Assembly: GCA_015956445.1 (NCBI GenBank)
Contig: WIUZ02000014.1
Span: forward strand, 186,001 to 250,000
Source of the DNA: Thelephora terrestris
Taxonomy: Eukaryota; Basidiomycota; Agaricomycetes; Thelephorales; Thelephoraceae
Reading direction: 5' to 3'
Length of the DNA: 64,000 nucleotides
The notes under the pieces are model-generated. The model was not told the DNA's origin, did not search any database, and saw only the letters and a list, made by a program, of their open reading frames with translations. This document shows positions 1 to 64,000 of the stretch, piece after piece (within the stretch, counting starts at the first letter, position 1; every line of letters starts with the position of its first letter). The position numbers and the translations under genes are program-made.

Positions 1-2
1 GC

Positions 3-770
3 TTCGCCTATCGGTTTCTCTACCGTTTCTTCTCACCGGGCACGAAAGCCTATCTAGACCACGAGTACAAAATCATCCGCCATCGCAAGACGCTCACTCC
101 TCTCACTCGCCTCCGGAAACTCTGCTCGCTCTTTCAGCGTCCAGACGGGTTGTTCTACATCGCTCCACCAACCCATTCCAACGCCTTCAGCCCGGGAATG
201 ATGCTGGCCGGCTTGTACCGCACACGCGCCGACAGAATCGATACACCCTTTGCTGCCTTCCTCCGCATCGTCCACAACGTGCACCTCCTCTACACCTCCA
301 CAGATATAACCATCACCCTGTACAACGAGATTGAAAGCTTCTGGGGTCGCGGAATTACCGGTGCCTCCAAGTTCGACTATTTCCTCTTTGGCGGTAGATG
401 GTTCATCAAGGACATACCGGATCCGCGAGGAGAGTTGAAAAACGACCCGCTCTTATGCGCGATTGCGGCGAGCACTGCGGAGCAGATGGTGGAGGTCTTT
501 AATTGGCGGATTGGCCTGGGGATCAGGAGGGATTTGACACTGCTGAGGGCGAGGAAGCCATATTGGGACAAAAATCTCGCGCCTTGTGTGATGGAGAGCG
601 TCCCGGAGTGGTGCAAAGATGTCGGACCGGCACCGGTACAGACCGTTGTGGATTGTGAGCACGGCAAGGACACGGCGAGGAACATGCTCGAGTCTAAAGC
701 TATTGGACTTTCGCCCAGTTTCAAGAAGCGGAACCTCCTTGCAGACTCGCAGTTCATGTACTTTGCATGA
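3..770 (+). CDS. 3' part of an unrecognised protein gene, cut by the window edge
   Basis: The frame is open from base 3 to the TGA at 768-770, so the 5' part of the gene lies outside the window. I see about 255 residues with no intron. I do not recognise the family. The visible protein is mixed hydrophobic and charged with many Trp, Tyr and Phe, and has no clear membrane span, repeat or catalytic motif. A methionine pair near residue 63 (GMML) is an internal possibility, but the frame is protein-like well before it, so I do not take it as the start. No neighbour gives a clue: the next gene lies on the other strand after an 860-bp gap. Coding status is fairly sure from length and composition; function is unknown. 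Confidence 0.6.
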   Translation, partial: FAYRFLYRFFSPGTKAYLDHEYKIIRHRKTLTPLTRLRKLCSLFQRPDGLFYIAPPTHSNAFSPGMMLAGLYRTRADRIDTPFAAFLRIVHNVHLLYTSTDITITLYNEIESFWGRGITGASKFDYFLFGGRWFIKDIPDPRGELKNDPLLCAIAASTAEQMVEVFNWRIGLGIRRDLTLLRARKPYWDKNLAPCVMESVPEWCKDVGPAPVQTVVDCEHGKDTARNMLESKAIGLSPSFKKRNLLADSQFMYFA

Positions 771-1631
771 CTACTCTGCCATTTTGTAATCTTTTCTCCT
801 CCGGGACAAAAGCATTGGCGACTTCGAGAATCCTCTCTCTACTCGTTTTCTCAGGGTGGCGCATTTGCCAACTGATGATTTGCACTGGGCACGACTCTCC
901 AATAACGCCTGCGGCTCGTCAGTGGCGCCATGGGCTTAGCCCTTCTGTGCTATGGGAACCGCGGGGTGCTCGGTGTAGGGGGAGCAATGCAATGATGATT
1001 TTCTTGTCCCTGAGCGCAGGTGGGACCAGGCAAAGGCGGTGGACCACATACATGCCAGCCACTAATGTAAGCCCGTAGATCTTCCCCAGGGTATAAACTC
1101 CAGTCTCTTGAACCAATTCTGACGCGGTGCGCGTTTCCTTGAATGACACAGGCGATGCGCCCGGGTTTCCTACCGATCGGCTGCTTGGGCGTGGGTTGTT
1201 GTACCGAATACCGGACAAGACAAGGTGGGAGAATGTGATCTCATTAACAATGAGCTAGGGAGCGGAAACGCCTGCGAGGTAGCTGACGGTATAATTTCGC
1301 TCCTACCAATTTGCGACCTGACCTCTTAATCCGTGCTCACAGTTCATTTGCAGCACCCTGTGCTTCATCAGGGCGTCCAGCACCATTGTTTGGATGAGAT
1401 TTCGCGTCGCTTGTGGGGTGTCGTTGTTTGACACAGACTCCCGCGATCACTCCTGCAACTGGCCGCGACCGTTCCTCGGCTAATGCTGTGGCGGGACGCA
1501 ATACACTCGACGGGGGTCCGAGGAGTGAGAAGAATGGATACAATTCAACTGCAAAATTAGGTACAACAGGTATATGGAAAACAAAAAATGCGAGCGCCAC
1601 ATATGTACAAGGTATCAGAGCTAATGCAATA
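771..1631. other. intergenic stretch between convergent genes
   Basis: Open frames of about 100 codons occur on both strands here (767-1078, 919-1218, 1337-1675), but they overlap each other, have no recognisable protein character and no clear intron structure. I read this as the shared 3' flank of the gene at the left edge and the carboxypeptidase gene. No repeat or RNA gene was seen. Confidence 0.5.
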
Positions 1632-4482
1632 CTAGAACAACCACACGAAAGCAAAAACGGACGACAACACAGCAAAAAACAACGCGTTCAAAACGACACC
1701 GCTCGCGGTCTTCCCGCCCACAGCTCCACCAGCCTGCGCAAACGACTTGGAGGCGTCCGAAGTAGTATAACCCTGCTCGACGAATTTGTCCCACCTCGCG
1801 ACGGTCTCTGAGGGGAAATAATACGTCGAAGTCGTGGTATACGACCCGCGGTAGACTTCTGGTCCTTCCGCGAGAGTGTTGACCGCGTACTGAGGGTCCT
1901 CGCCTCCCGAGGCGGGGATACTCGCGTCCGTTACGAGACCCGTCTCGTTGTTCCCCAGGATAAACTCGCGAAGGAAGGTCCATGCCTTCAAAACAGCGAA
2001 AGAGAATGAGTACGAAAGTCTATAGCAAAGGTGTGTGGGGGGAAGGGCCTCGGGAGAGCCCCACGTACCGCGACTGGCTTTTGAGCTGGAACGAGATGAC
2101 CTGATGTATGGAATAACGCGTAGGTCCAACCACGTTCTTGGTGGATGATTCCAGCGAACTCGCCGTTGTCATCGTACCATGGCGTGCTTGGTCTCCGCGT
2201 AAATCCTTGTATTCCTCCAAACGTCGTGTTCTAATGGTGGGGTAGTTATCGCTTCAGTTATACGTCCCGGCCAAAGGACAATAAGACGTGGGGGTTACCT
2301 GGATCGCAACTAGGAGAAACCGTCAACAATAAGATAAAAAGTTAGAGGACGTGCGGGGTCACCTTCGCTTCCGCGGTGAGAGACGAGGAGGTCGCTGTTG
2401 CCGCTATAGATAATTATGGAGATGTTATTGGCTGTGGCATTTGTGGCGAGCTGGTCGAGGAACACCATAGGCCTTCATATTCACGTTTTAGCATCAAAAA
2501 TGGAGAATATTCGTTCATTGCTCCACGTACTCGGGACCTAGATTGAGCGTCAACTTGTCGTCCTGGTAATGAGGAAAAATGGAAAGGCTACATACTAGGA
2601 TCCCCATTCGATCCGCCACCGAACATATACGGCACGCCGTCTACCCAAACCTTGTCCGGGGCATGTATCGCCTTCTTCACAACGGGATCTACAAGAGATA
2701 TAGTACCAATTGCCATAGGTCAGATGGGAGCAACACTCGTACCGTTGAGGAAGAAATCTGAATCCGTGAATTCAGGTGGATCTAACGCCGAGGGAATGTT
2801 ATAAACCTGCAAGGAAACTCCGTCAGAAATCGATGCGGTAGAAAATTACCAGTCATCACTCACGTCGAACCCGAGCGAGGTGTCGTTCGACCAGGGATAC
2901 GTGTAATTGACAGCATAGTCGATCACAAAATCCAACAGGTCGCACCCGTACCACGGGTCGATGGTTCCGTTAGCTCTAGAACTCAAATCTCGCTTCCATT
3001 CTCTCTGTGCAAGTTCTCGCTTCCGTTTATCGAAGCTTGCTCTGGCGAGGTTCGTCCGGAGACGGGACTTGAAGGTTGAGAGAAAGCTTGAGTGCCCAAG
3101 TTGCGACTTGGAACCACCGAGGCTGGCCCAGAGGCCTCCAAGGGGAGCGGTGATGGTGGGTAATTTTTGGGTTTCTGGGTATTTGAGGTCAATATCGTAC
3201 CCGCAAAGGCGGCTCCTAAACAGCGATACCCAGGCTTCAATATCGATCAATCGAAAGGACGATAGAAGAGACTTACTGATCCTTGAAGTATTCGTAAACC
3301 ACGGTATCGTACCCAATCATCTGCGGGTACGTTTCAATCGCAGTGACCTGGATGAATGACTGTCAGTTTATTTTGCACAGAGGAAGAAGTAGCGAAACGC
3401 GTGCCATTGGCAGGAACATGAACACGTAAAAGTTTGGTATCACGCCGTTCCCCATCGCTATTTTGGCCAACTTGACGGGTGGTTGCTGAAGCCCGAAGTA
3501 ATATTTGGTGATGTATGGCTATGGTCCTTATATTAAGTTTTGGATCGCACGTGGTGCGGGTGATACATACGATATAGGTGCCAGCGTAACTGTGAGGATG
3601 GTGAGCATGACGATATTTTCCAGAGTCTTGTTGGGACAAACCTCTCTCCGATGATGTTTAGGGGGCGGGACGCGAGATTTGGAAAGACCTGAACGAGGTT
3701 CTCCAGAAAACCGAACTGGAATGACATGGTTAGGCAAGGGAAAGAGGGATGCGCAAGCAGACACGCACAAAATCGCTGGCCATTTGGTCTTCATCAACAA
3801 CTATGGCGGAGGGGAATACGTGAATACCGCCGAGAATCATGTTGGAGTATGGAAATGCATACCCCAGCCTGTTTGTCCGTCATCAAGGGTAGAGAAACCG
3901 ACTCCACTGGACAAAAAATAAACACAAGGCACGTTGAATTTCGGGGGAAAAATTTACACTGGTTGGTCGATCCAGAAAGTGTCGGCTTGTTTATCCCAAC
4001 TGTACGGGTTCTCAGTCGCGGTGTAGTTGACGTTCAGGCGAATCGGTCCGTTCTGGTCAAGCGACGTCAGATAAGCAAGGTTTTGTGATCGAGGTGCGCA
4101 TACTTCATGGAAAAAGCCGATCAGGCTCGATGATCCGGGCCCACTGTAAACGAGAAGGGTGTCAATCCGACGGGGAGTGCAAATAGAAGTGGGCCACAAA
4201 CCCATTAAGCCAGATATTCCATGGCGCGTTATTATTTCCAGCAGGCGCTGTCAACGACCCTGGGGTGCTCTCGACTCCCCAGAAAAACAGGGACAGATTC
4301 GTTCCACGTTGAACGGGAAGATTCCCAGCGTATTGGTTGCCAATCGTCCAGGTTACGTTTGGTAACTCCCCGACGAGGAATTGTTCTTGAAGTTGGGGAC
4401 CCACAGGAAGCGCGTTGACAGTGACGAGATTGAGGATATAGAGGGATGTAAGAGCTCCGAAGAAATCACGCAGTGAAATCAT
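1632..4482 (-). CDS. secreted serine carboxypeptidase (peptidase family S10)
   Basis: Many short introns break the gene. It starts at the ATG at 4482 with a hydrophobic signal peptide. In order one reads: the region before the oxyanion hole (WNIWLNG, then GPGSSSLIG), the NPYSW...DQPV block with GVGFST after an intron, the catalytic serine block GESYAGTYI/PYI (split by an intron near 3590), the VVYEYF and LCGYDIDLKYP region (about 3310-3180), the catalytic Asp in YSGNSDLLV (about 2410), and the catalytic His in TSGHLVPAQKP (about 2070). The last exon ends in a Gly/Ala/Ser stretch followed by a hydrophobic tail ending VFAFVWLF, which resembles a GPI signal. S10 enzymes remove C-terminal residues from peptides at acid pH. 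Two oddities: the usual GGPGCSS is SGPGSSS here, and the wall-anchor-like tail is unusual. Exon borders are by eye. Confidence 0.88.
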
Positions 4483-4542
4483 CGTGGGCGCGGGAACGGC
4501 GATGAGGGTATCAAGGGTAAGGAAGCTGGCGGGTGTGTGGCC

Positions 4543-4553
4543 ATATTATATAC
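4543..4553 (-). promoter_or_regulatory. TATA-like box of the carboxypeptidase gene
   Basis: On the minus strand the sequence reads GTATATAATAT about 60 bp upstream of the ATG at 4482, a usual distance for a fungal TATA element. The assignment rests on position and sequence only. Confidence 0.5.
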
Positions 4554-5121
4554 GGAGGTCGGACTTAAGTAGACTTGACGGGAATGTGGGCGACCGCGAT
4601 GGTCGTAACGGTGTCGATGCGGCGAACCGGGGCTTGAACAATAAAGAGATGGCGTCGACGAGAAGCAAGCTTGGACCCTCTAGTAGGCGGGCAGAATCGA
4701 TGATTGTCTGCACGAGCGCCCCGTGCTTTGGCCATCGCAGGAAGCTTCCTCAGGGAGAAATCGCGGTCTTCAGCGCTGTACCGGGCACCAGCATGATTTT
4801 TGGATATGCTGCACATGGAGTGGGTCCGGCAAAGTCCGAGGAATCTATGATGGGGTGACCACAAGGGTTCCCCGACTCTGTGGAAGTTAAGGAACAACTG
4901 AAAGCACCTTCCAATCAGGCTTTAGAGTCCCCTATATTAACAGCAAATCAATGATATACGCAACAGTGAAACACACAGAAGGTATGGTAGGTTCGGCAAA
5001 CGCGCTCGGCTGATTATCGTTGTCGTGCAATTCCCACGGAGGACGGAGGGTTGCTGAACGCGGTGATTCACAGAAGCATGTATCTGGATGACGCACGTGG
5101 TGAGAAGACGGTATGCTCTGA

Positions 5122-5129
5122 TATTTATA
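5122..5129 (+). promoter_or_regulatory. TATA-like box of the acid phosphatase gene
   Basis: TATTTATA lies 41 bp before the ATG at 5170 and is followed by a pyrimidine-rich CTTCCTCTCCTTCTCTCG leader, a common layout at strongly expressed fungal genes. Confidence 0.55.
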
Positions 5130-5169
5130 CAGGACTTCCTCTCCTTCTCTCGCTCGTTCTCGCGAGAAG

Positions 5170-7763
5170 ATGGGCACCTCTACGCGTTCTTACACCCCGT
5201 TCCTCGCCTTCCTGGCTGGTGTAATCACCACCTGTGCTCTGCTCGCTCAGCCACAGGTCGGGATACGCCACTCGTCCACCAACTTCAAGCGGTCCGCGGT
5301 CCAAGACCTTGCCGAGCGTGCCGAACCTTGGGTCGGGTCAACCGAGGTCCATTCCTATCCTCCGACCAACGCAGTGAATTACGATCCCACCCTTTTTCCT
5401 TCTGATGTTGGTTTCCCGGGCCCTACTCCAACCGGAGCTGAACCAGCCCTCCTTGCTACGGCCCCTGCCTACCCGTTCAGCTCTCCAGATCAAGGTCTCC
5501 TCGTAGTTCCGAAAGAGTTCTCATCCAACAAGTTCCCACTTCTTAAAAAGTGGGGGAACCTTAGTCCCTGGTACTCGAACCCCATTGGAACCTTTGGCGT
5601 GGAAACTGGCCCAGCGGCCCCTGAGAGCTGCACTGTCACCGCATTGCACCTCTTGCATCGTCATGGTGCCCGATACCCTACCACTAGCAGTGAGTGCTAA
5701 ACTCAATTGCTTGATGCATCGGCCTTAATACGGATCAAACCAACGCGATTCATTGATATGATTAGACTCTGCCACTTCTCCCTCCTCTTTTGCCACGAAA
5801 CTCCTTCAGACCAACGGAAACTGGACCGCAAGTGGTAATTTGGCCTTTTTGAATGACTGGTGCGGCTCTTTCGCTCATAGCTCGACACCGGTCGTAAACT
5901 CAACCCTCGTTTAAACTCAGGACATTTAAGCTTGGAGCAGAAAGTCCGTCCCCTCAGCGCGTCAGGTTTATCACAGAATACTTACTGAAATCCGACAGTT
6001 CTGACACCATTTGGTCGTCATCAACTTCGTAAGTCTTCAACAACAATTCGTGAAAGGGTTTTACTGACAGGGCCCTCCAGTGGAACTCGGTGTTTCCATG
6101 CGCCTGAAATATGGGAACCTTCTCAAGGTCAGAAAGCTTGGTGTTTTCTTCGTGCCCCCGGAGCCTCATTCCGCATAGAATTTCACGGAAACGAACACGC
6201 TGCCCGTATTCCGTACCGAGTCCCAGTAGGTTTCCCCCAAGCCTTTTGTCACCGATTTCTCATCGCCGCTTGATTACCCAGGGACCGTATGCTCGCATCC
6301 GCGCTCAACTTCGCCATCGGCTTCTTCGGCTACCCCTTCGATGGGCAGTACGAACAGAGCATTACCATCGAGGGAGCTGGGGTACGTGAATATGCCCGAG
6401 ATCCATCCCCGATTTTGAGCCCGAACATTTTTTAGTTCAACAACTCCCTTGCTCCCTATTACGCGTGCGTTGTCACTGAGAATGCGACGTAAAACCCTCG
6501 GCTTATTTTCCGATTTATAGCTGCCCAAACAGCGGTGTCGCGACGATAGGCGGACGTGCAACTTGGTTCGTTAACAAATGGGCAAACATGCACGTATACA
6601 CTTCCTGTGAATGACACGCCCATAACGCTTACCCTCGATGCGACGTCTTGACTTGTACAGATACTTACAGCCCGCCTTAAAGAGGATCAACTCCCTCATC
6701 TCCGGTTTCCAATTTACGATTTCGGATATCTACGCGATGCAGAACCTATGCGCATATGAGGTATGGTTTCCTTTTTTCCGACTCGAGGATGTCTCATGGG
6801 ATCTCACCCACCAAACCTAGACCGTTGCTCTGGGCTATTCCAGCTTCTGCCCCTTGTTTACGGAAGAGGAATGGGACCAATTTGATTATTCGTAAGCAAC
6901 CTGCCTTGAGCTCGACGCTAACTCGCACTGGGCAGCTCAATCTATTCTCTGTGTAGGTTTGACTTGAACTTTTGGTATGGTTCCGGATTTGGCTCCCCCG
7001 TCGGACGTGCGCAAGGTATCGGCTACGTCCAAGAATTGGTGGCGAGGTTGACCAAAACTCCGATCGAAACTGTATGCCGCAATCATTCCCCACCGCCTCT
7101 TTCTTCGGTTCTGTTGACCATTGCGCGTTTGCACAGTACAATTCGAGCACAAACTCGACGCTGGATAGTAATCCAACCACATTTCCCCTGGATGGACGTG
7201 CTCTGTATGTCGATGCCACGCACGAAGTGGTCATTATTAATAGTAGCCTTTTCTCTCTCTCTCAAATCCTTTCAAACACTCACGGGCTGCACCCAGTATT
7301 GACCGCGCTGAACCTTTCGACCCTCGCTGCGACCGGTCCGCTCCCATACGATCATATCCCTGAGAGGCGATCCTTCATCACTCACGAATTCGCAGCTTTC
7401 GGTGCCAACGTTCAGTTCCAACGTGAGCCAATTCACACTTCCCGCATATTTTCCCCTTTATCGTTAACCTCTCCACTCCCGTGTCGCGCACGTCCAGTCT
7501 TGTCCTGTGCTTGCACTCCAGGTGACCAGATCCGTGTGATCTTGAACGACGGTCCTGTCCCTCTTTCCCCGCTCAAATATTGCCCGGACGACTCGAAATA
7601 CGGGATGTGCCCTGTTGACGATTTCGTGAGGAGCCTGGAGGAGATCATCCAGGAGACCGATTTCGCGTGGGCGTGTCTCGGGAACTATACTTTGCCGGAT
7701 GGGGATGCTTGGCAGACAGTCACTGGTGACCCACCCGCTAAGCCTGCAAATTACACCCCGTAA
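5170..7763 (+). CDS. secreted histidine acid phosphatase of the phytase type
   Basis: The ATG at 5170 opens a signal-anchor-like N-terminus (FLAFLAGVITTCALL). The first exon ends with the block FPLLKKWGNLSPWYS, then ESCTVTALHLLHRHGARYP, which holds the RHGxRYP phosphohistidine motif of branch-2 histidine phosphatases (about 5640-5690). Many short introns follow. Later exons read ALGYSSFCPLFTEEEW-like and GSGFGSPVGRAQGIGYVQEL-like segments (6830-7060). The C-terminal proton-donor region is THEFAAFGANVQFQ (about 7380), where HE stands in place of the usual HD. The last exon ends in a Cys-containing block (KYGMCPVDDFV, then WACLGNYT) and the stop at 7763. These enzymes release phosphate from phytate or other phosphomonoesters outside the cell. 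The family call is secure; phytase activity itself is inference. Confidence 0.88.
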
Positions 7764-7916
7764 GCGTGGGCGAAGTGACCGCTTTGTTGAATAGGTATCA
7801 AATGCTTTGCTGTCCGCGTATAACTTATGTTGCTTGTCTCGAGCAATCTCATTAGAACCATTGTGCGACTGCGATACACGTACAAGTCCATCCTCAAAAA
7901 CGGATCGCCAGCGGTG

Positions 7917-9275
7917 CTAAACGGTCAAGTCGACGAATACAGGACGGTGGTCGCTGTGCATCATCCCGTCGTCGCTCATTCCCGCACCGACCTTGTATGC
8001 GGTGGATTTCCTGCGGGGAGTAAACGCACCGAAAGCGTGGCAATTGTTCGTCAGCCCGGGCAAAAGGTTACGATGAAGCCCGCACGGCTTCTTCTCCGAG
8101 TCCGTTTGAAGAAGAAAAAACTGAACGTACCATCGACCGTTATTCCCTCCAAAAGCGAAATCGATCCTCCCCCACTCTGCCGTCCTCGTCGGAGACCACC
8201 CGGTGAAAGTGGCAAAGTTCCCGGACACGCCGAGCTTTGGAGTTTCTACTCGGGTGTCCAAGAACTTAAAATCAGGGAGTTCGTTTGGTCCGGGGTTGAA
8301 TTTGTCTGTGAACTCCTTAGCTACTTGCATCGGAGGTACCTTCCCCGTTATGACTCCGTAAGCTCCCGAATCATCTCCGGTCGGAGAGCTGTTGAAGTCC
8401 CCGGTGAGAATAACGGGTCCGTTGGATGTGGCGGCTTCGAATCTGCCTCGGACAAGGAGCAGAGATGCGCCGTATTTGCGTTGATCGTCGGAGAGGTGGT
8501 CCAGGTGGGTGTTGATGAGTGTTAGCCGTTGCGAGGAGGTTCTGGAGAGGAGGCGGGCGGTTGTACAGATTCGTATGCATCCTGCTCCTGGGTACACGGA
8601 GCATCGGAAGGGAGTTGGCCTGTGGTTTGGGTGTAGAGAGTTTAATCGGGGAACCTTATGCCGTTGGGAATATGGGAGGAAGAGCTCACGAAAGCCAGAA
8701 TGTATCCGAATCGATCAGCTTGAAAACGGATCTATGGCACGCGGGAAAAAGGGGTTGATCGACTGATTGTCAGTCAATCCAGACGAGGGGGTGATGAGGG
8801 GGGGATCGAGGGTAACATACTTTTTGTAGAAGATTGAATTGAACTCTCCTCTTGAAGCACCGTCGTCACGACCTTGACCGACCTGATGCATCCTTCAGTC
8901 CCCTTGAGAGGGTGGATCGTTGATGAGATTCGTACCCAAGCCCAGTCATCTCCAAGGAGCTCTTGCATATCGTTCACCTGTCGAACGAGAGCCTCTTGGA
9001 AACCTACAACGATGGACCGCCCAAAGGGAAGTCGTCTTATCCTGGTAGACAATAGGGTAGTGGTAGGTACCTGCAAGGGCGACACATTCTCTGAGAAGGT
9101 CCTGAGCGATCCGTATCCTTCTAGAGCTCCACGGTTGCTCTTTCCCCGCTAAACTGAGGTAGGAGGGCTGCAAAGACGGGTCCGGTAGTCTAGCGATCGA
9201 ATCTTTCACCGCGATCTGGTCTGGTTTGCAGTCGTAACGGAGGTTGTAGCTGACCAGCCGAAATGAGTGCGTGCT
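7917..9275 (-). CDS. endonuclease/exonuclease/phosphatase-fold (EEP) hydrolase
   Basis: Read on the minus strand, an exon with SYNLRYD (about 9250) is followed by GFQEALVRQVNDMQ (the catalytic Glu of the EEP fold, about 8980) and, after an intron, by INTHLDHLSDDQR (about 8510), ILTGDFNSSPTG (the DFN metal-binding motif, about 8400), WGRIDF (about 8170) and SDHRPVFVDLTV at the C-terminus, ending at 7917. The order and spacing are those of Mg-dependent EEP enzymes, which include nucleases, inositol phosphatases and sphingomyelinases. I cannot tell which substrate this one uses. The start is not resolved: the frame holding SYNLRYD has an in-frame stop about 60 bp upstream, so at least one more 5' exon, or an uncommon start, should lie between about 9280 and 9780. 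The N-terminus is therefore missing from this entry. Confidence 0.8.
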
Positions 9276-9781
9276 GGGGTCGTGAAACGGGCGTGTGTGT
9301 GGGATAAGTGGATGTCAGGTTTTCGGGGAGTAGGACGCACGTATCCGATACCATCGATATCTCTGTTGATGATGGGCGTAGTACTCCTGACTCTGGATCA
9401 CCCGTGTTCGAGCGTCACCGGCACCGGTTTACGTAGAAATTCACATAATGGACAGTCGCCCGGCACCTTCATCGGCGCGCGGGAAAAACGAGTTAGTCTC
9501 CGCTTCGAGGATGGCCAGTGACTTCGATCAGCACTGGCTTTTGGGGGGTGGGCCATTGCCGGCCCAACACCACGTCGTCCTCGTGTCCTGCCGCGCAAAC
9601 CACTTCCAAATCAAGTCGCGGCGATACCTGGGTATGTAAAGTCGACGGCCCCGTGGCGTGCGTCCCTTTTGCGCATGGTAGCGGGACACCAATTGCACGC
9701 CCATAAAACCGCCCCTCCCCCCCTCGCCCTGATACCTCTCAAATGAGTCTTTCAGCTCTCGTCTGTACGTCTCAAACCTAA
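9276..9781. other. upstream region between EEP hydrolase and kinase-like gene
   Basis: This gap of about 500 bp separates two divergent genes and probably holds the first exon of the EEP hydrolase plus both promoters. An 86-codon minus-strand frame (9528-9788) may contain part of that exon but has no recognisable motif. Nothing else was seen. Confidence 0.4.
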
Positions 9782-12700
9782 ATGTCAAATTCCCACCACC
9801 GACAAGGATTAGCGTCGGAAAAGACCTCCTCCTGGCAGACCCTTTTGACCCTAGATCGCAAGTCCGATGACTTTACGCATTTGGCAAGGGGACTCTTGAG
9901 CGATCAGAAGACTCGGAAATCCGAGCAGTTTACAGAGGAGGAAGCTGTCAACCTCATCGATTTGATTGATCAGACAGTACGTCGTACCCTTCTCGTACCC
10001 CGAAATTTGGGATAATTGGAGTGAAAACGGTTCTCTACAGATCCTCCAACATACGGACATCACAAAAGAACTCAAGAGTACAGCATTCACCGTGCTTCGA
10101 AGATTATGTGGTACATTCGGGAGACTGCCTACGTCTTGCTCGATCGATGTAGATTTTAAAACTGAAGACCTGCCTTTCGCAACACGTGGATACACCGACC
10201 TTTGGAAACGGGATTTGAACGGAGGGAAGGTTGCAGTGAAGGCGTTGAGGTTTGGTCCCGACGATGATAGAAGTATGATAACGAAGGTGACAATTCGACT
10301 TGTTGGCCGGTCTCTCGGGATCCCAAGGAGAACTAAACATCGCTTGCAGAGGTTCTGTAAAGAAATATTGTTGTGGAAAATTTTGAACCACCCCAACATT
10401 CTCCCCTTTTATGGAATCTCGATGAACCCGAAGCAGTTCTGCATGGTGTCTCCGTGGATGGAGAACGGCAACGTCCTCAGTTATACAAGAAGGAACCCGG
10501 AGGCCAACCGTCTTCGATTGGTAAGTCTCATCGGCCAATGGATATGCGTGGGGCTGGAAATCGTTGCCTCGTAGTTGATCGACGTGGCAAGTGGTCTGAA
10601 GTACCTTCACCGGGCGAGTTTAGTACATGGGAACATTCGGGGGGTACGTCTTATCGCTATGATTTTCGTGGCCCTCTTGCTGAAGACCCTCCCAGTCAAA
10701 CATTCTCATCAGTGACAGTCAGCCCCCACAGGCTCTCCTCGCGGATTTCGGCCTAAACACGATCATATTTGACCCTTTCTCATTTACTAAGGCGTCCATC
10801 AACTGGACTGCACCAGAGCTTTTGACTCCCGATAATAGTACTCACGAACCCTCCATCTCGAGTGACACCTATGCACTTGCTATGGTTATCTACGAGGTTA
10901 GCTTCAACCCTTCCACCGAAGCGAGGAGATCTCACCGCGACTAGGTGCTCACGGGAACGCCTCCACTTGCAGGAAGAGGAAAGACGGAGCTAGCTTGTAA
11001 GGTCGCTCTCGAAGACGAGCGGCCGCGGAGGCCGAGAGATTCAGAGAAATTGGGGTTTACTGATAAGGTTTGGGAAGTTTTGCAGAAATGTTGGGAAAAG
11101 AAACCATCTGCGCGACCGTCAGTCGATATCGTTTCATCCTGTTTGAAGCAAGCGGCGGATACTTGGGCGGTGGATGTCCCTGCTTTCTTGCTTTCAAGTA
11201 AACCCAAGGTAGAACAAGCGAGGAATACGGAGGACCAGGCCAAGGATTTTGCGAACCAGCTTGACGAGGTGCGCTGGCGACACCAGACCCCACCCCGGGC
11301 TAGAGCCATGACTCTGACGCTCCACTGCAGACCCTCGACCAGATCGGCATCAGTGAAGACCTAGGGAAGACATACTTGAAGTACCTTCAAAAGCTGTGTG
11401 GCGCGTACGGCGTCTTGCCGGCCTCGCTTATGCTTACAGACGGGTTCGATAAAATTGAACCACGACCGTTCGCGAGTGGCAGATTCGCGCATGTGTACAA
11501 GGCGACGTACAACGGTCAGCCAGTGGTGGCGAAGGCTCTCAAGACCGCATCCGTGGATGACCTTGAGGACGTGCACAAGGTCTGTGGTTTAATCTATGTA
11601 CAAATCGTGCATCTGCTTACGTTGCGCTTTCAGCGCTTTGCAAAACAAGTCGTAGGGTGGAAATGGCTTCGGCATGAAAACATTCTGCCATTCGTTGGGG
11701 TTGCCTCACTCCCTCCGCCCTTTTCTATTGTCTCTGTACGGGTTGAGAATGGGGATATCGCAAGTTTTATGAGGGCCAATCCAGATCAGAATCCATTTAC
11801 CCTCGTGTGTATAGTATATCGATTATTGAGAGTTGCTGACTCGACTCGTAGCTGGTGGACGTAACCAACGGCTTACAATACCTACACGAACATGACTTCG
11901 TCCATGGTAATCTCAGAGGAGTGAGGCAGTCACCTTCGTCGTTGCGCAATGCCAGGCTGTATTAACCACGGTGATATACAGGCGAACATCCTCATCAATT
12001 CTGAAAACCGCGCTTGTTTGGCAGACTTCGGGCTCTTTGCGATCATAGAGGAAACGACTTCTATTGAGCCGGAAGCCACTGGCATAACGAGGGGGAGCAT
12101 GGTTCGGTGGACGGCTCCAGAGATTCTGAATCCGGAAATGTACAGTGGGCGCGGCGAACGTGCCTGCAAAAAGCCACCCTCGAAGAGCACGGATATATAC
12201 GCCCTTGGAATGACAATTTTTGAGGTGCGTACAGACTCATCGCACCCGTCACTTTTCTGCGTGAACTCAATTTTATCCTACAGGTGGTCAGTGGCCGGAG
12301 GCCATTCGAGCACACCAACCTAGATGTTGAAGTCATCCAGAAAGTCTTGAGTGGGGCTCGACCTGAAAAACCCTCTGTGGGGTTCTCGGATGCGTTATGG
12401 ACGTTGTTGACCCACACATGGGTGGAGGTGTTTGAAACCGCCGACTTGGCATCATCCGTACGCCCCGATATCACCGAAGTTCTCGGACTGTTGCAGGATG
12501 AGGCAGAAGATTGGAGTCGGACAAGGGGGCCTCTGGATTTTCCGAGCCCCACGGAGCAAACACCCAGTGGTATGTCTGCCGTCTCTCCTGAACTTGCTAT
12601 GTGACTTACCTGATATCGCAGCGGCGGATTCCACTGATTCCCTCGGATTCGCGGACCAACTCGTGGGACCTGCCAGGTGCGTTTCCCACGCGAGTTTGAC

Positions 12701-13398
12701 GAAAGAATGTGTGCTCACCACAATCTCCAGGAGAAGATCCTGTGGATGTTCCACCTAGGGGCATACCACTTGATGTTGGGAATCTCCTCAAAGACATCGA
12801 TGAACTCATTGGCCCAGAGCCAACTGGGGAGCAGTTAGATGATCGAGACGCCTCTGCTTGGGATGAGCAAACAAACCCTATCTTGTCCTGGCTGGAGCAA
12901 ACGCAAGCCCGCCCGTCACCGCGTCTTTCCATCTCCCCACATTCATCCTCCTCTTCTCGGGCTTCTCTGGTCATTCCACGGGAAAAGAAAAAAAGTGGCG
13001 TGGGCAGGGCGTGGGACAAGGTAAAAAAATCGCTTATGAAGAAGTTTGGGAGCCGAGGCCAAGCACCGCCTAAGCTTTCGGACAAGCTTGTTCCCGAGCG
13101 CGATGACGAGGTTAAGTGGTACAGTTCCTTTTCTCGAAGCCATCGAATTCTATTATCGCGAAGAGATGCGTTCGGACTTTGGGTTTCGCCCTTGCGAAGG
13201 GGCTCATCAGAGGGCTTACCCGCTGCCCTAACCCGTCCTCGAGATCTTTATGTACTACCCATTTTTGGATGTATCCTAGTGGATTCCACGCAGCGCCTAT
13301 CTGTCAGCGCGTTGATGCGTTTGACCACAGGAGATGGGTGCAGTGTGGGGGGTCAGACTCAATCAGGTGGGGCGCTCCCTGCCTCGGCACCTTCTTGA
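9782..13398 (+). CDS. tandem two-domain kinase-like protein, copy 1 (probably a pseudokinase)
   Basis: ATG at 9782; about ten introns. Kinase-like domain 1 runs from about 10180 to 11150: a lysine strand (GGKVAVKALRF), HPNILPFYGI, WMENGNVLSY, LKYLH..LVHGNIRG, ADFGL, WTAPELL and a C-lobe ending CWEKKPSARPSV. Domain 2 runs from about 11480 to 12520: FASGRFAHVYKA, HENILPFVGV, VENGDIASF, VHGNLRG, ANILI, ADFGL, RWTAPEIL, VVSGRRPFE. In both domains the catalytic-loop Asp (HxD) is Asn, and domain 1 also lacks the ANILI segment, so catalysis looks lost. A disordered, Lys-rich tail (MKKFGSRGQ) follows. The original stop is gone: compared with copy 2, one base is missing near 13130, and the frame runs into an inserted 421-bp repeat, which supplies about 75 foreign residues before the stop at 13398. 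The paralogue lies at 16080-18913. Confidence 0.72.
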
Positions 13399-14009
13399 CA
13401 TTGGACCATGTAGGCGTAGCTGACAGTGACGCAACCTACACAGCCGACTGAATGCCTGCCCTAGACAGGACTTTTCATACAAAGATCTGTCGATCCAATC
13501 TACCCCACACTTCATTCAGTCGGCCTTCTCCGAAGATAAGGTCGAAAAACAACAAAGTGCTGTGTCTTGGGTGAGATTGGAACCGAAGACGTTCGGACTT
13601 TGGGTTTCGCCCTTGCGAAGGGGCTCATCAGAGGGCTTACCCGCTGCCCTAACCCGTCCTCGAGATCTTTATGTACTACCCATTTTTGGATGTATCCTAG
13701 TGGATTCCACGCAGCGCCTATCTGTCAGCGCGTTGATGCGTTTGACCACAGGAGATGGGTGCAGTGTGGGGGGTCAGACTCAATCAGGTGGGGCGCTCCC
13801 TGCCTCGGCACCTTCTTGACATTGGACCATGTAGGCGTAGCTGACAGTGACGCAACCTACACAGCCGACTGAATGCCTGCCATAGACAGGACTTTCATAC
13901 AAAGATCTGTCGATCCAATCTACCCCACACTTCATTCAGTCGGCCTTCTCCGAAGATAAGGTCGAAAAACAACAAAGTGCTGTGTCTTGGGTGAGATTGG
14001 AACCGAAGA
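13171..14009. repeat. 421-bp unit repeated twice head to tail, inserted at the end of kinase copy 1
   Basis: The unit starting TTCGGACTTTGGG at 13171 starts again at 13592 and ends CCGAAGA near 14009. The two copies differ, by eye, at only two or three positions (for example near 13463/13883 and one T in a run of four), so the doubling is recent or an assembly effect. The related kinase copy at 16080-18913 has no such insert at the matching place (about 18905), which shows that the block was added here. The unit ends carry a short inverted match (TTCGG/CCGAA), and inside there is a 12-bp inverted repeat (GCCGACTGAATG at about 13442, CATTCAGTCGGC at about 13513). Frames of 85 and 101 codons occur in both units but look like chance. 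It could be a short non-autonomous transposon; no target duplication is certain. Confidence 0.75.
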
Positions 14010-14652
14010 AGAATACATCGAGAGCTCGTAGTGTGTAGCTCGTCTTTCTGAGCCTGTTGTTGTATTTAATGTCTCGCGATTATTTAATCTGCCTCGAAAG
14101 CTGGCAGCTAAACATTGAAGTTCTGGTAATTACGGTGCCAAGCTGTGGCAAAGTTCGTGCATATGGTTTCTGATGGACCCGTGAGGAGTAGGCGTGGTCG
14201 GTTTGGTGCAGGAGGATGTTCGTTTCGGCGTAATTGGCTTCACCCAAATTCCACTTTGCCAGTTCGATCAACAATCCGTACTCTCATTCTGTCGTCGCTT
14301 TGTTCGCTGGAAATGACGCCCACTCATTAACCCCCCGATAATTCCTCCGAGTTGGTATTCCCCGCTACCATTCGCGGGTTCCTTTCCCCTTTCATGGTCC
14401 GTATCCAATGACGACACGGAACGAGGAGGATGGGCAAGCGACTTCCTTCGACTGAGTCAACTGCTGACGCGGACGGTCCACCGTCGATCCCACAAGAATT
14501 CACTCGAGGGCGCCTGTTTTTCCCTCAAAGCAGGAAACATTCTGAGGATCACATGATGCACAATTCTATCGAGTTACTAAGTTAGGGACTGGGGAGAGTG
14601 GGCGCTTTTCCCTCTCTTTACTCCCTTATCTATCCCGGAATCGAAACCTGCT
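14010..14652. other. 3' flank of kinase copy 1 and upstream region of the next gene
   Basis: The first 120 bp or so resemble the sequence after kinase copy 2 (about 18915-19030), including CTGGCAGCT and the ATTTAATnnC(A/T)CGC segment, so the duplication extends past the stop codon. The rest holds no convincing gene, only 60-codon chance frames. Confidence 0.5.
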
Positions 14653-16092
14653 ATGGCACCCAAAGCCCAACCAGCGTGGCAGATATACGAAGAGTGAGCT
14701 TCTGATTTTGCTGTTTACACATCTTCTCTACCTCCTTACTTGCTGTAGACAGATGGAATGTCTTTGTTACGGTCATGCTCTGTGGTAGCGTGGGCCCTTT
14801 TCAATGACCGCGGACGATATCTAAGGAGGTTAAAACTCTAGGGAGCCCGCACCAACGAGCAAATACACCCGTATCAGCATAGGGGATGTGGGCTTCATCC
14901 GTCAAGGGCGATTTCATTTGTTGTTCTCCGCTGGTATCCCCCTGGGAGAGCGCGAACGAGGAGTAGACGTACCCAACACGTTCGAGCCATTGGAAGTTGG
15001 AACGACGGAAGCAGGAGAACCTCGGGACCCGGGATGTCTCGCGGCAAGAACTTCTCAACAGGTTGGGGCCGGTGCGGTGCCCATTATTCTGTGCGTTCTA
15101 CGTCTTATACCATCCCCCACTGTTTTCAAGCGAGTATATCCAGGTCTCTGGAACCTGGCGCAAGTTTCTCATTTGAACTCACTGGAGATCGCGGCGCAGC
15201 ACTGACAACAAGGCATTCAACATATAACGAAGATTCCCAATTGGATTCTGAGTTCAAAGAATACACCAAACGCCATTACAAGTCTTGGGTTCAGTTCGCT
15301 CGAGACAAGAAATACGGAAAAGACTTGCGACCCGTTCTCGTATCCGGATCCGACATGGCTAAAGACTTCGCAATGATGGCATATTCCAGCAATCGTAGTA
15401 CTTGTGATCTCCCCGACGAGAATTTTTCGACTCCGATGTTTGGTTCCGCGTCTGCGTCCCTTTCGTGGTTGTGGCGCACAGCATGTAGCCCCCATGTCAA
15501 ACATGGTCCGCAGCAACGTAGACCTCCTTCAAGCATAGCCCCACCGTCCACGGAATCGAGAGCCGCCGATGGCCCTGCCAACGAGTTCAATCAATGTGTC
15601 TTCGTTCGGTACTACACTATGCGTTTTGGGATGGGGTTGTTCCCTAGGGTAATTCGTGCCGGGGCTGGGCCACACGATCTCGGTTCGGGGGAAAGCAGAG
15701 GGGATACCTTTCCCGAGTTAACCGCGCGGTCTAATGCTGAACCTGTGGGTGGTGATCAGGACCCCGGAGGACAGTGGGATCCAGCCACCAACGATCCTGA
15801 CACGGTTGTCCGCAATGTGCCACACGTATGGTTCACTGCACGTCCCTCCGTTTCCGCCCTGATATCTGCCTCCAGGATGAAGGTCATGACAGCTGGGATG
15901 CCATCGCAGATTACGTGTTCAAGGTAATTCCCCTTTTCCGTGTTGTCGCTGGACCACCTGACCCCATAATGCAAGAACTCGAACGCTAAGTCCGTCGTGA
16001 TGCACCACAAGGACCTGGCGGGAATTCGTGCGGTAGGCTATATAGCCTCTGTGAATTTCCAACTCTCACGATTTGGAAGATGGGAAATGTGA
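14653..16092 (+). CDS. uncharacterised Agaricomycete protein (GDVGFI...WDAIADYVF type)
   Basis: The likely start is MAPKAQPAWQIYEE at 14653, with an intron into MECLCYGHALW (about 14756), then IGDVGFIRQGRFHLLF (about 14880), FEPLEVG, and a long exon with a Gly-Ala-Ala-Leu segment, YKSWVQFARDKKYGKDLRP, VLVSGSDMAKDFAMMAYS, CSPHVKHGPQQRRPP, QCVFVRYYTMR, RVIRAGAGPHDLGSG and GGQWDPATNDP. After further introns come DSWDAIADYVFK and SVVMHHKDLAGIRAVGYI, ending FGRWEM and a TGA at 16090-16092. I know this layout from unnamed mushroom proteins of unknown role; this is memory, not a search. Near 14792 the plain frame meets a TAG just after HALW, so either an intron starts there (a GT is present) or the gene is damaged. 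Its last bases overlap a possible start of kinase copy 2 (ATG at 16080). Confidence 0.62.
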
Positions 16093-18913
16093 GCGACATC
16101 GCATCTTTACTGGCAATACACAAGCCACGTATCGATGTGGACGAGGACGGAGGTGAGCTTCGGCTAAATTTGTCATTTGGTGGACGATACCTCACCATTC
16201 TCAGTGGGGGGGATCGTTTGTTCCTCTGAGATCTCACCGTCAAAATCACGTTATCAAAAAGGCTACGGGCCGGAAAAGTCCTCCTGGCAGACACTTTTGA
16301 CCCTAGATCGGAAGTCCGATGACTTTACGCATTTTGCAAGGCGACTCCTGAGCGATCAGGAGAATCGAAAGTTGAAGACCTCCGAATTTACTGAGGAGGA
16401 AGCTTTCGAGCTTATCGAGTTGATTGACAAGATAGTATGTCTTCCCCATCCTATCCTGTTATTTGGGATAACTGGAGTGAGAACGATTCTCTACAGATCC
16501 TCCGACACAATGGCATCGCAGCAAAACTCAAGGGTACAGCACTTGTAGTTCTTCGAGCATTATGTGGTACATTCTGGAGACTGCCTATGTCTTGCTTGAT
16601 CGATGTAGATTTTAAAACTAAAGAAGACCTGCCTTTCGCAACACGTGGGTACACCGACCTATGGAAACGGGACTGGAATGGAGGGAAGGTCGCAGTGAAG
16701 GCATTGAGGTTTGGTCCCGACGATGATAGAAGTATGATAACGAAGGTGACGATTCGATTTGTTGGCCGGTCTCGGAGACGAGCGGCCGCGGAGGCCGAGA
16801 GATTCAGAAAAATTGGGGTTTACCGACAAGGTTTGGGAGGTTTTGCAGAAATGTTGGGAAAAGAAACCATCTGCGCGACCGTCAGTCGATATCGTTTCAT
16901 CCTGTTTGAAGCAAGCGGCGGATACTTGGGTGGTGGATGTTCCTGCTTTCTTGCTTTCCAGTAAGCCTAAGGAAGAACAAGCGAGGAATACGGAGGACCA
17001 GGCCAAGGATCTTGTGAACCAGCTTGACGAGGTGCGCTGACGACACCAGATCCTATCCCTCGGCTGCTATGACTCTGACGCTTCACCGCAGACCCTCGAC
17101 AATATCGGTATCGGTGAACACCCAGGGAAGACATACTTGAAGTATCTCCAAAAGCTATGCGGCGCGTACGGTATATTGCCGGCCTCGTTCATGCTTACAG
17201 ACGTGTTCGATGCCAAAATCGAACCACGACCGTTCGCGAGTGGCAGATTCGCGCATGTGTACAAAGCGACGTACCAGGGTCAGCTAGTAGCAGTGAAGGC
17301 TTTCAAGAACCCCTTCGTGGAATTCGAAGACCCTGAGGTCTTCCACAGGGTCTGGGGTCCGATTCCTGGACATATCATGAATCTACTTACATTGCATCTT
17401 CAGCGCTTTGCGAAGGAAGTCGTGATATTGAAGTGGCTTCGGCACGAAAACGTCGTACCATTGGTCGGGGTTATTTCTGAACCTCCGTTCTTTTCTATGG
17501 TCTCGGCGTGGATGATGAATGGAAATATCATGAGTTTTATTACGGCCAATCCAGATCAGAATCCGTTCAACCTTGCGAGTATGTCACACTGATTTCTGAG
17601 TGTCGCTGACTCGACTCTTAGCTCGTGGACGCGACCGCCGGCCTGAAATACCTACACGAACATGACGCCGTCCATGGTGATCTTAGAGGGGTGAGACAGT
17701 TGCCTTCATCGCTACGCGATGCCAGGCTGCGTTAATGACGGTGATATCAGGCGAACATCCTCATCAATTCTGGACATCGCGCTTGTCTGGCAAACTTAGA
17801 GCTCTTTGCAATCATAGAGGAAACGATTTCCGCTAACGAATATGGCGGCAATACGATGAGGAGCACGATTCGGTGGACGGCTCCAGAGATTCTAAGCCCT
17901 GAAACGTATGGGTACGCCGGGAGTGACGCCTGCATAAAGCTACCCTCGAAGAGCACGGATATATACGCCCTTGGAATGACGATGTTCGAGGTGCGTGCAA
18001 TTTCATCGCACGCGCTCCTTTTCACGTGGCCTCAATTTCACTCTGCAGGTGATCTCGGGCTGTGAACCATTCGAAGATACCAAGCCAGACGGTTTACTTA
18101 TCCGGAAAGTCTTGAATAAGATCCGACCTGAAAGACCCTCTGTGGGGTTCTCGGATGCGTTGTGGGCATTGTTGATCCAAACATGGTTGGAGGTGTTTGA
18201 AGCCGCCGACTCGGCACCATCCGCACGCCCCAATATCACCGACGTTCTCGAACTGCTGCAGGATGAGGGAGAAACCTGGAGCCAGACAAGGAGGCTTCTG
18301 GGATTTTCGAGCCCAATGGAACAAGAACCCAGTGGTATGTCTGCCGTCTCCCCTGAACTTGCTATGCGACTTACCTGATATCGCAGCGGCGGATTCCACT
18401 AATTCCCTCGGGTTCGCGGACCAACTCGTGGGACGTGCCAGTTTGTTTCCCACGCGAGTTCGACGAAAGAATGTGTGCTCACCCCAATCTCCAGGAGAAG
18501 AACCTGTGGATGTTCCACCTCGTGGTCTACCTGTTGATGTTGATAATCTACTCAAAGACATCGATAACCTCATTGGCCCAGAGCCAACTGGGGATGATTT
18601 AGACGATGGATACGTCTCTGCTGGGGATGAAGAAACATACTCGACCTTGTCCCTGCAGCGGTCGCAATCAACGCTTCTTTCCACCCTCCCACCTCCTTCT
18701 CAAGCTTCTCTGGTGCTTCCACGGGAAAAGAAAAAAGACGGCGCAAGCTGGGCGTGGGATAAGCTAAAAAAACCGCTTATGAAGAAGTTTGGGAGCCGAG
18801 GCCAAGCGCCACCTAAGCTTTCGTACAAGCTTGTTCCCGAGCGCGATGACGAGGTCAAGTGGTACAGTTCCCTTTTCTCGAAGCCATCGAAGCCTACTAT
18901 CACGAAGAAATAA
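16080..18913 (+). CDS. tandem kinase-like protein, copy 2, with first kinase domain cut short
   Basis: This is a paralogue of 9782-13398 with the same exon order. The ATG of copy 1 is not conserved; the best start I can find is MGNVSDIASLL at 16080, spliced into the shared block GPEKSSWQTLLTLDRKSDD (about 16270). Domain 1 stops after VAVKALRFGPDDDRS: the sequence jumps from the intron after that exon (about 16770) straight to the C-lobe end (GFTDKVWEVLQKCWEKKP), removing about 700 bp that copy 1 has. Domain 2 is complete in outline: FASGRFAHVYKA, VAVKAFKN, HENVVPLVGV, VHGDLRG, ANILI, RWTAPEIL. The HxD motif is kept here, but DFG has become NLE (LANLELFAI), so the metal-binding Asp is lost. 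It ends with the Lys-rich tail and SKPTITKK. It may be expressed as a pseudokinase or be decaying. Confidence 0.65.
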
Positions 18914-19844
18914 GAATACTTCGCAACGAGCTCGTAGCATATCTCTCTCTGGGCCTGCTCTCGTATTTAATACCACGCAATTATCTGATTTGCCTCGACA
19001 ACTGGCAGCTGAACGTTGAAGTTTTGGCAATCGCGGTCCCACGTCAACGCACTTCCCTGGAAGGCCCCTCCCGCAGATGATGGGCCTGCTAGCAGTTGTA
19101 CCCCTAACTTTCGATCGCGAGCACCGAGGTGGTAGAGTTGGAAATTGCGATGCTTTCCTCTACAGATGTCCGAAGGTATCGTACCTGAAGTCGAGAATCA
19201 GCGTACAGCACCGTTCAAACGAAAGTATCACTGTAACCTAACAGTAACGAGTGCACCAGTGTCATAACCTACCCACATAGATATAGACGAGTCAGCTAGG
19301 TCGGGTGCGACCAAACGTAAGTGGTCGTGGACCAGAGCTAAAGCGCTGAACAAGAGACCATAGCAAATGCTACTGCACGCCACCAGGTGTCAGACGAAGA
19401 AATTGACTCTGCCCTCACCATCCGCGACGATGGCCGAGTCCAACTTCACGACACCGTTTGCCTGCCTCGGTGGATTGGAAAAAGTTTGCCCTCAGATGTA
19501 TCAGCTTGTCTATAGGTCTTGCGAGCATTCCTCCCGCAACCCCCTCCCCTGCTCTGAATTTGGGGCTGGATTCCAGCCTAGGTCTTGCCATGTCTTTTTC
19601 TACTCCTCGTCCAACATCATAAATGAAGGTCATAAGAGTGTCGCGAGACTCAGCGAAGTGCCTCCGCCGCCTCAGTTTCTTGTAGCCAGTCGGTATGAGT
19701 AGTGATGAGCGGGAGAACGCCGTGGGGCTTTCCATCTGTACGAAGACAAACGCCCTGCCGACCTCTTCGGTTGACTCAAGACATCGCGTGTGCTCGGGAT
19801 AGCTGTTGCGGGAATGTTCAGATTATAGGTAGTGACAACAGTAT
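18914..19844. other. gene-poor stretch after the kinase duplication
   Basis: The first 120 bp match the flank of kinase copy 1. Further on, the frames at 19367-19702 (plus) and 19415-19735 (minus) overlap on opposite strands with no protein character. I see no gene, tRNA or repeat in the remaining 800 bp. Confidence 0.5.
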
Positions 19845-20997
19845 CTAGTTTACAAGCCAAGCCGACAAGTAGACAAGTAGACCAACGCTGATCAACGCAG
19901 CCGCAAGGTCATCCAACAGGACCCCAAACATCTGGAAGTATCGTAACCCGTTCAGCGCAATGGAGCGTAACGACGGAGGAAGCACTGGCAGAGCCATTGA
20001 TAATATTGTCGGAGGAGATATTGGATCCTGCGATTCAGAGTGAGGTCAAGAATTAGGAATTCTAGTACGAAACGGCGTACAAATCCAGAGAGGATGCGGA
20101 AGGAGAACAGTACGAGCTCTAACGTGGCCAGAGCTCCCCAGAACGGCTGGGGTATTGTCAAATCCAATCAGACTCCAGAAGATGATAGAGACGCACCACA
20201 GGTTGCACCTGCCATGTTTCGCCCTGTTTCCTACTCGACTGGGGCGAGAGCCTGGCCCACCGAGCCCAGAATGTATTTTCTTCGCTCTGCCAAGAACTAT
20301 TTTCGCTATGCACTGCAGGTTCTCTCCACACAGCAAAGAGTGCGAACAAGCACCAGACTGATATGACGTGTATCAGCGGCAAGAGCTTTTGTAATTTTGA
20401 TCGAGGTTTCGGGATAGTAGGGAAGGCGGAGGAAGCATCGCTGGAGGTAGTAGTGGCCCCTGGGGTCCCTGATCGTTGTTGTTGGGCGGCCATGAGAGCA
20501 TTCAGGAGATCCATATTTGGGTCTTCGGAAACAGCCCTCTGCGAGGGTTGGGAGGGCCCGCGAGCGGAGAACAGCGGTGGCTCACTCGATCCTCGATCAG
20601 ACCCTATGCCTATGCCAAGTGCCCGCATAAACTGTTGTTGTTGTGCCTCCGACCATACAGAAGGATCGGGAGGAGCCGTGTTGGCCAGGTCATTCAGCAG
20701 TTCGACGCGTTGCTGGCCAGCTGAACCGGACACTGATCGTGGATGAGGGGGTAGCGGTAATTCGGGAGGATCTTCGCCAACAAACGTGTCGGCTGTGACC
20801 GTTGTTGAGGTGATGGATGATTCTATGCGTAGAAGGTGGTTGGAGCATCTTCCCAAAGACCCAAGATTTCACACACCTGTACTGATGTATGTTGCGTCTT
20901 CGCCTCGGGCGGAGCTCGTTAGTTTGGATAACCTGTCCGTTCCTCTACTGAGAATGGCCTTCCTACGTGCCTCCGCTCGTAATTGTGCTGTAGACAT
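19845..20997 (-). CDS. GET2: GET complex subunit GET2 (tail-anchored protein insertion receptor)
   Basis: The ATG at 20997 opens MSTAQLRAEARRKAILSRG followed by DRLSKLTSSARGED, the positively charged N-terminal motif with which Get2/CAML proteins bind the Get3 ATPase. A low-complexity middle follows (QQQQFMRALGIGIG, LNALMAAQQQ). Membrane segments come next: LLPLIHVISVWCLFALFAVW (about 20370), a second around FWSLIGFDNTPAVLG (about 20150) after an intron, and a third near the C-terminus (FQMFGVLLDDLAAALISVG, then LLVYLSAWLVN), stop at 19845. The layout of a basic cytosolic N-terminus and three C-terminal spans is that of Get2. With Get1 it forms the ER receptor for tail-anchored proteins delivered by Get3. 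Sequence outside the N-terminal motif diverges widely in this family, so the call rests on motif plus topology. Confidence 0.8.
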
Positions 20998-21266
20998 CGT
21001 CGTAGCTTGACTAGTCGTGAGGGATGGACGGATGGCTAAAGTTGTCGGCAATGCAATGCGCCGTCATCGCGATGTCGTGTCTGTTCTCGGGGAGTGCCGA
21101 TAGTTTTGAATCTCCGACTAAAGAGGAATTGGCGAAACTTGGTTGGCTGGGCCGACCCGTTCTTACTATTTTGCCCGACGAGTTCAACGACGAGGGGCCT
21201 CCTCCGACCGTGCTGCCGCGTCGACCCGACCCTCCGTTCAAGTCTGTCTAGAGCTTTTGAGCGACA

Positions 21267-23936
21267 ATGCTGCGGCTGGTCGCGAGGCAGAGGAAATGCT
21301 TAAAACTGAGTGTCAGTACGTATCAGTTTCCGTTACACTTGGCTAGTTCGGAACGATACATCTCCTCCCATGATGCTCACAAGTCGTGTTTAGGCCAAAG
21401 GACATTCACATCGACCCCATCGCTTTCGGCTGATATCACTCTCACCGTAGACGGAAAAGAAATCACTGTTCCGCAAGGTATTCGCCAAGTACCTCCGCAC
21501 TTCCCGAAATAGAGGCGAATTATTTGTTTGTGCAGGTTCTGCGCTGATACAGGCTTGCGAAGCAGCCGGTTCCGTAATCCCAAGGTAACCTTACCGCGCA
21601 TGCACCGTCTAAGAACTAATTGCTGACTCCCCGGCGAAGATTCTGTTACCATGACAGGTACGCTCGATGACCCACAGCGCCTCAAATTCCTGCCTGAATA
21701 CGCCCAATCAGACTCGCTATTGCCGGTAATTGTCGAATGTGTCTCGTAGAAGTTGAGCGGTCACCAAAGCCCGTCGCGTCTTGCGCCATGCCAGCTATGA
21801 ATGGAGCCAAAGTTTGGACTAATACACCTCTCGTTCACCAAGCACGGTCTGTCGCCCTACCTCCCGTTCTTCATGCGTCTGTTCTCACCGCGCCTTTATG
21901 CGCACAGTGAGGGCGTTATGGAGTTCCTGCTTGCAAATCACCCTCTGGACTGTCCCATTTGCGATCAAGGTGGTGAATGTGACCTTCAGGACCAGTCAAT
22001 GCGCTATGGCTCCGATCGATCGCGCTATCACGAGATCACGGGCAAGCGTGCCGTCGAGGACAAGGACCTTGGACCTCTAGTCAAGACCTCAATGAACAGG
22101 TGTATCCAATGTACGCGCTGCGTCCGCTTCGCGAATGAGGTTGCCGGTGTCGAGGAACTTGGTACCACCGGTCGTGGTAACGACATGCAGATCGGCATGT
22201 ACGTGGAAAAGACGATGAACTCGGAGTTGTCGGGGAACATTGTCGACTTATGTCCGGTCGGTGCTCTCACGAGTAAACCCTACGCATTCAAGGCCAGGCC
22301 TTGGGAACTCAAGAACACGGAGTCGATCGATATTATGGATGCTCTTGGTTCCAACATCCGTATCGATTCGAGAGGAGTTCAAGTTATGCGCATCCAGCCA
22401 CGGACAAATGACGACGTCAATGAGGAGTGGATCAGCGACAAGACTCGTTATGCCTGCGATGGTCTTAAATACCAACGATTGACAACACCGTTGATCAAGA
22501 GGGGCGACCGTTTTGTACCCGCTACATGGGAGGAGGCTTTGATTGCTGTTTCGGAGGGACTTTCTCAGTCTGGAGCCAAGGGGCACGAAATCCAGGCCAT
22601 TGCTGGCCACTTCGCTGACACCGAGTCCTTGGTTGCTCTCAAGGATTGGGTGAATCGTCTCGGTTCCGATAACCTCACTCTCGATCAGCGTGGCGGTCAC
22701 TCGAAGCCAGTCCACGGTGTCGACGTTCGTTCAAATTACTTATTCAATTCCACCATCCCTGGCGTAGAAGACGCTGATGTCATTCTCCTTGTTGGCACCA
22801 ACCCCAGGCATGAGGCCGCCGTCCTCAACTCGCGGATCCGGAAGAGTTGGTTGAATTCTGGCTTGGAGATCGGCTTCATTGGGGAGCGTGCTGACACCAC
22901 CTACGGGTATGACTACCTTGGTGCAGATGGCGACGCCATTGCCCATCTGGTTGCTGGCAAGGGGGAGTTTGCTGAAAAGCTCAAGAATGCCAAGAAGCCA
23001 ATGATCATCGTCGGAAGTGCTTTGGTTGAACACCCTGACGGCGCTGCGACATATAATGCTCTTGCCAAACTCGTGGAGAAGCACAAAGCGACGCTATCAA
23101 CCCCTGAACGGAATGGATTCAGCATTCTCCAGAGGGTGGGTTGGGATCATCACGGTCATTTCACTTGACTGACTGTTCACTTAGGTTGCATCCCGCCCTG
23201 CAGCCTATGAGATTGGCTTCGTTCCATCAAGGGCTGCTTCTTCCACAAAACCCAAGTTTGTCTACCTTCTCAATGCCGACGAAATCGACCCCAAGTCAAT
23301 CCCCCAAGACGCATTCGTCGTCTACCAGGGACACCACGGTGATCTCGGTGCTCAATTTGCTGATGTTGTCCTCCCTGGTGCTGCATATACTGAGAAGTCA
23401 ACCACCTGGGTAAACGCTGAGGGAAGGGCGCAGCTGGGTAGGGCAGCCGTCCCACCGCCTGGGGCATCCCGGGAGGATTGGAAGATCATCCGGTATGCAC
23501 ACCTGTTGATTCATTCAGCGAACGGATGTGATGAGTGACCATCCTTTCGTAGCGCTGTGTCGGAAGTCGCTGGAACGCCTTTACCGTACGATGATGTCCT
23601 GAGTCTGCGTGATAGGCTGTGGGAGATCTCGCCCACATTGGTCAGATATGACATCACGGAGCACACTTCATCAGAGGTCGCCTCACTTGGCTTGAAGGAG
23701 CTGATCGCTAAGACGGCCACTGCCAAACTTAGTGGAATTCCATACACAAAACCAATCACGAACTTCTACCAGACGGACCCTATATCTCGAGCGTCAGTAT
23801 ACTTCCTTTCTGGAATGAATGAACCGCGATACTGATTCCTACCAGGTCGCTGACAATGGCCCAATGTACAAGAGCGTTCGTGAAGGGGGAGGATTATGGG
23901 TTGTTTGATGAGAAGCGGGCTAGCGCCCTTGCGTGA
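21267..23936 (+). CDS. NDUFS1: NADH:ubiquinone oxidoreductase 75-kDa subunit (complex I, NDUFS1 type)
   Basis: The ATG at 21267 begins a basic mitochondrial presequence (MLRLVARQRKCLKL) interrupted by an intron. Then come ITLTVDGKEITVPQG and SALIQACEAAG, the 2Fe-2S ferredoxin-like domain with FCYHD, NCRMC and later cysteines, the HPLDCPICDQGGECDLQD block, and the CIQCTRC...CPVGALTSKP 4Fe-4S blocks (about 21930-22290). A long molybdopterin-oxidoreductase-like domain follows (NTESIDIMDALGSNIRID, then DADVILLVGTNPRHEA at about 22760), and the C-terminal exons carry NADEIDPKSIP, FVVYQGHHGDLGA, TEKSTTWVNAEGRAQ and SREDWKIIR. The stop is at 23934-23936. At least six introns lie in the gene. It is the largest subunit of the complex I peripheral arm and holds three Fe-S clusters that pass electrons from the NADH side. 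It is whole in outline. Confidence 0.95.
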
Positions 23937-24242
23937 TTTGTGTAACTTATTCCCCTCCATACTACTTACCTTCATCTTCCACATCTTCTGCTGAGTGAGA
24001 CGAACTACAAGAATACATAATTCCAACTTACCGCAAGGTCAGCTGTTCCCGGTTGTCGGAGCACGTGTACGGAACACGCGAAGGCCTCGAGGCAAATCGG
24101 TTGAGCCGTCCGAACGTGTTGAGCCGAGGTTGACAAAACCGAGGTTTCGGAGGGTTAACCGACGCTGAATCGCCTCATCTCCTTTCCTCTGGAGGATAAT
24201 CCTAAGCAGGGACTGGCTTTCGCAGTTTGTTATTTCTGAAAG
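23937..24242. other. short intergenic gap
   Basis: The 306 bp between the complex I gene and the next plus-strand gene have no open frame of note. It is presumably the 3' UTR of the former and the promoter of the latter. Confidence 0.5.
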
Positions 24243-25805
24243 ATGCCTCTGACCGTGTTGGCTTCCGTCTCACTGCTCGCGCTGGTCGTAACTGGTCGCC
24301 CAATCATGACTCCAGACCCCCGTTTGTGCGTGTGTTTTGTCTGGTAGCGGTTCGCCAGTGCTCACGGCTATCCCCACAGCGTTGAGGCATCCGGGGAAGT
24401 TCATAACGCCGTCCAGGCTATAATCGAGTCTAGACTTGGGTATGTCCGTCGTTTTTCAATTGGATTCGCCACTGCTGTTCATGATCGCCGTCGTCGTTCC
24501 TCTTTCGCTCCCTTTAATGTATGCATTGCTTCGACTGGCGTTGAACTCATCCCTTGGTCCCCACACGCACGATAACCCACGTTCTCACGTGCACCTCTGC
24601 CGTCTTATAGACCCTCCGCAAACAAGCCACTCGGTGAAAGCGATGACGCCCCCTTACATGAAAATCAAATCTATTCACAAGTCACGAATTTCCAACTCCA
24701 CTTGTCCTCGTCCAAGTCTCAGACGGAGGTTCTCGCAGAGTTGGCGTCTGAGGAGGTCAAGTTGATCATACCCCTCGACGACCTAACCCGGGACTCGGCG
24801 ATCGTCACCACGAGCGAAGAGAAGACGCTTCTCGACGCATTGGAAAGTCTCGATGATCTCGACGGAGTTACGAACCTTCCGTTATCTACGGGCTTGGACG
24901 AGATTGTTGAGGGCGAATACGACGTCCTCGAGATCGAGGATGTCGATGGACTCACCCCCGAACAAGTCTCCGAGCTCAACCCGAACCAAGACGAAGCACG
25001 TGGTTCGTGGTGGATGACACTTCTCGATGAGACCAAGCGCCCTATCCTGGTCTCAGCCGCTTGCGCGACGGCCGTCGTGCTCATGTTCTTGTGCACAGTC
25101 ACGGCGCTTTATGCGATAGACTTCATCAAGGCCAGCCTGTTCAACAGCCGCGACCTCTACGACTTGTTGCCTGGTGTGGAGAAGGGTGAACTTGGTGCTC
25201 CTCAAGGAAAGGTTGGATACGAGGAGAAGAAGCTGATCCTCGACACCCCTGAGAAAGCGAAGGAAGAGGATACTTTCGATGAGAAGAGGGATATCGAGAC
25301 CGGAAACGCTCCTCTACCTGCTCCTCCTTCTGACGAAACTCCCTTGCCTCCTCCACCTTACTACCCGGAAGTGGAAGCAGGAGACGCCGACGACTCCTTT
25401 GAGGATGCTCCAGAAGTTGAACACGACGATCCTGAACTCCTTCCCCTTCCCGAGCACAATAACCAGCAACCCCCCTCTGCCTCCCCTCGTCGTTCGATGA
25501 ATCGTGAACGGACCTCGACAAACCCCCCACCCTCCTGGTCCATCCGTGCTTCGGAATCGCAAACTCTCTCCATCCCTGGTGCCTACACCTTTGATCCCTT
25601 ACCTTTGCCGTTTTCCGAGGTGATGACGGAGACCGGTGAAGTCACCCGCAGGCCGTATAGCGATCGAAATCCAGAAATCGACATCGCGCTCGCAATGCAA
25701 CTACGACCCGGGCAGGGCGAGGGTGCTGACGCAGCGTGGTTGGTTAGGTTCTTGATGGGAATCTTTGGATGGGTCACCGTCGTGGTCTCTGGCAATGGAC
25801 GGTAG
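24243..25805 (+). CDS. single-pass membrane protein with acidic ectodomain and Pro-rich tail, function unknown
   Basis: The start at 24243 (MPLTVLASVSLLALVVTGRP) is a good signal peptide. Two short exons are likely (the second around VEASGEVHNAVQAIIESRL, about 24381-24437), then a long 3' exon from about 24690. That exon codes for an acidic part with repeated Leu-Asp patterns (LDALESLDDLDG, LEIEDVDGLTPEQ), one transmembrane helix (PILVSAACATAVVLMFLCTV, about 25050-25110), and an acidic, Pro-rich cytoplasmic tail (PPPPYYPEVEAGD, LPLPEHNNQQPP). The C-terminal end has a weakly hydrophobic stretch (RFLMGIFGWVTVVVSG). I do not recognise the family. A small secreted protein at 29415-29657 repeats the LEIEDV pattern, so the two may be related. 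The intron between exons 2 and 3 is not pinned. Confidence 0.65.
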
Positions 25806-26551
25806 TGCGACGAGTTGGTTACTTTTGAGCAACCATCCGCACATTCCACTCAAGTCCAAACACGCATATATTCTACTGTTACGAATTCCTTGCAGTCACT
25901 GTCATTCAAACCGCATTTTCCTTCTCCCAAGGCGCCACGAGTTGCGCTCTACAACTCTGCGTTTCACGCCCCGCCTCTCTCGCTGTTTGTCAATAGTCGT
26001 TCATTACCGGATTTTCTCCCCGCATTTTACAGCCCCCCTCGCAGCTGGACATTGTTCGATACCTCCCCGTGCTCGGGTCAAACACAAACACAAATCGGTT
26101 CCGCGTCCAAGTATCTTTCATATCCATCCGCACACCTAGCATACTACGGGTAGTGTTCTGTGAACGTACCGTCGTTTGGTTAATATTCGATCTACAGTTT
26201 GAACTCCAATCAAGGGGCTTGCCACGCTTCTGCCGAACTCTTGCGAGGCCTAGACACGGGGTTAAGCGTCGGATCTACGGTCTCGAGTTTCCAGGCACTT
26301 CTACGAGAGTTACATATAAGGTTTCCTCACGGTTCTCAGGTTGTGTGTGTTTTCCAATTGCTTGAGAATACGACACTCTTCTTGCACGATGGCGTGTCGA
26401 TCGTATATCGCAAATGATCTGTGTATGGTTCACGAAACTCCGATGGGACAGGGAAGACGGGTGGTTCACATCCTTTAAAGAATTGGCAGAGGAGGCAATT
26501 GTAATATGAACAGAAAATGGATGACGGTACACAGGAGCACAGAAACCACAC
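25806..26551. other. intergenic stretch between convergent genes
   Basis: There are frames of 98-124 codons (25765-26139, 25815-26153, 26069-26365) but they overlap one another and read as low-information sequence. A 50-bp part near 26240-26330 (GCGAGGCCTAGA, CTCGAGTTTCCAG) recurs loosely at about 30290-30370; it may be an old repeat. No gene is supported. Confidence 0.45.
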
Positions 26552-28352
26552 TCATCTACGAGCTGGCAGGCCAAGATACATTGAAAAACCAAAAGAAATC
26601 GCAGTCAAAAACGCTCCCGCCAGCCCGCCTACCTGGAGCCCGACGGTGCTAGAGTCTAATAGGAAGGCGGAGCCCGGGAACGCGACAAAAACCGACCCTA
26701 TATCAAACGCAGTGGAGGTACAATAACAACTGTCGAACAGGCCCACAAACTCGCAGAAACAAAGCAAGAGAACGCCGATCCCGGACACGATTGCGACGGA
26801 TTGCCCTAACCGCCGACAAATCACAGCTCCAGTGTCGAAGGAACGTGCAGCAATCTTCCCAGATGGCGGCCGAGACATGTGGGCGAGGACGCTTGATGTC
26901 AGGAAGAGGAAGAATGATAATGTCCCTGCTGCACCGTACAACAGGAATGAGAAAGAACGACACCCCAATCCGGTGGGCGGTACCGAGTAACTGAAGAGCA
27001 CCGCACCACCAACAGTTCCCCACTGCAACCCAATAGCAAGGATGGAGGCAACCGTGACTCGTTTCCAAATACCGGGCGCCCATCTGCAGGGAGTTATGAG
27101 TCCATGCTCGCGAAGTGTGCCCGCGGTGTCGGTCGTCCCCCGGTACTCTGGGTTCCCCTCGGGCGGTTGAAGAACCATTGTACAATAACCGGTGACTTCG
27201 TCGGTCGTCCCGACTCGATTCGCGGGGAGTATTGCGTCTTCTCTGCTTCCCACTCGCATTTGAACCTCCGCACGCAGACAATTGCTGACTGGTATTCTGA
27301 GTTTTGCATTTGCGGCGGCTTTTCTCACCAGGCTTGATAGTACCTCCGCATTCGTCGCGGTAACGAAGGCTCGCGAATAATTGAACAGCGCAACCGGTTT
27401 GAGTTCGTCGTTCCTAGAAAGATCCACGTCGTCTTCCTCCGCGAATTCTATCGCCTTGGGGCTTGTAATCTCCGCGGGCTGGTCCCTCCGCTCAGTGGCA
27501 ACACAGGCGTTTCGATTCGCTTTGGCCAGGCAATTCCTGAGATGGCTTGGTTCGGGCTCATACCCAATGTACAGCCATCCGATGACGAGCGGAAGGAGGA
27601 AGGTCCATATGGCGGCGATGCCGTATCCGGTGTTTCCGCCTCGTGAGATGATGGTGTTTGCTATGGTCAGGATATAGGAGATGATAGCCAAGATAACGCT
27701 CAAGACGAGGGTTATGGACCATTGGCGGGTCTTGTTTGCAGGTTCGAGTAGAGACCAGTACTCATCGTTCTTGGCGAGGGCGATTAAGGAGTGGAGAAAA
27801 GGAGATTTATATTCTATCTTGATGGGGATGTGATGGAAAGCCGCCAATGCTGTTGCTACAAGCTTGGAATTGGGATATTTCACGTCCAAGAATGCTGTGG
27901 TGATCCAACATTTGTTGAGGTGGGTAATTTGGAGGGAGTAGGCTGCAAGAGCGGGCGAGCCCATGGTTATTAGAAAGGAGACAACGTCATCCAACGGTCC
28001 TGGTTGGTGCATACTAAGAGTCAGCGCAACATAAAAGCATAGTATTGATACATACGCTCTGCGCTGAACGGGATATGGAACATAAGCGAGATCCATGGGA
28101 GGAGCCACGTGTCATAGTTTTGGGAGAAGTTGACTTGTCCCATGCCTGACCCACACCCCAACAGGCACTGTTCATATGAGCCATGCAATGTGGGAGAAGA
28201 GTCCGCGGCAATCGTCACGTTCTGCGCTATGTTTATGTTTTGTTGGCATTTGTTGAATAGGAAGAGAATTGCTGTTGTAGGTTAGACGGTTGCACATAAG
28301 CATTAGAATACTTCCCCGACACACCTTTGGGGGCTAGCTCTGAAGATCGCAT
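26552..28352 (-). CDS. multi-pass membrane protein of an unnamed fungal family
   Basis: The likely start is MRSSELAPK at 28352, with an intron into AILFLFNKCQQ, then SYEQCLLGCGSGMGQVNFSQ and WLLPWISLMFHIPFSAE (about 28100), a 55-bp intron, and one long exon to the stop at 26552. That exon begins GPLDDVVSFLITMGSPALAA and codes for several transmembrane helices: LVLSVILAIISYILTIA (about 27690), IAAIWTFLLPLVIGWLYIG (about 27590), and four or so near the C-terminus (about 27060-26580). A Cys pair lies in SCYCTS. The long hydrophilic loop holds an FNYSRAFV motif. I know this layout from unnamed Agaricomycete proteins; the function is unknown. A decayed copy lies on the plus strand at 43613-45464. 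Confidence 0.75.
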
Positions 28353-29414
28353 GTCTTTGGATGGACGATAATGAGGGAAGCGTTGAGTTCGAAACTGGAT
28401 ATATATGGGGCGGGGTGGGCTCTATGACATGACTGCCCATAGATCTTGAGACAGAGCATTCCCTATGGTGTTCTAGAAAGCAGATAAAGCCAGCCTTTTC
28501 GGTTGTCAGTTTTTGGGGGTGCGTCGAAATCGGATCCACATGCGAGGTTATTGCAAACCCAATATGATGCCACGGGCAAGCTATCCTTTCATCCCCCCCA
28601 GATGGTATCTGCGAACGTCCCGTGGTTTGATCAACCTTTCGAAATGCTACGTCGTAGCAAATACTCGGGAAACATCAACGGAGACCCGACTCGGAAGGAC
28701 AACGAGTGGTGATCGAGTAGTACTTAAGTGGAAGGAGGGGACTTAGGCTCGACCCAAGCAGTGCACGGCCCGCCGGAGCCGGAGCCCTCACGCGGGACGC
28801 GTGCTCCCTCAGCGCTTTCAGTCCGTACTCCGAACTCCAAAAACTATCCGCGGTGAACATCGTGTCTGGCGCAACTTATGAGTATCTGGTATATTCTCTG
28901 GTCGTCAGGATGTTATTCAGTGCACAGTGGCCAGCTTTGCTGTCGGTCCTGGTCGGCTTTTGCCTACTCCAGTGCCTGTATTCCAGTTAACGTCACCACT
29001 GCACCACACACCATTGCCATGATGAATCCGCAACGTCTTCGACTGCGCTTTCCGGTGAAGCCTCTGGAGAGGAACCAAGCCATACGAACCCTAACCCATA
29101 GCTCCCATCCAGAACTTCTCAGTCGGGAAATCGATGACACTTTGGTCGCGCTTTGGCCCATTTCGGCCCCTCACCTCGAGACAGACGATCTTGTCGAGGC
29201 GACCTGCGTATCTTATCCTCAGCGCGTGACGCGTGATACTCCTGGCTCGCCTGAGACTTTTGCCGACCGTTGACTCCTTCCTTCGCCCCGAGCGAACCGT
29301 TGTCAGCGCCTCGCCTCGCCCGGTTCGTGTTTGGTGGGTAAGTTGGGTAGACGGATAGGTTACTCGGTTTCGTGTCCAGCCATCTCCAAGTGAAAGAACT
29401 CACAGCCGGATACG
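28353..29414. other. stretch without a confident gene
   Basis: The promoter side of the membrane protein gene and a 131-codon plus-strand frame (28878-29273) lie here. That frame has a Cys-rich, weakly hydrophobic start and an Arg-rich middle, but a minus-strand frame of similar length overlaps it and I see no family resemblance. I leave it uncalled. Confidence 0.4.
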
Positions 29415-29657
29415 ATGAAGACCTTTACGTCCACCGTGGCCGCGATCTCGTTCGCCTTTCTCCCTTTCGTGTCTGTTGATATTAATAGGGCGGCCGGATC
29501 CATAACTACTTCCCTTCTGATATTGAGGGTTCCGGACACCCTCCCATTATCCTTCCTTGTGGCACGAACGACGTCATCTACTCGTAACGACACCGAAAGC
29601 CTCGATGGCCTCGAGATTGAAGACGTCAATAACCTCGCCCCCTATCCGCGCTTCTAA
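29415..29657 (+). CDS. possible small secreted protein
   Basis: The ATG at 29415 starts an 80-residue frame with a signal-peptide-like N-terminus (MKTFTSTVAAISFAFLPFVS). The C-terminal part reads DTESLDGLEIEDVNNLAP, which recalls SLDDLDG and LEIEDVDGLTP in the membrane protein at 24243-25805. Either it is a shortened relative of that gene or the match is chance from Leu/Asp/Glu-rich sequence. No intron is needed. Nothing further supports expression. Confidence 0.35.
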   Translation: MKTFTSTVAAISFAFLPFVSVDINRAAGSITTSLLILRVPDTLPLSFLVARTTSSTRNDTESLDGLEIEDVNNLAPYPRF

Positions 29658-30443
29658 ATCACAACTTCTCTGAGTTCTCTCTGTCCCTGGGACGTGCACT
29701 TTCGAGTTACCCCCTCTTAGTATGTTTTTGTAAATCGTTGTTGAGCTGAGTATCTAGAAACCATCTACCGCGTGATCTACCTCCGTTGGACTTGGTGAAG
29801 CTCCGTCTGATATCCCGTGGTTTGTTGGTTACCAGTTACCTCTTAAGCAAAAGCCGAGTCGGCGCGACTGTACGAAAATCGGTCAATTATTCGGGGGTCT
29901 GAAGCGAGTGATTCCAACTGCCGGTATAAGTTCCGATAACCGTTAGGAAAAAACAAACTTTCCAACGAGCGCGGATTTTTCACGGGTGTCATTGAGAAAG
30001 ATCGCCAGAACGTTCTCACCACCGGGGGTGTCGTTCTGCTCAACCTTCAATCTGACGATCTCGCGGCATAGTGTGGGCTGAATGACCTGCAAAATTACCT
30101 GTGCTGAATATCCATCCCCGCTCCCTTCAGCCTGATAAAAATGTTTTGCTTGATAGATCGCGTCGTGTCGTGACTGCTTTACTTAGTGCAGATTTGTGGC
30201 ACTCTCAAAAACCATAACCCATTGGGGGCACACTCCTGCCGAATACACTGCGAGTCCTCAGTCGATTTCGCACAATTGGCAATGTTGCGCCTGCGAGGCC
30301 TAGAGTGTGAGCAGAACACACTAGAAGGAAATCGACAAGTCAGATTCTCGAGTTTCCAGACACTTCCATCCGGGTGAGTCATAAGGTTACCAAGTCACCA
30401 CAGTCATTCACTCGTGAATGACTCGCACAACACTGGGTGGACC
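29658..30443. other. intergenic stretch
   Basis: There are only 60-70 codon frames on both strands and no recognisable coding, RNA or repeat feature apart from the loose match to about 26240-26330 noted there. Confidence 0.45.
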
Positions 30444-31391
30444 TCACAGCCTTTCTGCGACTCCCTCATACCATTCGACTACCGCATCCTCGACTCCTTT
30501 AGCCTCGAGAAGAGCAAGAATATGTGGTGAAGCGTCGTGCGCGTCCTCTGCGGTGGTGGTAGTGGGATGAGTCGCAATCCAAATGACGATGGAACCGGGA
30601 ATGTCCTTCCCGTCCTCGCCGTGGGTGACGAAACGAGCTGTCTGGATGGCCGAGTAACGAATCTTGCGATCTTTCAACAAGTCGCGGATCTGGGGAGCGA
30701 CAACGTCCCAGACAGCGTTGAGGGGCGTATTGAAGACTACATAGACGGTCTTGGTATGGAGATAAGGGTGACTGCCCTTGGGGACGGGGAAGGGATTTTC
30801 GAGGAGGTCCGAGCGGTAGAGGAGCTCAGGATGGTCGGGAGAGATTCCGTTGTAGTATGTGGTCCTCTCCCAGTCCGAGATATCGTATGGGGCGACAGCA
30901 GTGGCATTCGAGGCGATGGTGGGTGTAGACGAATGGCTACGGGTTGGCGAGTCGGGTGAGGAAAGGGACCTGAGATTGCTGGAGTGGTTGATACACTGGA
31001 GCGTGAACAGGGACAGATCTAAACGCTAAGTGGTACGGATACAGAAAGAAGCTAAAGGGACTCGCTTAGGAGGTCGGGGTGCTTCTTCATCGTCATCATT
31101 GCCTGGACGGCGGAGTCGGAAACGCCTACAAGGGAGATGGTAAGTGTGGGGTAGACGCGCAAAATGAGTGAGGGACTCGCCTTCACCCAGAAGACCAGCT
31201 GCATTTAATTCCTCATCGGTGAATGGAAAAGATTCTAGAGAAAATGCTGGTAAGTGGGATAGACGAGGGAAAATACGGTAGCGTTCACTTGCATTACCTG
31301 TATTCGAGCGCTTCGAGCGGGTCCTTTTACATAATTTGACGATCAAGGTCCCCCTGTGGTAAAGCTCCCACGCTTCGGCGTGACAAATCAA
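30444..31391 (-). pseudogene. uncharacterised Agaricomycete protein gene with one frame change
   Basis: Minus-strand exons read FPFTDEELNAAGLLGE (about 31200), an intron, then GVSDSAVQAMMTMKKHPDLL (about 31110), an intron of about 46 bp, and SVPVHAPVYQPLQQSQ with FLTRLANP (about 31020-30930). The last 480 bp read APYDISDWERTTYYNG, HPELLYRSDLLENPFP, TVYVVFNTPLNAVWDVV, KIRYSAIQTARFVTHGEDG and VIWIATHPTTTTAEDAHD, with the stop at 30444. Between LANP and the next block the frame changes by one base near 30926 with no fitting intron, so the gene is probably broken, or the assembly has an error there. The true start exon is not found; it lies above about 31330. I recall unnamed mushroom proteins of this type but no function. 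Confidence 0.55.
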
Positions 31392-31940
31392 GGAGCTAGA
31401 CGTGACGGTCGCCGACGCAACATAAAGTAAAGCACCCCCTGACCTTTTTGGTCAACAATGGACGGTGTAAGGCGGATGGCTGCGGCAAATGCACCGGTAG
31501 CAAATTTCTCTTTCTCGTTGTCGCATGTCATGGCGGAAGTCTGTTCATTTGAAACGGGAGCCTTACTTGTAAACCCTGTCCGTCAAATTGAACGAGGCGG
31601 TTTTAACTCGCATCGGAGCTTTGAGAGAGAGACCGCGAGAGGCGGACTTCCCCTCGCGATGAATGTGTCTCGAGAACGCATAGGTGGAAGCTGCGGTGCG
31701 CTAGAAACTGTGCCGCCATCTGCCTCAATACACTTTGTACAGCAAGGTTCGGACGCCTTACAGCTTGAAAGGGGGGAACCGCGCAGCTTTGTAAGAGCAC
31801 ACGCGTGCGCGGCAGGATATCGGCCGATGACCAAATCCGCAGTTCTCCTGCATTCCGCAGTCAGAAAACGTCGTCATGGATTATAAAACCGCACGACAAG
31901 ACTGCGCTCAATCCCCTCTTCTTCATCCCCGTCGTCCACC
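31392..31940. other. upstream region of the His/Pro-rich protein gene
   Basis: A 142-codon frame (31458-31886) fills much of this gap but has a frame of 83 codons on the other strand and runs through the TATA box of the next gene, so I treat it as chance. A TATA box lies at 31882. Confidence 0.5.
31882..31888 (+). promoter_or_regulatory. TATA box of the His/Pro-rich membrane protein gene
   Basis: TATAAAA stands 53 bp before the ATG at 31941, followed by a C/T-rich leader (CAATCCCCTCTTCTTCATCCC), the usual form of a well-expressed fungal promoter. Confidence 0.65.
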
Positions 31941-33839
31941 ATGGATTTCTACAAGTCTAAGCAGGCCATCGCACTGCCCCCCGATTCTGAAGATGAGAAG
32001 TTCTTGAAGGACGACAAAGCGGTTGATCCTGAACTCGGGGCCAATCCCCCGCAGCAGGAGTGCGGGAGGCGTTGCTGCGCTAGGGGTAGGAAGGTGATTC
32101 GTCGCATCGGCCATTTCCTTATCCTCGGTGCATTCCTCTATTGGCTCTGTGGACCTTCGGTCAAGTTCCGTCATGGCGGAGGCCACAAGGGGCCTGACGT
32201 TCAACTCTCCGATTTCACCGAATTCCCCTACTTCACCGAACTCGATGAGCTCTCCGGCGCGGTCCTCGGGGATTACACATTGGTACGATCCTTTCACACC
32301 CTTGAAACCTTGGAGGCTGATAGCAATTGTAGGTCGCTTTCGATTCTGACGAGAAATTGGAATGTGACCAGTTCGCTGAGTGGTCTGAGCCGAAGAAGAT
32401 TGACCATCATTGCGGGAAGGGCCATCACCGCAAGCCGCATCCCCCTAAGGAATCCGAGCCCCCTCATCATCCCGGTGACCCTGAGCCTCCTCAGCATCCT
32501 GATCATCCAGATCACCCACACAAGCCTGATCATCCAGATCATCCGCACAAGCCTGGTCACCCCCATAAGCCCGATCATCCGCACAAACCTGATCACCCCC
32601 ACAAGCCGCATCATCCTCACAGACCCGGCCGTCCGCACCGGGGCCCTCACGGTCCAAAGTACACCTCCGACGCCACTTTCAAGCTTCCGCTCTCTGAAAG
32701 TGCCCTTCTCTTTTATTCCCACGGCCCATTTGCCCATGGTGGAATCGTGTTCTCTCAGGACGACTCTGATTCGTTGAGATCTGATGAAGTTGAGGTTACT
32801 ATCAATGCCAAGATTTGGGACAAGGCTGCTTTGGGATTGGCCAAGGTTTGCACTTTGAAGCGTGATCACGGTGCAGGTCTCGGCATCTGGGTTGGTGTCC
32901 CTTTCGATGTTTTCCTTTTATCGAGCGAGGTCTGATATCACTTCACAGACCGAGGCATTGGAGCACGAGAAACCTGAAGAACACCAGAAACACGAATTGG
33001 CGATGAGGATTTCTGTCAAGTTCCCAAAGCACCCAAATACTTTGGAACTCGAGAAGCTCCAGACCCACATGCCGCTCTTCTCCCATTTCTTCAAAGAGGC
33101 CAATCTCAAGGTCAAGGATTTGGAAGTTTTGAGCTTCTTCGCCCCTATTGGAGCACAGGTTCGATACATTCCTTCAATCCGTTACGTTGGATAGATAGCT
33201 CATTATGGGATACGATAGGCTCTTCACGTCGACCGCGGTACGGTCAAGACCGAAAATAATGTGGTTGTCGGAAACTACACCGCCACAGAGTTTTTGGTAC
33301 TCGAGACCAAGAACTCTCCCATCATTGTCAACGTTACCCTTTCGAACGCCCCTGAAAAGAAATTTGACGGCGAGGAAGATGAGCACACCGATTCCTCCAA
33401 GCTCTTCATCAAAACCTCGAACAGTCCCATTTGCGGTAACCTTTCCCTCGTCGCTAACACAAAGGACCATTCCGGTGGGAAATTCTTGGTCCATGCCATC
33501 ACTACCCACTCCCTGCTCCACATTGGCTTTGCAGATGCCCCTGTTGATTCCATCCTCCGTTTCACCGGGCTTACGAGTCTCTTCCCCGCTGTTGCTATCA
33601 TGCACCCTACCTACCAGGGCGACTTCCTGGTCAAGTCGACGCTCTTCGGACCCAAGGTTGAGGTCAAAGAGGATGTAGTCGATCCAGCGGGCAAGAACAG
33701 GACTCGCACGGTCGATGTCTCCCAAGGTGGACGGGAGATCACCGGAAAGGTCTTCTGGGGTTCTGAAGAAGAGAGCAAGGATGCATTTGGACACGTCGAG
33801 CTCGGTTCGACCTTGCTCCGTGCGGTTTTGAAGTTGTAA
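31941..33839 (+). CDS. type II membrane protein with a His/Pro-rich repeat stalk
   Basis: The ATG at 31941 opens a cytosolic N-terminus (about 60 residues, with RRCCARGRKV just before the membrane), one helix (IGHFLILGAFLYWLCG), then an acidic linker. After an intron at about 32284-32332 comes a stalk of DHPHKP-type repeats (32456-32645). The folded part follows (FKLPLSESALLFYSHGPFAH, EVEVTINAKIWDKA), then two more introns and GNYTATEFLVLETKNSPI, LFIKTSNSPICGNLSLVA and HPTYQGDFLVKST, ending in VFWGSEEESKDAFGHVELGS at the stop (33839). Repeated segments with alternating hydrophobic residues suggest a beta-rich ectodomain like the unnamed DUF7330-type mushroom proteins; that name is from memory and unverified. 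The cell-surface role and possible metal binding by the stalk are inference. Confidence 0.78.
32456..32645 (+). repeat. in-frame His/Pro-rich repeat (HPHKPDHP-like)
   Basis: About ten imperfect copies of a 12-18 bp unit (CATCCGCACAAGCCTGATCA and variants) code for HPDHPHKP runs in the stalk of the membrane protein. Unit length varies, as expected from slippage. Confidence 0.85.
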
Positions 33840-34326
33840 TCCATCCCAAGATTTTGAGCCAGAACCTATCTATTTGACCAATCGCCTAGGATCCCTAAAT
33901 GTATGTTACTTGTACGTCGAGAAACAGATGTGAGAATACACTCGACCATTTGCTGAATAACGATTTCACATCTCAAATCCACGGCCTTGCTCCCTCGGCT
34001 CCGCGGTGGCTCTCACTGAACACCCTCACGTGACCGTCCACAGGCCCAAGCCCCGATCGTGGCCAAGGTGATAATTTGGAATCGACGACCATGGAACGAA
34101 ACGGTCACGTCCACATGACTCTCACAAGCACCACAGGAACTCTTGTCTTGCGCCAATTGGGCTATCCAAAGGAGCCTCTCCACCACTCGGCACACCGTCT
34201 TCCCCTTTTAACCTCGATGTTCTCTGTGCAGACTGATCATACCTTTCCGTCGCCCCACAAAACCCCCTCTGCACACTCCTATTCTCTTCGTCCTCACGAA
34301 TCGCACATATCCGGTTTAGTGTCGTC
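33840..34326. other. intergenic gap of about 490 bp
   Basis: It holds the 3' UTR of the His/Pro-rich gene and the upstream region of the transaldolase-like gene, with a 110-codon frame (34076-34408) that overlaps the latter's start in another frame. No gene was seen. Confidence 0.5.
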
Positions 34327-36464
34327 ATGGGTCTTACCAGAGAGGAGTCCAACTTCTTGGAGTCCTCAACGACCTCGCCGTCCACCCGTCCACCTACGCT
34401 CCCCCTGAAGATCAAGAAATCAAGCACGCGAACCAGATCCATCTCCCTAGGCTTACAGGCTAGCTCGCACAATATTTCGGCCGAGCTGACTGGACCACCC
34501 TCTCCGTCTGCATCGATCTCCGACTCTGGTACAAACCTGGCTTCATCTTTGTGGCCCCTCAAGCGGGAACGCTCTTATTCACTCTCTCCTTCGACCTTAT
34601 TGTCGTCCGCTTCGTCAGCACTTGAGCCGAGTCTCGACACGGACGCTGCGGACGGGAGGCGCGTGGATCTTCCTCCGATCAGTCCGTCCCGTAAATCTGG
34701 CCCATCCGACTCGCCTCTGCCATCCTTGATCCCCCGAACACCGAGGCCGTCTCCTCCCTCTGCGTCATCTACGGTTTCGACCTCCCCTACGGTACTGCGG
34801 GAAACGGCCGGTGGAATCAACCCGTTCACGCTCAAGGCCCCGATTGTGAACTGGGAAGAGTTCTGTTTCGGGCCCTTTGACGCACCCTTGGCTCGTAACA
34901 GGCAGAAGAAGGATCAAACCTTTTGGGCTGCGATTCGGGAAGCGGGCGTGCCCATTTACCTCGGAACTCCCGGATTCGATGGTGAGTCCAAGTCTCCACA
35001 TGAGTATGCAATTATGTCGATGAGTTCGCTTTACAGTTTTCGCGCTCTGCCCTTCTGCGCTTGGAACGTACTGTTCTCCCACCGCCCTTTTAACAGCATT
35101 TGCAGATAATGAAGTATTTTATCATGTTTATGCCGCGGGGCAAAAGTTATCACGGGATGATCTGTAGGCATTCCTGGCCGTTATGAAGATGTGACTTACG
35201 AACTGGTCCGCAGGACTCCGTCCAAGTGCGACTATGATGGAGGAGGGGTCCTGCAGCGTGCGGCTGATGTTGTGGTATGCGACTTTTCCTGGGGCCGAAA
35301 CCTGTAACCAACTCCATATCTTATAGCTCGCCGAGTATGGAGCTGCGCTTATGGAGCAGAATCCCGGTCAACACTTTACCTTCATAAATGTCAAACAAGA
35401 TGCGACTTCGGACATGATTGCTCGAAGGGCGCGTAGGCTGGTGCAATCCTTCCAAGACAAAGGCGTCGCGAAGGACAAGGTTATTGTTAGTATCCCTGCC
35501 ACCGAGCAAGGCGTACATGCTACGCGAATACTGGTCAAGGAGGACGGGATATTGGTCAATTTGGCGATGGTGGCGGGGATGTCCCATGCGGCTGTGTGCG
35601 CTGAAGTGGGGGCAACGTGGATCACGTTCCACCTTGATAGGGTTAGTCTTCACACCCGTCGTATCGTGATTTTGTGATTTACCAAGCTTATCCTTCGTGA
35701 TGGTGGCGCAGCTAGAGAAGGTATACGAAGATCGAGGAGAACCTTCGCAAGGCATCAAAGCGATTCAAAACACGATCGCCCTATTCGATATGCACAACAT
35801 CGAGACCAAGGTCATGATCAGTGGTTTTCGTGACGTTCGCAGGGTTCTGGAATTCCCTGGCGCACACGGGTTCTCAGTAACTAAGGAACAGATTGTTGCC
35901 GCCCGACTTCCCACCGCTCGATCCTGTAGTGTTCCCCCTCAGTCCGCTTCATCACTACCAGAAAACGCGATCGCCCAAGCCAAGGAAGAGAAATGGCCAC
36001 CCCGATTCTTCGACACCGTCGAAGCCGGAGGTTCAAACGGGAGCTTCGTCCGATGCTTCTCTTCGAGGTTTCTGACGATTCTGCTATCGACGCAAAGGGA
36101 CCTCTTCTACCACACTTGCCTCGCGATCCGAGACTTCTTGACCCTCGTACGAGACGACGTCGTGAATTACAGGATATTCATGATGCAACTCTCGAATCCG
36201 CACGCTGGGAACTTGACCCTCGCGCGTGAAGGCGTGAAGGGGTTCAAGAGGCTCGTGAACTTGAGGAGGGACTTGAGGAGCGCTGAGGTGGAGTGGAAGA
36301 GGACGATCACCGGGAGGGTCTTGCCGGATGTTGAATGGAGGCCGGCGAAGGTGGACAAGTGCGAAGTTTGGATCACTGCGGACGGGAGGATCGAGGCGCA
36401 GATTCCTCAACGGTGGGATCGCAGGAAGGCGGCGAGCGCGAACGTCTACTCGGACCTCCGATGA
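34327..36464 (+). CDS. transaldolase-like protein with Ser/Pro-rich N-terminal extension; Schiff-base lysine replaced
   Basis: ATG at 34327. The first exon (to about 34980) codes for about 165 residues rich in Ser, Thr and Pro, then FWAAIREAGVPIYLGTPGFDG. Short exons follow (NEVFYHVYAAGQKLSRDDL, about 35110; SKCDYDGGGVLQRAADVV, about 35220), then the barrel core: QHFTFINVKQDATSDMIARR, VAKDKVIVSIPATEQGVHAT, NLAMVAGMSHAAVCAEVGAT, ITFHLDR, and after an intron LEKVYEDRG and VMISGFRDVRRVLEF..GFSV. The order matches class I transaldolases of the pentose phosphate pathway (I-K-I-P-A-T, F-S-x-x-Q, S-P-F-V-G-R, A-S-F-R). Here the catalytic Lys is Ser (VSIPAT) and the phosphate-binding S-F-V-G-R is altered, so sugar transfer looks impossible. 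The frame stays open to 36464, but past about 35920 the reading is uncertain and a frame change or intron is possible. Confidence 0.7.
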
Positions 36465-36634
36465 CCGAACACCCTCTCACTCGGACCCTGGGATCCTAAC
36501 GGTTCGGAATATTACTTGAAGATAATCAAGGTATATTGTAACGTAGTCATTAGCATTAGTAGACACCCGTGTCCATAGGACGTAAACAACAGCATTACCA
36601 CCGCACACAGGCTGACCCCAATGTAAAATGAATC

Positions 36635-38398
36635 CTAACGACGCTTTCCAAGGACCTTGACCAAGGAAGTCTTGATAGTGGTGGCAGCCTTTTCGCATTC
36701 CTTCTTCGTGAAGGCGGTGCTGATCGCCAGGCGAATGCTCGGTCGGGCCTCGGACATTTCGTGGCCCCTGAGCCTCTTCGCCCTAGTAGTCAAAATACCC
36801 TGAGCGAGGACGTCATCCACAACCTCCTGCAGCAACCTCTCCTCGGCGTCGATGTCGAACACCTGCGGGTTCCTGGGGAGGACTGAGGTGGGATTCGAAG
36901 ATTTTGAGGCGGAAGAAGGGACAGCGGTGGGGAGGAGAGATGAAGCGGACGCAGTGCGAACTTGGATGTGGATGATGGGGCTAGCGTGGTGGGAGGGGAT
37001 GGTGATGCAGTCGAGTCTGTCGAGGATCGACCGGAACGTTCGAACGTTCTCCTGTAAGGTGCTCAAGATCGAGGGCGAATCACGAATGATCGAGATGGCT
37101 TCAGTGGCGGCGACAGAAAGAGCGGCAGGTGTCGAGGCAGAGAAAACGAATGCGGTTCCATTGATACGCTAGGGGGAAAAGAGTCAGCGAGAGTGAGAAA
37201 TCTGAGTATTGGTTGGGGATTTTCACCTGATGCTTGACGACGACGGAAGACCCGGCACAGAAACCACCGGCAGCGCAAAGGCTGGTCGCGACGGAACCGA
37301 TCAACATGTCAACCTCGGAGGCGGGGACATTGTAAAGTTCGGTGAGACCACGGCCGGTTCGTCCGACGGTTCCGAATGAGAATGTCTCGTCGAGGATGAG
37401 ACGGTATTTATACTTGTGCTTGAGTTCGATCTGCGTGTGATACAAGTTGGACGCATCAGCGAGTCATGGCAACAAGGTAAATCGTACCAATTTCGGGAGA
37501 TCGGCCATGGAGCCGTCTCGTTCGAAAATACCCTCGGTGATGATGAATCGACGTGTCAACGGCGCCCTGCGCTTCCTGCTCTCCTTGTGGATGCTTTCCA
37601 AGACCTCCTCAAGGCTCTTCATATCGTTGTGGTCAAACCAGCGGATGGTGCTGCGGGAGATCTGGAGGCCCTTCTGGATCGAGAAGTTGATGTTTCTGTC
37701 GGCGACGATGATGTCCCCACGTTTGGCGAAGGCCGGGATGACAGAAGAGACCGTAGCGAACGCCTGAGAGTAGAGAATAGAGTCTTCGGTCCCGAGGAAA
37801 TCCGCGATGCTCTTTTCGAGCTCGGTGTGAACGTCGATAGTGCCGTAGAACCCTGCAGGACCGCAACTTCCGAGACCGTATTTCCTTAGGGCTTCAGTCG
37901 CCTTTTGCTTGATGTGTTCGTTGCCAGCGAGGCCGGTGAAGTTGAAGCTGGCAAGGTTCATGACTGTCTTGCCGGAGCCGAGGAGTTTGGGTTTGGGGCC
38001 GGTTGGACCAGCGATGATAGGAAGCGAAGCCAAGTCCAGACTCTCTCGCTCGGTGAGGGGTTGTTCGAGTGGTTCCGGGGTCCATTCGTCAACAAGTTCA
38101 TCGATTTCCTGGTCATGCCGTGTCAGTCAGGGTGTGAGCCAAACCGGAAGAGACAGCGTAAACGCACCCTTTCCGAGAATTGAATGAAGTGTTTTCCAGA
38201 GCCGTCCGCCCTAGTTCTCGACTGGAGCAGGGTACGAATGACAAAAATCAAGAGGATGACCTCCAGCAACGTCCTGCCAGGGTCGTTCTGATGTGACGAC
38301 TTGACGTATCGTGCGAGTACCTGGGAGCCTGGGATTTTGTAGAACCCCGTCTCCAGGTTTTCGAGCGAGTAAGAGAGGTAGTCCAAGGTCGCATTCAT
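36635..38398 (-). CDS. LCB1: serine palmitoyltransferase subunit 1
   Basis: The ATG at 38398 opens an N-terminus with one membrane helix ([16 protein letters not shown], about 38260). Then come the fold-type I aminotransferase blocks: [20 protein letters not shown] (about 37970), [19 protein letters not shown] (about 37880), [92 protein letters not shown] (about 37390) and [18 protein letters not shown]. The last motif holds no PLP-binding lysine, as is normal for LCB1, whose partner LCB2 carries it. Exons after that code for [16 protein letters not shown] and the C-terminal domain to 36635. About four introns. The enzyme condenses serine with palmitoyl-CoA at the ER, the first step of sphingolipid synthesis. 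All landmarks are present; it looks whole. Confidence 0.93.
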
Positions 38399-38585
38399 CG
38401 TTATTTATGACCCTTCGTCAGTTGAGCTGCGCAGTGCGGTTGGACGGCGTTCCGTATCCGTATGTAATCCGTTCTCGCGCGGGAAGTAAGGAGTTGGCGG
38501 GAGTTACCGAGCTGTTCCTGTTGAGCGTTAACGCCGACAAATATAGAGTGGCCTCATCCTCTACCGCTCCTCGTCATCGTCCACG
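38399..38585. promoter_or_regulatory. short bidirectional promoter of LCB1 and the coiled-coil protein gene
   Basis: Only 187 bp separate the two divergent start codons (38398 minus, 38586 plus). There is no clear TATA box on either side, which suits a shared housekeeping-type promoter. The inference is from geometry only. Confidence 0.55.
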
Positions 38586-40928
38586 ATGATGACCGCGACG
38601 GACTCGGTCTCGTCTAGGGACGGCGGCATCAAACAACAACGCAGGCAGACCGTCTCCACTTATTTACCCCCAACACCCCTTGATCTCGTCCGTGTCAAAG
38701 GCTTGGCCCTTCAGATCATTTCGCATAGATATCGATTTACTGATTATTATATTTTTCTTTAGCCGCAACCTGGTGATGCAAGGTACTTGCGCCAACGCCG
38801 ACGATCTCCATCCCCATTAAGAAATTCACACACACCCAGGAGCGAAGATGGTTCAGATCAAGAGGACCACGACGACGCTCACGAGTCTTGGGGAGAGCGC
38901 CCGCAGTCTCCAGCGTCATCTGTCACAAAATTCGCCGCCCACTTCGCGCAACGTGTCGGGTCGTTCATGAACTCCAGTCCCGCCGTTGGCTCCGTCTCCT
39001 CTCTACCATCTGAAGCCGAAATCGAGGCCGAGGCGGAACGCGAGCGGGAGCGAGGAAGGAGAGAAGCCGAGAGGATCCTCGCTATGGAACGCATGAAAGC
39101 CGCCGATGACCGCATGACGGTAGAACAACGCGTTTTGGCGATGTTGCAAAGCGACCAAGCGCGAACTGCTCCCATTCCAATTCCTTCTCATCCGCAGCAA
39201 CCTACGACCCCTTCCCCCTCGACGTCCCAGAAAGAAGCTTCTGGCTGGTGGACGGCTGCGAGGAACAAGCTTACGCCCACCAAGGACCCACTCACACCTG
39301 CTCAGCAGATCATTCAGGACGCAAAGTACCGCGAAAAAGAGAAGGAGAAGGAACGAAAGGCTCAGAAAAAGGATAGGCGTAATAAGAGTAAGGATAGTGA
39401 GAAGGATTGGCCGGCCTCGCCGGAGAGGAAGTACTCTGATCCCACCTACATGAAGCTCAACGTACCGCAAACACCGGTCACCGTTCAGCAGGTTCAACAG
39501 CGGTCGTCGTCTTCATCCCCCGCGCCTTTGCGACACAGTACCCCTCCCAGCCTTGCTGCTTCACCCCTTCGCGGGGCAGACAGCAAAGACTCCTCTCCAT
39601 TATACGCCCAGTTTTCCTCTGACGGCGATCTTGATGTCCATTCGACTCTCCTAACCGTCGCACGACGATTCGAGAAGTTGGAGAAGTGGACCGTTAGCCA
39701 CGTCCGTGCGTTAGAGGAGCGCATGGACGACGTCGAGAGGTGGCTCGTCGACAAGGAAAAGGAAAAGGAACCCCAAAGTCAGCAACGAGGCCGGCAGTCT
39801 TCTGGCTCCCTGGACGTCACCCAGGACATCTCTGATATCAGGGAGGAAATGACTGAGCTTCAAGGTCGAATGTCCGAGATCGGTCGGGAAATGGCTAAGC
39901 TGGCTACCTCACCTTCTCACTTGAGCAATGCGCCCTCAAGGAGCCACGTCATCCATAAGTCCTCGTTTTCCGAGATTGCAGTCCGTTCAATGACTACTTC
40001 CCCTACACACTCATACCCTACGGCCAGCGGACAAGAGCCAACCAGTCCGCCCAGCATCGCTCCGCTGGTGCCCACCAGCACCGGTTCTAGGACACGGTTA
40101 CCATATCCTACCGGTGATTACGCAACTCCCCCCGATACCGTTATCTTGGCTCAGGGCCACTTCTCGTCTCCGCCAAATTCCCCACCTTCTTCCACTCTCT
40201 CAAATTCTGTCACGAAGCAGCTCTCCGGCTTACCCACGGGCCTCGATACCCCCGTTTCGAACGTCTCCGGCCTCCCTGGACATACCTCTCCTCTCAGTGG
40301 GCTCAGCCCACAGCCAAAGGTTACCCCTTCGCCTAGTCTCCCCCCACCTAAGAAGAATGAATACCGGCACTCGAGTGTCAGCCCCACGCCCCGTAAACGA
40401 TATACGGTTGCCCTTGGCGGGCCGATCGTGGACCCAGATCGTCTTAGAAACTCTCCATCCCCCATCGAGCAGCCCAGCTCTAGCGCGATGCTCTACTCGT
40501 CGGCGACGGATGAGGAGAGTGATGACTTCCAGGAAGAAACGGTTGGAAAATCTTCCGGACGGAGAGTCAATATGAGTAGCCTCGACGACGGGGATTCCAT
40601 AAGACCCGTCTCCAAGGAGGTTTCCAAGGAACCGGCCAGGGTAGGCAGGCCACGACCACAGTCCACTTACGGACAACCTACAGCGCCATTGATGCCGAGG
40701 GTGAGGTCGAGGTCGACAGCTGGGACGGGTTTGGGGATGAATGGAGATTTGAACGGAAGCAACACGAGCTTAAACAAATTTGTGGATCCGCTCGTTGTGA
40801 GGAAGCAGGAGAAAGAGAAGCAGTCGCAACAGAAGGCAGAGCTCACCAAACCGATGGCCGTCAGGGCAGGTGGAAGGAAGAAGGCGGTGAAGGATCTGGC
40901 TGCGTTCTTCGATGGAGGGGAGAAGTGA
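38586..40928 (+). CDS. large disordered coiled-coil protein, function unknown
   Basis: Two adjacent ATGs stand at 38586 and 38589. Exon 1 (38586-38693, ending PTPLDLVR) is joined by a 69-bp GT-AG intron (38694-38762) to a single exon of 2,166 bp, in phase, giving about 757 residues. The protein is mostly low-complexity Ser/Pro/Arg sequence. It has a charged helical part (EIEAEAERERERGRREAERI, about 39020-39130), a GWWTAARNKLTPTKDPLTPA segment (about 39240), a Lys/Glu-rich helix (about 39330-39410), a likely coiled coil (RFEKLEKWTVSHVRALEERM and following, about 39670-39760, and REEMTELQGRMSEIGREMAK, about 39840-39900), and a basic C-terminus ending in KAVKDLAAFFDGGEK. No catalytic domain is visible. 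A cytoskeletal or scaffold role would fit but is a guess. Confidence 0.8.
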
Positions 40929-43612
40929 AGGTGGTCGTTGTGGTCCTTTCTTTCATCATTTTCTTGCGGACTTCACAATTCACGCATTAATGTTCTTGTT
41001 TTTCCGCTCAAGGTTTTCACGATTTTTACGTCGTTTGTTTCCATCCCTGTTGGTCGTGTCATGTTGTATTGTTGCTGCGCTATCCCATTGAGGCCTCAGA
41101 ATCCTGCGGAGATTTCTCGGAAGGTGGAACGCGCCAACGTCTCCAATCATATTGCGACTGTCATTGTGGTTGCAGTGTGAATGCTGTATTCTTCTGTCGG
41201 GCGAGGATCCGACAGAGCGTACGAGTTCCAGCAGCTCCTGTGCATACGAATACATGGTGTGTAACCCACGCACAATTAACCGATGGGAAATGAAGCACCT
41301 CTAGATCCGTGCTATTCGGTGCCTAATTGGGTATCCTCAAATGAACAATCAAGGGTTCCGGTGGAAGGAGCTCCTAACTCAACGTTTGAATAAATGCGTG
41401 GCGTCAGCTACTCAGGGGTTTCTTGCCGCGGTCGGGAGTTCTTGACTTAATTCTCTTCGGTTGTTCATCGCATGCGGCCCTACGGGTCTCCTAGGCCTTC
41501 CCCGCGGATATAAGTTAGTGCCCCTGTGCTCGGAGTCCAGCACTTATCGGTCGACGCGGTACCGGTATATCCTCTCAATATGCGCACGGAAAGATGATCT
41601 TGCAAAGCGTATTGGAGAGAACGCTCAATGAATGATTTCGGTGCGCCTCGCTCTGCCCCCGAGTTCGAATATTTAAATGATCGTTCTCGTAGAAAGAGTG
41701 TATCCAGACGCGAGAGGGTATTTTGCGCCGGGCCATTGTGAACGTGTCAACATCACCACCCCTCGACTGGACGTTCTAAGGCTGTTCTTCCCGTCCATGA
41801 CAGCAAGTGGGTTCGGGACCATTGAACCGCGGACCACATGCCGGTGTAGACCCCCACTGCATGTGCAGATTTTTGTTGGCGTACGCCGACGACAGGCTGA
41901 GGGCGCGGATTTGGGCGAGGAGTCCTAGTCATGGACGATCGGGTCAATCATATTGAGCTTGATCAACTGGGCCATACATAAGTAAGCGCTACGAATGTCC
42001 CGACCACCGCATCATACCCCCTTTTTGTTCCAGCGCCCCTGGTCAAAGGCACCCTTTATCCGACCGGGTTTCGCTGGCCCTCCAATCTTGGGGGCGCTTT
42101 CACTCGTCTGGGTCCGTGACTCTGGCTCGAGAGGTCGAGGTACGGTTGTACAGCAGTTACAAGCTTACATTCTCTCCAAAATGGTGTTATGACTTTGCAC
42201 CCGTGCCCCTGAGAAACCGAGTCGGGCGAGTTAGATTGATAATGCATCCCAGGTCACTCCTCTCAAAGTCACTGCCTACATTCGGCGGAATTGCTCATGG
42301 GCCTAGTATTTCGCGGAACCGACGGGCGGAAGAAACGACATTGCAGGAAGAGGGGGGCTATGTAACCCTGCAAAATGTCGGCGGCGACGATTCCCATCGT
42401 CCGTTTTCCTCGCGATCTGTTGCGTACGTCTTACGTGTGTGAGTACGGAGGCGAGGAGCCAGGGCTGCATGTAAGTTCCCCAATCCATCTATCCCTTTCC
42501 TGATGGACTCCGAGGTCTGATATGATTAGCCGAGTGTCTTGCCGCCTTGGCAAATCGGAAGTTCCTCGACGGTGGTCGTGATAAAGGAATTTATGGTGAG
42601 CTGCCTCCAAATCTCAACAATCCGCCGAAATTACATGAAGGCCGTATTGCTGGCCACTTGCTGTGATGCGGCTGGCGCAACCCAGGGTATCACGCGTGGA
42701 TTCGTGACACGGCCGCAGCCTTGCCGATAAGACCACAGGACATCTCGGCAAAAGTCCTCTACAGAAACATTTTTCTCATTTACATTTCAAGGGTTGCGTA
42801 GGCCCCGATTTTCAACACAGGTTAGTACGCTCCGATCACGCGAAACTTTGTTCCAACAGCTCATAATTGCTTGTGCCTGCACGATGGGCTCACCCAGCTT
42901 GCTGGTGGCGAAACGGGCTCGCTGTCGGTTTCCGACTGTGTCTAGTCCTGTATCAAATTACCGGCCTGTGGGTTGCCTTTGAATGAGGGAGCCTGCGTTG
43001 GTAGGAGGCCCGCAACAGGTGTTGCTTGTTACTTAGGCCAAGACGCCCGAAACCGTAAAGAATACGAAATGACAAGGTACATGTAGTTTCAAGTTCTCAA
43101 ACGCTCCAGACTTCCGAGGTCTTTGATTAAGTTCGATAGAGCAACCTCGCAAGGGCCTCGGGAGTACCTCGAGCATTCCCAGGAGATGTATACATCAGGG
43201 GAGGAGCGCTACGCAAGTTCGGAGTGGACATCGTTGGTAATGTCCTTCGCGCTAATAATAGCCAGCTGGGGGGGCTTTGGTGGTTTCCATTGATTCCACG
43301 ATTCGGTCTCAAACAGACACCAGTTTGAGCATTGCCCCCGAAGGTTGATGAGACATCTTACAGGCGGAATCCTCTCAGAGCCTCAAGAAAGGAATTATTA
43401 TTTTTTAACTTGGAAAATCATATTTTCGCCAATACTGATTGCATCCACTCGCAAACCAGGCGGCCGCGCAACACACTGAATCTTGTCCACATTTATATGT
43501 CACCGAGCGCAGGAGGTGAGCGTCAATGCCCGGATTCTCTCCTTCTAGTGTTCTCTCAGGACATGCGGAGTTCGCCATCTACCTACGCAGGTCTGTCGGT
43601 TGAGGAGACCTA
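40929..43612. other. 2.7-kb gene-poor stretch
   Basis: Many 60-110 codon frames occur on both strands, none with family resemblance, signal peptide or convincing splice pattern. I searched for tRNA-like T-loop sequence, long repeats and transposon ends without success. The start is the 3' UTR of the coiled-coil gene and the end is the upstream region of the decayed membrane protein gene. It may hold old, unrecognisable mobile DNA. Confidence 0.5.
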
Positions 43613-45464
43613 ATGTCAGAGACATCTCATCCTTCGTTTATGACTGTAGTGGCCCTTATCCTTCAATTTGTGATACACCCCCAATGCGTGCTTGCTGTCA
43701 ATCTCGGGGCATGCTGCGGTAAACTGCAGGGCCCGCCGCCGCCGAATATCACAGACCTTCCTCCTGGTCCCGGGCCCCCTCCACTGAATGTCTCGTATGA
43801 ACAGTGCCTCATGGTGTGTGGAGCTGGGATGGGCGACGTTAACTGGCAAGATTTCTCGCAAAATTTCGGCGCGTGGTTCCTGCCATGGATCTCTCTAATG
43901 TTCCAGATCCCCTTCGGTGCAGAGCGTAAGCCTCAGCTCCTTACCTTTGCATTTTGTCTTACAAAGGCATGTTTCGGCGAACAGAGCCATTGGATGATGC
44001 CCTCTCCTTCTTCATCACCATGGGTACACCCGCTCTTGCCGCGTACTCCCTCCAAATCACACACCTCAACAAGTATTGGATCCACAGAGAGTTCCTGGAT
44101 GTCAAGTATGCGAACTCCAAACTCATTCCGACCGCACTCGCGGCTTTTCACCACATCCCCGTAAGGATAGAACACCAACCTCCGTTTCTCCACTCTTTAA
44201 TTGTGCTCCCCGAAAACGATGCGTTCTGGTCTCACCTCGCGGCCGCGAACAAAACTCGCCGATGGTCTGTCCCGCTCGTCATGAGCTACATCCTGGTCAT
44301 CTTCTCGGTGATCCTGACCACGATAGGTCCACTCACCTCACCCCCCGGGTCCACCGGATATAGCATCGCTGCTGTCTGGACCTTCCTTCTCCCGCTCGTC
44401 ATCGGTTGGCTGCACGTTGGGTGCGAACCCGAGCCTAGTCATCTCAGGAAATCCCTGGAGGCCGCCAACCAGAAGTCGTGGGTCTCCACCGGATGTAGGG
44501 ATCATCCTACGCCGACGAATATCATGGCCATCGAATTCGCGAAGGCTGACGCCGTCGCAAGTAGGATGAGCTCAAGCCGGTGCCGGTGTTCAATTATGCG
44601 CGAGCCTTCTCCACCCCTATGGTTGCGGAAGTGGTCCTGGGGTTGATGAAGAATGCCGCCGAAAACGCGAAACAGAAGTTACCGGTCGGCAGTTCTGTGG
44701 GTGGGGGGATCCCAGGGTGGGTGGAGAGTGATAATGGCCAGATATACCCCGGGAATCGGGCTGGGACCACCGCCGAAGTTATCGATTATTGTACGAGGTC
44801 CTACAACAGCCGGAACGGAACCGGGATTCTATCACCCCCCTTGATATCCAGTCTATCGAGATGACCGACGCCACTTATCCTCCCCACGGCTATGGTCTGA
44901 TCACCCCCTCCAGGTGGGCACCAGGAATCTGGAGACGGGTCTTTATCGCATCCACTCTTGCTCTTGGGTTGCAGTGGGGGACCGCTGGCGCCGCGGTTTT
45001 TATCCATTATAAATCGCCCCCAGTGGGTTTGGGATGCCGCTCACTCTCGTTCCTGCTGTACGCCATGACCGGAACTCTGTCGTTTTTTCCTCTTTTTGGC
45101 ATCGAGTATCCTCGCTCACATGTCTCGGCCCCCGCAAGGACGGATGCCTACTCAGTCGCGGTCACGTACCTGCTGGACTGCCGGGGCGAACGTTTGCAGA
45201 TGGCTAGGGAAATTTACGGCGATCGCCTCGGCGGTCGGAATCATGCTGATATGTTTCTTCATCGTCACCGGTGCATTCGACAGCTGTTTTTGTAATTCTA
45301 CTACTTTTGACAGGGGAAGGCAATTGATCATTATAGATGGGATGAACGCTGTACCAAATCCTAGCCTCTTGTTTTGGATTGGGGGGTTAGTCGTGGCGTT
45401 TCTCACTTCGATCTTGTTTGGTTTCTCGATGTACATGGGTCTGCCTCCCCGACGATATGAGTAG
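43613..45464 (+). pseudogene. decayed paralogue of the 26.5-kb multi-pass membrane protein
   Basis: The ATG at 43613 begins a signal-anchor sequence (FMTVVALILQFVIHPQCVLA) unlike that of the paralogue. From SYEQCLMVCGAGMGDVNWQD on (about 43795), the sequence follows the gene at 26552-28352 closely: LPWISLMFQIPFGAE, an intron, LDDALSFFITMGTPALAAYS, HFNK-type loop, AAVWTFLLPLVIGWLHVG, FNYARAF, GLITPSRWAPGIWRRV and a C-terminal Cys pair with FGFSMYMGLPPRRYE. The reading frame changes three times: near 44560, between about 44790 and 44820, and near 45095. No intron fits these places, so the gene looks broken although its sequence is still close to the intact copy. Sequencing errors could mimic this, but three in one gene is unlikely. 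Confidence 0.75.
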
Positions 45465-46261
45465 GTGCTTGCGTGTTCCACGTAATATATAGGGTCGTTT
45501 GAAATTTATATATAAAATCTTTGGAGGGGTCTATAGTACGATCGCCTCTCGTCGTTTACATTGTCACTCTTGCCGTAAGCTCGTCATAATTTTACAGGTA
45601 ATCAGAGCATATACAGTAGAAATCGTGGTCCCGTTTCCACGAAAATCCAATGTACCGCGATCTTTCACAGAAACCGACTCCCAGGGTCAGTGTTGAAATC
45701 TAAATCCGCGCGACCACCTTCTCGGCCCACGCATCAACAAGGCTGCAAAGACTTGAGGGAATGGCGTGGTGGGAAAAATACACAACCGGGGGGAAGCCCT
45801 GTAAAGGGCACGTTGAACGTTTGCGAAGGAGTTCCAGATGATGCTATCAAATATTCTGGCGCGTCCTGGTGGGGGCGTGGTAATGACTTAGGCATTTCTT
45901 TCGTTTGGGGGCGTCGTCAATGATGTCGACATTAGTCGAAGAATGGAGAGGTCGATTTCAGCCAGGGTTCACTACTTATACCACACATTAAACTTACTGT
46001 GAGCTAAAATAGCGCTCCAGCGTGATGAGGAGATGCTCGTCAAAATTTTTGGCCATTGGTTAGGTTTCTTACCCTCACGTTTCCTTCGCATACGAACTGA
46101 CCAAGTGGACGACACATCCATTTTATTTGAATAACGTAACATCTCGATGTGCTGACATAAGAGACGTCCAAGCCGCGCGGAGATGAGTGGGTCGGTACCG
46201 GTGGGAACATTGGCACAGTGGCTTGGTCACACCCAATCCATATCCCAAGCCGACGACCACA
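45465..46261. other. intergenic stretch before the F-box gene
   Basis: The only frames are under 80 codons, apart from one antisense frame over the F-box gene's start. The segment is AT-richer than its neighbours at 45480-45540 (TATATAAAATC), possibly the 3' end signal of the decayed gene. Nothing else was seen. Confidence 0.45.
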
Positions 46262-47474
46262 ATGGCCAACCTCCCACAAGAGCTCATCGACAGGATCATC
46301 GACGAGCTCGCTCAATATGGTTCCACCTATGCCCTCCGCGCCTGTTGTTTGGTGCAGAAACGATGGGTAGAACGCAGTCGCAGACATCTTTTCAAGGAAA
46401 TCAGCCTGTACGCCATGGACCACTTCAGGAGTTGGATCAAATTGACTCCCCTTGGTCCTGATGGTCCATACCATCATGTACACAGCTTAACGTACCGTCA
46501 AGGTCCGGCTGTCCTCGGTCCCAAGCAACTGCTGGACCTCTATCCCGGACACTTTACATCATTCACGAGGCTCGAAACCCTCCAGATTTTCAATCTCTCA
46601 CTCAGACGGTTCACTTCAACGTCGATGAAAAAGACGTTTGAACCTGTTGGTCGCTCTATGCGGACGCTGGTCGTGAAGGACGTCGTGTTAACTTTGAACA
46701 GTTTACTGATGTTCCTCGTTCACTTTCCTCGCCTCGAAACGTTGCATCTTGGAGATAACCTCACCTTGGTCCCTGAGAAGCAGAAGGAACCCCCCAACCT
46801 TCCGAGCTTCACCGGGGAATTGGTGTTGGCTTCCATGGGATCGGTGCACAGACCTTTCGTGCTTGAGCTTTCCAAACTTCCTCTTCGGTACTCCGAACTG
46901 GACGTCGAATTCAGATGGACCAGCGAAATTCTCAACGCCATTTCGCATCTTATCCTCACCTGCTCCCCTACCCTAGAAAAGCTCACGCTGAAGTATGCCC
47001 GTGCCCTCTTTATCGAAGGTACGCTTAATACTCCTAGTTCTCGGCGAGGTTTGTCTCACGATGCCGCTCTCTGGACGGACAGATGCCGAAGAAGTGTTTC
47101 CCCTCGATCTCAAATCGTGCGACCTCCTACGGAAAGTGAAAATACAAGTCCCAAAACGCGAAGCGCAAGAACACCTCGTTCGCCTCCTCGGAACCATCCG
47201 TTCCCACAAGCTCGAGACAATCGAGTTCATAGGACCCGCAAACAGTGTTCACATATCCACCTGGGCCATGGTCGATGACGAACTGTGCACTCTGGTCGAT
47301 AGGCTGGAAGAAGACGGGTGGAGTGGGAGGCTGCGAGTTGTGGTTTACTATTCCGAATTCAGACAAAATGTGTTTGAGGAGGGAAAACTTTTGGCTAGGT
47401 TTAGGTGCAAAGGCGAAGTGGTGGAATCGGTTGATGACCGGCTTGAGATTTTATGGGAGTCGTACTGGTGTTGA
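46262..47474 (+). CDS. F-box-like protein with leucine-rich C-terminus
   Basis: I take the ATG at 46262, since MANLPQELIDRIIDELAQ is a typical F-box start; the frame continues upstream but only with non-ATG codons. The F-box continues RACCLVQKRWVERSRRHLFK. The rest has regularly spaced Leu and hydrophobic residues (FTRLETLQIFNLSLRRF, FPRLETLHLGD, TLEKLTLKYA), as in the degenerate leucine-rich repeats of mushroom F-box proteins. One intron lies at about 47018-47081, joining ALFIE to DAEEVFPLDLKSCDLLRKVK; the stop is at 47474. F-box proteins bind Skp1 in SCF ubiquitin ligases; the substrate is unknown. Agaricomycetes carry large sets of such genes. The gene is intact and ends about 250 bp before element A. 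Confidence 0.8.
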
Positions 47475-47726
47475 GAACGGTAAACCATGCAGTGTCGGCC
47501 GTATCCAACTTGAACAAACCGTCAACATCCCCGTCGAGATTCCCACGGGATCATTGATAACTAGTAGCGCCGACAAGCGGCATGGCCCACGACTCGTGGC
47601 CTAACCCTTCATCGCTTTGAGCCATCACCGTGTATGAGACAATTACATTTTTCTTTGGATCTTTATAAATGTACAGTTATGATGCCTCACATATAATCCC
47701 TCCTCGGGCCGCTCACAAAACATAGT
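47475..47726. other. gap between the F-box gene and element A
   Basis: It contains the 3' UTRs of the F-box gene and, on the minus strand, of the host gene that element A interrupts. That gene's stop codon reads TGA at 47715-47713 on the minus strand. The target duplication ATAGT of element A is at 47722-47726. Confidence 0.55.
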
Positions 47727-48934
47727 TGTCACGAACGCGTGACATAATAGGCAAGATCACACAAATAGTTCAGGACATTGGTCGCATTCGCAGTAATAAT
47801 AGTACAAAGAGGACTAACAAAAACTACAAGTTCAGACGAGCACGAAAGGATCTACATCACAAGCGCAATTCTGAGCCATCGGACAACGATGAGCAAAGTG
47901 GTGAGGGTTGTGTACGCTCTGAGGACAGTACGAATAGTCCCGAGTTACCGGATCCTGCCAACACTCCCTACACCCCAACACGTCATGGTACAAGCTATCA
48001 TACATCTCCCGTTTCACGTCCGACAAGGCTGCGCTCACTAATGCGAACCCATAACGGTCTTGGAGACCCGCCACTTCCACCTTCAACTTCATCCGAACCT
48101 GACGTGACTTGTCAGAGGGACGACAACGTTGACCAGAACGAGTCATTGGACTCTTGCGGTTCTTCTTCTTCTGGGACCTCTCCACCATCTGGCGAACTGG
48201 GGCAGGACTCCAGGGAGGGGATGGAGGGAGAGGAACGCCCTGATCCTGGCGGTGGCGAAGGGATGACTGGGGACTTGCAAGGGGGGTCGGTGCAATAAGC
48301 CCCGTGACATTGGTGTCCGAAATATCGGAAGAGAGATGCCTGGAAAGGTCCCCAATGTTCCAAAGCAAAGTGAGAGAAGTCATCATTCAAGCTGTTCATG
48401 ATGACGTACATGAGGTCCACACGCTTCTCCAGTTTCGCAATCCTATCCTCCCTCTCCCTCTCCATGGCGTCCAACAAGCGGACGGCTCCAGGGTGAAAGG
48501 CTTGAACCCGAGGTCCAGAAAGCCTGGGGTCGTCGTAGCCAGCTTGCTCCCAGAACTCAGCGGGAGCATCGTGGGCGGTGAGGAAACTAATGGCAACCTG
48601 GTTGTCGTGAGCGATGTTGGCAGGGGAGTCATACAAGTGTTGCTCCACGTCGTAGGGAGCGGTCGTCTCGAAGGACGGGGTGAAAGGGGTGGCGGCAGCG
48701 TTGAGCACGGCATTGGTGGCAGCGAAAGAAGACATGATAGTAGGGGATATTTGGAGGGTGGTACTGGTGTTTGGTGGGAGTGGAAAAGAAACGATGAGGG
48801 GAACGATCATTAATCCCCCTGACTTAAATACATCCTGACTCAAAGAAAACCCAAAAGGGGAAAACAAAACCCATTATCCATTAACGTCCCCATTAGGGTA
48901 AACAAACCCTCAACCCCAATCGCGATCCCATCAA

Positions 48935-49075
48935 TTCGGAGAAATTCCCATCGATCATGGGAAATCCCCATTCGTCCTCTATTGCCACCGTGAAACGAGA
49001 GAAATCCCCACCGATCATGAGAAATCCCCATCAGTCTTCTATTACCACCATCGATCGTGAGAAATCCCCATTATG
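48935..49075. repeat. central GAAATCCCC array of element A
   Basis: About seven copies of a motif like (G/A)GAAATCCCCATCGATCATG, in two spacing classes, fill the space between the two divergent promoters. The same array is present in B (50917-51023, inverted) and C (57525-57656). Its place between the promoters suggests binding sites for an element-coded or host protein. Confidence 0.75.
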
Positions 49076-49978
49076 CTCCTAATGACTCCGTTACTATTGT
49101 TCCCCTATTTCTTTTCGCTATCTTTTCGCTCCAAAGTCCCACTCCCCTGACTCGTCCAACCTACCCTAAATTATGCACAGACCATGTTGATTCTTGTTTG
49201 ACTCGTTGTAAAGTAATGACTCCTGTAGAGGATTGGGTATATAAGGAAGAGCGTTCGCTCCTTTCTTTTCCCCCATTCTCAATCTCTTCTGTACTCCTCT
49301 ACCCATAACCTGAATAAAAGTAAGCTGAGGAATTCTCCTCACGCCTTACCTCTTCTGACTCATCTCAGCAGGAATTCTCCTGCCAGTGTATGTTCAGTGC
49401 CCCTAATCCTTTCCCCTCTACTAGCCCAGTCCAACGACCGGTCGTCCCTGACGCCAGAAGATCTATCTGGGAGTATAAACTCATCAGAAGTCTTCAAGTA
49501 AACCGAACAGCCGGCTTACTTACTCATTTCCCCTACTACCGCCCCTTCGCAGCTCTCGACGCCGGGGTCACTACTCCTCCCTTTCTACTAGGAGCGGATC
49601 ATCAATTCCTTTGGAATTCAAATCTTACTGAGAGCGTCCTTGCGACAGTCTACTTCAGTATCAGTCCGGCCTTTTACTTCCCCTCCCCCTCACAACTAAC
49701 ATCCACACCCACTCCCCTGCTATTATCGTTCTTTGGTGGGAAGTCCCAACTGAACTACCTTACTCTGTTATAGAATATCTCGTCAATTTCGAACGTCTTA
49801 GCGACCAAGACTTCGAACCGTTTGTGCAGCAACTCATCCAGTTCTGCCAAGACTACCACTCACCCGTTCACCCCTATCAGACCGAGTCACCCCTCTCTCT
49901 TGACATTCCCCCTCTCCTCGTCTCCACGCCCGGAACCCCCTTCAAAACCAGACCCGATTGTCAGGGTTGTAGGCCTGC

Positions 49979-50602
49979 TTACTGTTTGTGGGGCGCTAGA
50001 GGATTAGCAGCGGGGTGAGGGGTGTCGGGTCTGGTTTTGAAGGGGGTTCCGGGTGTGGAGACGAGGGGAGGAGGGATATCAAGAGAGAGGGGCGACTCGG
50101 TTTGATAGGGATGAACGGGCGAGTGATAGTCTTGGCAGAACTGACTGAGTTGCTGCACAAACGGTTCGAAGTCTTGATCGCTGAGTCGTTCGAAGTTGAC
50201 GAGATATTCTATGACAGAATAAGGTAATTCAGTTGGGATTTCCCACCAAAGAACGATAATAGCAGGGGAATGGGTGTGGATATTAGTCGTGAGATGAACT
50301 CGTGGAGAAGGGAAGTAAAAGGCCGGGCTGATACTGAAGTAGACAGTCGCAAGGACGCTCTCAGTAAGATCTGAATTCCAAAGGAATTGATGATCAGCTC
50401 CTAGTAGAAATGGAGGAGTAGTGACTCCGGCGTCGAGAGCTGCAAAGGGTCGGTAGTAAGGGAAATGAGTAAGTAAACCGGCGGTTCGGTTTACTTGAAG
50501 ACTTCTGATGAGCTTATACTCCCAGATAGATCTTCTGGCGTCGGGGACGACTGGTCGCTGGACGGGGCTTGTAGAGGGGAAAGGGTTAGGGGCACTGAAC
50601 AT
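49979..50602 (-). CDS. element B single gene: 207-residue protein, unknown
   Basis: ATG at 50602; begins MFSAPNPFPSTSPVQRP and ends LAPHKQ 20 bp from the element end. There are no introns. Segments such as SIWEYKLIRSLQVNR, LTHFPYYRPF, FLLGADHQFLWNS and VLWWEIPTELPYSVIEYLV look like a compact folded domain followed by a Pro-rich tail. No match in memory and no catalytic motif seen. The copy in C (57972-58595) has the same length and differs at about a dozen residues by eye, which suggests the frame has been kept by selection until recently. Confidence 0.6.
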   Translation of the reverse strand: MFSAPNPFPSTSPVQRPVVPDARRSIWEYKLIRSLQVNRTAGLLTHFPYYRPFAALDAGVTTPPFLLGADHQFLWNSDLTESVLATVYFSISPAFYFPSPRVHLTTNIHTHSPAIIVLWWEIPTELPYSVIEYLVNFERLSDQDFEPFVQQLSQFCQDYHSPVHPYQTESPLSLDIPPPLVSTPGTPFKTRPDTPHPAANPLAPHKQ

Positions 50603-50916
50603 ACGCTGGCAGGAGGATTCCTGCTGAAATGAGTCAGAAAAGGTAAGGCGTGAGGAGAATTCCTCAGCTTACTTTTATTCAGATTGTGGGTAGAGGAGTA
50701 CAGAAGAGATTGAGAATGGGGAAAAGAAAGCAGCGAACGCTCTTCCTTATATACCCAATCCTCTACAGGAGTCATTACTTTACAACGAGCCAAACAGGAA
50801 TCAACATGGTCTGTGCGTAGTTTAGGGTAGGTTGGGCGAGTCAGGGGAGTGGGACTTTGGAGCGACAAATAACAAGATAAAATAGGAGAACAATAGTAAA
50901 GGAGTCATTAGGGACA

Positions 50917-51023
50917 TAATGGGGATTTCTCGTGATCGGTGGGATTTCTCTCGTTTCATGGTGGCAGTAGAGGACGAATGGGGATTTCCTATGATCGATG
51001 GGGATTTCTCTGAATTGATGGGA
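50917..51023. repeat. central GAAATCCCC array of element B
   Basis: Inverted copy of the array in A, read here as GGGGATTTCTC with GATCGATGG-like spacers; about six units. It lies between the two divergent promoters of B. Confidence 0.7.
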
Positions 51024-51214
51024 TCGCGATTGGGGCTGAGGGTTCGTTTACCCTAATGAGGACGTTTAATGGATAATGGTTTTGTTTTCCCCTTTTGGCT
51101 CCCTTTGAGTCAGGATGTATTTAAGTCAGGGGGATTAATGATTGTTTCCCCCCATCGTCTCTTTTCCACTCCCACCAAACCTCAGTACCATCTTCTCCAA
51201 ACACCACCACTACT

Positions 51215-51952
51215 ATGTCTTCTTTCGTCGCCAACAACGCCGTGCTCAATGTCGCCGCCACCCCTTTCACTCCGTCCTTTGAGACGGCCGCTCCCTACGA
51301 CGTGGAGCAACACTTATATGATTCCCCTGCCAACATCGCCCATGACAACCAGGTTGCCGTCAATTTCCTCACCGCCCACAACGCCCCCGCCGAGTTTTGG
51401 GAACAGGCTGGTTACGAAGACCCTAGGCTTTCTGGGCCTGTGGTCCGGGCTCAACACCCTGGAGCCGTCCTTTTATTGGACGCCATGGAGAGGGAGAGGG
51501 AGGATCGGATTGCGAAATTGGAGAAGCGGGTGGACCTCATGTACGTCATCATGAACAGTTTGAATGATGACTTCTCTCACTTTGCTTTGGAACATTGGGG
51601 ACCTTTCCAGGCATCTCTCTTCCGATATTTCGGACACCAGTGTCACGGGGCTTATTGCACCGACCCCCCTTGCAAGTCCCCAGTCATCCCTTCGCCACCG
51701 CCAGGATCAGGGCGTTCCTCTCCCTCCCTCCCCTCCCTGGAGTCCTGCCCCAGTTCGCCAGATGGTGGAGAGGTCCCAGAAGAAGAAGAACCGCAAGAAT
51801 CCGATGACTCGTTCTGGTCAACGCTGTCGTCCCTCCGACAAGTCACGTCAAGTTCGGATGAAGTTGAAGGTGGAAGTGGCGGGTCTCCAAGACCGCTATG
51901 GGTTCGCCTTAGTGAGCGCAGCCTTGTCGGACGTGAAGCGGGAGATGCATGA
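51215..51952 (+). CDS. element B first frame of the gene pair: 245-residue acidic protein, unknown
   Basis: ATG at 51215, about 95 bp after a TATTTAAG box (51117-51124). The protein begins MSSFVANNAVLNVAATPF, has a YDVEQHLYDSPANIAHDNQV segment, a charged helix (DAMEREREDRIAKLEKRVDL) that may be a coiled coil, then DDFSHFALEHWGPFQASLF and a Ser/Pro/Glu-rich tail. I do not recognise it. The last 389 bp overlap another open frame (51564-52118). Corresponding frames exist in A and C. Confidence 0.55.
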   Translation: MSSFVANNAVLNVAATPFTPSFETAAPYDVEQHLYDSPANIAHDNQVAVNFLTAHNAPAEFWEQAGYEDPRLSGPVVRAQHPGAVLLLDAMEREREDRIAKLEKRVDLMYVIMNSLNDDFSHFALEHWGPFQASLFRYFGHQCHGAYCTDPPCKSPVIPSPPPGSGRSSPSLPSLESCPSSPDGGEVPEEEEPQESDDSFWSTLSSLRQVTSSSDEVEGGSGGSPRPLWVRLSERSLVGREAGDA

Positions 51953-52118
51953 TAGTCTATATCATGATGTGTTGGGGTGTAGGGAGTGTTGGCAGGATCC
52001 GGTAACGCGGGCGTGGTCTTACTGTCCTGAGAGTATTCATAACCCTCACCACTTCGCTCATCGTTGCCCTCTCCCTCAGCACTGTTCATGTGATGTTGAC
52101 CCGTTTGTTCTTGTCTGA
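51564..52118 (+). CDS. element B second, overlapping frame: 184-residue Cys/His-rich protein, unknown
   Basis: This frame is one base ahead of the first frame and starts at an ATG inside it. The N-terminal half is Ser/Pro/Arg-rich; the C-terminal half reads KLKVEVAGLQDRYGFALVSA, then LGCRECWQDPVT and HNPHHFAHRCP with further Cys residues, suggesting a small metal-bound knuckle. The same overlap with the same two lengths occurs in element C. Both frames stay open over hundreds of bases in separate copies, so both may be coding; how the second is expressed is unknown. Confidence 0.5.
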   Translation: MMTSLTLLWNIGDLSRHLSSDISDTSVTGLIAPTPLASPQSSLRHRQDQGVPLPPSPPWSPAPVRQMVERSQKKKNRKNPMTRSGQRCRPSDKSRQVRMKLKVEVAGLQDRYGFALVSAALSDVKREMHDSLYHDVLGCRECWQDPVTRAWSYCPESIHNPHHFAHRCPLPQHCSCDVDPFVLV

Positions 52119-52293
52119 GTTTGTAGTTCTTTCTAACCACTCTTGTACTATTATTACTGCGAATGAGACCAATGTCTTTGATTACTTGTGAGATCTTGGC
52201 TACTATGTCACGCGTTCGTGACACCGATACCCCTCACCCATCCACTAATCCTCTAGCGCCCCACAAACAGTAAGCAGGCCTACAACCCTGACA

Positions 52294-53530
52294 ATAGTCG
52301 TCCTTTTGCTCGTCCACTTCACTTGCGTTCCCAAACTCCTCTGCCACATTCTCGATGCCAAATGCGTGGGGTCCCTCCTGCGACGCCTCCGTCTTGAAAT
52401 CCTCTGCAGGGTCCTTGAGAACTATCACGGCCAAGATGTTGAAGTACATTGCAAACACGACATCTTTGGGCAAATCTCTCGTGGCCTTAGCTTTTGCCCC
52501 CAGCCCTCCCCTCTTGACCGAGAACAATACCATTACTGTGCTCCCCACTTTTACCTCTTCTTTGTATGGTTTCTCCCAGAAGGCTCTCAGCTTGAATTGC
52601 TCGCGCCCATCAAAGGTTGGGACTGGATCTCAAATGAGTGCGCAAAGGCAAAAAAGTGGGGTTCCACACTCACTGTCCACACCATCTTTCAGCTCTGGTC
52701 CTTCGATGGGACCCCCCGTACTTTTGCTACGTCTTCTACTGCCTTTGGAGTTGCTGAACTGGCTGGTGGCGAAGGATACACCTTCCTGGAAGGTCGGAAA
52801 GAACAGAGTGGTTGTTCCATAGACACTCGCCAGCACCGCAACAAAGCGATGGCATCCGTGAGCTGAAGGAGTGATGCATATTTGTTTGATCCCGCCCGAT
52901 GAGAAATAGCATGCTTCGCCTAAAAGGGTGCTGAGAAAGGCTGAGAACCCACAAACCTGTGTCCTTCGACAGCAAGTATCCAGAGGTGGGATTGAAGCTC
53001 AGATTTCCCGGATCTTGTAGCGCCACATTCACGATGCCTCCCTCTGGGTGTTTCAACGGCATGTTGGGGTGAGCTGCGCATGCCAGGAGGCGTCTGCGGA
53101 CATTGTTAGTTGAGATCACTCAATAGTGTGGGCACGAACCTCGCGTGGGCTGGAGGATGCATCTCCAACATATTTACCACCGGCACAACGAACAATTCAA
53201 ACACTCCTTCTCCTGGGGCTCCCGTGATCGCACTCGCGCCCTTCAAAACTTTCAGTGCGCTGTGGAAGTTTATCAGCAAAGTGAGGTACGCCTTCATCGG
53301 ATGCCATACGCAAATGGGTTGTCGCTGAAGTTGAAAGCGTTAGACATTGTGTCTCTGAGGAAAGAAAGAAATACACACTTTATCACTTCCTGGACGGTAT
53401 GTGCGGCTTCGTTACCATCTCCGCTGTCCTCCAAGGCTGGAGAGCCGGTGGGAACCTGGGCGTCGTGACCTCCTCCCTCCAATTGCTCGGGCGTTACGAT
53501 CACATTCACCTTCCGAATCCGAGTGGAGCG
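52294..53530 (-). pseudogene. decayed host gene interrupted by element A just before its stop codon
   Basis: Minus-strand exons run from about 53530: VIVTPEQLEGGGHDAQ, an intron, NAFNFSDNPFAYGI (about 53340), MKAYLTLLINFHSALKVLKG (about 53290), an intron, RLLACAAHPNMPLKHPEGG (about 53080), GIVNVALQDPGNLSF, TTLFFPTFQEGVSF (about 52800), DPVPTFDGREQFKLRAFW (about 52620), VMVLFSVKRGGLGAKAKA and VFAMYFNILAVIVLKD (about 52460), reaching EVDEQKDDY at 52300. A one-base frame change between NPFAYGI and MKAYL and an in-frame TGA at about 52636 before DPVPTF show decay. Element A entered after DDY; on A's far side the frame would have ended within three codons (GTT TTG TGA, 47721-47713). I do not recognise the protein. 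The 5' end, above 53530, is unclear and may be lost at the LINE boundary. Confidence 0.62.
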
Positions 53531-53785
53531 CGAGGAGAGGCAGACAAAAGAGCTAACCCGAAAGGGTGCGCGGGAAGGAACGACTCTAAACTTACAGGGG
53601 GAAACAGTTCTTCAGCCAAAAAATGATTGGCGCGAGAACATCCCTTCTTATTTCCGTTCCGCCATCTACTTGCTAGGCGCCCGACTGGGAAATTTCTTTC
53701 AACTACTGGATCCCCCCATCGTGCTCGAGAGATGAGTGGATATTCCACCTTGGCCTCTCATTATGTTCTCCCCAGCCTGTCCTGA

Positions 53786-54205
53786 CCTCCTTTCCGGTCC
53801 AACGCGCACCGTCAGGAGCACGAGGCGATAATCTTTGACCCAGATCCCCCCCCTCGCTCCGACAGTGGACACCGCGCGGCTTCCCTCCCCTTGGGAGACG
53901 GCCGGTGGCCCCGCAAAATCGCGGCACATCTCCATCTACCTCACCATCCCTGGTCCACCGATCTCGCCTCCCCTTCGGAGGACCGAGTCACTTGGGCGCT
54001 CTCGCCGATTTCCTCAGCCACCCCTCCGACGGATCTTCCCGACGAGGCGTATATGATGGGGATCCCCGGACTCCCGGACCCTCCCGTCTTGTCGGCGTGC
54101 GCCACGCCGTGCGATCGCCCCGCCTATATCACTGCCCTTCCCGATTGGCTGATCACTGAGAAAGATTCCGAGCTTGGCCCGAAGCGACGGGCTGGGCGGA
54201 GATAA
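53786..54205 (+). CDS. 3' part of LINE ORF1
   Basis: Open frame of about 139 codons without a convincing ATG, reading EAIIFDPDPPPRSDSGHRAA, then DGRWPRKIAAHLHLPHHPW and CATPCDRPAYITALPDWL, ending in a basic RRAGRR at the TAA (54203-54205). Upstream, a TGA at 53783 ends the frame, so the N-terminal part is missing or in another frame. No CCHC knuckle is visible. The stop overlaps the ATG of ORF2 by one base, a layout that lets ribosomes restart on ORF2. Confidence 0.55.
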   Translation, partial: PPFRSNAHRQEHEAIIFDPDPPPRSDSGHRAASLPLGDGRWPRKIAAHLHLPHHPWSTDLASPSEDRVTWALSPISSATPPTDLPDEAYMMGIPGLPDPPVLSACATPCDRPAYITALPDWLITEKDSELGPKRRAGRR

Positions 54206-56312
54206 TGTCCTCCACTGTCCCCTATTTATTCTCGGGCCCTCTCCCAGCTCCTCCTCCCTTTTCGGACGCCTTTCTCGATCAACCTACAACTGACGCCCTA
54301 TGCCCTCGTATGCAAAATCCCTCTGTACTCTCTCTCTTCTCCCTTAATTGTAACAAAGCAAACTACATTGGACACGCTGTCCTCAACTCTCTTGCACAAA
54401 CATATCATATCATTCTCTTCCAGGAACCTTGGACTGGCCGGATCGGTACAACCAGGTCAGACTCCGACCCTGCTGGGGTTGAAGTCACAGGCCTCGTGCA
54501 TCAATCCAGCTGGAACCAATTTATCCCTGTTCCCCCATCTCACATCCCGCCCCCGAGAGTGGCGGCGTATACTGCTCGCCACAACTCCAACTTTACGTAC
54601 ACCCTCCGATCGGACATCTTCAACCACCCAGACATGATGGCACTTGAGGTTGTCCCAAGGGGCCCACCCCTCAATTGCTTCCTGATCATCAACATCTACA
54701 ATGATTCAAACAACACTGCTCTTGACATCCTCCTCTCCACCCCCCTCCCCCCCATTCCAATCATTCTTGTAGGTGATTTCAACCTGCACCACCCTGCCTG
54801 GTCTGGGAGGGAGACACCTGCCTCCTGCCACTCAGCTAATGCCCTCATTGATTGGGCCTCGGAACTGGGTCTAGTCCTCCTCAATGAGCCAGGAGTCCGA
54901 ACCTTCGAACGGGGCTCTCAGTCTTCCACCATCGACCTCTTTTGGTCTTCCACTTCTCTACTTCCCCTCATACGTGACTGGCAGGTTCATCAAAACTTGG
55001 ACTTCGCCTCAGATCACCTTCCCATCACCGCCTCCCTCTCCCCATTTTCCCCTGATCCTAATCCATCCCCTCCCAAGTTCCTCTTTCACCCCGACAAAGA
55101 GACAGACTGGGGGTTATGCTTCCTGGAGACCCTTAAGGCTAACGCCCCGGCGATGCCAGAAGTTTGCTCCCTGGAACTCCTCCCACCTCTCATTGATCAC
55201 CTACTCAATGCTCTTACTACCGCCTCCTCCCTACACTGCAGCGCCAAACCCCCCACGCCTGGAGCCTCGCCTTGGTTCACCCGAGAAGTCGTTGTGGCGC
55301 TTCGGAAGGTCCGACAAGCTCGCACCATCCTTCACCGCCTGAACAGGCAAGGCGTGACTGGCATCCCTCTTAACAACGCATTCACTACTCTTCGCACCCT
55401 CCGCAATAAGCTCAGACGCACCATCTCGAAAGCCAAGCGAGACTGGGCGCTGAACTTAGCCCATGAGATTGAACCAAACAAGATTTGGACCCTCACAAAC
55501 TGGTACAAGGGGATCCGGCGGTATGCCATGCCCACCCTCGTCAGAAGTGACCGCTCTATGGCCATCACTGACGATGAGAAGGCAGACCTACTCCGTACCT
55601 CCTTCTTCCCTCCTCCTCCTGTCCTTATTTCCGACCCCCTCCCTTCTTACCCTAACCACAACACCCGTCCTTTTCACCCAGTCCTTGAGGAAGAGATTGA
55701 TACCCACCTCAAGGCAACCTCTAATACTTCTGCTCCAGGATCGTCTGGTGTTTCCTACTGGGCCCTCAAGTGGGCCTGGAAGCTGGCTCCAGAATACATC
55801 ACCTATGTCTTGAATTGGTCACTGGCTCTTGGCTTCCACTACCCTCAGTGGAAACAAGCCATCACCGTGGTAATCCCTAAGCCCCACAAGGCTGACTACT
55901 CCAACCCCCGTTCATATCGCCCCATTCAGCTGCTTGAATGCCTCGGCAAACTCCTCGAGAAGGTTGTCGCTAAACAGCTCCTCTATGACTGTTCCAAGTT
56001 GGGCTTAATCCCTCCTGAGCAGTTTGGAGGCGTCTCCTCAGCCTCTTGCCCTGACGCAGGACTGGCTCTGGTGCACGACATCCATGAAGGGCTCAACCGC
56101 GGCCTTTCTCCCTCACTCCTCACCCTTGATGTCAAGGGCTTCTTCGACTCTATCAATCACAACAAGCTCCTCCTCACACTTTATGACATGGGCTTCCCCC
56201 TCCCTCTGGTAGGCTGGGTTGCCTCCTTCCTCTCTGATCGACACTCTGCCCTGAAGATTGGAGACACCGTTGGCCCTATGCTACCCCTTGTTGTTGGGGT
56301 ACCCCAGGGATC
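54205..56312 (+). CDS. LINE ORF2, 5' part: endonuclease and first half of reverse transcriptase
   Basis: The ATG at 54205 overlaps the ORF1 stop. After a Pro-rich start, the AP-endonuclease domain reads SLFSLNCNKANYIGHAVL (about 54330), ILFQEPWTG (the catalytic Glu, about 54410), ILVGDFNLHHPAWSG (about 54765) and SDHLPITASL (about 55010). A linker with a basic helix follows, then the reverse transcriptase: APGSSGVSYWALKWAWK (about 55735), AITVVIPKPHKADYSNPRSY (about 55860), RPIQLLECLGKLLEKVVAK, LLTLDVKGFFDSINHNKLL (motif A Asp, about 56120) and GVPQGS, where element C cuts in at 56313. The frame has no stop over 2.1 kb. Confidence 0.9.
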
Positions 56313-56417
56313 TGTCACGAACGCGTGACATAGTAGCCAAGATCTCCCAAGTAATCCAAGACATTGGTCTCATTCGCAGTAGTAATAGTACAAGGGTAGT
56401 TAACAAAAACTACAAAT

Positions 56418-56972
56418 TCAAACAAGAACAAACAGGTCGATATCGCACGAACAGTTCTGGGGCAAAGGGCAACAATGAGCGAAGTGGTGAGGGTTATGAA
56501 TACTCTCAGGACAGTAAGACCACTCCCGCGTTACCGGGTCCTGCCAACACTCCCTACATCCCAACACATCGTGAGACAGACTATCATACATCTCCCGTCG
56601 CACGTCCAACAAGGCCCTGCTCACTAAGGAGAACCCATAGCGGTCTTGGAGACCCGCCACTTCCACCTTCAACTTCATCCTCACCTGCCGTGACTTGTCG
56701 GAGGGACGACAACGTTGACCAGAACGAGTCATCGGACTCTTGCGGGTCTTCTTCTTCTGGGACCTCTCCACCATCTGGCGAACTGGGGCAGGACTCCAGG
56801 GAGGGGATGGAGGGAGAGGAATGCCCTGATCCTGGCGGTGGCGAAGGGACGACTGGGGACTTGCAAGGGGGGTCGGTGCAATAAGTCCCGTGACATTGGT
56901 GTCCGAAATATCGGAAGAGAGATGCCTGGAAAGGTCCCCAATGTTCCAAAGCAAAGTGAGAGAAGTCGTCAT
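56418..56972 (-). CDS. element C second frame of the gene pair (Cys/His-rich)
   Basis: 184 residues, same length as the frame at 51564-52118 of B. It starts with TSLTLLWNIGDLSRHLSSD and ends in the Cys/His-rich part (LGCRECWQDPVT, SIHNPHHFAHCCP). It lies inside and beyond the end of the first frame. Expression mode unknown. Confidence 0.5.
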   Translation of the reverse strand: MTTSLTLLWNIGDLSRHLSSDISDTNVTGLIAPTPLASPQSSLRHRQDQGIPLPPSPPWSPAPVRQMVERSQKKKTRKSPMTRSGQRCRPSDKSRQVRMKLKVEVAGLQDRYGFSLVSRALLDVRREMYDSLSHDVLGCRECWQDPVTREWSYCPESIHNPHHFAHCCPLPQNCSCDIDLFVLV

Positions 56973-57321
56973 TCAAACTGTTCATGATGACGTACATAAG
57001 ATCCACCCGTTTCTCCAATTTCGCAATCCGATCCTCCCTCTCCCTCTCCATGGCATCCAATAGACGAACGGCTCCAGGGTGCTGAGCACGGACCGCAGGC
57101 CCAGAAAGCCTGGGATCTTCGAACCCAGCTTGCTCCCAGAACTCGGCAGGGGCGTTATGGGCGGTGAGGAAGTTAATGGCAACCTGGTTGTCATGGGCAA
57201 TGTTGGCAGGGGAGTCATACAAATGTTGCTCCACATCGTAGGGAACATCCGCTTCGAAGGACGGGGTGAAAGGGGTGGCGGCAGCGTTGAGAACGATGTT
57301 GTTAGCAGCGAAAGAAGACAT
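56584..57321 (-). CDS. element C first frame of the gene pair
   Basis: 245 residues, same length as in B (51215-51952). It begins MSSFAANNIVLNAAATPF and keeps the charged helix and Ser/Pro/Glu-rich tail. A TATTTAAG box stands upstream on the minus strand (about 57405-57415). Unknown function. Confidence 0.55.
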   Translation of the reverse strand: MSSFAANNIVLNAAATPFTPSFEADVPYDVEQHLYDSPANIAHDNQVAINFLTAHNAPAEFWEQAGFEDPRLSGPAVRAQHPGAVRLLDAMEREREDRIAKLEKRVDLMYVIMNSLNDDFSHFALEHWGPFQASLFRYFGHQCHGTYCTDPPCKSPVVPSPPPGSGHSSPSIPSLESCPSSPDGGEVPEEEDPQESDDSFWSTLSSLRQVTAGEDEVEGGSGGSPRPLWVLLSEQGLVGRATGDV

Positions 57322-57524
57322 CGTAGTAGATGTTTGGTGAGGAGGGATGGTGGTGATTGTGGGAGTGGAAAAGAGACGATGAGGGGAACGACCACTAAAT
57401 CCCCTGACTTAAATACATCCTGACTCAAAGGAAACCGAAAGGGGAAAACAATAACCTATCGTCTATTAACGACCCTATTAGGATAAACGAACCCTCAACC
57501 CCAATCGAGGTCCCATCAATTCAG

Positions 57525-57656
57525 AGAAATCCCCACCGATCATGGGAAATCCCCATCCACCTTCTACTGCCACCGTGAAACGAGAGAAATCCCCATCGAT
57601 CATGGGAAATCCCCACCAGTCTTCTATTACCGCCGTCGATCGTGAGAGATCCCCAT
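57525..57656. repeat. central GAAATCCCC array of element C
   Basis: About six units of GAGAAATCCCCATCGATCATG type between the divergent promoters, matching the arrays in A and B but with base changes in most units. Confidence 0.7.
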
Positions 57657-57971
57657 TACGCTTCTAATGACTCCTGTACTATTGTTCCCCTATTTCATTT
57701 CGTCACTCATCGTTCCAAAGTCCCACTCCCCTGACTTGTCCAACCTACCCTAAACTACGCACGGACCATGTTGACTTCTGTTTGACTCGTTGTAAAATAA
57801 TGACTCCTGTAGAGGATTGGGTATATAAGGAAGAGCGTTCGCTCCTTTCTTTTCCCCATTCTCAATCTCTTCTGTACTCATCTACCCATAACCTGAATAA
57901 AAGTAAGCTGAGGAATTCTCCTCACGCCTTACCTTTCTAACCCACCTCAGCAGGAATCCTCCTGCCAGTGT

Positions 57972-58595
57972 ATGTTCAGCGCCCCAAATCCTTTCCCCTC
58001 TACTAGCCCAGTCCAGCAACCAGTTATCCCTGACGCCAGAAGGTCTATCTGGGAGTATAAACTCATCAGGAGTCTTCAAGTAAACCGAACTGCCGGTTTA
58101 CTTACCCACTTCCCTTACTATCGACCCTTTTCGGCCCTCAACGCCGGAGTCACCACCCCTCCCTTTCTACTAGGCGCGGATCATCAATTCCTTTGGAATT
58201 CAGATCTTACTGAGAGCGTCCTCGCGACAGTCTACTTCAGTATCAGTCCGGCCTTTTACTTCCCTTATCCACGTGTTCATCTCACGACTAACGTCCACAC
58301 CCATTCCCCTGCTATTATCGTTCTTTGGTGGGAAATCCCAACTGAATTACCTTACTCTGTCATAGAATATCTCGTCAGCTTCAAACGTCTTAGCGACCAA
58401 GACTTCGAACCGTTTGTGCAGCAACTCAGCCAATTCTGCCAAGACTACCACTCGCCAGTTCACCCCTATCAAACCGAGTCACCCCTCGCTCTTGATACCC
58501 CTCCTCTCCTCGTCTCCACGCCCGGAACCCCCTTCAAAACCAGACCCGACACCCCTCACCCATCCGCTAATCCTCTAGCGCCCCACAAACAGTAA
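57972..58595 (+). CDS. element C single gene: 207-residue protein, unknown
   Basis: ATG at 57972, 142 bp after the TATA box, stop 20 bp from the element end. Same length as in B. Most differences from B are conservative (R/Q, V/I, D/N, I/V), which suggests selection on the protein rather than neutral drift; a real count of synonymous and other changes was not possible here. No family recognised. Confidence 0.6.
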   Translation: MFSAPNPFPSTSPVQQPVIPDARRSIWEYKLIRSLQVNRTAGLLTHFPYYRPFSALNAGVTTPPFLLGADHQFLWNSDLTESVLATVYFSISPAFYFPYPRVHLTTNVHTHSPAIIVLWWEIPTELPYSVIEYLVSFKRLSDQDFEPFVQQLSQFCQDYHSPVHPYQTESPLALDTPPLLVSTPGTPFKTRPDTPHPSANPLAPHKQ

Positions 58596-58615
58596 GCAGG
58601 CCTCCAACCCTGACA

Positions 58616-60709
58616 GGATCCCCAGTCTCCCCAATCCTCTCTGTGATCTACACTGCCCCAATTCTGAGGGAATTGATCGACATCCTACCACACTCTGTTG
58701 CAGGACTCCAGGTTCTGGTCAAATCGTACATTGACGACTTCTCCTTACTTGCCATGTCCTCTTCAGCAGACGAAAACATATCCCTCCTCACTGTTGGCCT
58801 ACATCAGGTCGTCTCACTTCTCCAGGGTGTGGGGATGAGGATTGACCCGGGAAAATCAGAACTTATCCACTTCTCCCGTAAAACTCCCCCCCCCTCCCCT
58901 CCTCTCATCACCAATGCTTACGGAGAACTCCTGGTCATACCCCCGGCCAAGGATTACCTCCGTTGGCTGGGAATCTTCTTTGACCCTAAACTCCACTTTC
59001 AACACCATGTTCGGATCATGTCCAACCGGGCGGCGTCGGTGGCTAATGGGATCAGGGTCCTCGCCAACACGGTGAGGGGCTTGTCCCAGCGGCACCTCCG
59101 CATCCTGGTGAAGACATGCGTCATCCCCATCCTCACCTACGCTTTCCCTCTCTGGTTCGCGGCGCGGTTTCCCAACCAGTCTCTCAACCGCCTCCAAGTG
59201 ATCCTCAACCGCTGCACCATACATGTCTCAGGGGCATTCCGCACTGCTCCCACTCCTGCCACCCAAGCCCTCTCACACATTCCCCCAATATCCCTCACTC
59301 TCGCACGGCTACGCCAGAAGGCAGCGGCCCGCCTCCTCAAACTCCCTTTTTCTGCTCTCATTTCACAACGTCTCCCGGACACTTGGAGGGGCGGCGTCTC
59401 TGGCGCCTCCCCCTTCAAGACTCTGGAAACCCTACCACACAACCCAAAGACATTCAGACAACTTTCCCCTCTCACTCAACTCTCCAAACGTTCGAATCCT
59501 AAGGGTGAACGCCTGTTCCCCTTTGCTTCAGAATGTGCTCCATTCATTCCCCAACTCACCAACACCTCACACTACCCTTCCTTTTTCTTGGACCCTGACC
59601 CTGTTGGGTCTTCTGGCTCTGAGGAACGGGAGGGATACGCCTCTCGCATCAACTCCCTCCTAAACCAGCGGGACAAGGACAAAGTCAACTACATCTTTTG
59701 CGATGGTTCATACAAGTCGGACAGGGGGGGTGCTGCCATGGTTGCGTACCTAGGCACAAGCCCTGCCCTAACCACTCCAGACTTTCAAATCACTGTTGGC
59801 ACTGGCCGACGTTCTACAGCCTACGACGGTGAGATGCTAGCCTTAGTGCTGGCCAGCCGCCGTGCCCTCCTCATTAGTCGTGATCGGAGCCTCCCTAGGG
59901 AGATTGTGATCTACTCTGACTCATCGTCCGCACTTAGCAATATTACCTTGCCGGGACCCCACCCAGGCCAACTCTTCTCCCTTATCTTCATCAAAAACAT
60001 CAAAGAGGCCCTATCAAACTCCACTTGCTCCATATCCCTTAGGTGGTCCCCAGGACACGCAAAGGTCCAAGGCAACGAGCTCGCCGACACCCTGGCCAAG
60101 GAAGCTAGCATGCTCCCTCGCCCACGTCAGGTCGGAGCTCCCACCCAAGCCTTCCTCTCTCTCAAATCCAAAGTTACAGTTTCAAAGGGCTGGGAAAAGC
60201 GGGTTAAGGCTCTCAAGCCAACGCCCGGTACTGGTTTCCTCCAACCCACCCACTTCGATGAACTTGGCAATGCCACTCCCACACCTCACCTTGCCTACCC
60301 CTCTCGCAACAACCCCACAGAGGTCTTCAAAGAGACCCCTCGAGAGGTCTTTGTGAGAGCCACCCAGGTTCTTACGGGCCATGGCTACATTGGCTCCTAC
60401 TACTACCGCTTTAACATCCCCGACACTTCCCCTTGGTGTAAGTGCTCTGCACCTGGAGCTCCAGTCCTCCACACCAGAGAACATGTCCTCCGGGAGTGCC
60501 CCCGCCACTCCTCACACCGTCACCTCATCGCCGATGTAGACGACTTGCTTCATGACCCGACGTGGAGTGCGGACAGATTAGGTGAACCGAAGTCCCACTT
60601 GCCGGCTCTAGTTAGCTTCTTGTCTGCGTCTGGTGCTTTCACAAAACTCGATATCCCATTTGCCCTAAACCTCATCCTTCCTCCACCACGGCCAAGGAAG
60701 CCGCCCTGA
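58616..60709 (+). CDS. LINE ORF2, 3' part: rest of reverse transcriptase, RNase H and Cys/His knuckle
   Basis: Directly after element C the reading frame resumes with SPVSPILSVIYTAPILREL, followed by the catalytic YIDDFSLLA box (about 58725), GVGMRIDPGKSELIHFS and YLRWLGIFFDPKLHFQHHV, the thumb region. The RNase H domain carries its acidic residues in IFCDGSYKSDRGGAA (about 59695), TAYDGEMLALVLA (about 59820), IYSDSSSAL (about 59915) and WSPGHAKVQGNELADTLAKE (about 60045). The C-terminus has CKCSAPGAP with HTREHVLRECPRH, a Cys/His knuckle typical of I/Tad elements. The stop is at 60709. Confidence 0.9.
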   Translation, partial: GSPVSPILSVIYTAPILRELIDILPHSVAGLQVLVKSYIDDFSLLAMSSSADENISLLTVGLHQVVSLLQGVGMRIDPGKSELIHFSRKTPPPSPPLITNAYGELLVIPPAKDYLRWLGIFFDPKLHFQHHVRIMSNRAASVANGIRVLANTVRGLSQRHLRILVKTCVIPILTYAFPLWFAARFPNQSLNRLQVILNRCTIHVSGAFRTAPTPATQALSHIPPISLTLARLRQKAAARLLKLPFSALISQRLPDTWRGGVSGASPFKTLETLPHNPKTFRQLSPLTQLSKRSNPKGERLFPFASECAPFIPQLTNTSHYPSFFLDPDPVGSSGSEEREGYASRINSLLNQRDKDKVNYIFCDGSYKSDRGGAAMVAYLGTSPALTTPDFQITVGTGRRSTAYDGEMLALVLASRRALLISRDRSLPREIVIYSDSSSALSNITLPGPHPGQLFSLIFIKNIKEALSNSTCSISLRWSPGHAKVQGNELADTLAKEASMLPRPRQVGAPTQAFLSLKSKVTVSKGWEKRVKALKPTPGTGFLQPTHFDELGNATPTPHLAYPSRNNPTEVFKETPREVFVRATQVLTGHGYIGSYYYRFNIPDTSPWCKCSAPGAPVLHTREHVLRECPRHSSHRHLIADVDDLLHDPTWSADRLGEPKSHLPALVSFLSASGAFTKLDIPFALNLILPPPRPRKPP

Positions 60710-61022
60710 TCCATCCCTCTTCTCCCCCCCTCTACTTCTTTGTCTCGTCCACTTGGCCCCCCGTTCTTCCCACTCTCCCCTCTACTAACCCCCCCATGTG
60801 CGGCAACACTCCAATAGGTTCGCTATTAGATAACGGTTCGATATAAACCCCCCTTTCCGCAATGTTCTTAATTGGTAGAATACGCGATGTACGTAGGTCA
60901 CTCCTAGAAACTTATGGTTTTAAAAAAAAAAAAAAAAAGATCGGCGCGACGACAAGACCCTCTCCCTTACGGTCGTGGGGATAATTTTCTGTCCTCGATC
61001 ACCGCCTCCACCTCCGAAAACG
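60710..61022. other. LINE 3' UTR, poly(A) run and remaining NOP53 upstream region
   Basis: The LINE tail ends in 17 A residues at 60922-60938. Only 84 bp separate it from the NOP53 start codon at 61023. In that gap there is a CCTCTCCCTTACGGTCGTGG pyrimidine-rich leader and no TATA box. Confidence 0.75.
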
Positions 61023-62627
61023 ATGTCCAGGACGACGATGAAAGCCGAATCGAGTAAACAGGCAAAAAAGCCCAAGAGCGCTGTCGGCGCACCGTCGCAA
61101 CTCTCACAAAACGCTCGGAAAGGCAAGAAGGCATGGAGGAAGAACATTGACATCGATAATGTCGAGGAGGGCCTCGAGACAATCCGGTCCGAGGAGCGGG
61201 TCTTGGGAACGGCATTGCACAATCAGCCCGACAAAGACTTGTTTACGGTCGACGTCACTGGTGATGAGGGAGGTGAGTCTCCTGTGGTTGTCCGAACTCT
61301 GCATAACAGTGAAGTTGACGCTCGAGTTATAGCCAGGCGTAGATTACCGAGGTTCTCAAAGGCTCAGTTGACTTCGACGAAAATTCTGTCGCAGAGATCC
61401 GCAGTTCCCGCCGTCATCTCACGCGTGACGAAGAAACCCCCAGTCAGCTACAAGCAGAAGGGAAAACTGTTGCAGATAGCTCGGCGGGCCCGACGCGGGC
61501 CATTTAAAGCGATCATAGACCCCACGGAGTTCGGAGCTGGTAGCGCTCTCATAGATGTATCAGAGGCGGTGAAGAAGAGCGGAAAATACGACATCTGGGA
61601 GGAGGATATCGAGATGTTGGACATAAAGGTTAGTCGAACCATCGTTTTTGTTCATCCCAGGACTGAAGAAGATCATGAAGGCACCCTCAACTTCGCACCC
61701 ACGTTCTGTAATCGAGCTCCCTGCCATTTCTACTCCCCACCAAGGCGCTTCGTACAACCCGCCCGCAGACGCACATCAAGTCCTGCTGCGTACAGCGCAC
61801 GAAATGGAGGAGGAGGAAACTAAGGGTGCGGATGAAGGTCGAGACGTCCACGAGAGGATGATGCAGGCTCGACAACTCGGTGAAGTCACCCCAGAAGGTT
61901 TACCCCCCGGTATGATCCTTCACGGTGTTGAGGAAGAGGAGGAGGAGGAAACTGCAACGCCTCTGGTGAAGCCCATCCCTACCAGGAAAACAAAACAACA
62001 ACGGAGGAAGGCCCAACGGGCTTTTGAAGAGGTGAGTCTCTTTCCAGTCTCCTCGAAAGTGGACCACGTCAATTCATTAATCAATATATACGACGTGTAG
62101 AAACGGGCTGCAGCTGAGAAATCAGTGAAGCGAAAACTTCTGGCCTCCGTGTTCACGGCCAAGTCGATGCGAAAAACTCTAGAACAATCAGCGGCCTCAA
62201 AAGAGAAACAGCGCGACGAGAAGCGGAGGATTCTTCGAGAGAAACTCAAACGGGGCGTAGCGGGTCAGAGATTTGGGAAACATACAGTGCAGAGGGCGAA
62301 GATTGACGTCCAACTTGGAGAAGATCTCACGGACAGCCTGAGGGGTTTGAAGGTTAGTTTTCTGCCAGTCTCGATCTTAAGCCCCACGGGGACTTGAACC
62401 GATTTTGCAACACGCAGCCGGAAGGTAACTTGTTTAGGGATCGTTTTTTGAGCATGCAGAACCGCGCTTTGATTGAGCCTAGGGTCCCTGTGATGTGAGT
62501 CATTGAGCCGTCCTTCTATCCTTCCCACCCAGAGTGGCTAACCTACATCTTTAGGCCTAAGAAACGACTGAACAGGTATAAAGAGGTCGAGAAACACGCG
62601 TGGAAAAACTTTGAAAAGGAGACATAG
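61023..62627 (+). CDS. NOP53: 60S ribosome biogenesis factor NOP53 (GLTSCR2 family)
   Basis: ATG at 61023 (MSRTTMKAESSKQAKKPK). The family's N-terminal block GKKAWRKNIDIDNVEEGLET and EERVLGTALHNQPDKDLFTV (about 61120-61255) is followed by an intron, then SKAQLTSTKILSQRSAVPAV (about 61350), RRGPFKAIIDPTEFGAGSAL (about 61490) and SGKYDIWEED. Further exons code for acidic and Lys/Arg-rich helices (RKTKQQRRKAQRAFEE; KRKLLASVFTAKSMRKTLEQ) and the C-terminal block LGEDLTDSLRGLK, DRFLSMQNRALIEPRVPVM, KKRLNRYKEVEKHAWKNFEK, stop at 62627. About five introns. Nop53 acts in the nucleolus on pre-60S particles and recruits the exosome helicase Mtr4 for 7S rRNA trimming. The gene is whole, but its upstream region was cut short by the LINE. 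Confidence 0.9.
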
Positions 62628-63051
62628 ACAAGTGACTATACTCTTGGCTGTGTCCGCATCCTTTTCATTTGTTCGTAACTTGATCTTGACTTGATCGAAG
62701 GTTTCTTCAACCGCGTGCCATATCGCATACTTACCTCCAGGAGCTCATCGTTCACTTTTCCGCACGAGCAATTTTCCCTTGAAGACAGGTTGGTCTATCA
62801 GGAACAGCACACACGGGTCGGCACCCACGCTTATTGATGCACATGAGTACGAGGTTTAAGAATGAGGGATCCCTCATATCAACGGTTACTCCCTCTGCGT
62901 GATAAATAATTACTTATTTGTGGTAAAGCGGCAGAGGACGAACACTTAAAGCATCCTACGACCGGGCGGCGACCCGCAACTTGGGGATTTTGTGAATTCT
63001 GATAACTCCTTGTGACTTATCCACTTCCACCCTCTCCTACCATTACGTAGA
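62628..63051. other. intergenic gap between convergent genes
   Basis: 424 bp with the 3' UTR of NOP53 and of the gene at the right edge; only a 71-codon antisense frame. No gene or repeat was seen. Confidence 0.5.
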
Positions 63052-64000
63052 TCACCTCGCAAACCCAAGCTTACGCCTCTGCTCTGGAAAAAGGTGTCGG
63101 TCCCTTCGAACGTCAAGTCCGTCAAAGAAATAATCGTCCATGTTCCAATCCAACGCATCATCTCCCGTCACGATTTCAAACTTCTCCACGCACCCTCTCA
63201 GCTGTTCCAATGCCGGAGATGACTCCATCGGTACGGTCTCATGTTCATCCCATGGACAACGAATGAACAACGAGACGGACTCGAACGGCATCCCAGCATC
63301 CTTTCTCTTTTGGGCGACTTGGGGAAGATGCTGTAAGATCTGCTCGCCTCTCACACTAAACTCCCAAGCGTGAATCACAAGAGTGCCCAACATCGGACAC
63401 CGCCACTCGTTTGTGTCGTCGTCTCCGTCGTTGTCGACGGGTTCCTGGCCAAGGGCGAGGATGTACGCTATCGCGGCGGGATTGGAGAGGACCAAGGTTG
63501 TTATTTTCTGCAAACATGATAACACGTACTTAGCGTGGTCATGATCCCATATGTCTGGCCCTTCGACACATAAGACTTCGACGGCGTGAATGTTGATGCC
63601 TTCAAGGTAAGATATGTAGGATGCAGTGATGCCCTCGTCGATGCGGTGGATTTGCCAACTCATCTGCACGTCCACCACTAGATAGACCCGGCTGCTCTTA
63701 GCGTCTATAAGCTCTATAGTCGAGTCACTGTCGTCAGTCTTGAGTTTGACCCTCTTTATGTCAGCGAGGGGAGAAGGATTGTAGAACGGGAGGAGGTCAT
63801 TGAATTCGTTGGATTCGGTGGTGCCGTTCCAGTAATTGAATACTACCGAGCAGGATCTGGGGAAGGAGAGTTTGTCGATCAGATCAAGCTGGAGGTCTGT
63901 GCTTGTGGAATGGCTGTAGAAGCGAAGGCGAGGTAGATCAATGGCATCAAGGTCGCGCTCAATTTCGAATTGCTCGTCATAGTCCACCTCAAGCTCCTCC
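63052..64000 (-). CDS. 3' part of an F-box-type or leucine-rich protein gene, cut by the window edge
   Basis: The frame is open from the window end to the stop at 63052, about 315 residues in one exon. It reads DLPRLRFYSHSTSTDLQLDL, LPFYNPSPLADIKRV, KITTLVLSNPAAIAYI, CPMLGTLVIHAWEF, FESVSLFIRCPWDE and LEQLRGCVEKFEIVTGDDAL. The spaced LxxLxL pattern and the C-terminal ..VEKFEIV.. segment are like the C-terminal halves of mushroom F-box proteins, but the F-box itself would lie outside the window, so the family call is tentative. The 5' end is not present. Confidence 0.65.
   Translation of the reverse strand, partial: EELEVDYDEQFEIERDLDAIDLPRLRFYSHSTSTDLQLDLIDKLSFPRSCSVVFNYWNGTTESNEFNDLLPFYNPSPLADIKRVKLKTDDSDSTIELIDAKSSRVYLVVDVQMSWQIHRIDEGITASYISYLEGINIHAVEVLCVEGPDIWDHDHAKYVLSCLQKITTLVLSNPAAIAYILALGQEPVDNDGDDDTNEWRCPMLGTLVIHAWEFSVRGEQILQHLPQVAQKRKDAGMPFESVSLFIRCPWDEHETVPMESSPALEQLRGCVEKFEIVTGDDALDWNMDDYFFDGLDVRRDRHLFPEQRRKLGFAR

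Follow-up and report, generated by a model that had tools for sequence, protein, structure and literature searches.

Three copies of a repeat unit of about 2.3 kb, each bounded by its own exact 5-bp target-site duplication, carry the genes R, L1 and L2, which are real genes under purifying selection. The copies lie in the window, the 64-kb stretch of probably fungal DNA analysed here. They are probably solo LTRs of a Gypsy-type element with chromovirus-like ends, in which an LTR of ~2.3 kb would hold complete accessory genes. LTRs are normally regarded as control DNA without genes, and solo LTRs are usually viewed as dead remnants. A gene-carrying LTR would be unusual, since terminal repeats normally hold control signals.

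Organization of the 2.3-kb unit

Self-comparison of the window reveals three copies, A, B and C, with pairwise identities of 88.7-88.8% across ~2.3 kb when the two parts of A are joined. Copy A spans 47727-52293 on the plus strand and is split by copy B (49959..52223, -), which is nested within it in the opposite orientation; the left part of A covers 47727..49958, and its right end (52229..52293, +) lies 3' of the second CCGAT of copy B. Copy C (56313..58615, +) sits within the RT frame of a LINE, and the LINE frame (...VGVPQGSPVSPILSVIY...YIDD) is regained when the flanks of the copy are joined. The duplications are ATAGT for copy A (47722..47726 and 52294..52298), CCGAT for copy B (49954..49958 and 52224..52228) and GGATC for copy C (56308..56312 and 58616..58620). 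The initial annotation had reported the three copies, their common ends and these duplications, and all of this is borne out, the duplications being exact in 3/3 copies (chance of three exact 5-mers, ~1e-9). Duplications of 5 bp are usual for Gypsy elements.

The ends TGTCACGAACGCGTGACA and AACCCTGACA are the same in all three copies. The left end forms a palindrome, TGTCACG-AACG-CGTGACA (56313..56330, +, in copy C; likewise 47727-47744 and 52206-52223), and the pattern TGTNAC-N0-12-GTNACA matches three times in the whole window, only at these palindromes. The inverted match between the two ends of the unit covers 5 bp, and no direct repeat of at least 40 bp joins both ends of one copy. Copies A and C lie in direct orientation, 4 kb apart; as each bears its own duplication, they are not one LTR pair.

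Three genes under purifying selection

L1 and L2 run leftward within the unit, and R runs rightward. The R gene encodes 207 aa (57972..58595, +, in copy C; 49979-50602, -, in copy B; from 49390 in copy A). L1 encodes 245 aa in copies C (56584..57321, -) and B (51215-51952, +) and 207 aa in copy A (48112-48735, -), where it stops 38 codons before its counterparts. L2 encodes 184 aa in each copy (56418..56972, -, in C; 51564-52118, +, in B; 47832-48386, -, in A). The R, L1 and L2 frames are open in both B and C. The initial annotation assigned the same divergent genes and promoter array to every copy; the genes are indeed there, as is a central repeat array, but in copy A L1 is shortened and the R frame is broken by a 10-nt deletion and also interrupted by the insertion of B.

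Codon analysis upholds the conservation claimed for these genes. Outside the L1/L2 overlap, dN/dS between copies is 0.04-0.10 for R, 0.07-0.11 for L1 and 0.07-0.18 for L2, and all three frames display an excess of variation at third positions. The remaining frames tested there give dN/dS values of 0.65-9.2, save for antisense frames mirroring the third positions (0.10-0.38). A left-edge plus-strand frame (columns 3-569 of the alignment), open in 3/3 copies, was rejected as a gene for want of protein constraint: opposite the stretch coding for L2 alone, its dN/dS is 1.3-9.2, and over columns 3-108 it is 0.34-0.83, with variation even across codon positions (8, 7, 8).

The L1 protein comprises a helical middle (predicted, at low confidence), a Cys/His patch and an acidic segment at residues 109-207 (pI 4.3). 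L2 is basic (pI 9.0), and its residues 139-176 contain a Cys/His cluster. For R and L1, the AlphaFold models (mean pLDDT 31 and 45) are too poor to judge the fold. The description of the proteins as unrecognised stands, with no convincing relative of R, L1 or L2 in the libraries searched. A Pfam scan (L1, L2 and R of C; L1 and R of B) finds no integrase family, and Pfam and NCBIfam return weak matches for L2 only (E 0.04 or worse, far under cut-offs), taken as chance. PHROGs gives no match, and a PDB sequence search yields none for R alone and otherwise matches with E 0.03 or worse, also taken as chance. In IMG/VR, R and L1 as single proteins and L2 and L1 as alignments give 0, 4, 38 and 148 pattern matches, and in GTDB genomes the R and L2 alignments give 35 and 45, with no tblastn relative in either collection; the two cover viruses and prokaryotes. 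With the filter off, L2 also has a faint match at 62161-62385 (E 0.01), which is taken for basic low complexity.

Overlap of L1 and L2

The two leftward genes overlap in different frames over ~270 nt in A and ~390 nt in B and C. Within the overlap, 10/271 columns are variable (3.7%), versus 21.0% and 19.2% on the flanking stretches; this low variation is what dual coding would predict. Between A and B, synonymous differences in the L1 frame fall from 29/79 outside to 3/64 within the overlap (Fisher P 2e-6, rounded counts), and those in the L2 frame from 27/59 to 3/66 (Fisher P 4e-8, rounded counts). The dN/dS ratio is uninformative inside the overlap (L1 frame 0.20-1.55, L2 frame 0.21-0.41). 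The low variation of columns 390-660 might be due not to dual coding but to gene conversion or a nucleic-acid signal, which is unlikely: just three copies are compared, and the low-variation block delimited by change-point analysis (columns 319-742) extends beyond the overlap, but this block spans the L1/L2 overlap, where both frames are open in 3/3 copies.

A candidate intron of 70 nt (GTACGT...TTTCCAG; 56926..56995, -) has the same splice sites in the three copies. Judged by these signals, its splicing would fuse residues 1-108 of L1 with the L2 frame, giving a product of 277 aa.

Control region and predicted leader

The divergent genes are arranged around a shared control region. It contains a TATA-like box for leftward transcription of gene L1/L2 (TATTTAAG; 57408..57415, -), a repeat array around GAGAAATCCCC (57513..57658, +, in C; 48928-49073 in A; 50917-51021 in B) and the TATA box of the rightward gene (TATATAA; 57822..57828, +). 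The array pattern matches five times each in A and C and twice in B, which lacks 41 nt. A proposed poly(A) signal, AATAAA (57896..57901, +), is located 74-75 nt past the rightward TATA box. On both strands of the window, AATAAA follows TATA within 20-100 nt in 3/3 copies versus 1/38 other TATAWA matches; because the three copies are homologous, this placement counts as a single observation.

The AATAAA sits at the foot of a predicted structured leader RNA, consisting of an outer stem and two hairpins (57893..57984, +, in C; 49310-49402 in A; 50590-50682, -, in B). The fold reaches z-scores of -4.4 in C, -3.6 in A and -3.3 in B, with 0, 0 and 1 of 200 shuffles folding as well. In the centroid structure of the A leader, none of the 8 variable columns is paired (P 0.0014); the MFE folds of the A and B leaders place variable column 48 inside an extra 3-bp hairpin. 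Compensatory changes are absent among the three copies. The leader also contains possible intron signals (GTAAGC...CTRAC...CAG). No Rfam family reaches its gathering threshold in the window. At a loose threshold, six matches fall in 47600-58700, all under the gathering score and rejected, and the best of them, MIR5635 (49881-50101), is the inverted repeat formed by A and B.

A probable chromovirus-like LTR with accessory genes

In 3/3 copies, the ends TGTCACG...CCTGACA match TGTYANR...CNTNACA, described as the integrase recognition motif of Sushi chromoviruses (PMC3601003), with a chance of ~1e-3 per end. The initial annotation offered two readings, solo LTRs that carry genes or an element moved by an integrase acting in trans. 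The first is favoured, because the ends fit the Gypsy chromovirus motif and the layout of TATA box and AATAAA is LTR-like; the second is less favoured.

We infer an LTR that would have been enlarged to ~2.3 kb by the complete accessory genes it contains. The putative U3 covers approximately columns 1-1545 of the alignment, the R region ~1545-1610 and U5 ~1610-2310, so placed that the leftward gene L would lie antisense within U3 and gene R within U5. The RNA genome would begin with the R region, the structured leader and gene R, continue through (PBS, gag-pol, PPT) to the antisense gene L, and end in the repeat array with promoter and the R region. As the antisense gene would follow the PPT and gene R would precede the PBS, both genes would be copied into each LTR by reverse transcription. 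Gene L would be transcribed leftward from its own TATA box to yield two overlapping-frame products, the acidic L1 and the basic, Cys/His-rich L2; splicing of the 70-nt intron might produce L2 in the form of an L1N-L2 fusion. L1 and L2 are probably regulators or nucleic-acid-binding factors acting on the shared repeat array, and gene R would come first among the frames of the sense transcript. Recombination of two long LTRs would then leave solo copies, in which the genes may be retained, as in B and C, or partly lost, as in A.

Against the LTR reading, a complete sense gene in U5 before gag would be awkward for gag translation, and a leader intron, if spliced, would be lost on retrotransposition of the spliced RNA. 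Self-comparison of the window and domain scans of 19 frames reveal neither a full-length copy nor a PBS, a PPT, gag or Gypsy pol, and in the self-comparison no two direct copies flank a PBS-gag-pol-PPT region. If the LTR reading is true, solo LTRs could still supply their family with trans-acting factors, and antisense viral regulators would have a counterpart in a retroelement outside animals. Single-LTR gene units may then pass for new transposons, a question posed by the plant repeat Revolver.

Alternative explanations

The unit might instead belong to a mobile-element class of its own. Here a divergent gene pair of 2.3 kb, with dual-coded products, LTR-type ends and no recognised recombinase, would spread as single-LTR-sized DNA via a borrowed chromovirus integrase or an unrecognised enzyme among its own proteins. 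This is rather unlikely; an independent element would constitute a transposon class with LTR-type ends and no recognised enzyme. Integration in trans, by a Gypsy integrase encoded elsewhere in the genome, of a separate gene-carrying DNA element with chromovirus-like LTR ends is on balance unlikely. Its own genes would serve expression, a DNA intermediate or escape from silencing. With its complete divergent genes on either side of a common control region, the unit resembles a small gene element more than an LTR, the ends match an integrase motif, no integrase or transposase family was found among the proteins, the three copies have no internal region, and Revolver is a reported parallel (PMC2851119). 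Such an element would, however, require a linear DNA intermediate, the source of which is unaccounted for, and the AATAAA just past the TATA box and the structured leader would have no evident role.

A self-contained transposon, with R, L1 or L2 as an unrecognised transposase or integrase, is less probable still. All three products are under purifying selection and none has a relative that names its function, yet they are small (184-245 aa; 277 aa if spliced), a catalytic domain was not found in R, L1 or L2, and the inverted match of the ends is 5 bp. Decayed solo LTRs with accidental open frames and no real genes are very improbable: the plus frame of columns 3-569 does remain open without constraint in 3/3 copies, but for R, L1 and L2 the third-position excess and dN/dS of 0.04-0.18 contradict such decay.

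Comparison with known elements

MMTV sag and lentiviral nef are accessory coding sequences in the LTR U3 by virtue of their location past the PPT. They differ from the genes of the present unit in being single, in sense orientation and without a counterpart in U5. Antisense genes near the 3' LTR have a precedent in aORF-3R of the plant elements Grande, RIRE2 and Retand (PMC7264820). As described there, it resembles gene L in lying near the element's 3' end, in its protein of unknown kind and, in Grande, in having its own promoter; aORF-3R belongs to the internal region, where it lies between pol and the 3' LTR, whereas gene L would be within U3.

Sushi-type Gypsy chromovirus LTRs, as presented in PMC3601003, share the end motif and a TATA-like box followed by AATAAA. 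The 5-bp duplication, usual for Gypsy elements, is a further common feature. The present unit differs in its ~2.3 kb with complete divergent genes, and its AATAAA lies ~700 bp from the 3' end, whereas that of Sushi LTRs is near it (PMC3601003). Boletales LARD and TRIM, non-autonomous LTR elements of basidiomycetes present in 3/5 genomes, are described as non-coding (PMC5689174), whereas the present unit carries genes; it also lacks direct repeats of at least 40 bp at the copy ends, as expected of a small LTR-internal-LTR element of the TRIM type. Among the literature matches listed, no title or abstract opening names a fungal LTR with complete genes inside.

Ginger DNA transposons come close in their reported TGTNR ends, 4-bp duplication (5 bp in TDD-4 and TDD-5) and Gypsy-type integrase (PMC2836005). 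They encode an integrase-like transposase and have long inverted repeats, 40-270 bp in Ginger1 and 50-180 bp in Ginger2 (PMC2836005). In contrast, the unit has a 5-bp inverted match in place of 40-270 bp terminal inverted repeats, and the Pfam scan of its proteins contains no integrase-like DDE transposase.

Revolver of the Triticeae is a repeat of 2929-3041 bp that carries a gene, has TGT-type ends and contains TATA and AATAAA; its protein is described as without homology to known transposases, and both its ends as related to large non-autonomous LTRs, the barley LARD (PMC2851119). It differs in its single 3-exon gene, which encodes 139 aa with a reported DDE motif, in its imperfect inverted ends of 20 bp and in the position of AATAAA, at base 2918 (PMC2851119). 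The present unit likewise carries genes between TGT-type ends and has no known transposase, a resemblance of kind only.

Copies of the unit and their insertion sites

The repeat unit is 2.27-2.30 kb long, and its three copies lie inside 11 kb of the window. Copy A (47727-49958 and 52229-52293) is split by copy B (49959-52223), which is nested in A and inverted relative to it; copy C (56313-58615) has the same orientation as A. Pairwise identity is 88.7-88.8% (A joined across the B insertion), and all three copies have exact 5-bp target-site duplications (TSDs), as the initial annotation claimed. No fourth copy is detected by blastn within the 64-kb window. Copy C is inserted in the VPQGSP stretch of a LINE reverse transcriptase, and joining its flanks restores the LINE frame. 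Copies A and C lie about 4 kb apart, each with its own TSD, and are therefore separate insertions rather than an LTR pair. The LINE (54205-60709) contains endonuclease, RT and RNase H domains, with the frame open on either side of copy C. Together, A and B (47727-52293) make up a long inverted repeat; it may be a source of double-stranded RNA, and it explains a sub-threshold Rfam MIR5635 match at 49881-50101.

Genes carried by the unit

The unit contains a rightward gene, R (207 aa), and two leftward genes, L1 and L2, in different, overlapping frames. Substitutions are tallied by codon on the three-copy alignment of 2310 columns. Third positions account for 57 of the 74 variable columns in R, with dN/dS between copies of 0.04, 0.10 and 0.08; the corresponding values are 45/67 and 0.11, 0.10 and 0.07 in the L1-only stretch, and 37/58 and 0.07, 0.08 and 0.18 in the L2-only stretch. 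For the alternative frames that were tested there, dN/dS is 0.65-9.2, except in antisense frames mirroring third positions (0.10-0.38). R, L1 and L2 are real genes under selection. Because dN/dS is so low, the divergence should be mostly older than the insertions, and the copies therefore appear to derive from separate, diverged lineages, in all of which the genes were retained. The earlier claim of the same divergent genes in each copy holds for B and C, where all three frames are open; A has a 10-nt deletion in R, and its L1 stops 38 codons sooner. Library searches bear out the view that the proteins are not recognisable: no family match names any of the three products, the listed matches (E ≥0.03) being taken as chance.

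The overlap of L1 and L2 spans about 270 nt in A, compared with 390 nt in the other two copies. Within columns 390-660, 10 of 271 are variable (3.7%), against 21.0% in columns 109-389 and 19.2% in 661-1009. For the L1 and L2 frames alike, synonymous differences between A and B fall by a factor of about eight or more in the overlap (Fisher P 2e-6 and 4e-8, rounded counts); dN/dS there (L1 frame 0.20-1.55, L2 frame 0.21-0.41) reflects few changes and is uninformative. The best low-variation block, columns 319-742, exceeds the overlap in width (the log-likelihood rises by 33; with a coarse grid the gain is 32.1, versus at most 7.7 across 60 shuffles).

The L2 frame has a stop at column 660, with an ATG immediately after. 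A candidate 70-nt intron (GTACGT...TTTCCAG, columns 683-614) is conserved, with splice sites identical in all three copies, and its removal would fuse L1 residues 1-108 in phase with the L2 frame. This intron could offer a second route to the L2 product, besides the ATG at column 660. L1 and the spliced product would have their N-terminal half in common, modelled as helical with low confidence, and would differ in their C-terminal parts, acidic (pI 4.3) in L1 versus basic and Cys/His-rich in the spliced product.

Control region and leader

Between two TATA boxes lies an array of repeats built on GAGAAATCCCC. The promoter array previously noted in each copy is present throughout but reduced in B, with five pattern matches in A, two in B and five in C; the array of B is shorter by 41 nt. 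Charge, Cys/His content and position suggest that L1 and L2 may regulate transcription via this array, and that R, encoded on the sense transcript, may be an accessory protein.

The rightward TATA box is followed by AATAAA at a spacing of 74-75 nt. On both strands of the window, AATAAA occurs 20-100 nt 3' of 4 of 41 TATAWA matches (palindromic TATATA entering the count on both strands), namely those in the three copies plus one of the remaining 38. The leader, which follows this TATA box and precedes gene R, is conserved, with 6.5% variable columns, versus 16.9% for the array and 12.1% for R. It is predicted to fold into an outer stem and two hairpins (z -4.4 in C, -3.6 in A, -3.3 in B). In the centroid structure of A, none of the eight variable leader columns is paired (P 0.0014); the MFE folds of A and B place variable column 48 inside an extra 3-bp hairpin. 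The three-copy comparison gives no covariation support for the fold, since the stems are invariant. A competing reading of this stretch, in place of the structured leader, is a 48-49-nt intron in the 5' UTR.

Ends of the unit and the LTR model

The ends, TGTCACG...CCTGACA, match the Sushi chromovirus motif, given in PMC3601003 as TGTYANR...CNTNACA. The inverted match between the two ends is 5 bp, and the left end forms a 7+4+7 palindrome whose pattern is found in the window only at the three copies. No direct repeat of at least 40 bp is present between the ends of a copy.

The initial annotation weighed a gene-carrying solo LTR against an element borrowing an integrase. The ends, the TSDs, the promoter/poly(A) layout and the leader favour the former, and a single large LTR is the best fit and rather probably the correct one. 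Its main rival is a separate element; domain scans, which took in 19 frames of the window, reveal no internal region of an LTR element. A categorically new kind of element is a less probable reading.

An LTR comprises everything 3' of the polypurine tract (PPT), as U3, plus everything 5' of the primer-binding site (PBS), as R-U5, and the sag gene of MMTV is carried in U3. An antisense gene would enter the LTR, like sag, through a PPT positioned upstream of it, and gene R through a PBS positioned downstream. Antisense genes of this kind are described from plant Gypsy elements in PMC7264820, where they lie between pol and the 3' LTR, whereas here the gene would lie inside the proposed U3. If the LTR model is true, full-length copies should have a PBS immediately 3' of ...CCTGACA and a PPT immediately 5' of TGTCACG.

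Other features of the window

The window also contains a mitochondrial NDUFS1-type gene and a Nop53 gene, which together with the LINE indicate eukaryotic, most likely fungal, DNA. At 62161-62385, 3' of the Nop53 frame, a weak L2-like match (30% over 92 aa, E 0.01, filter off) is perhaps basic low complexity. A 1.3-kb inverted pair (26865-28190 and 43782-45133) is 68% identical; its first member is overlapped by a 519-aa frame (26552-28111) with no Pfam match at E 0.001. A diverged duplication in direct orientation, about 2.7 kb long (9759-13167 and 16214-18911), consists of two blocks and is 82% identical. At 13169-14009, a 421-bp unit is present as two adjoining direct copies that share 99.5% identity and probably arose by tandem duplication not long ago.
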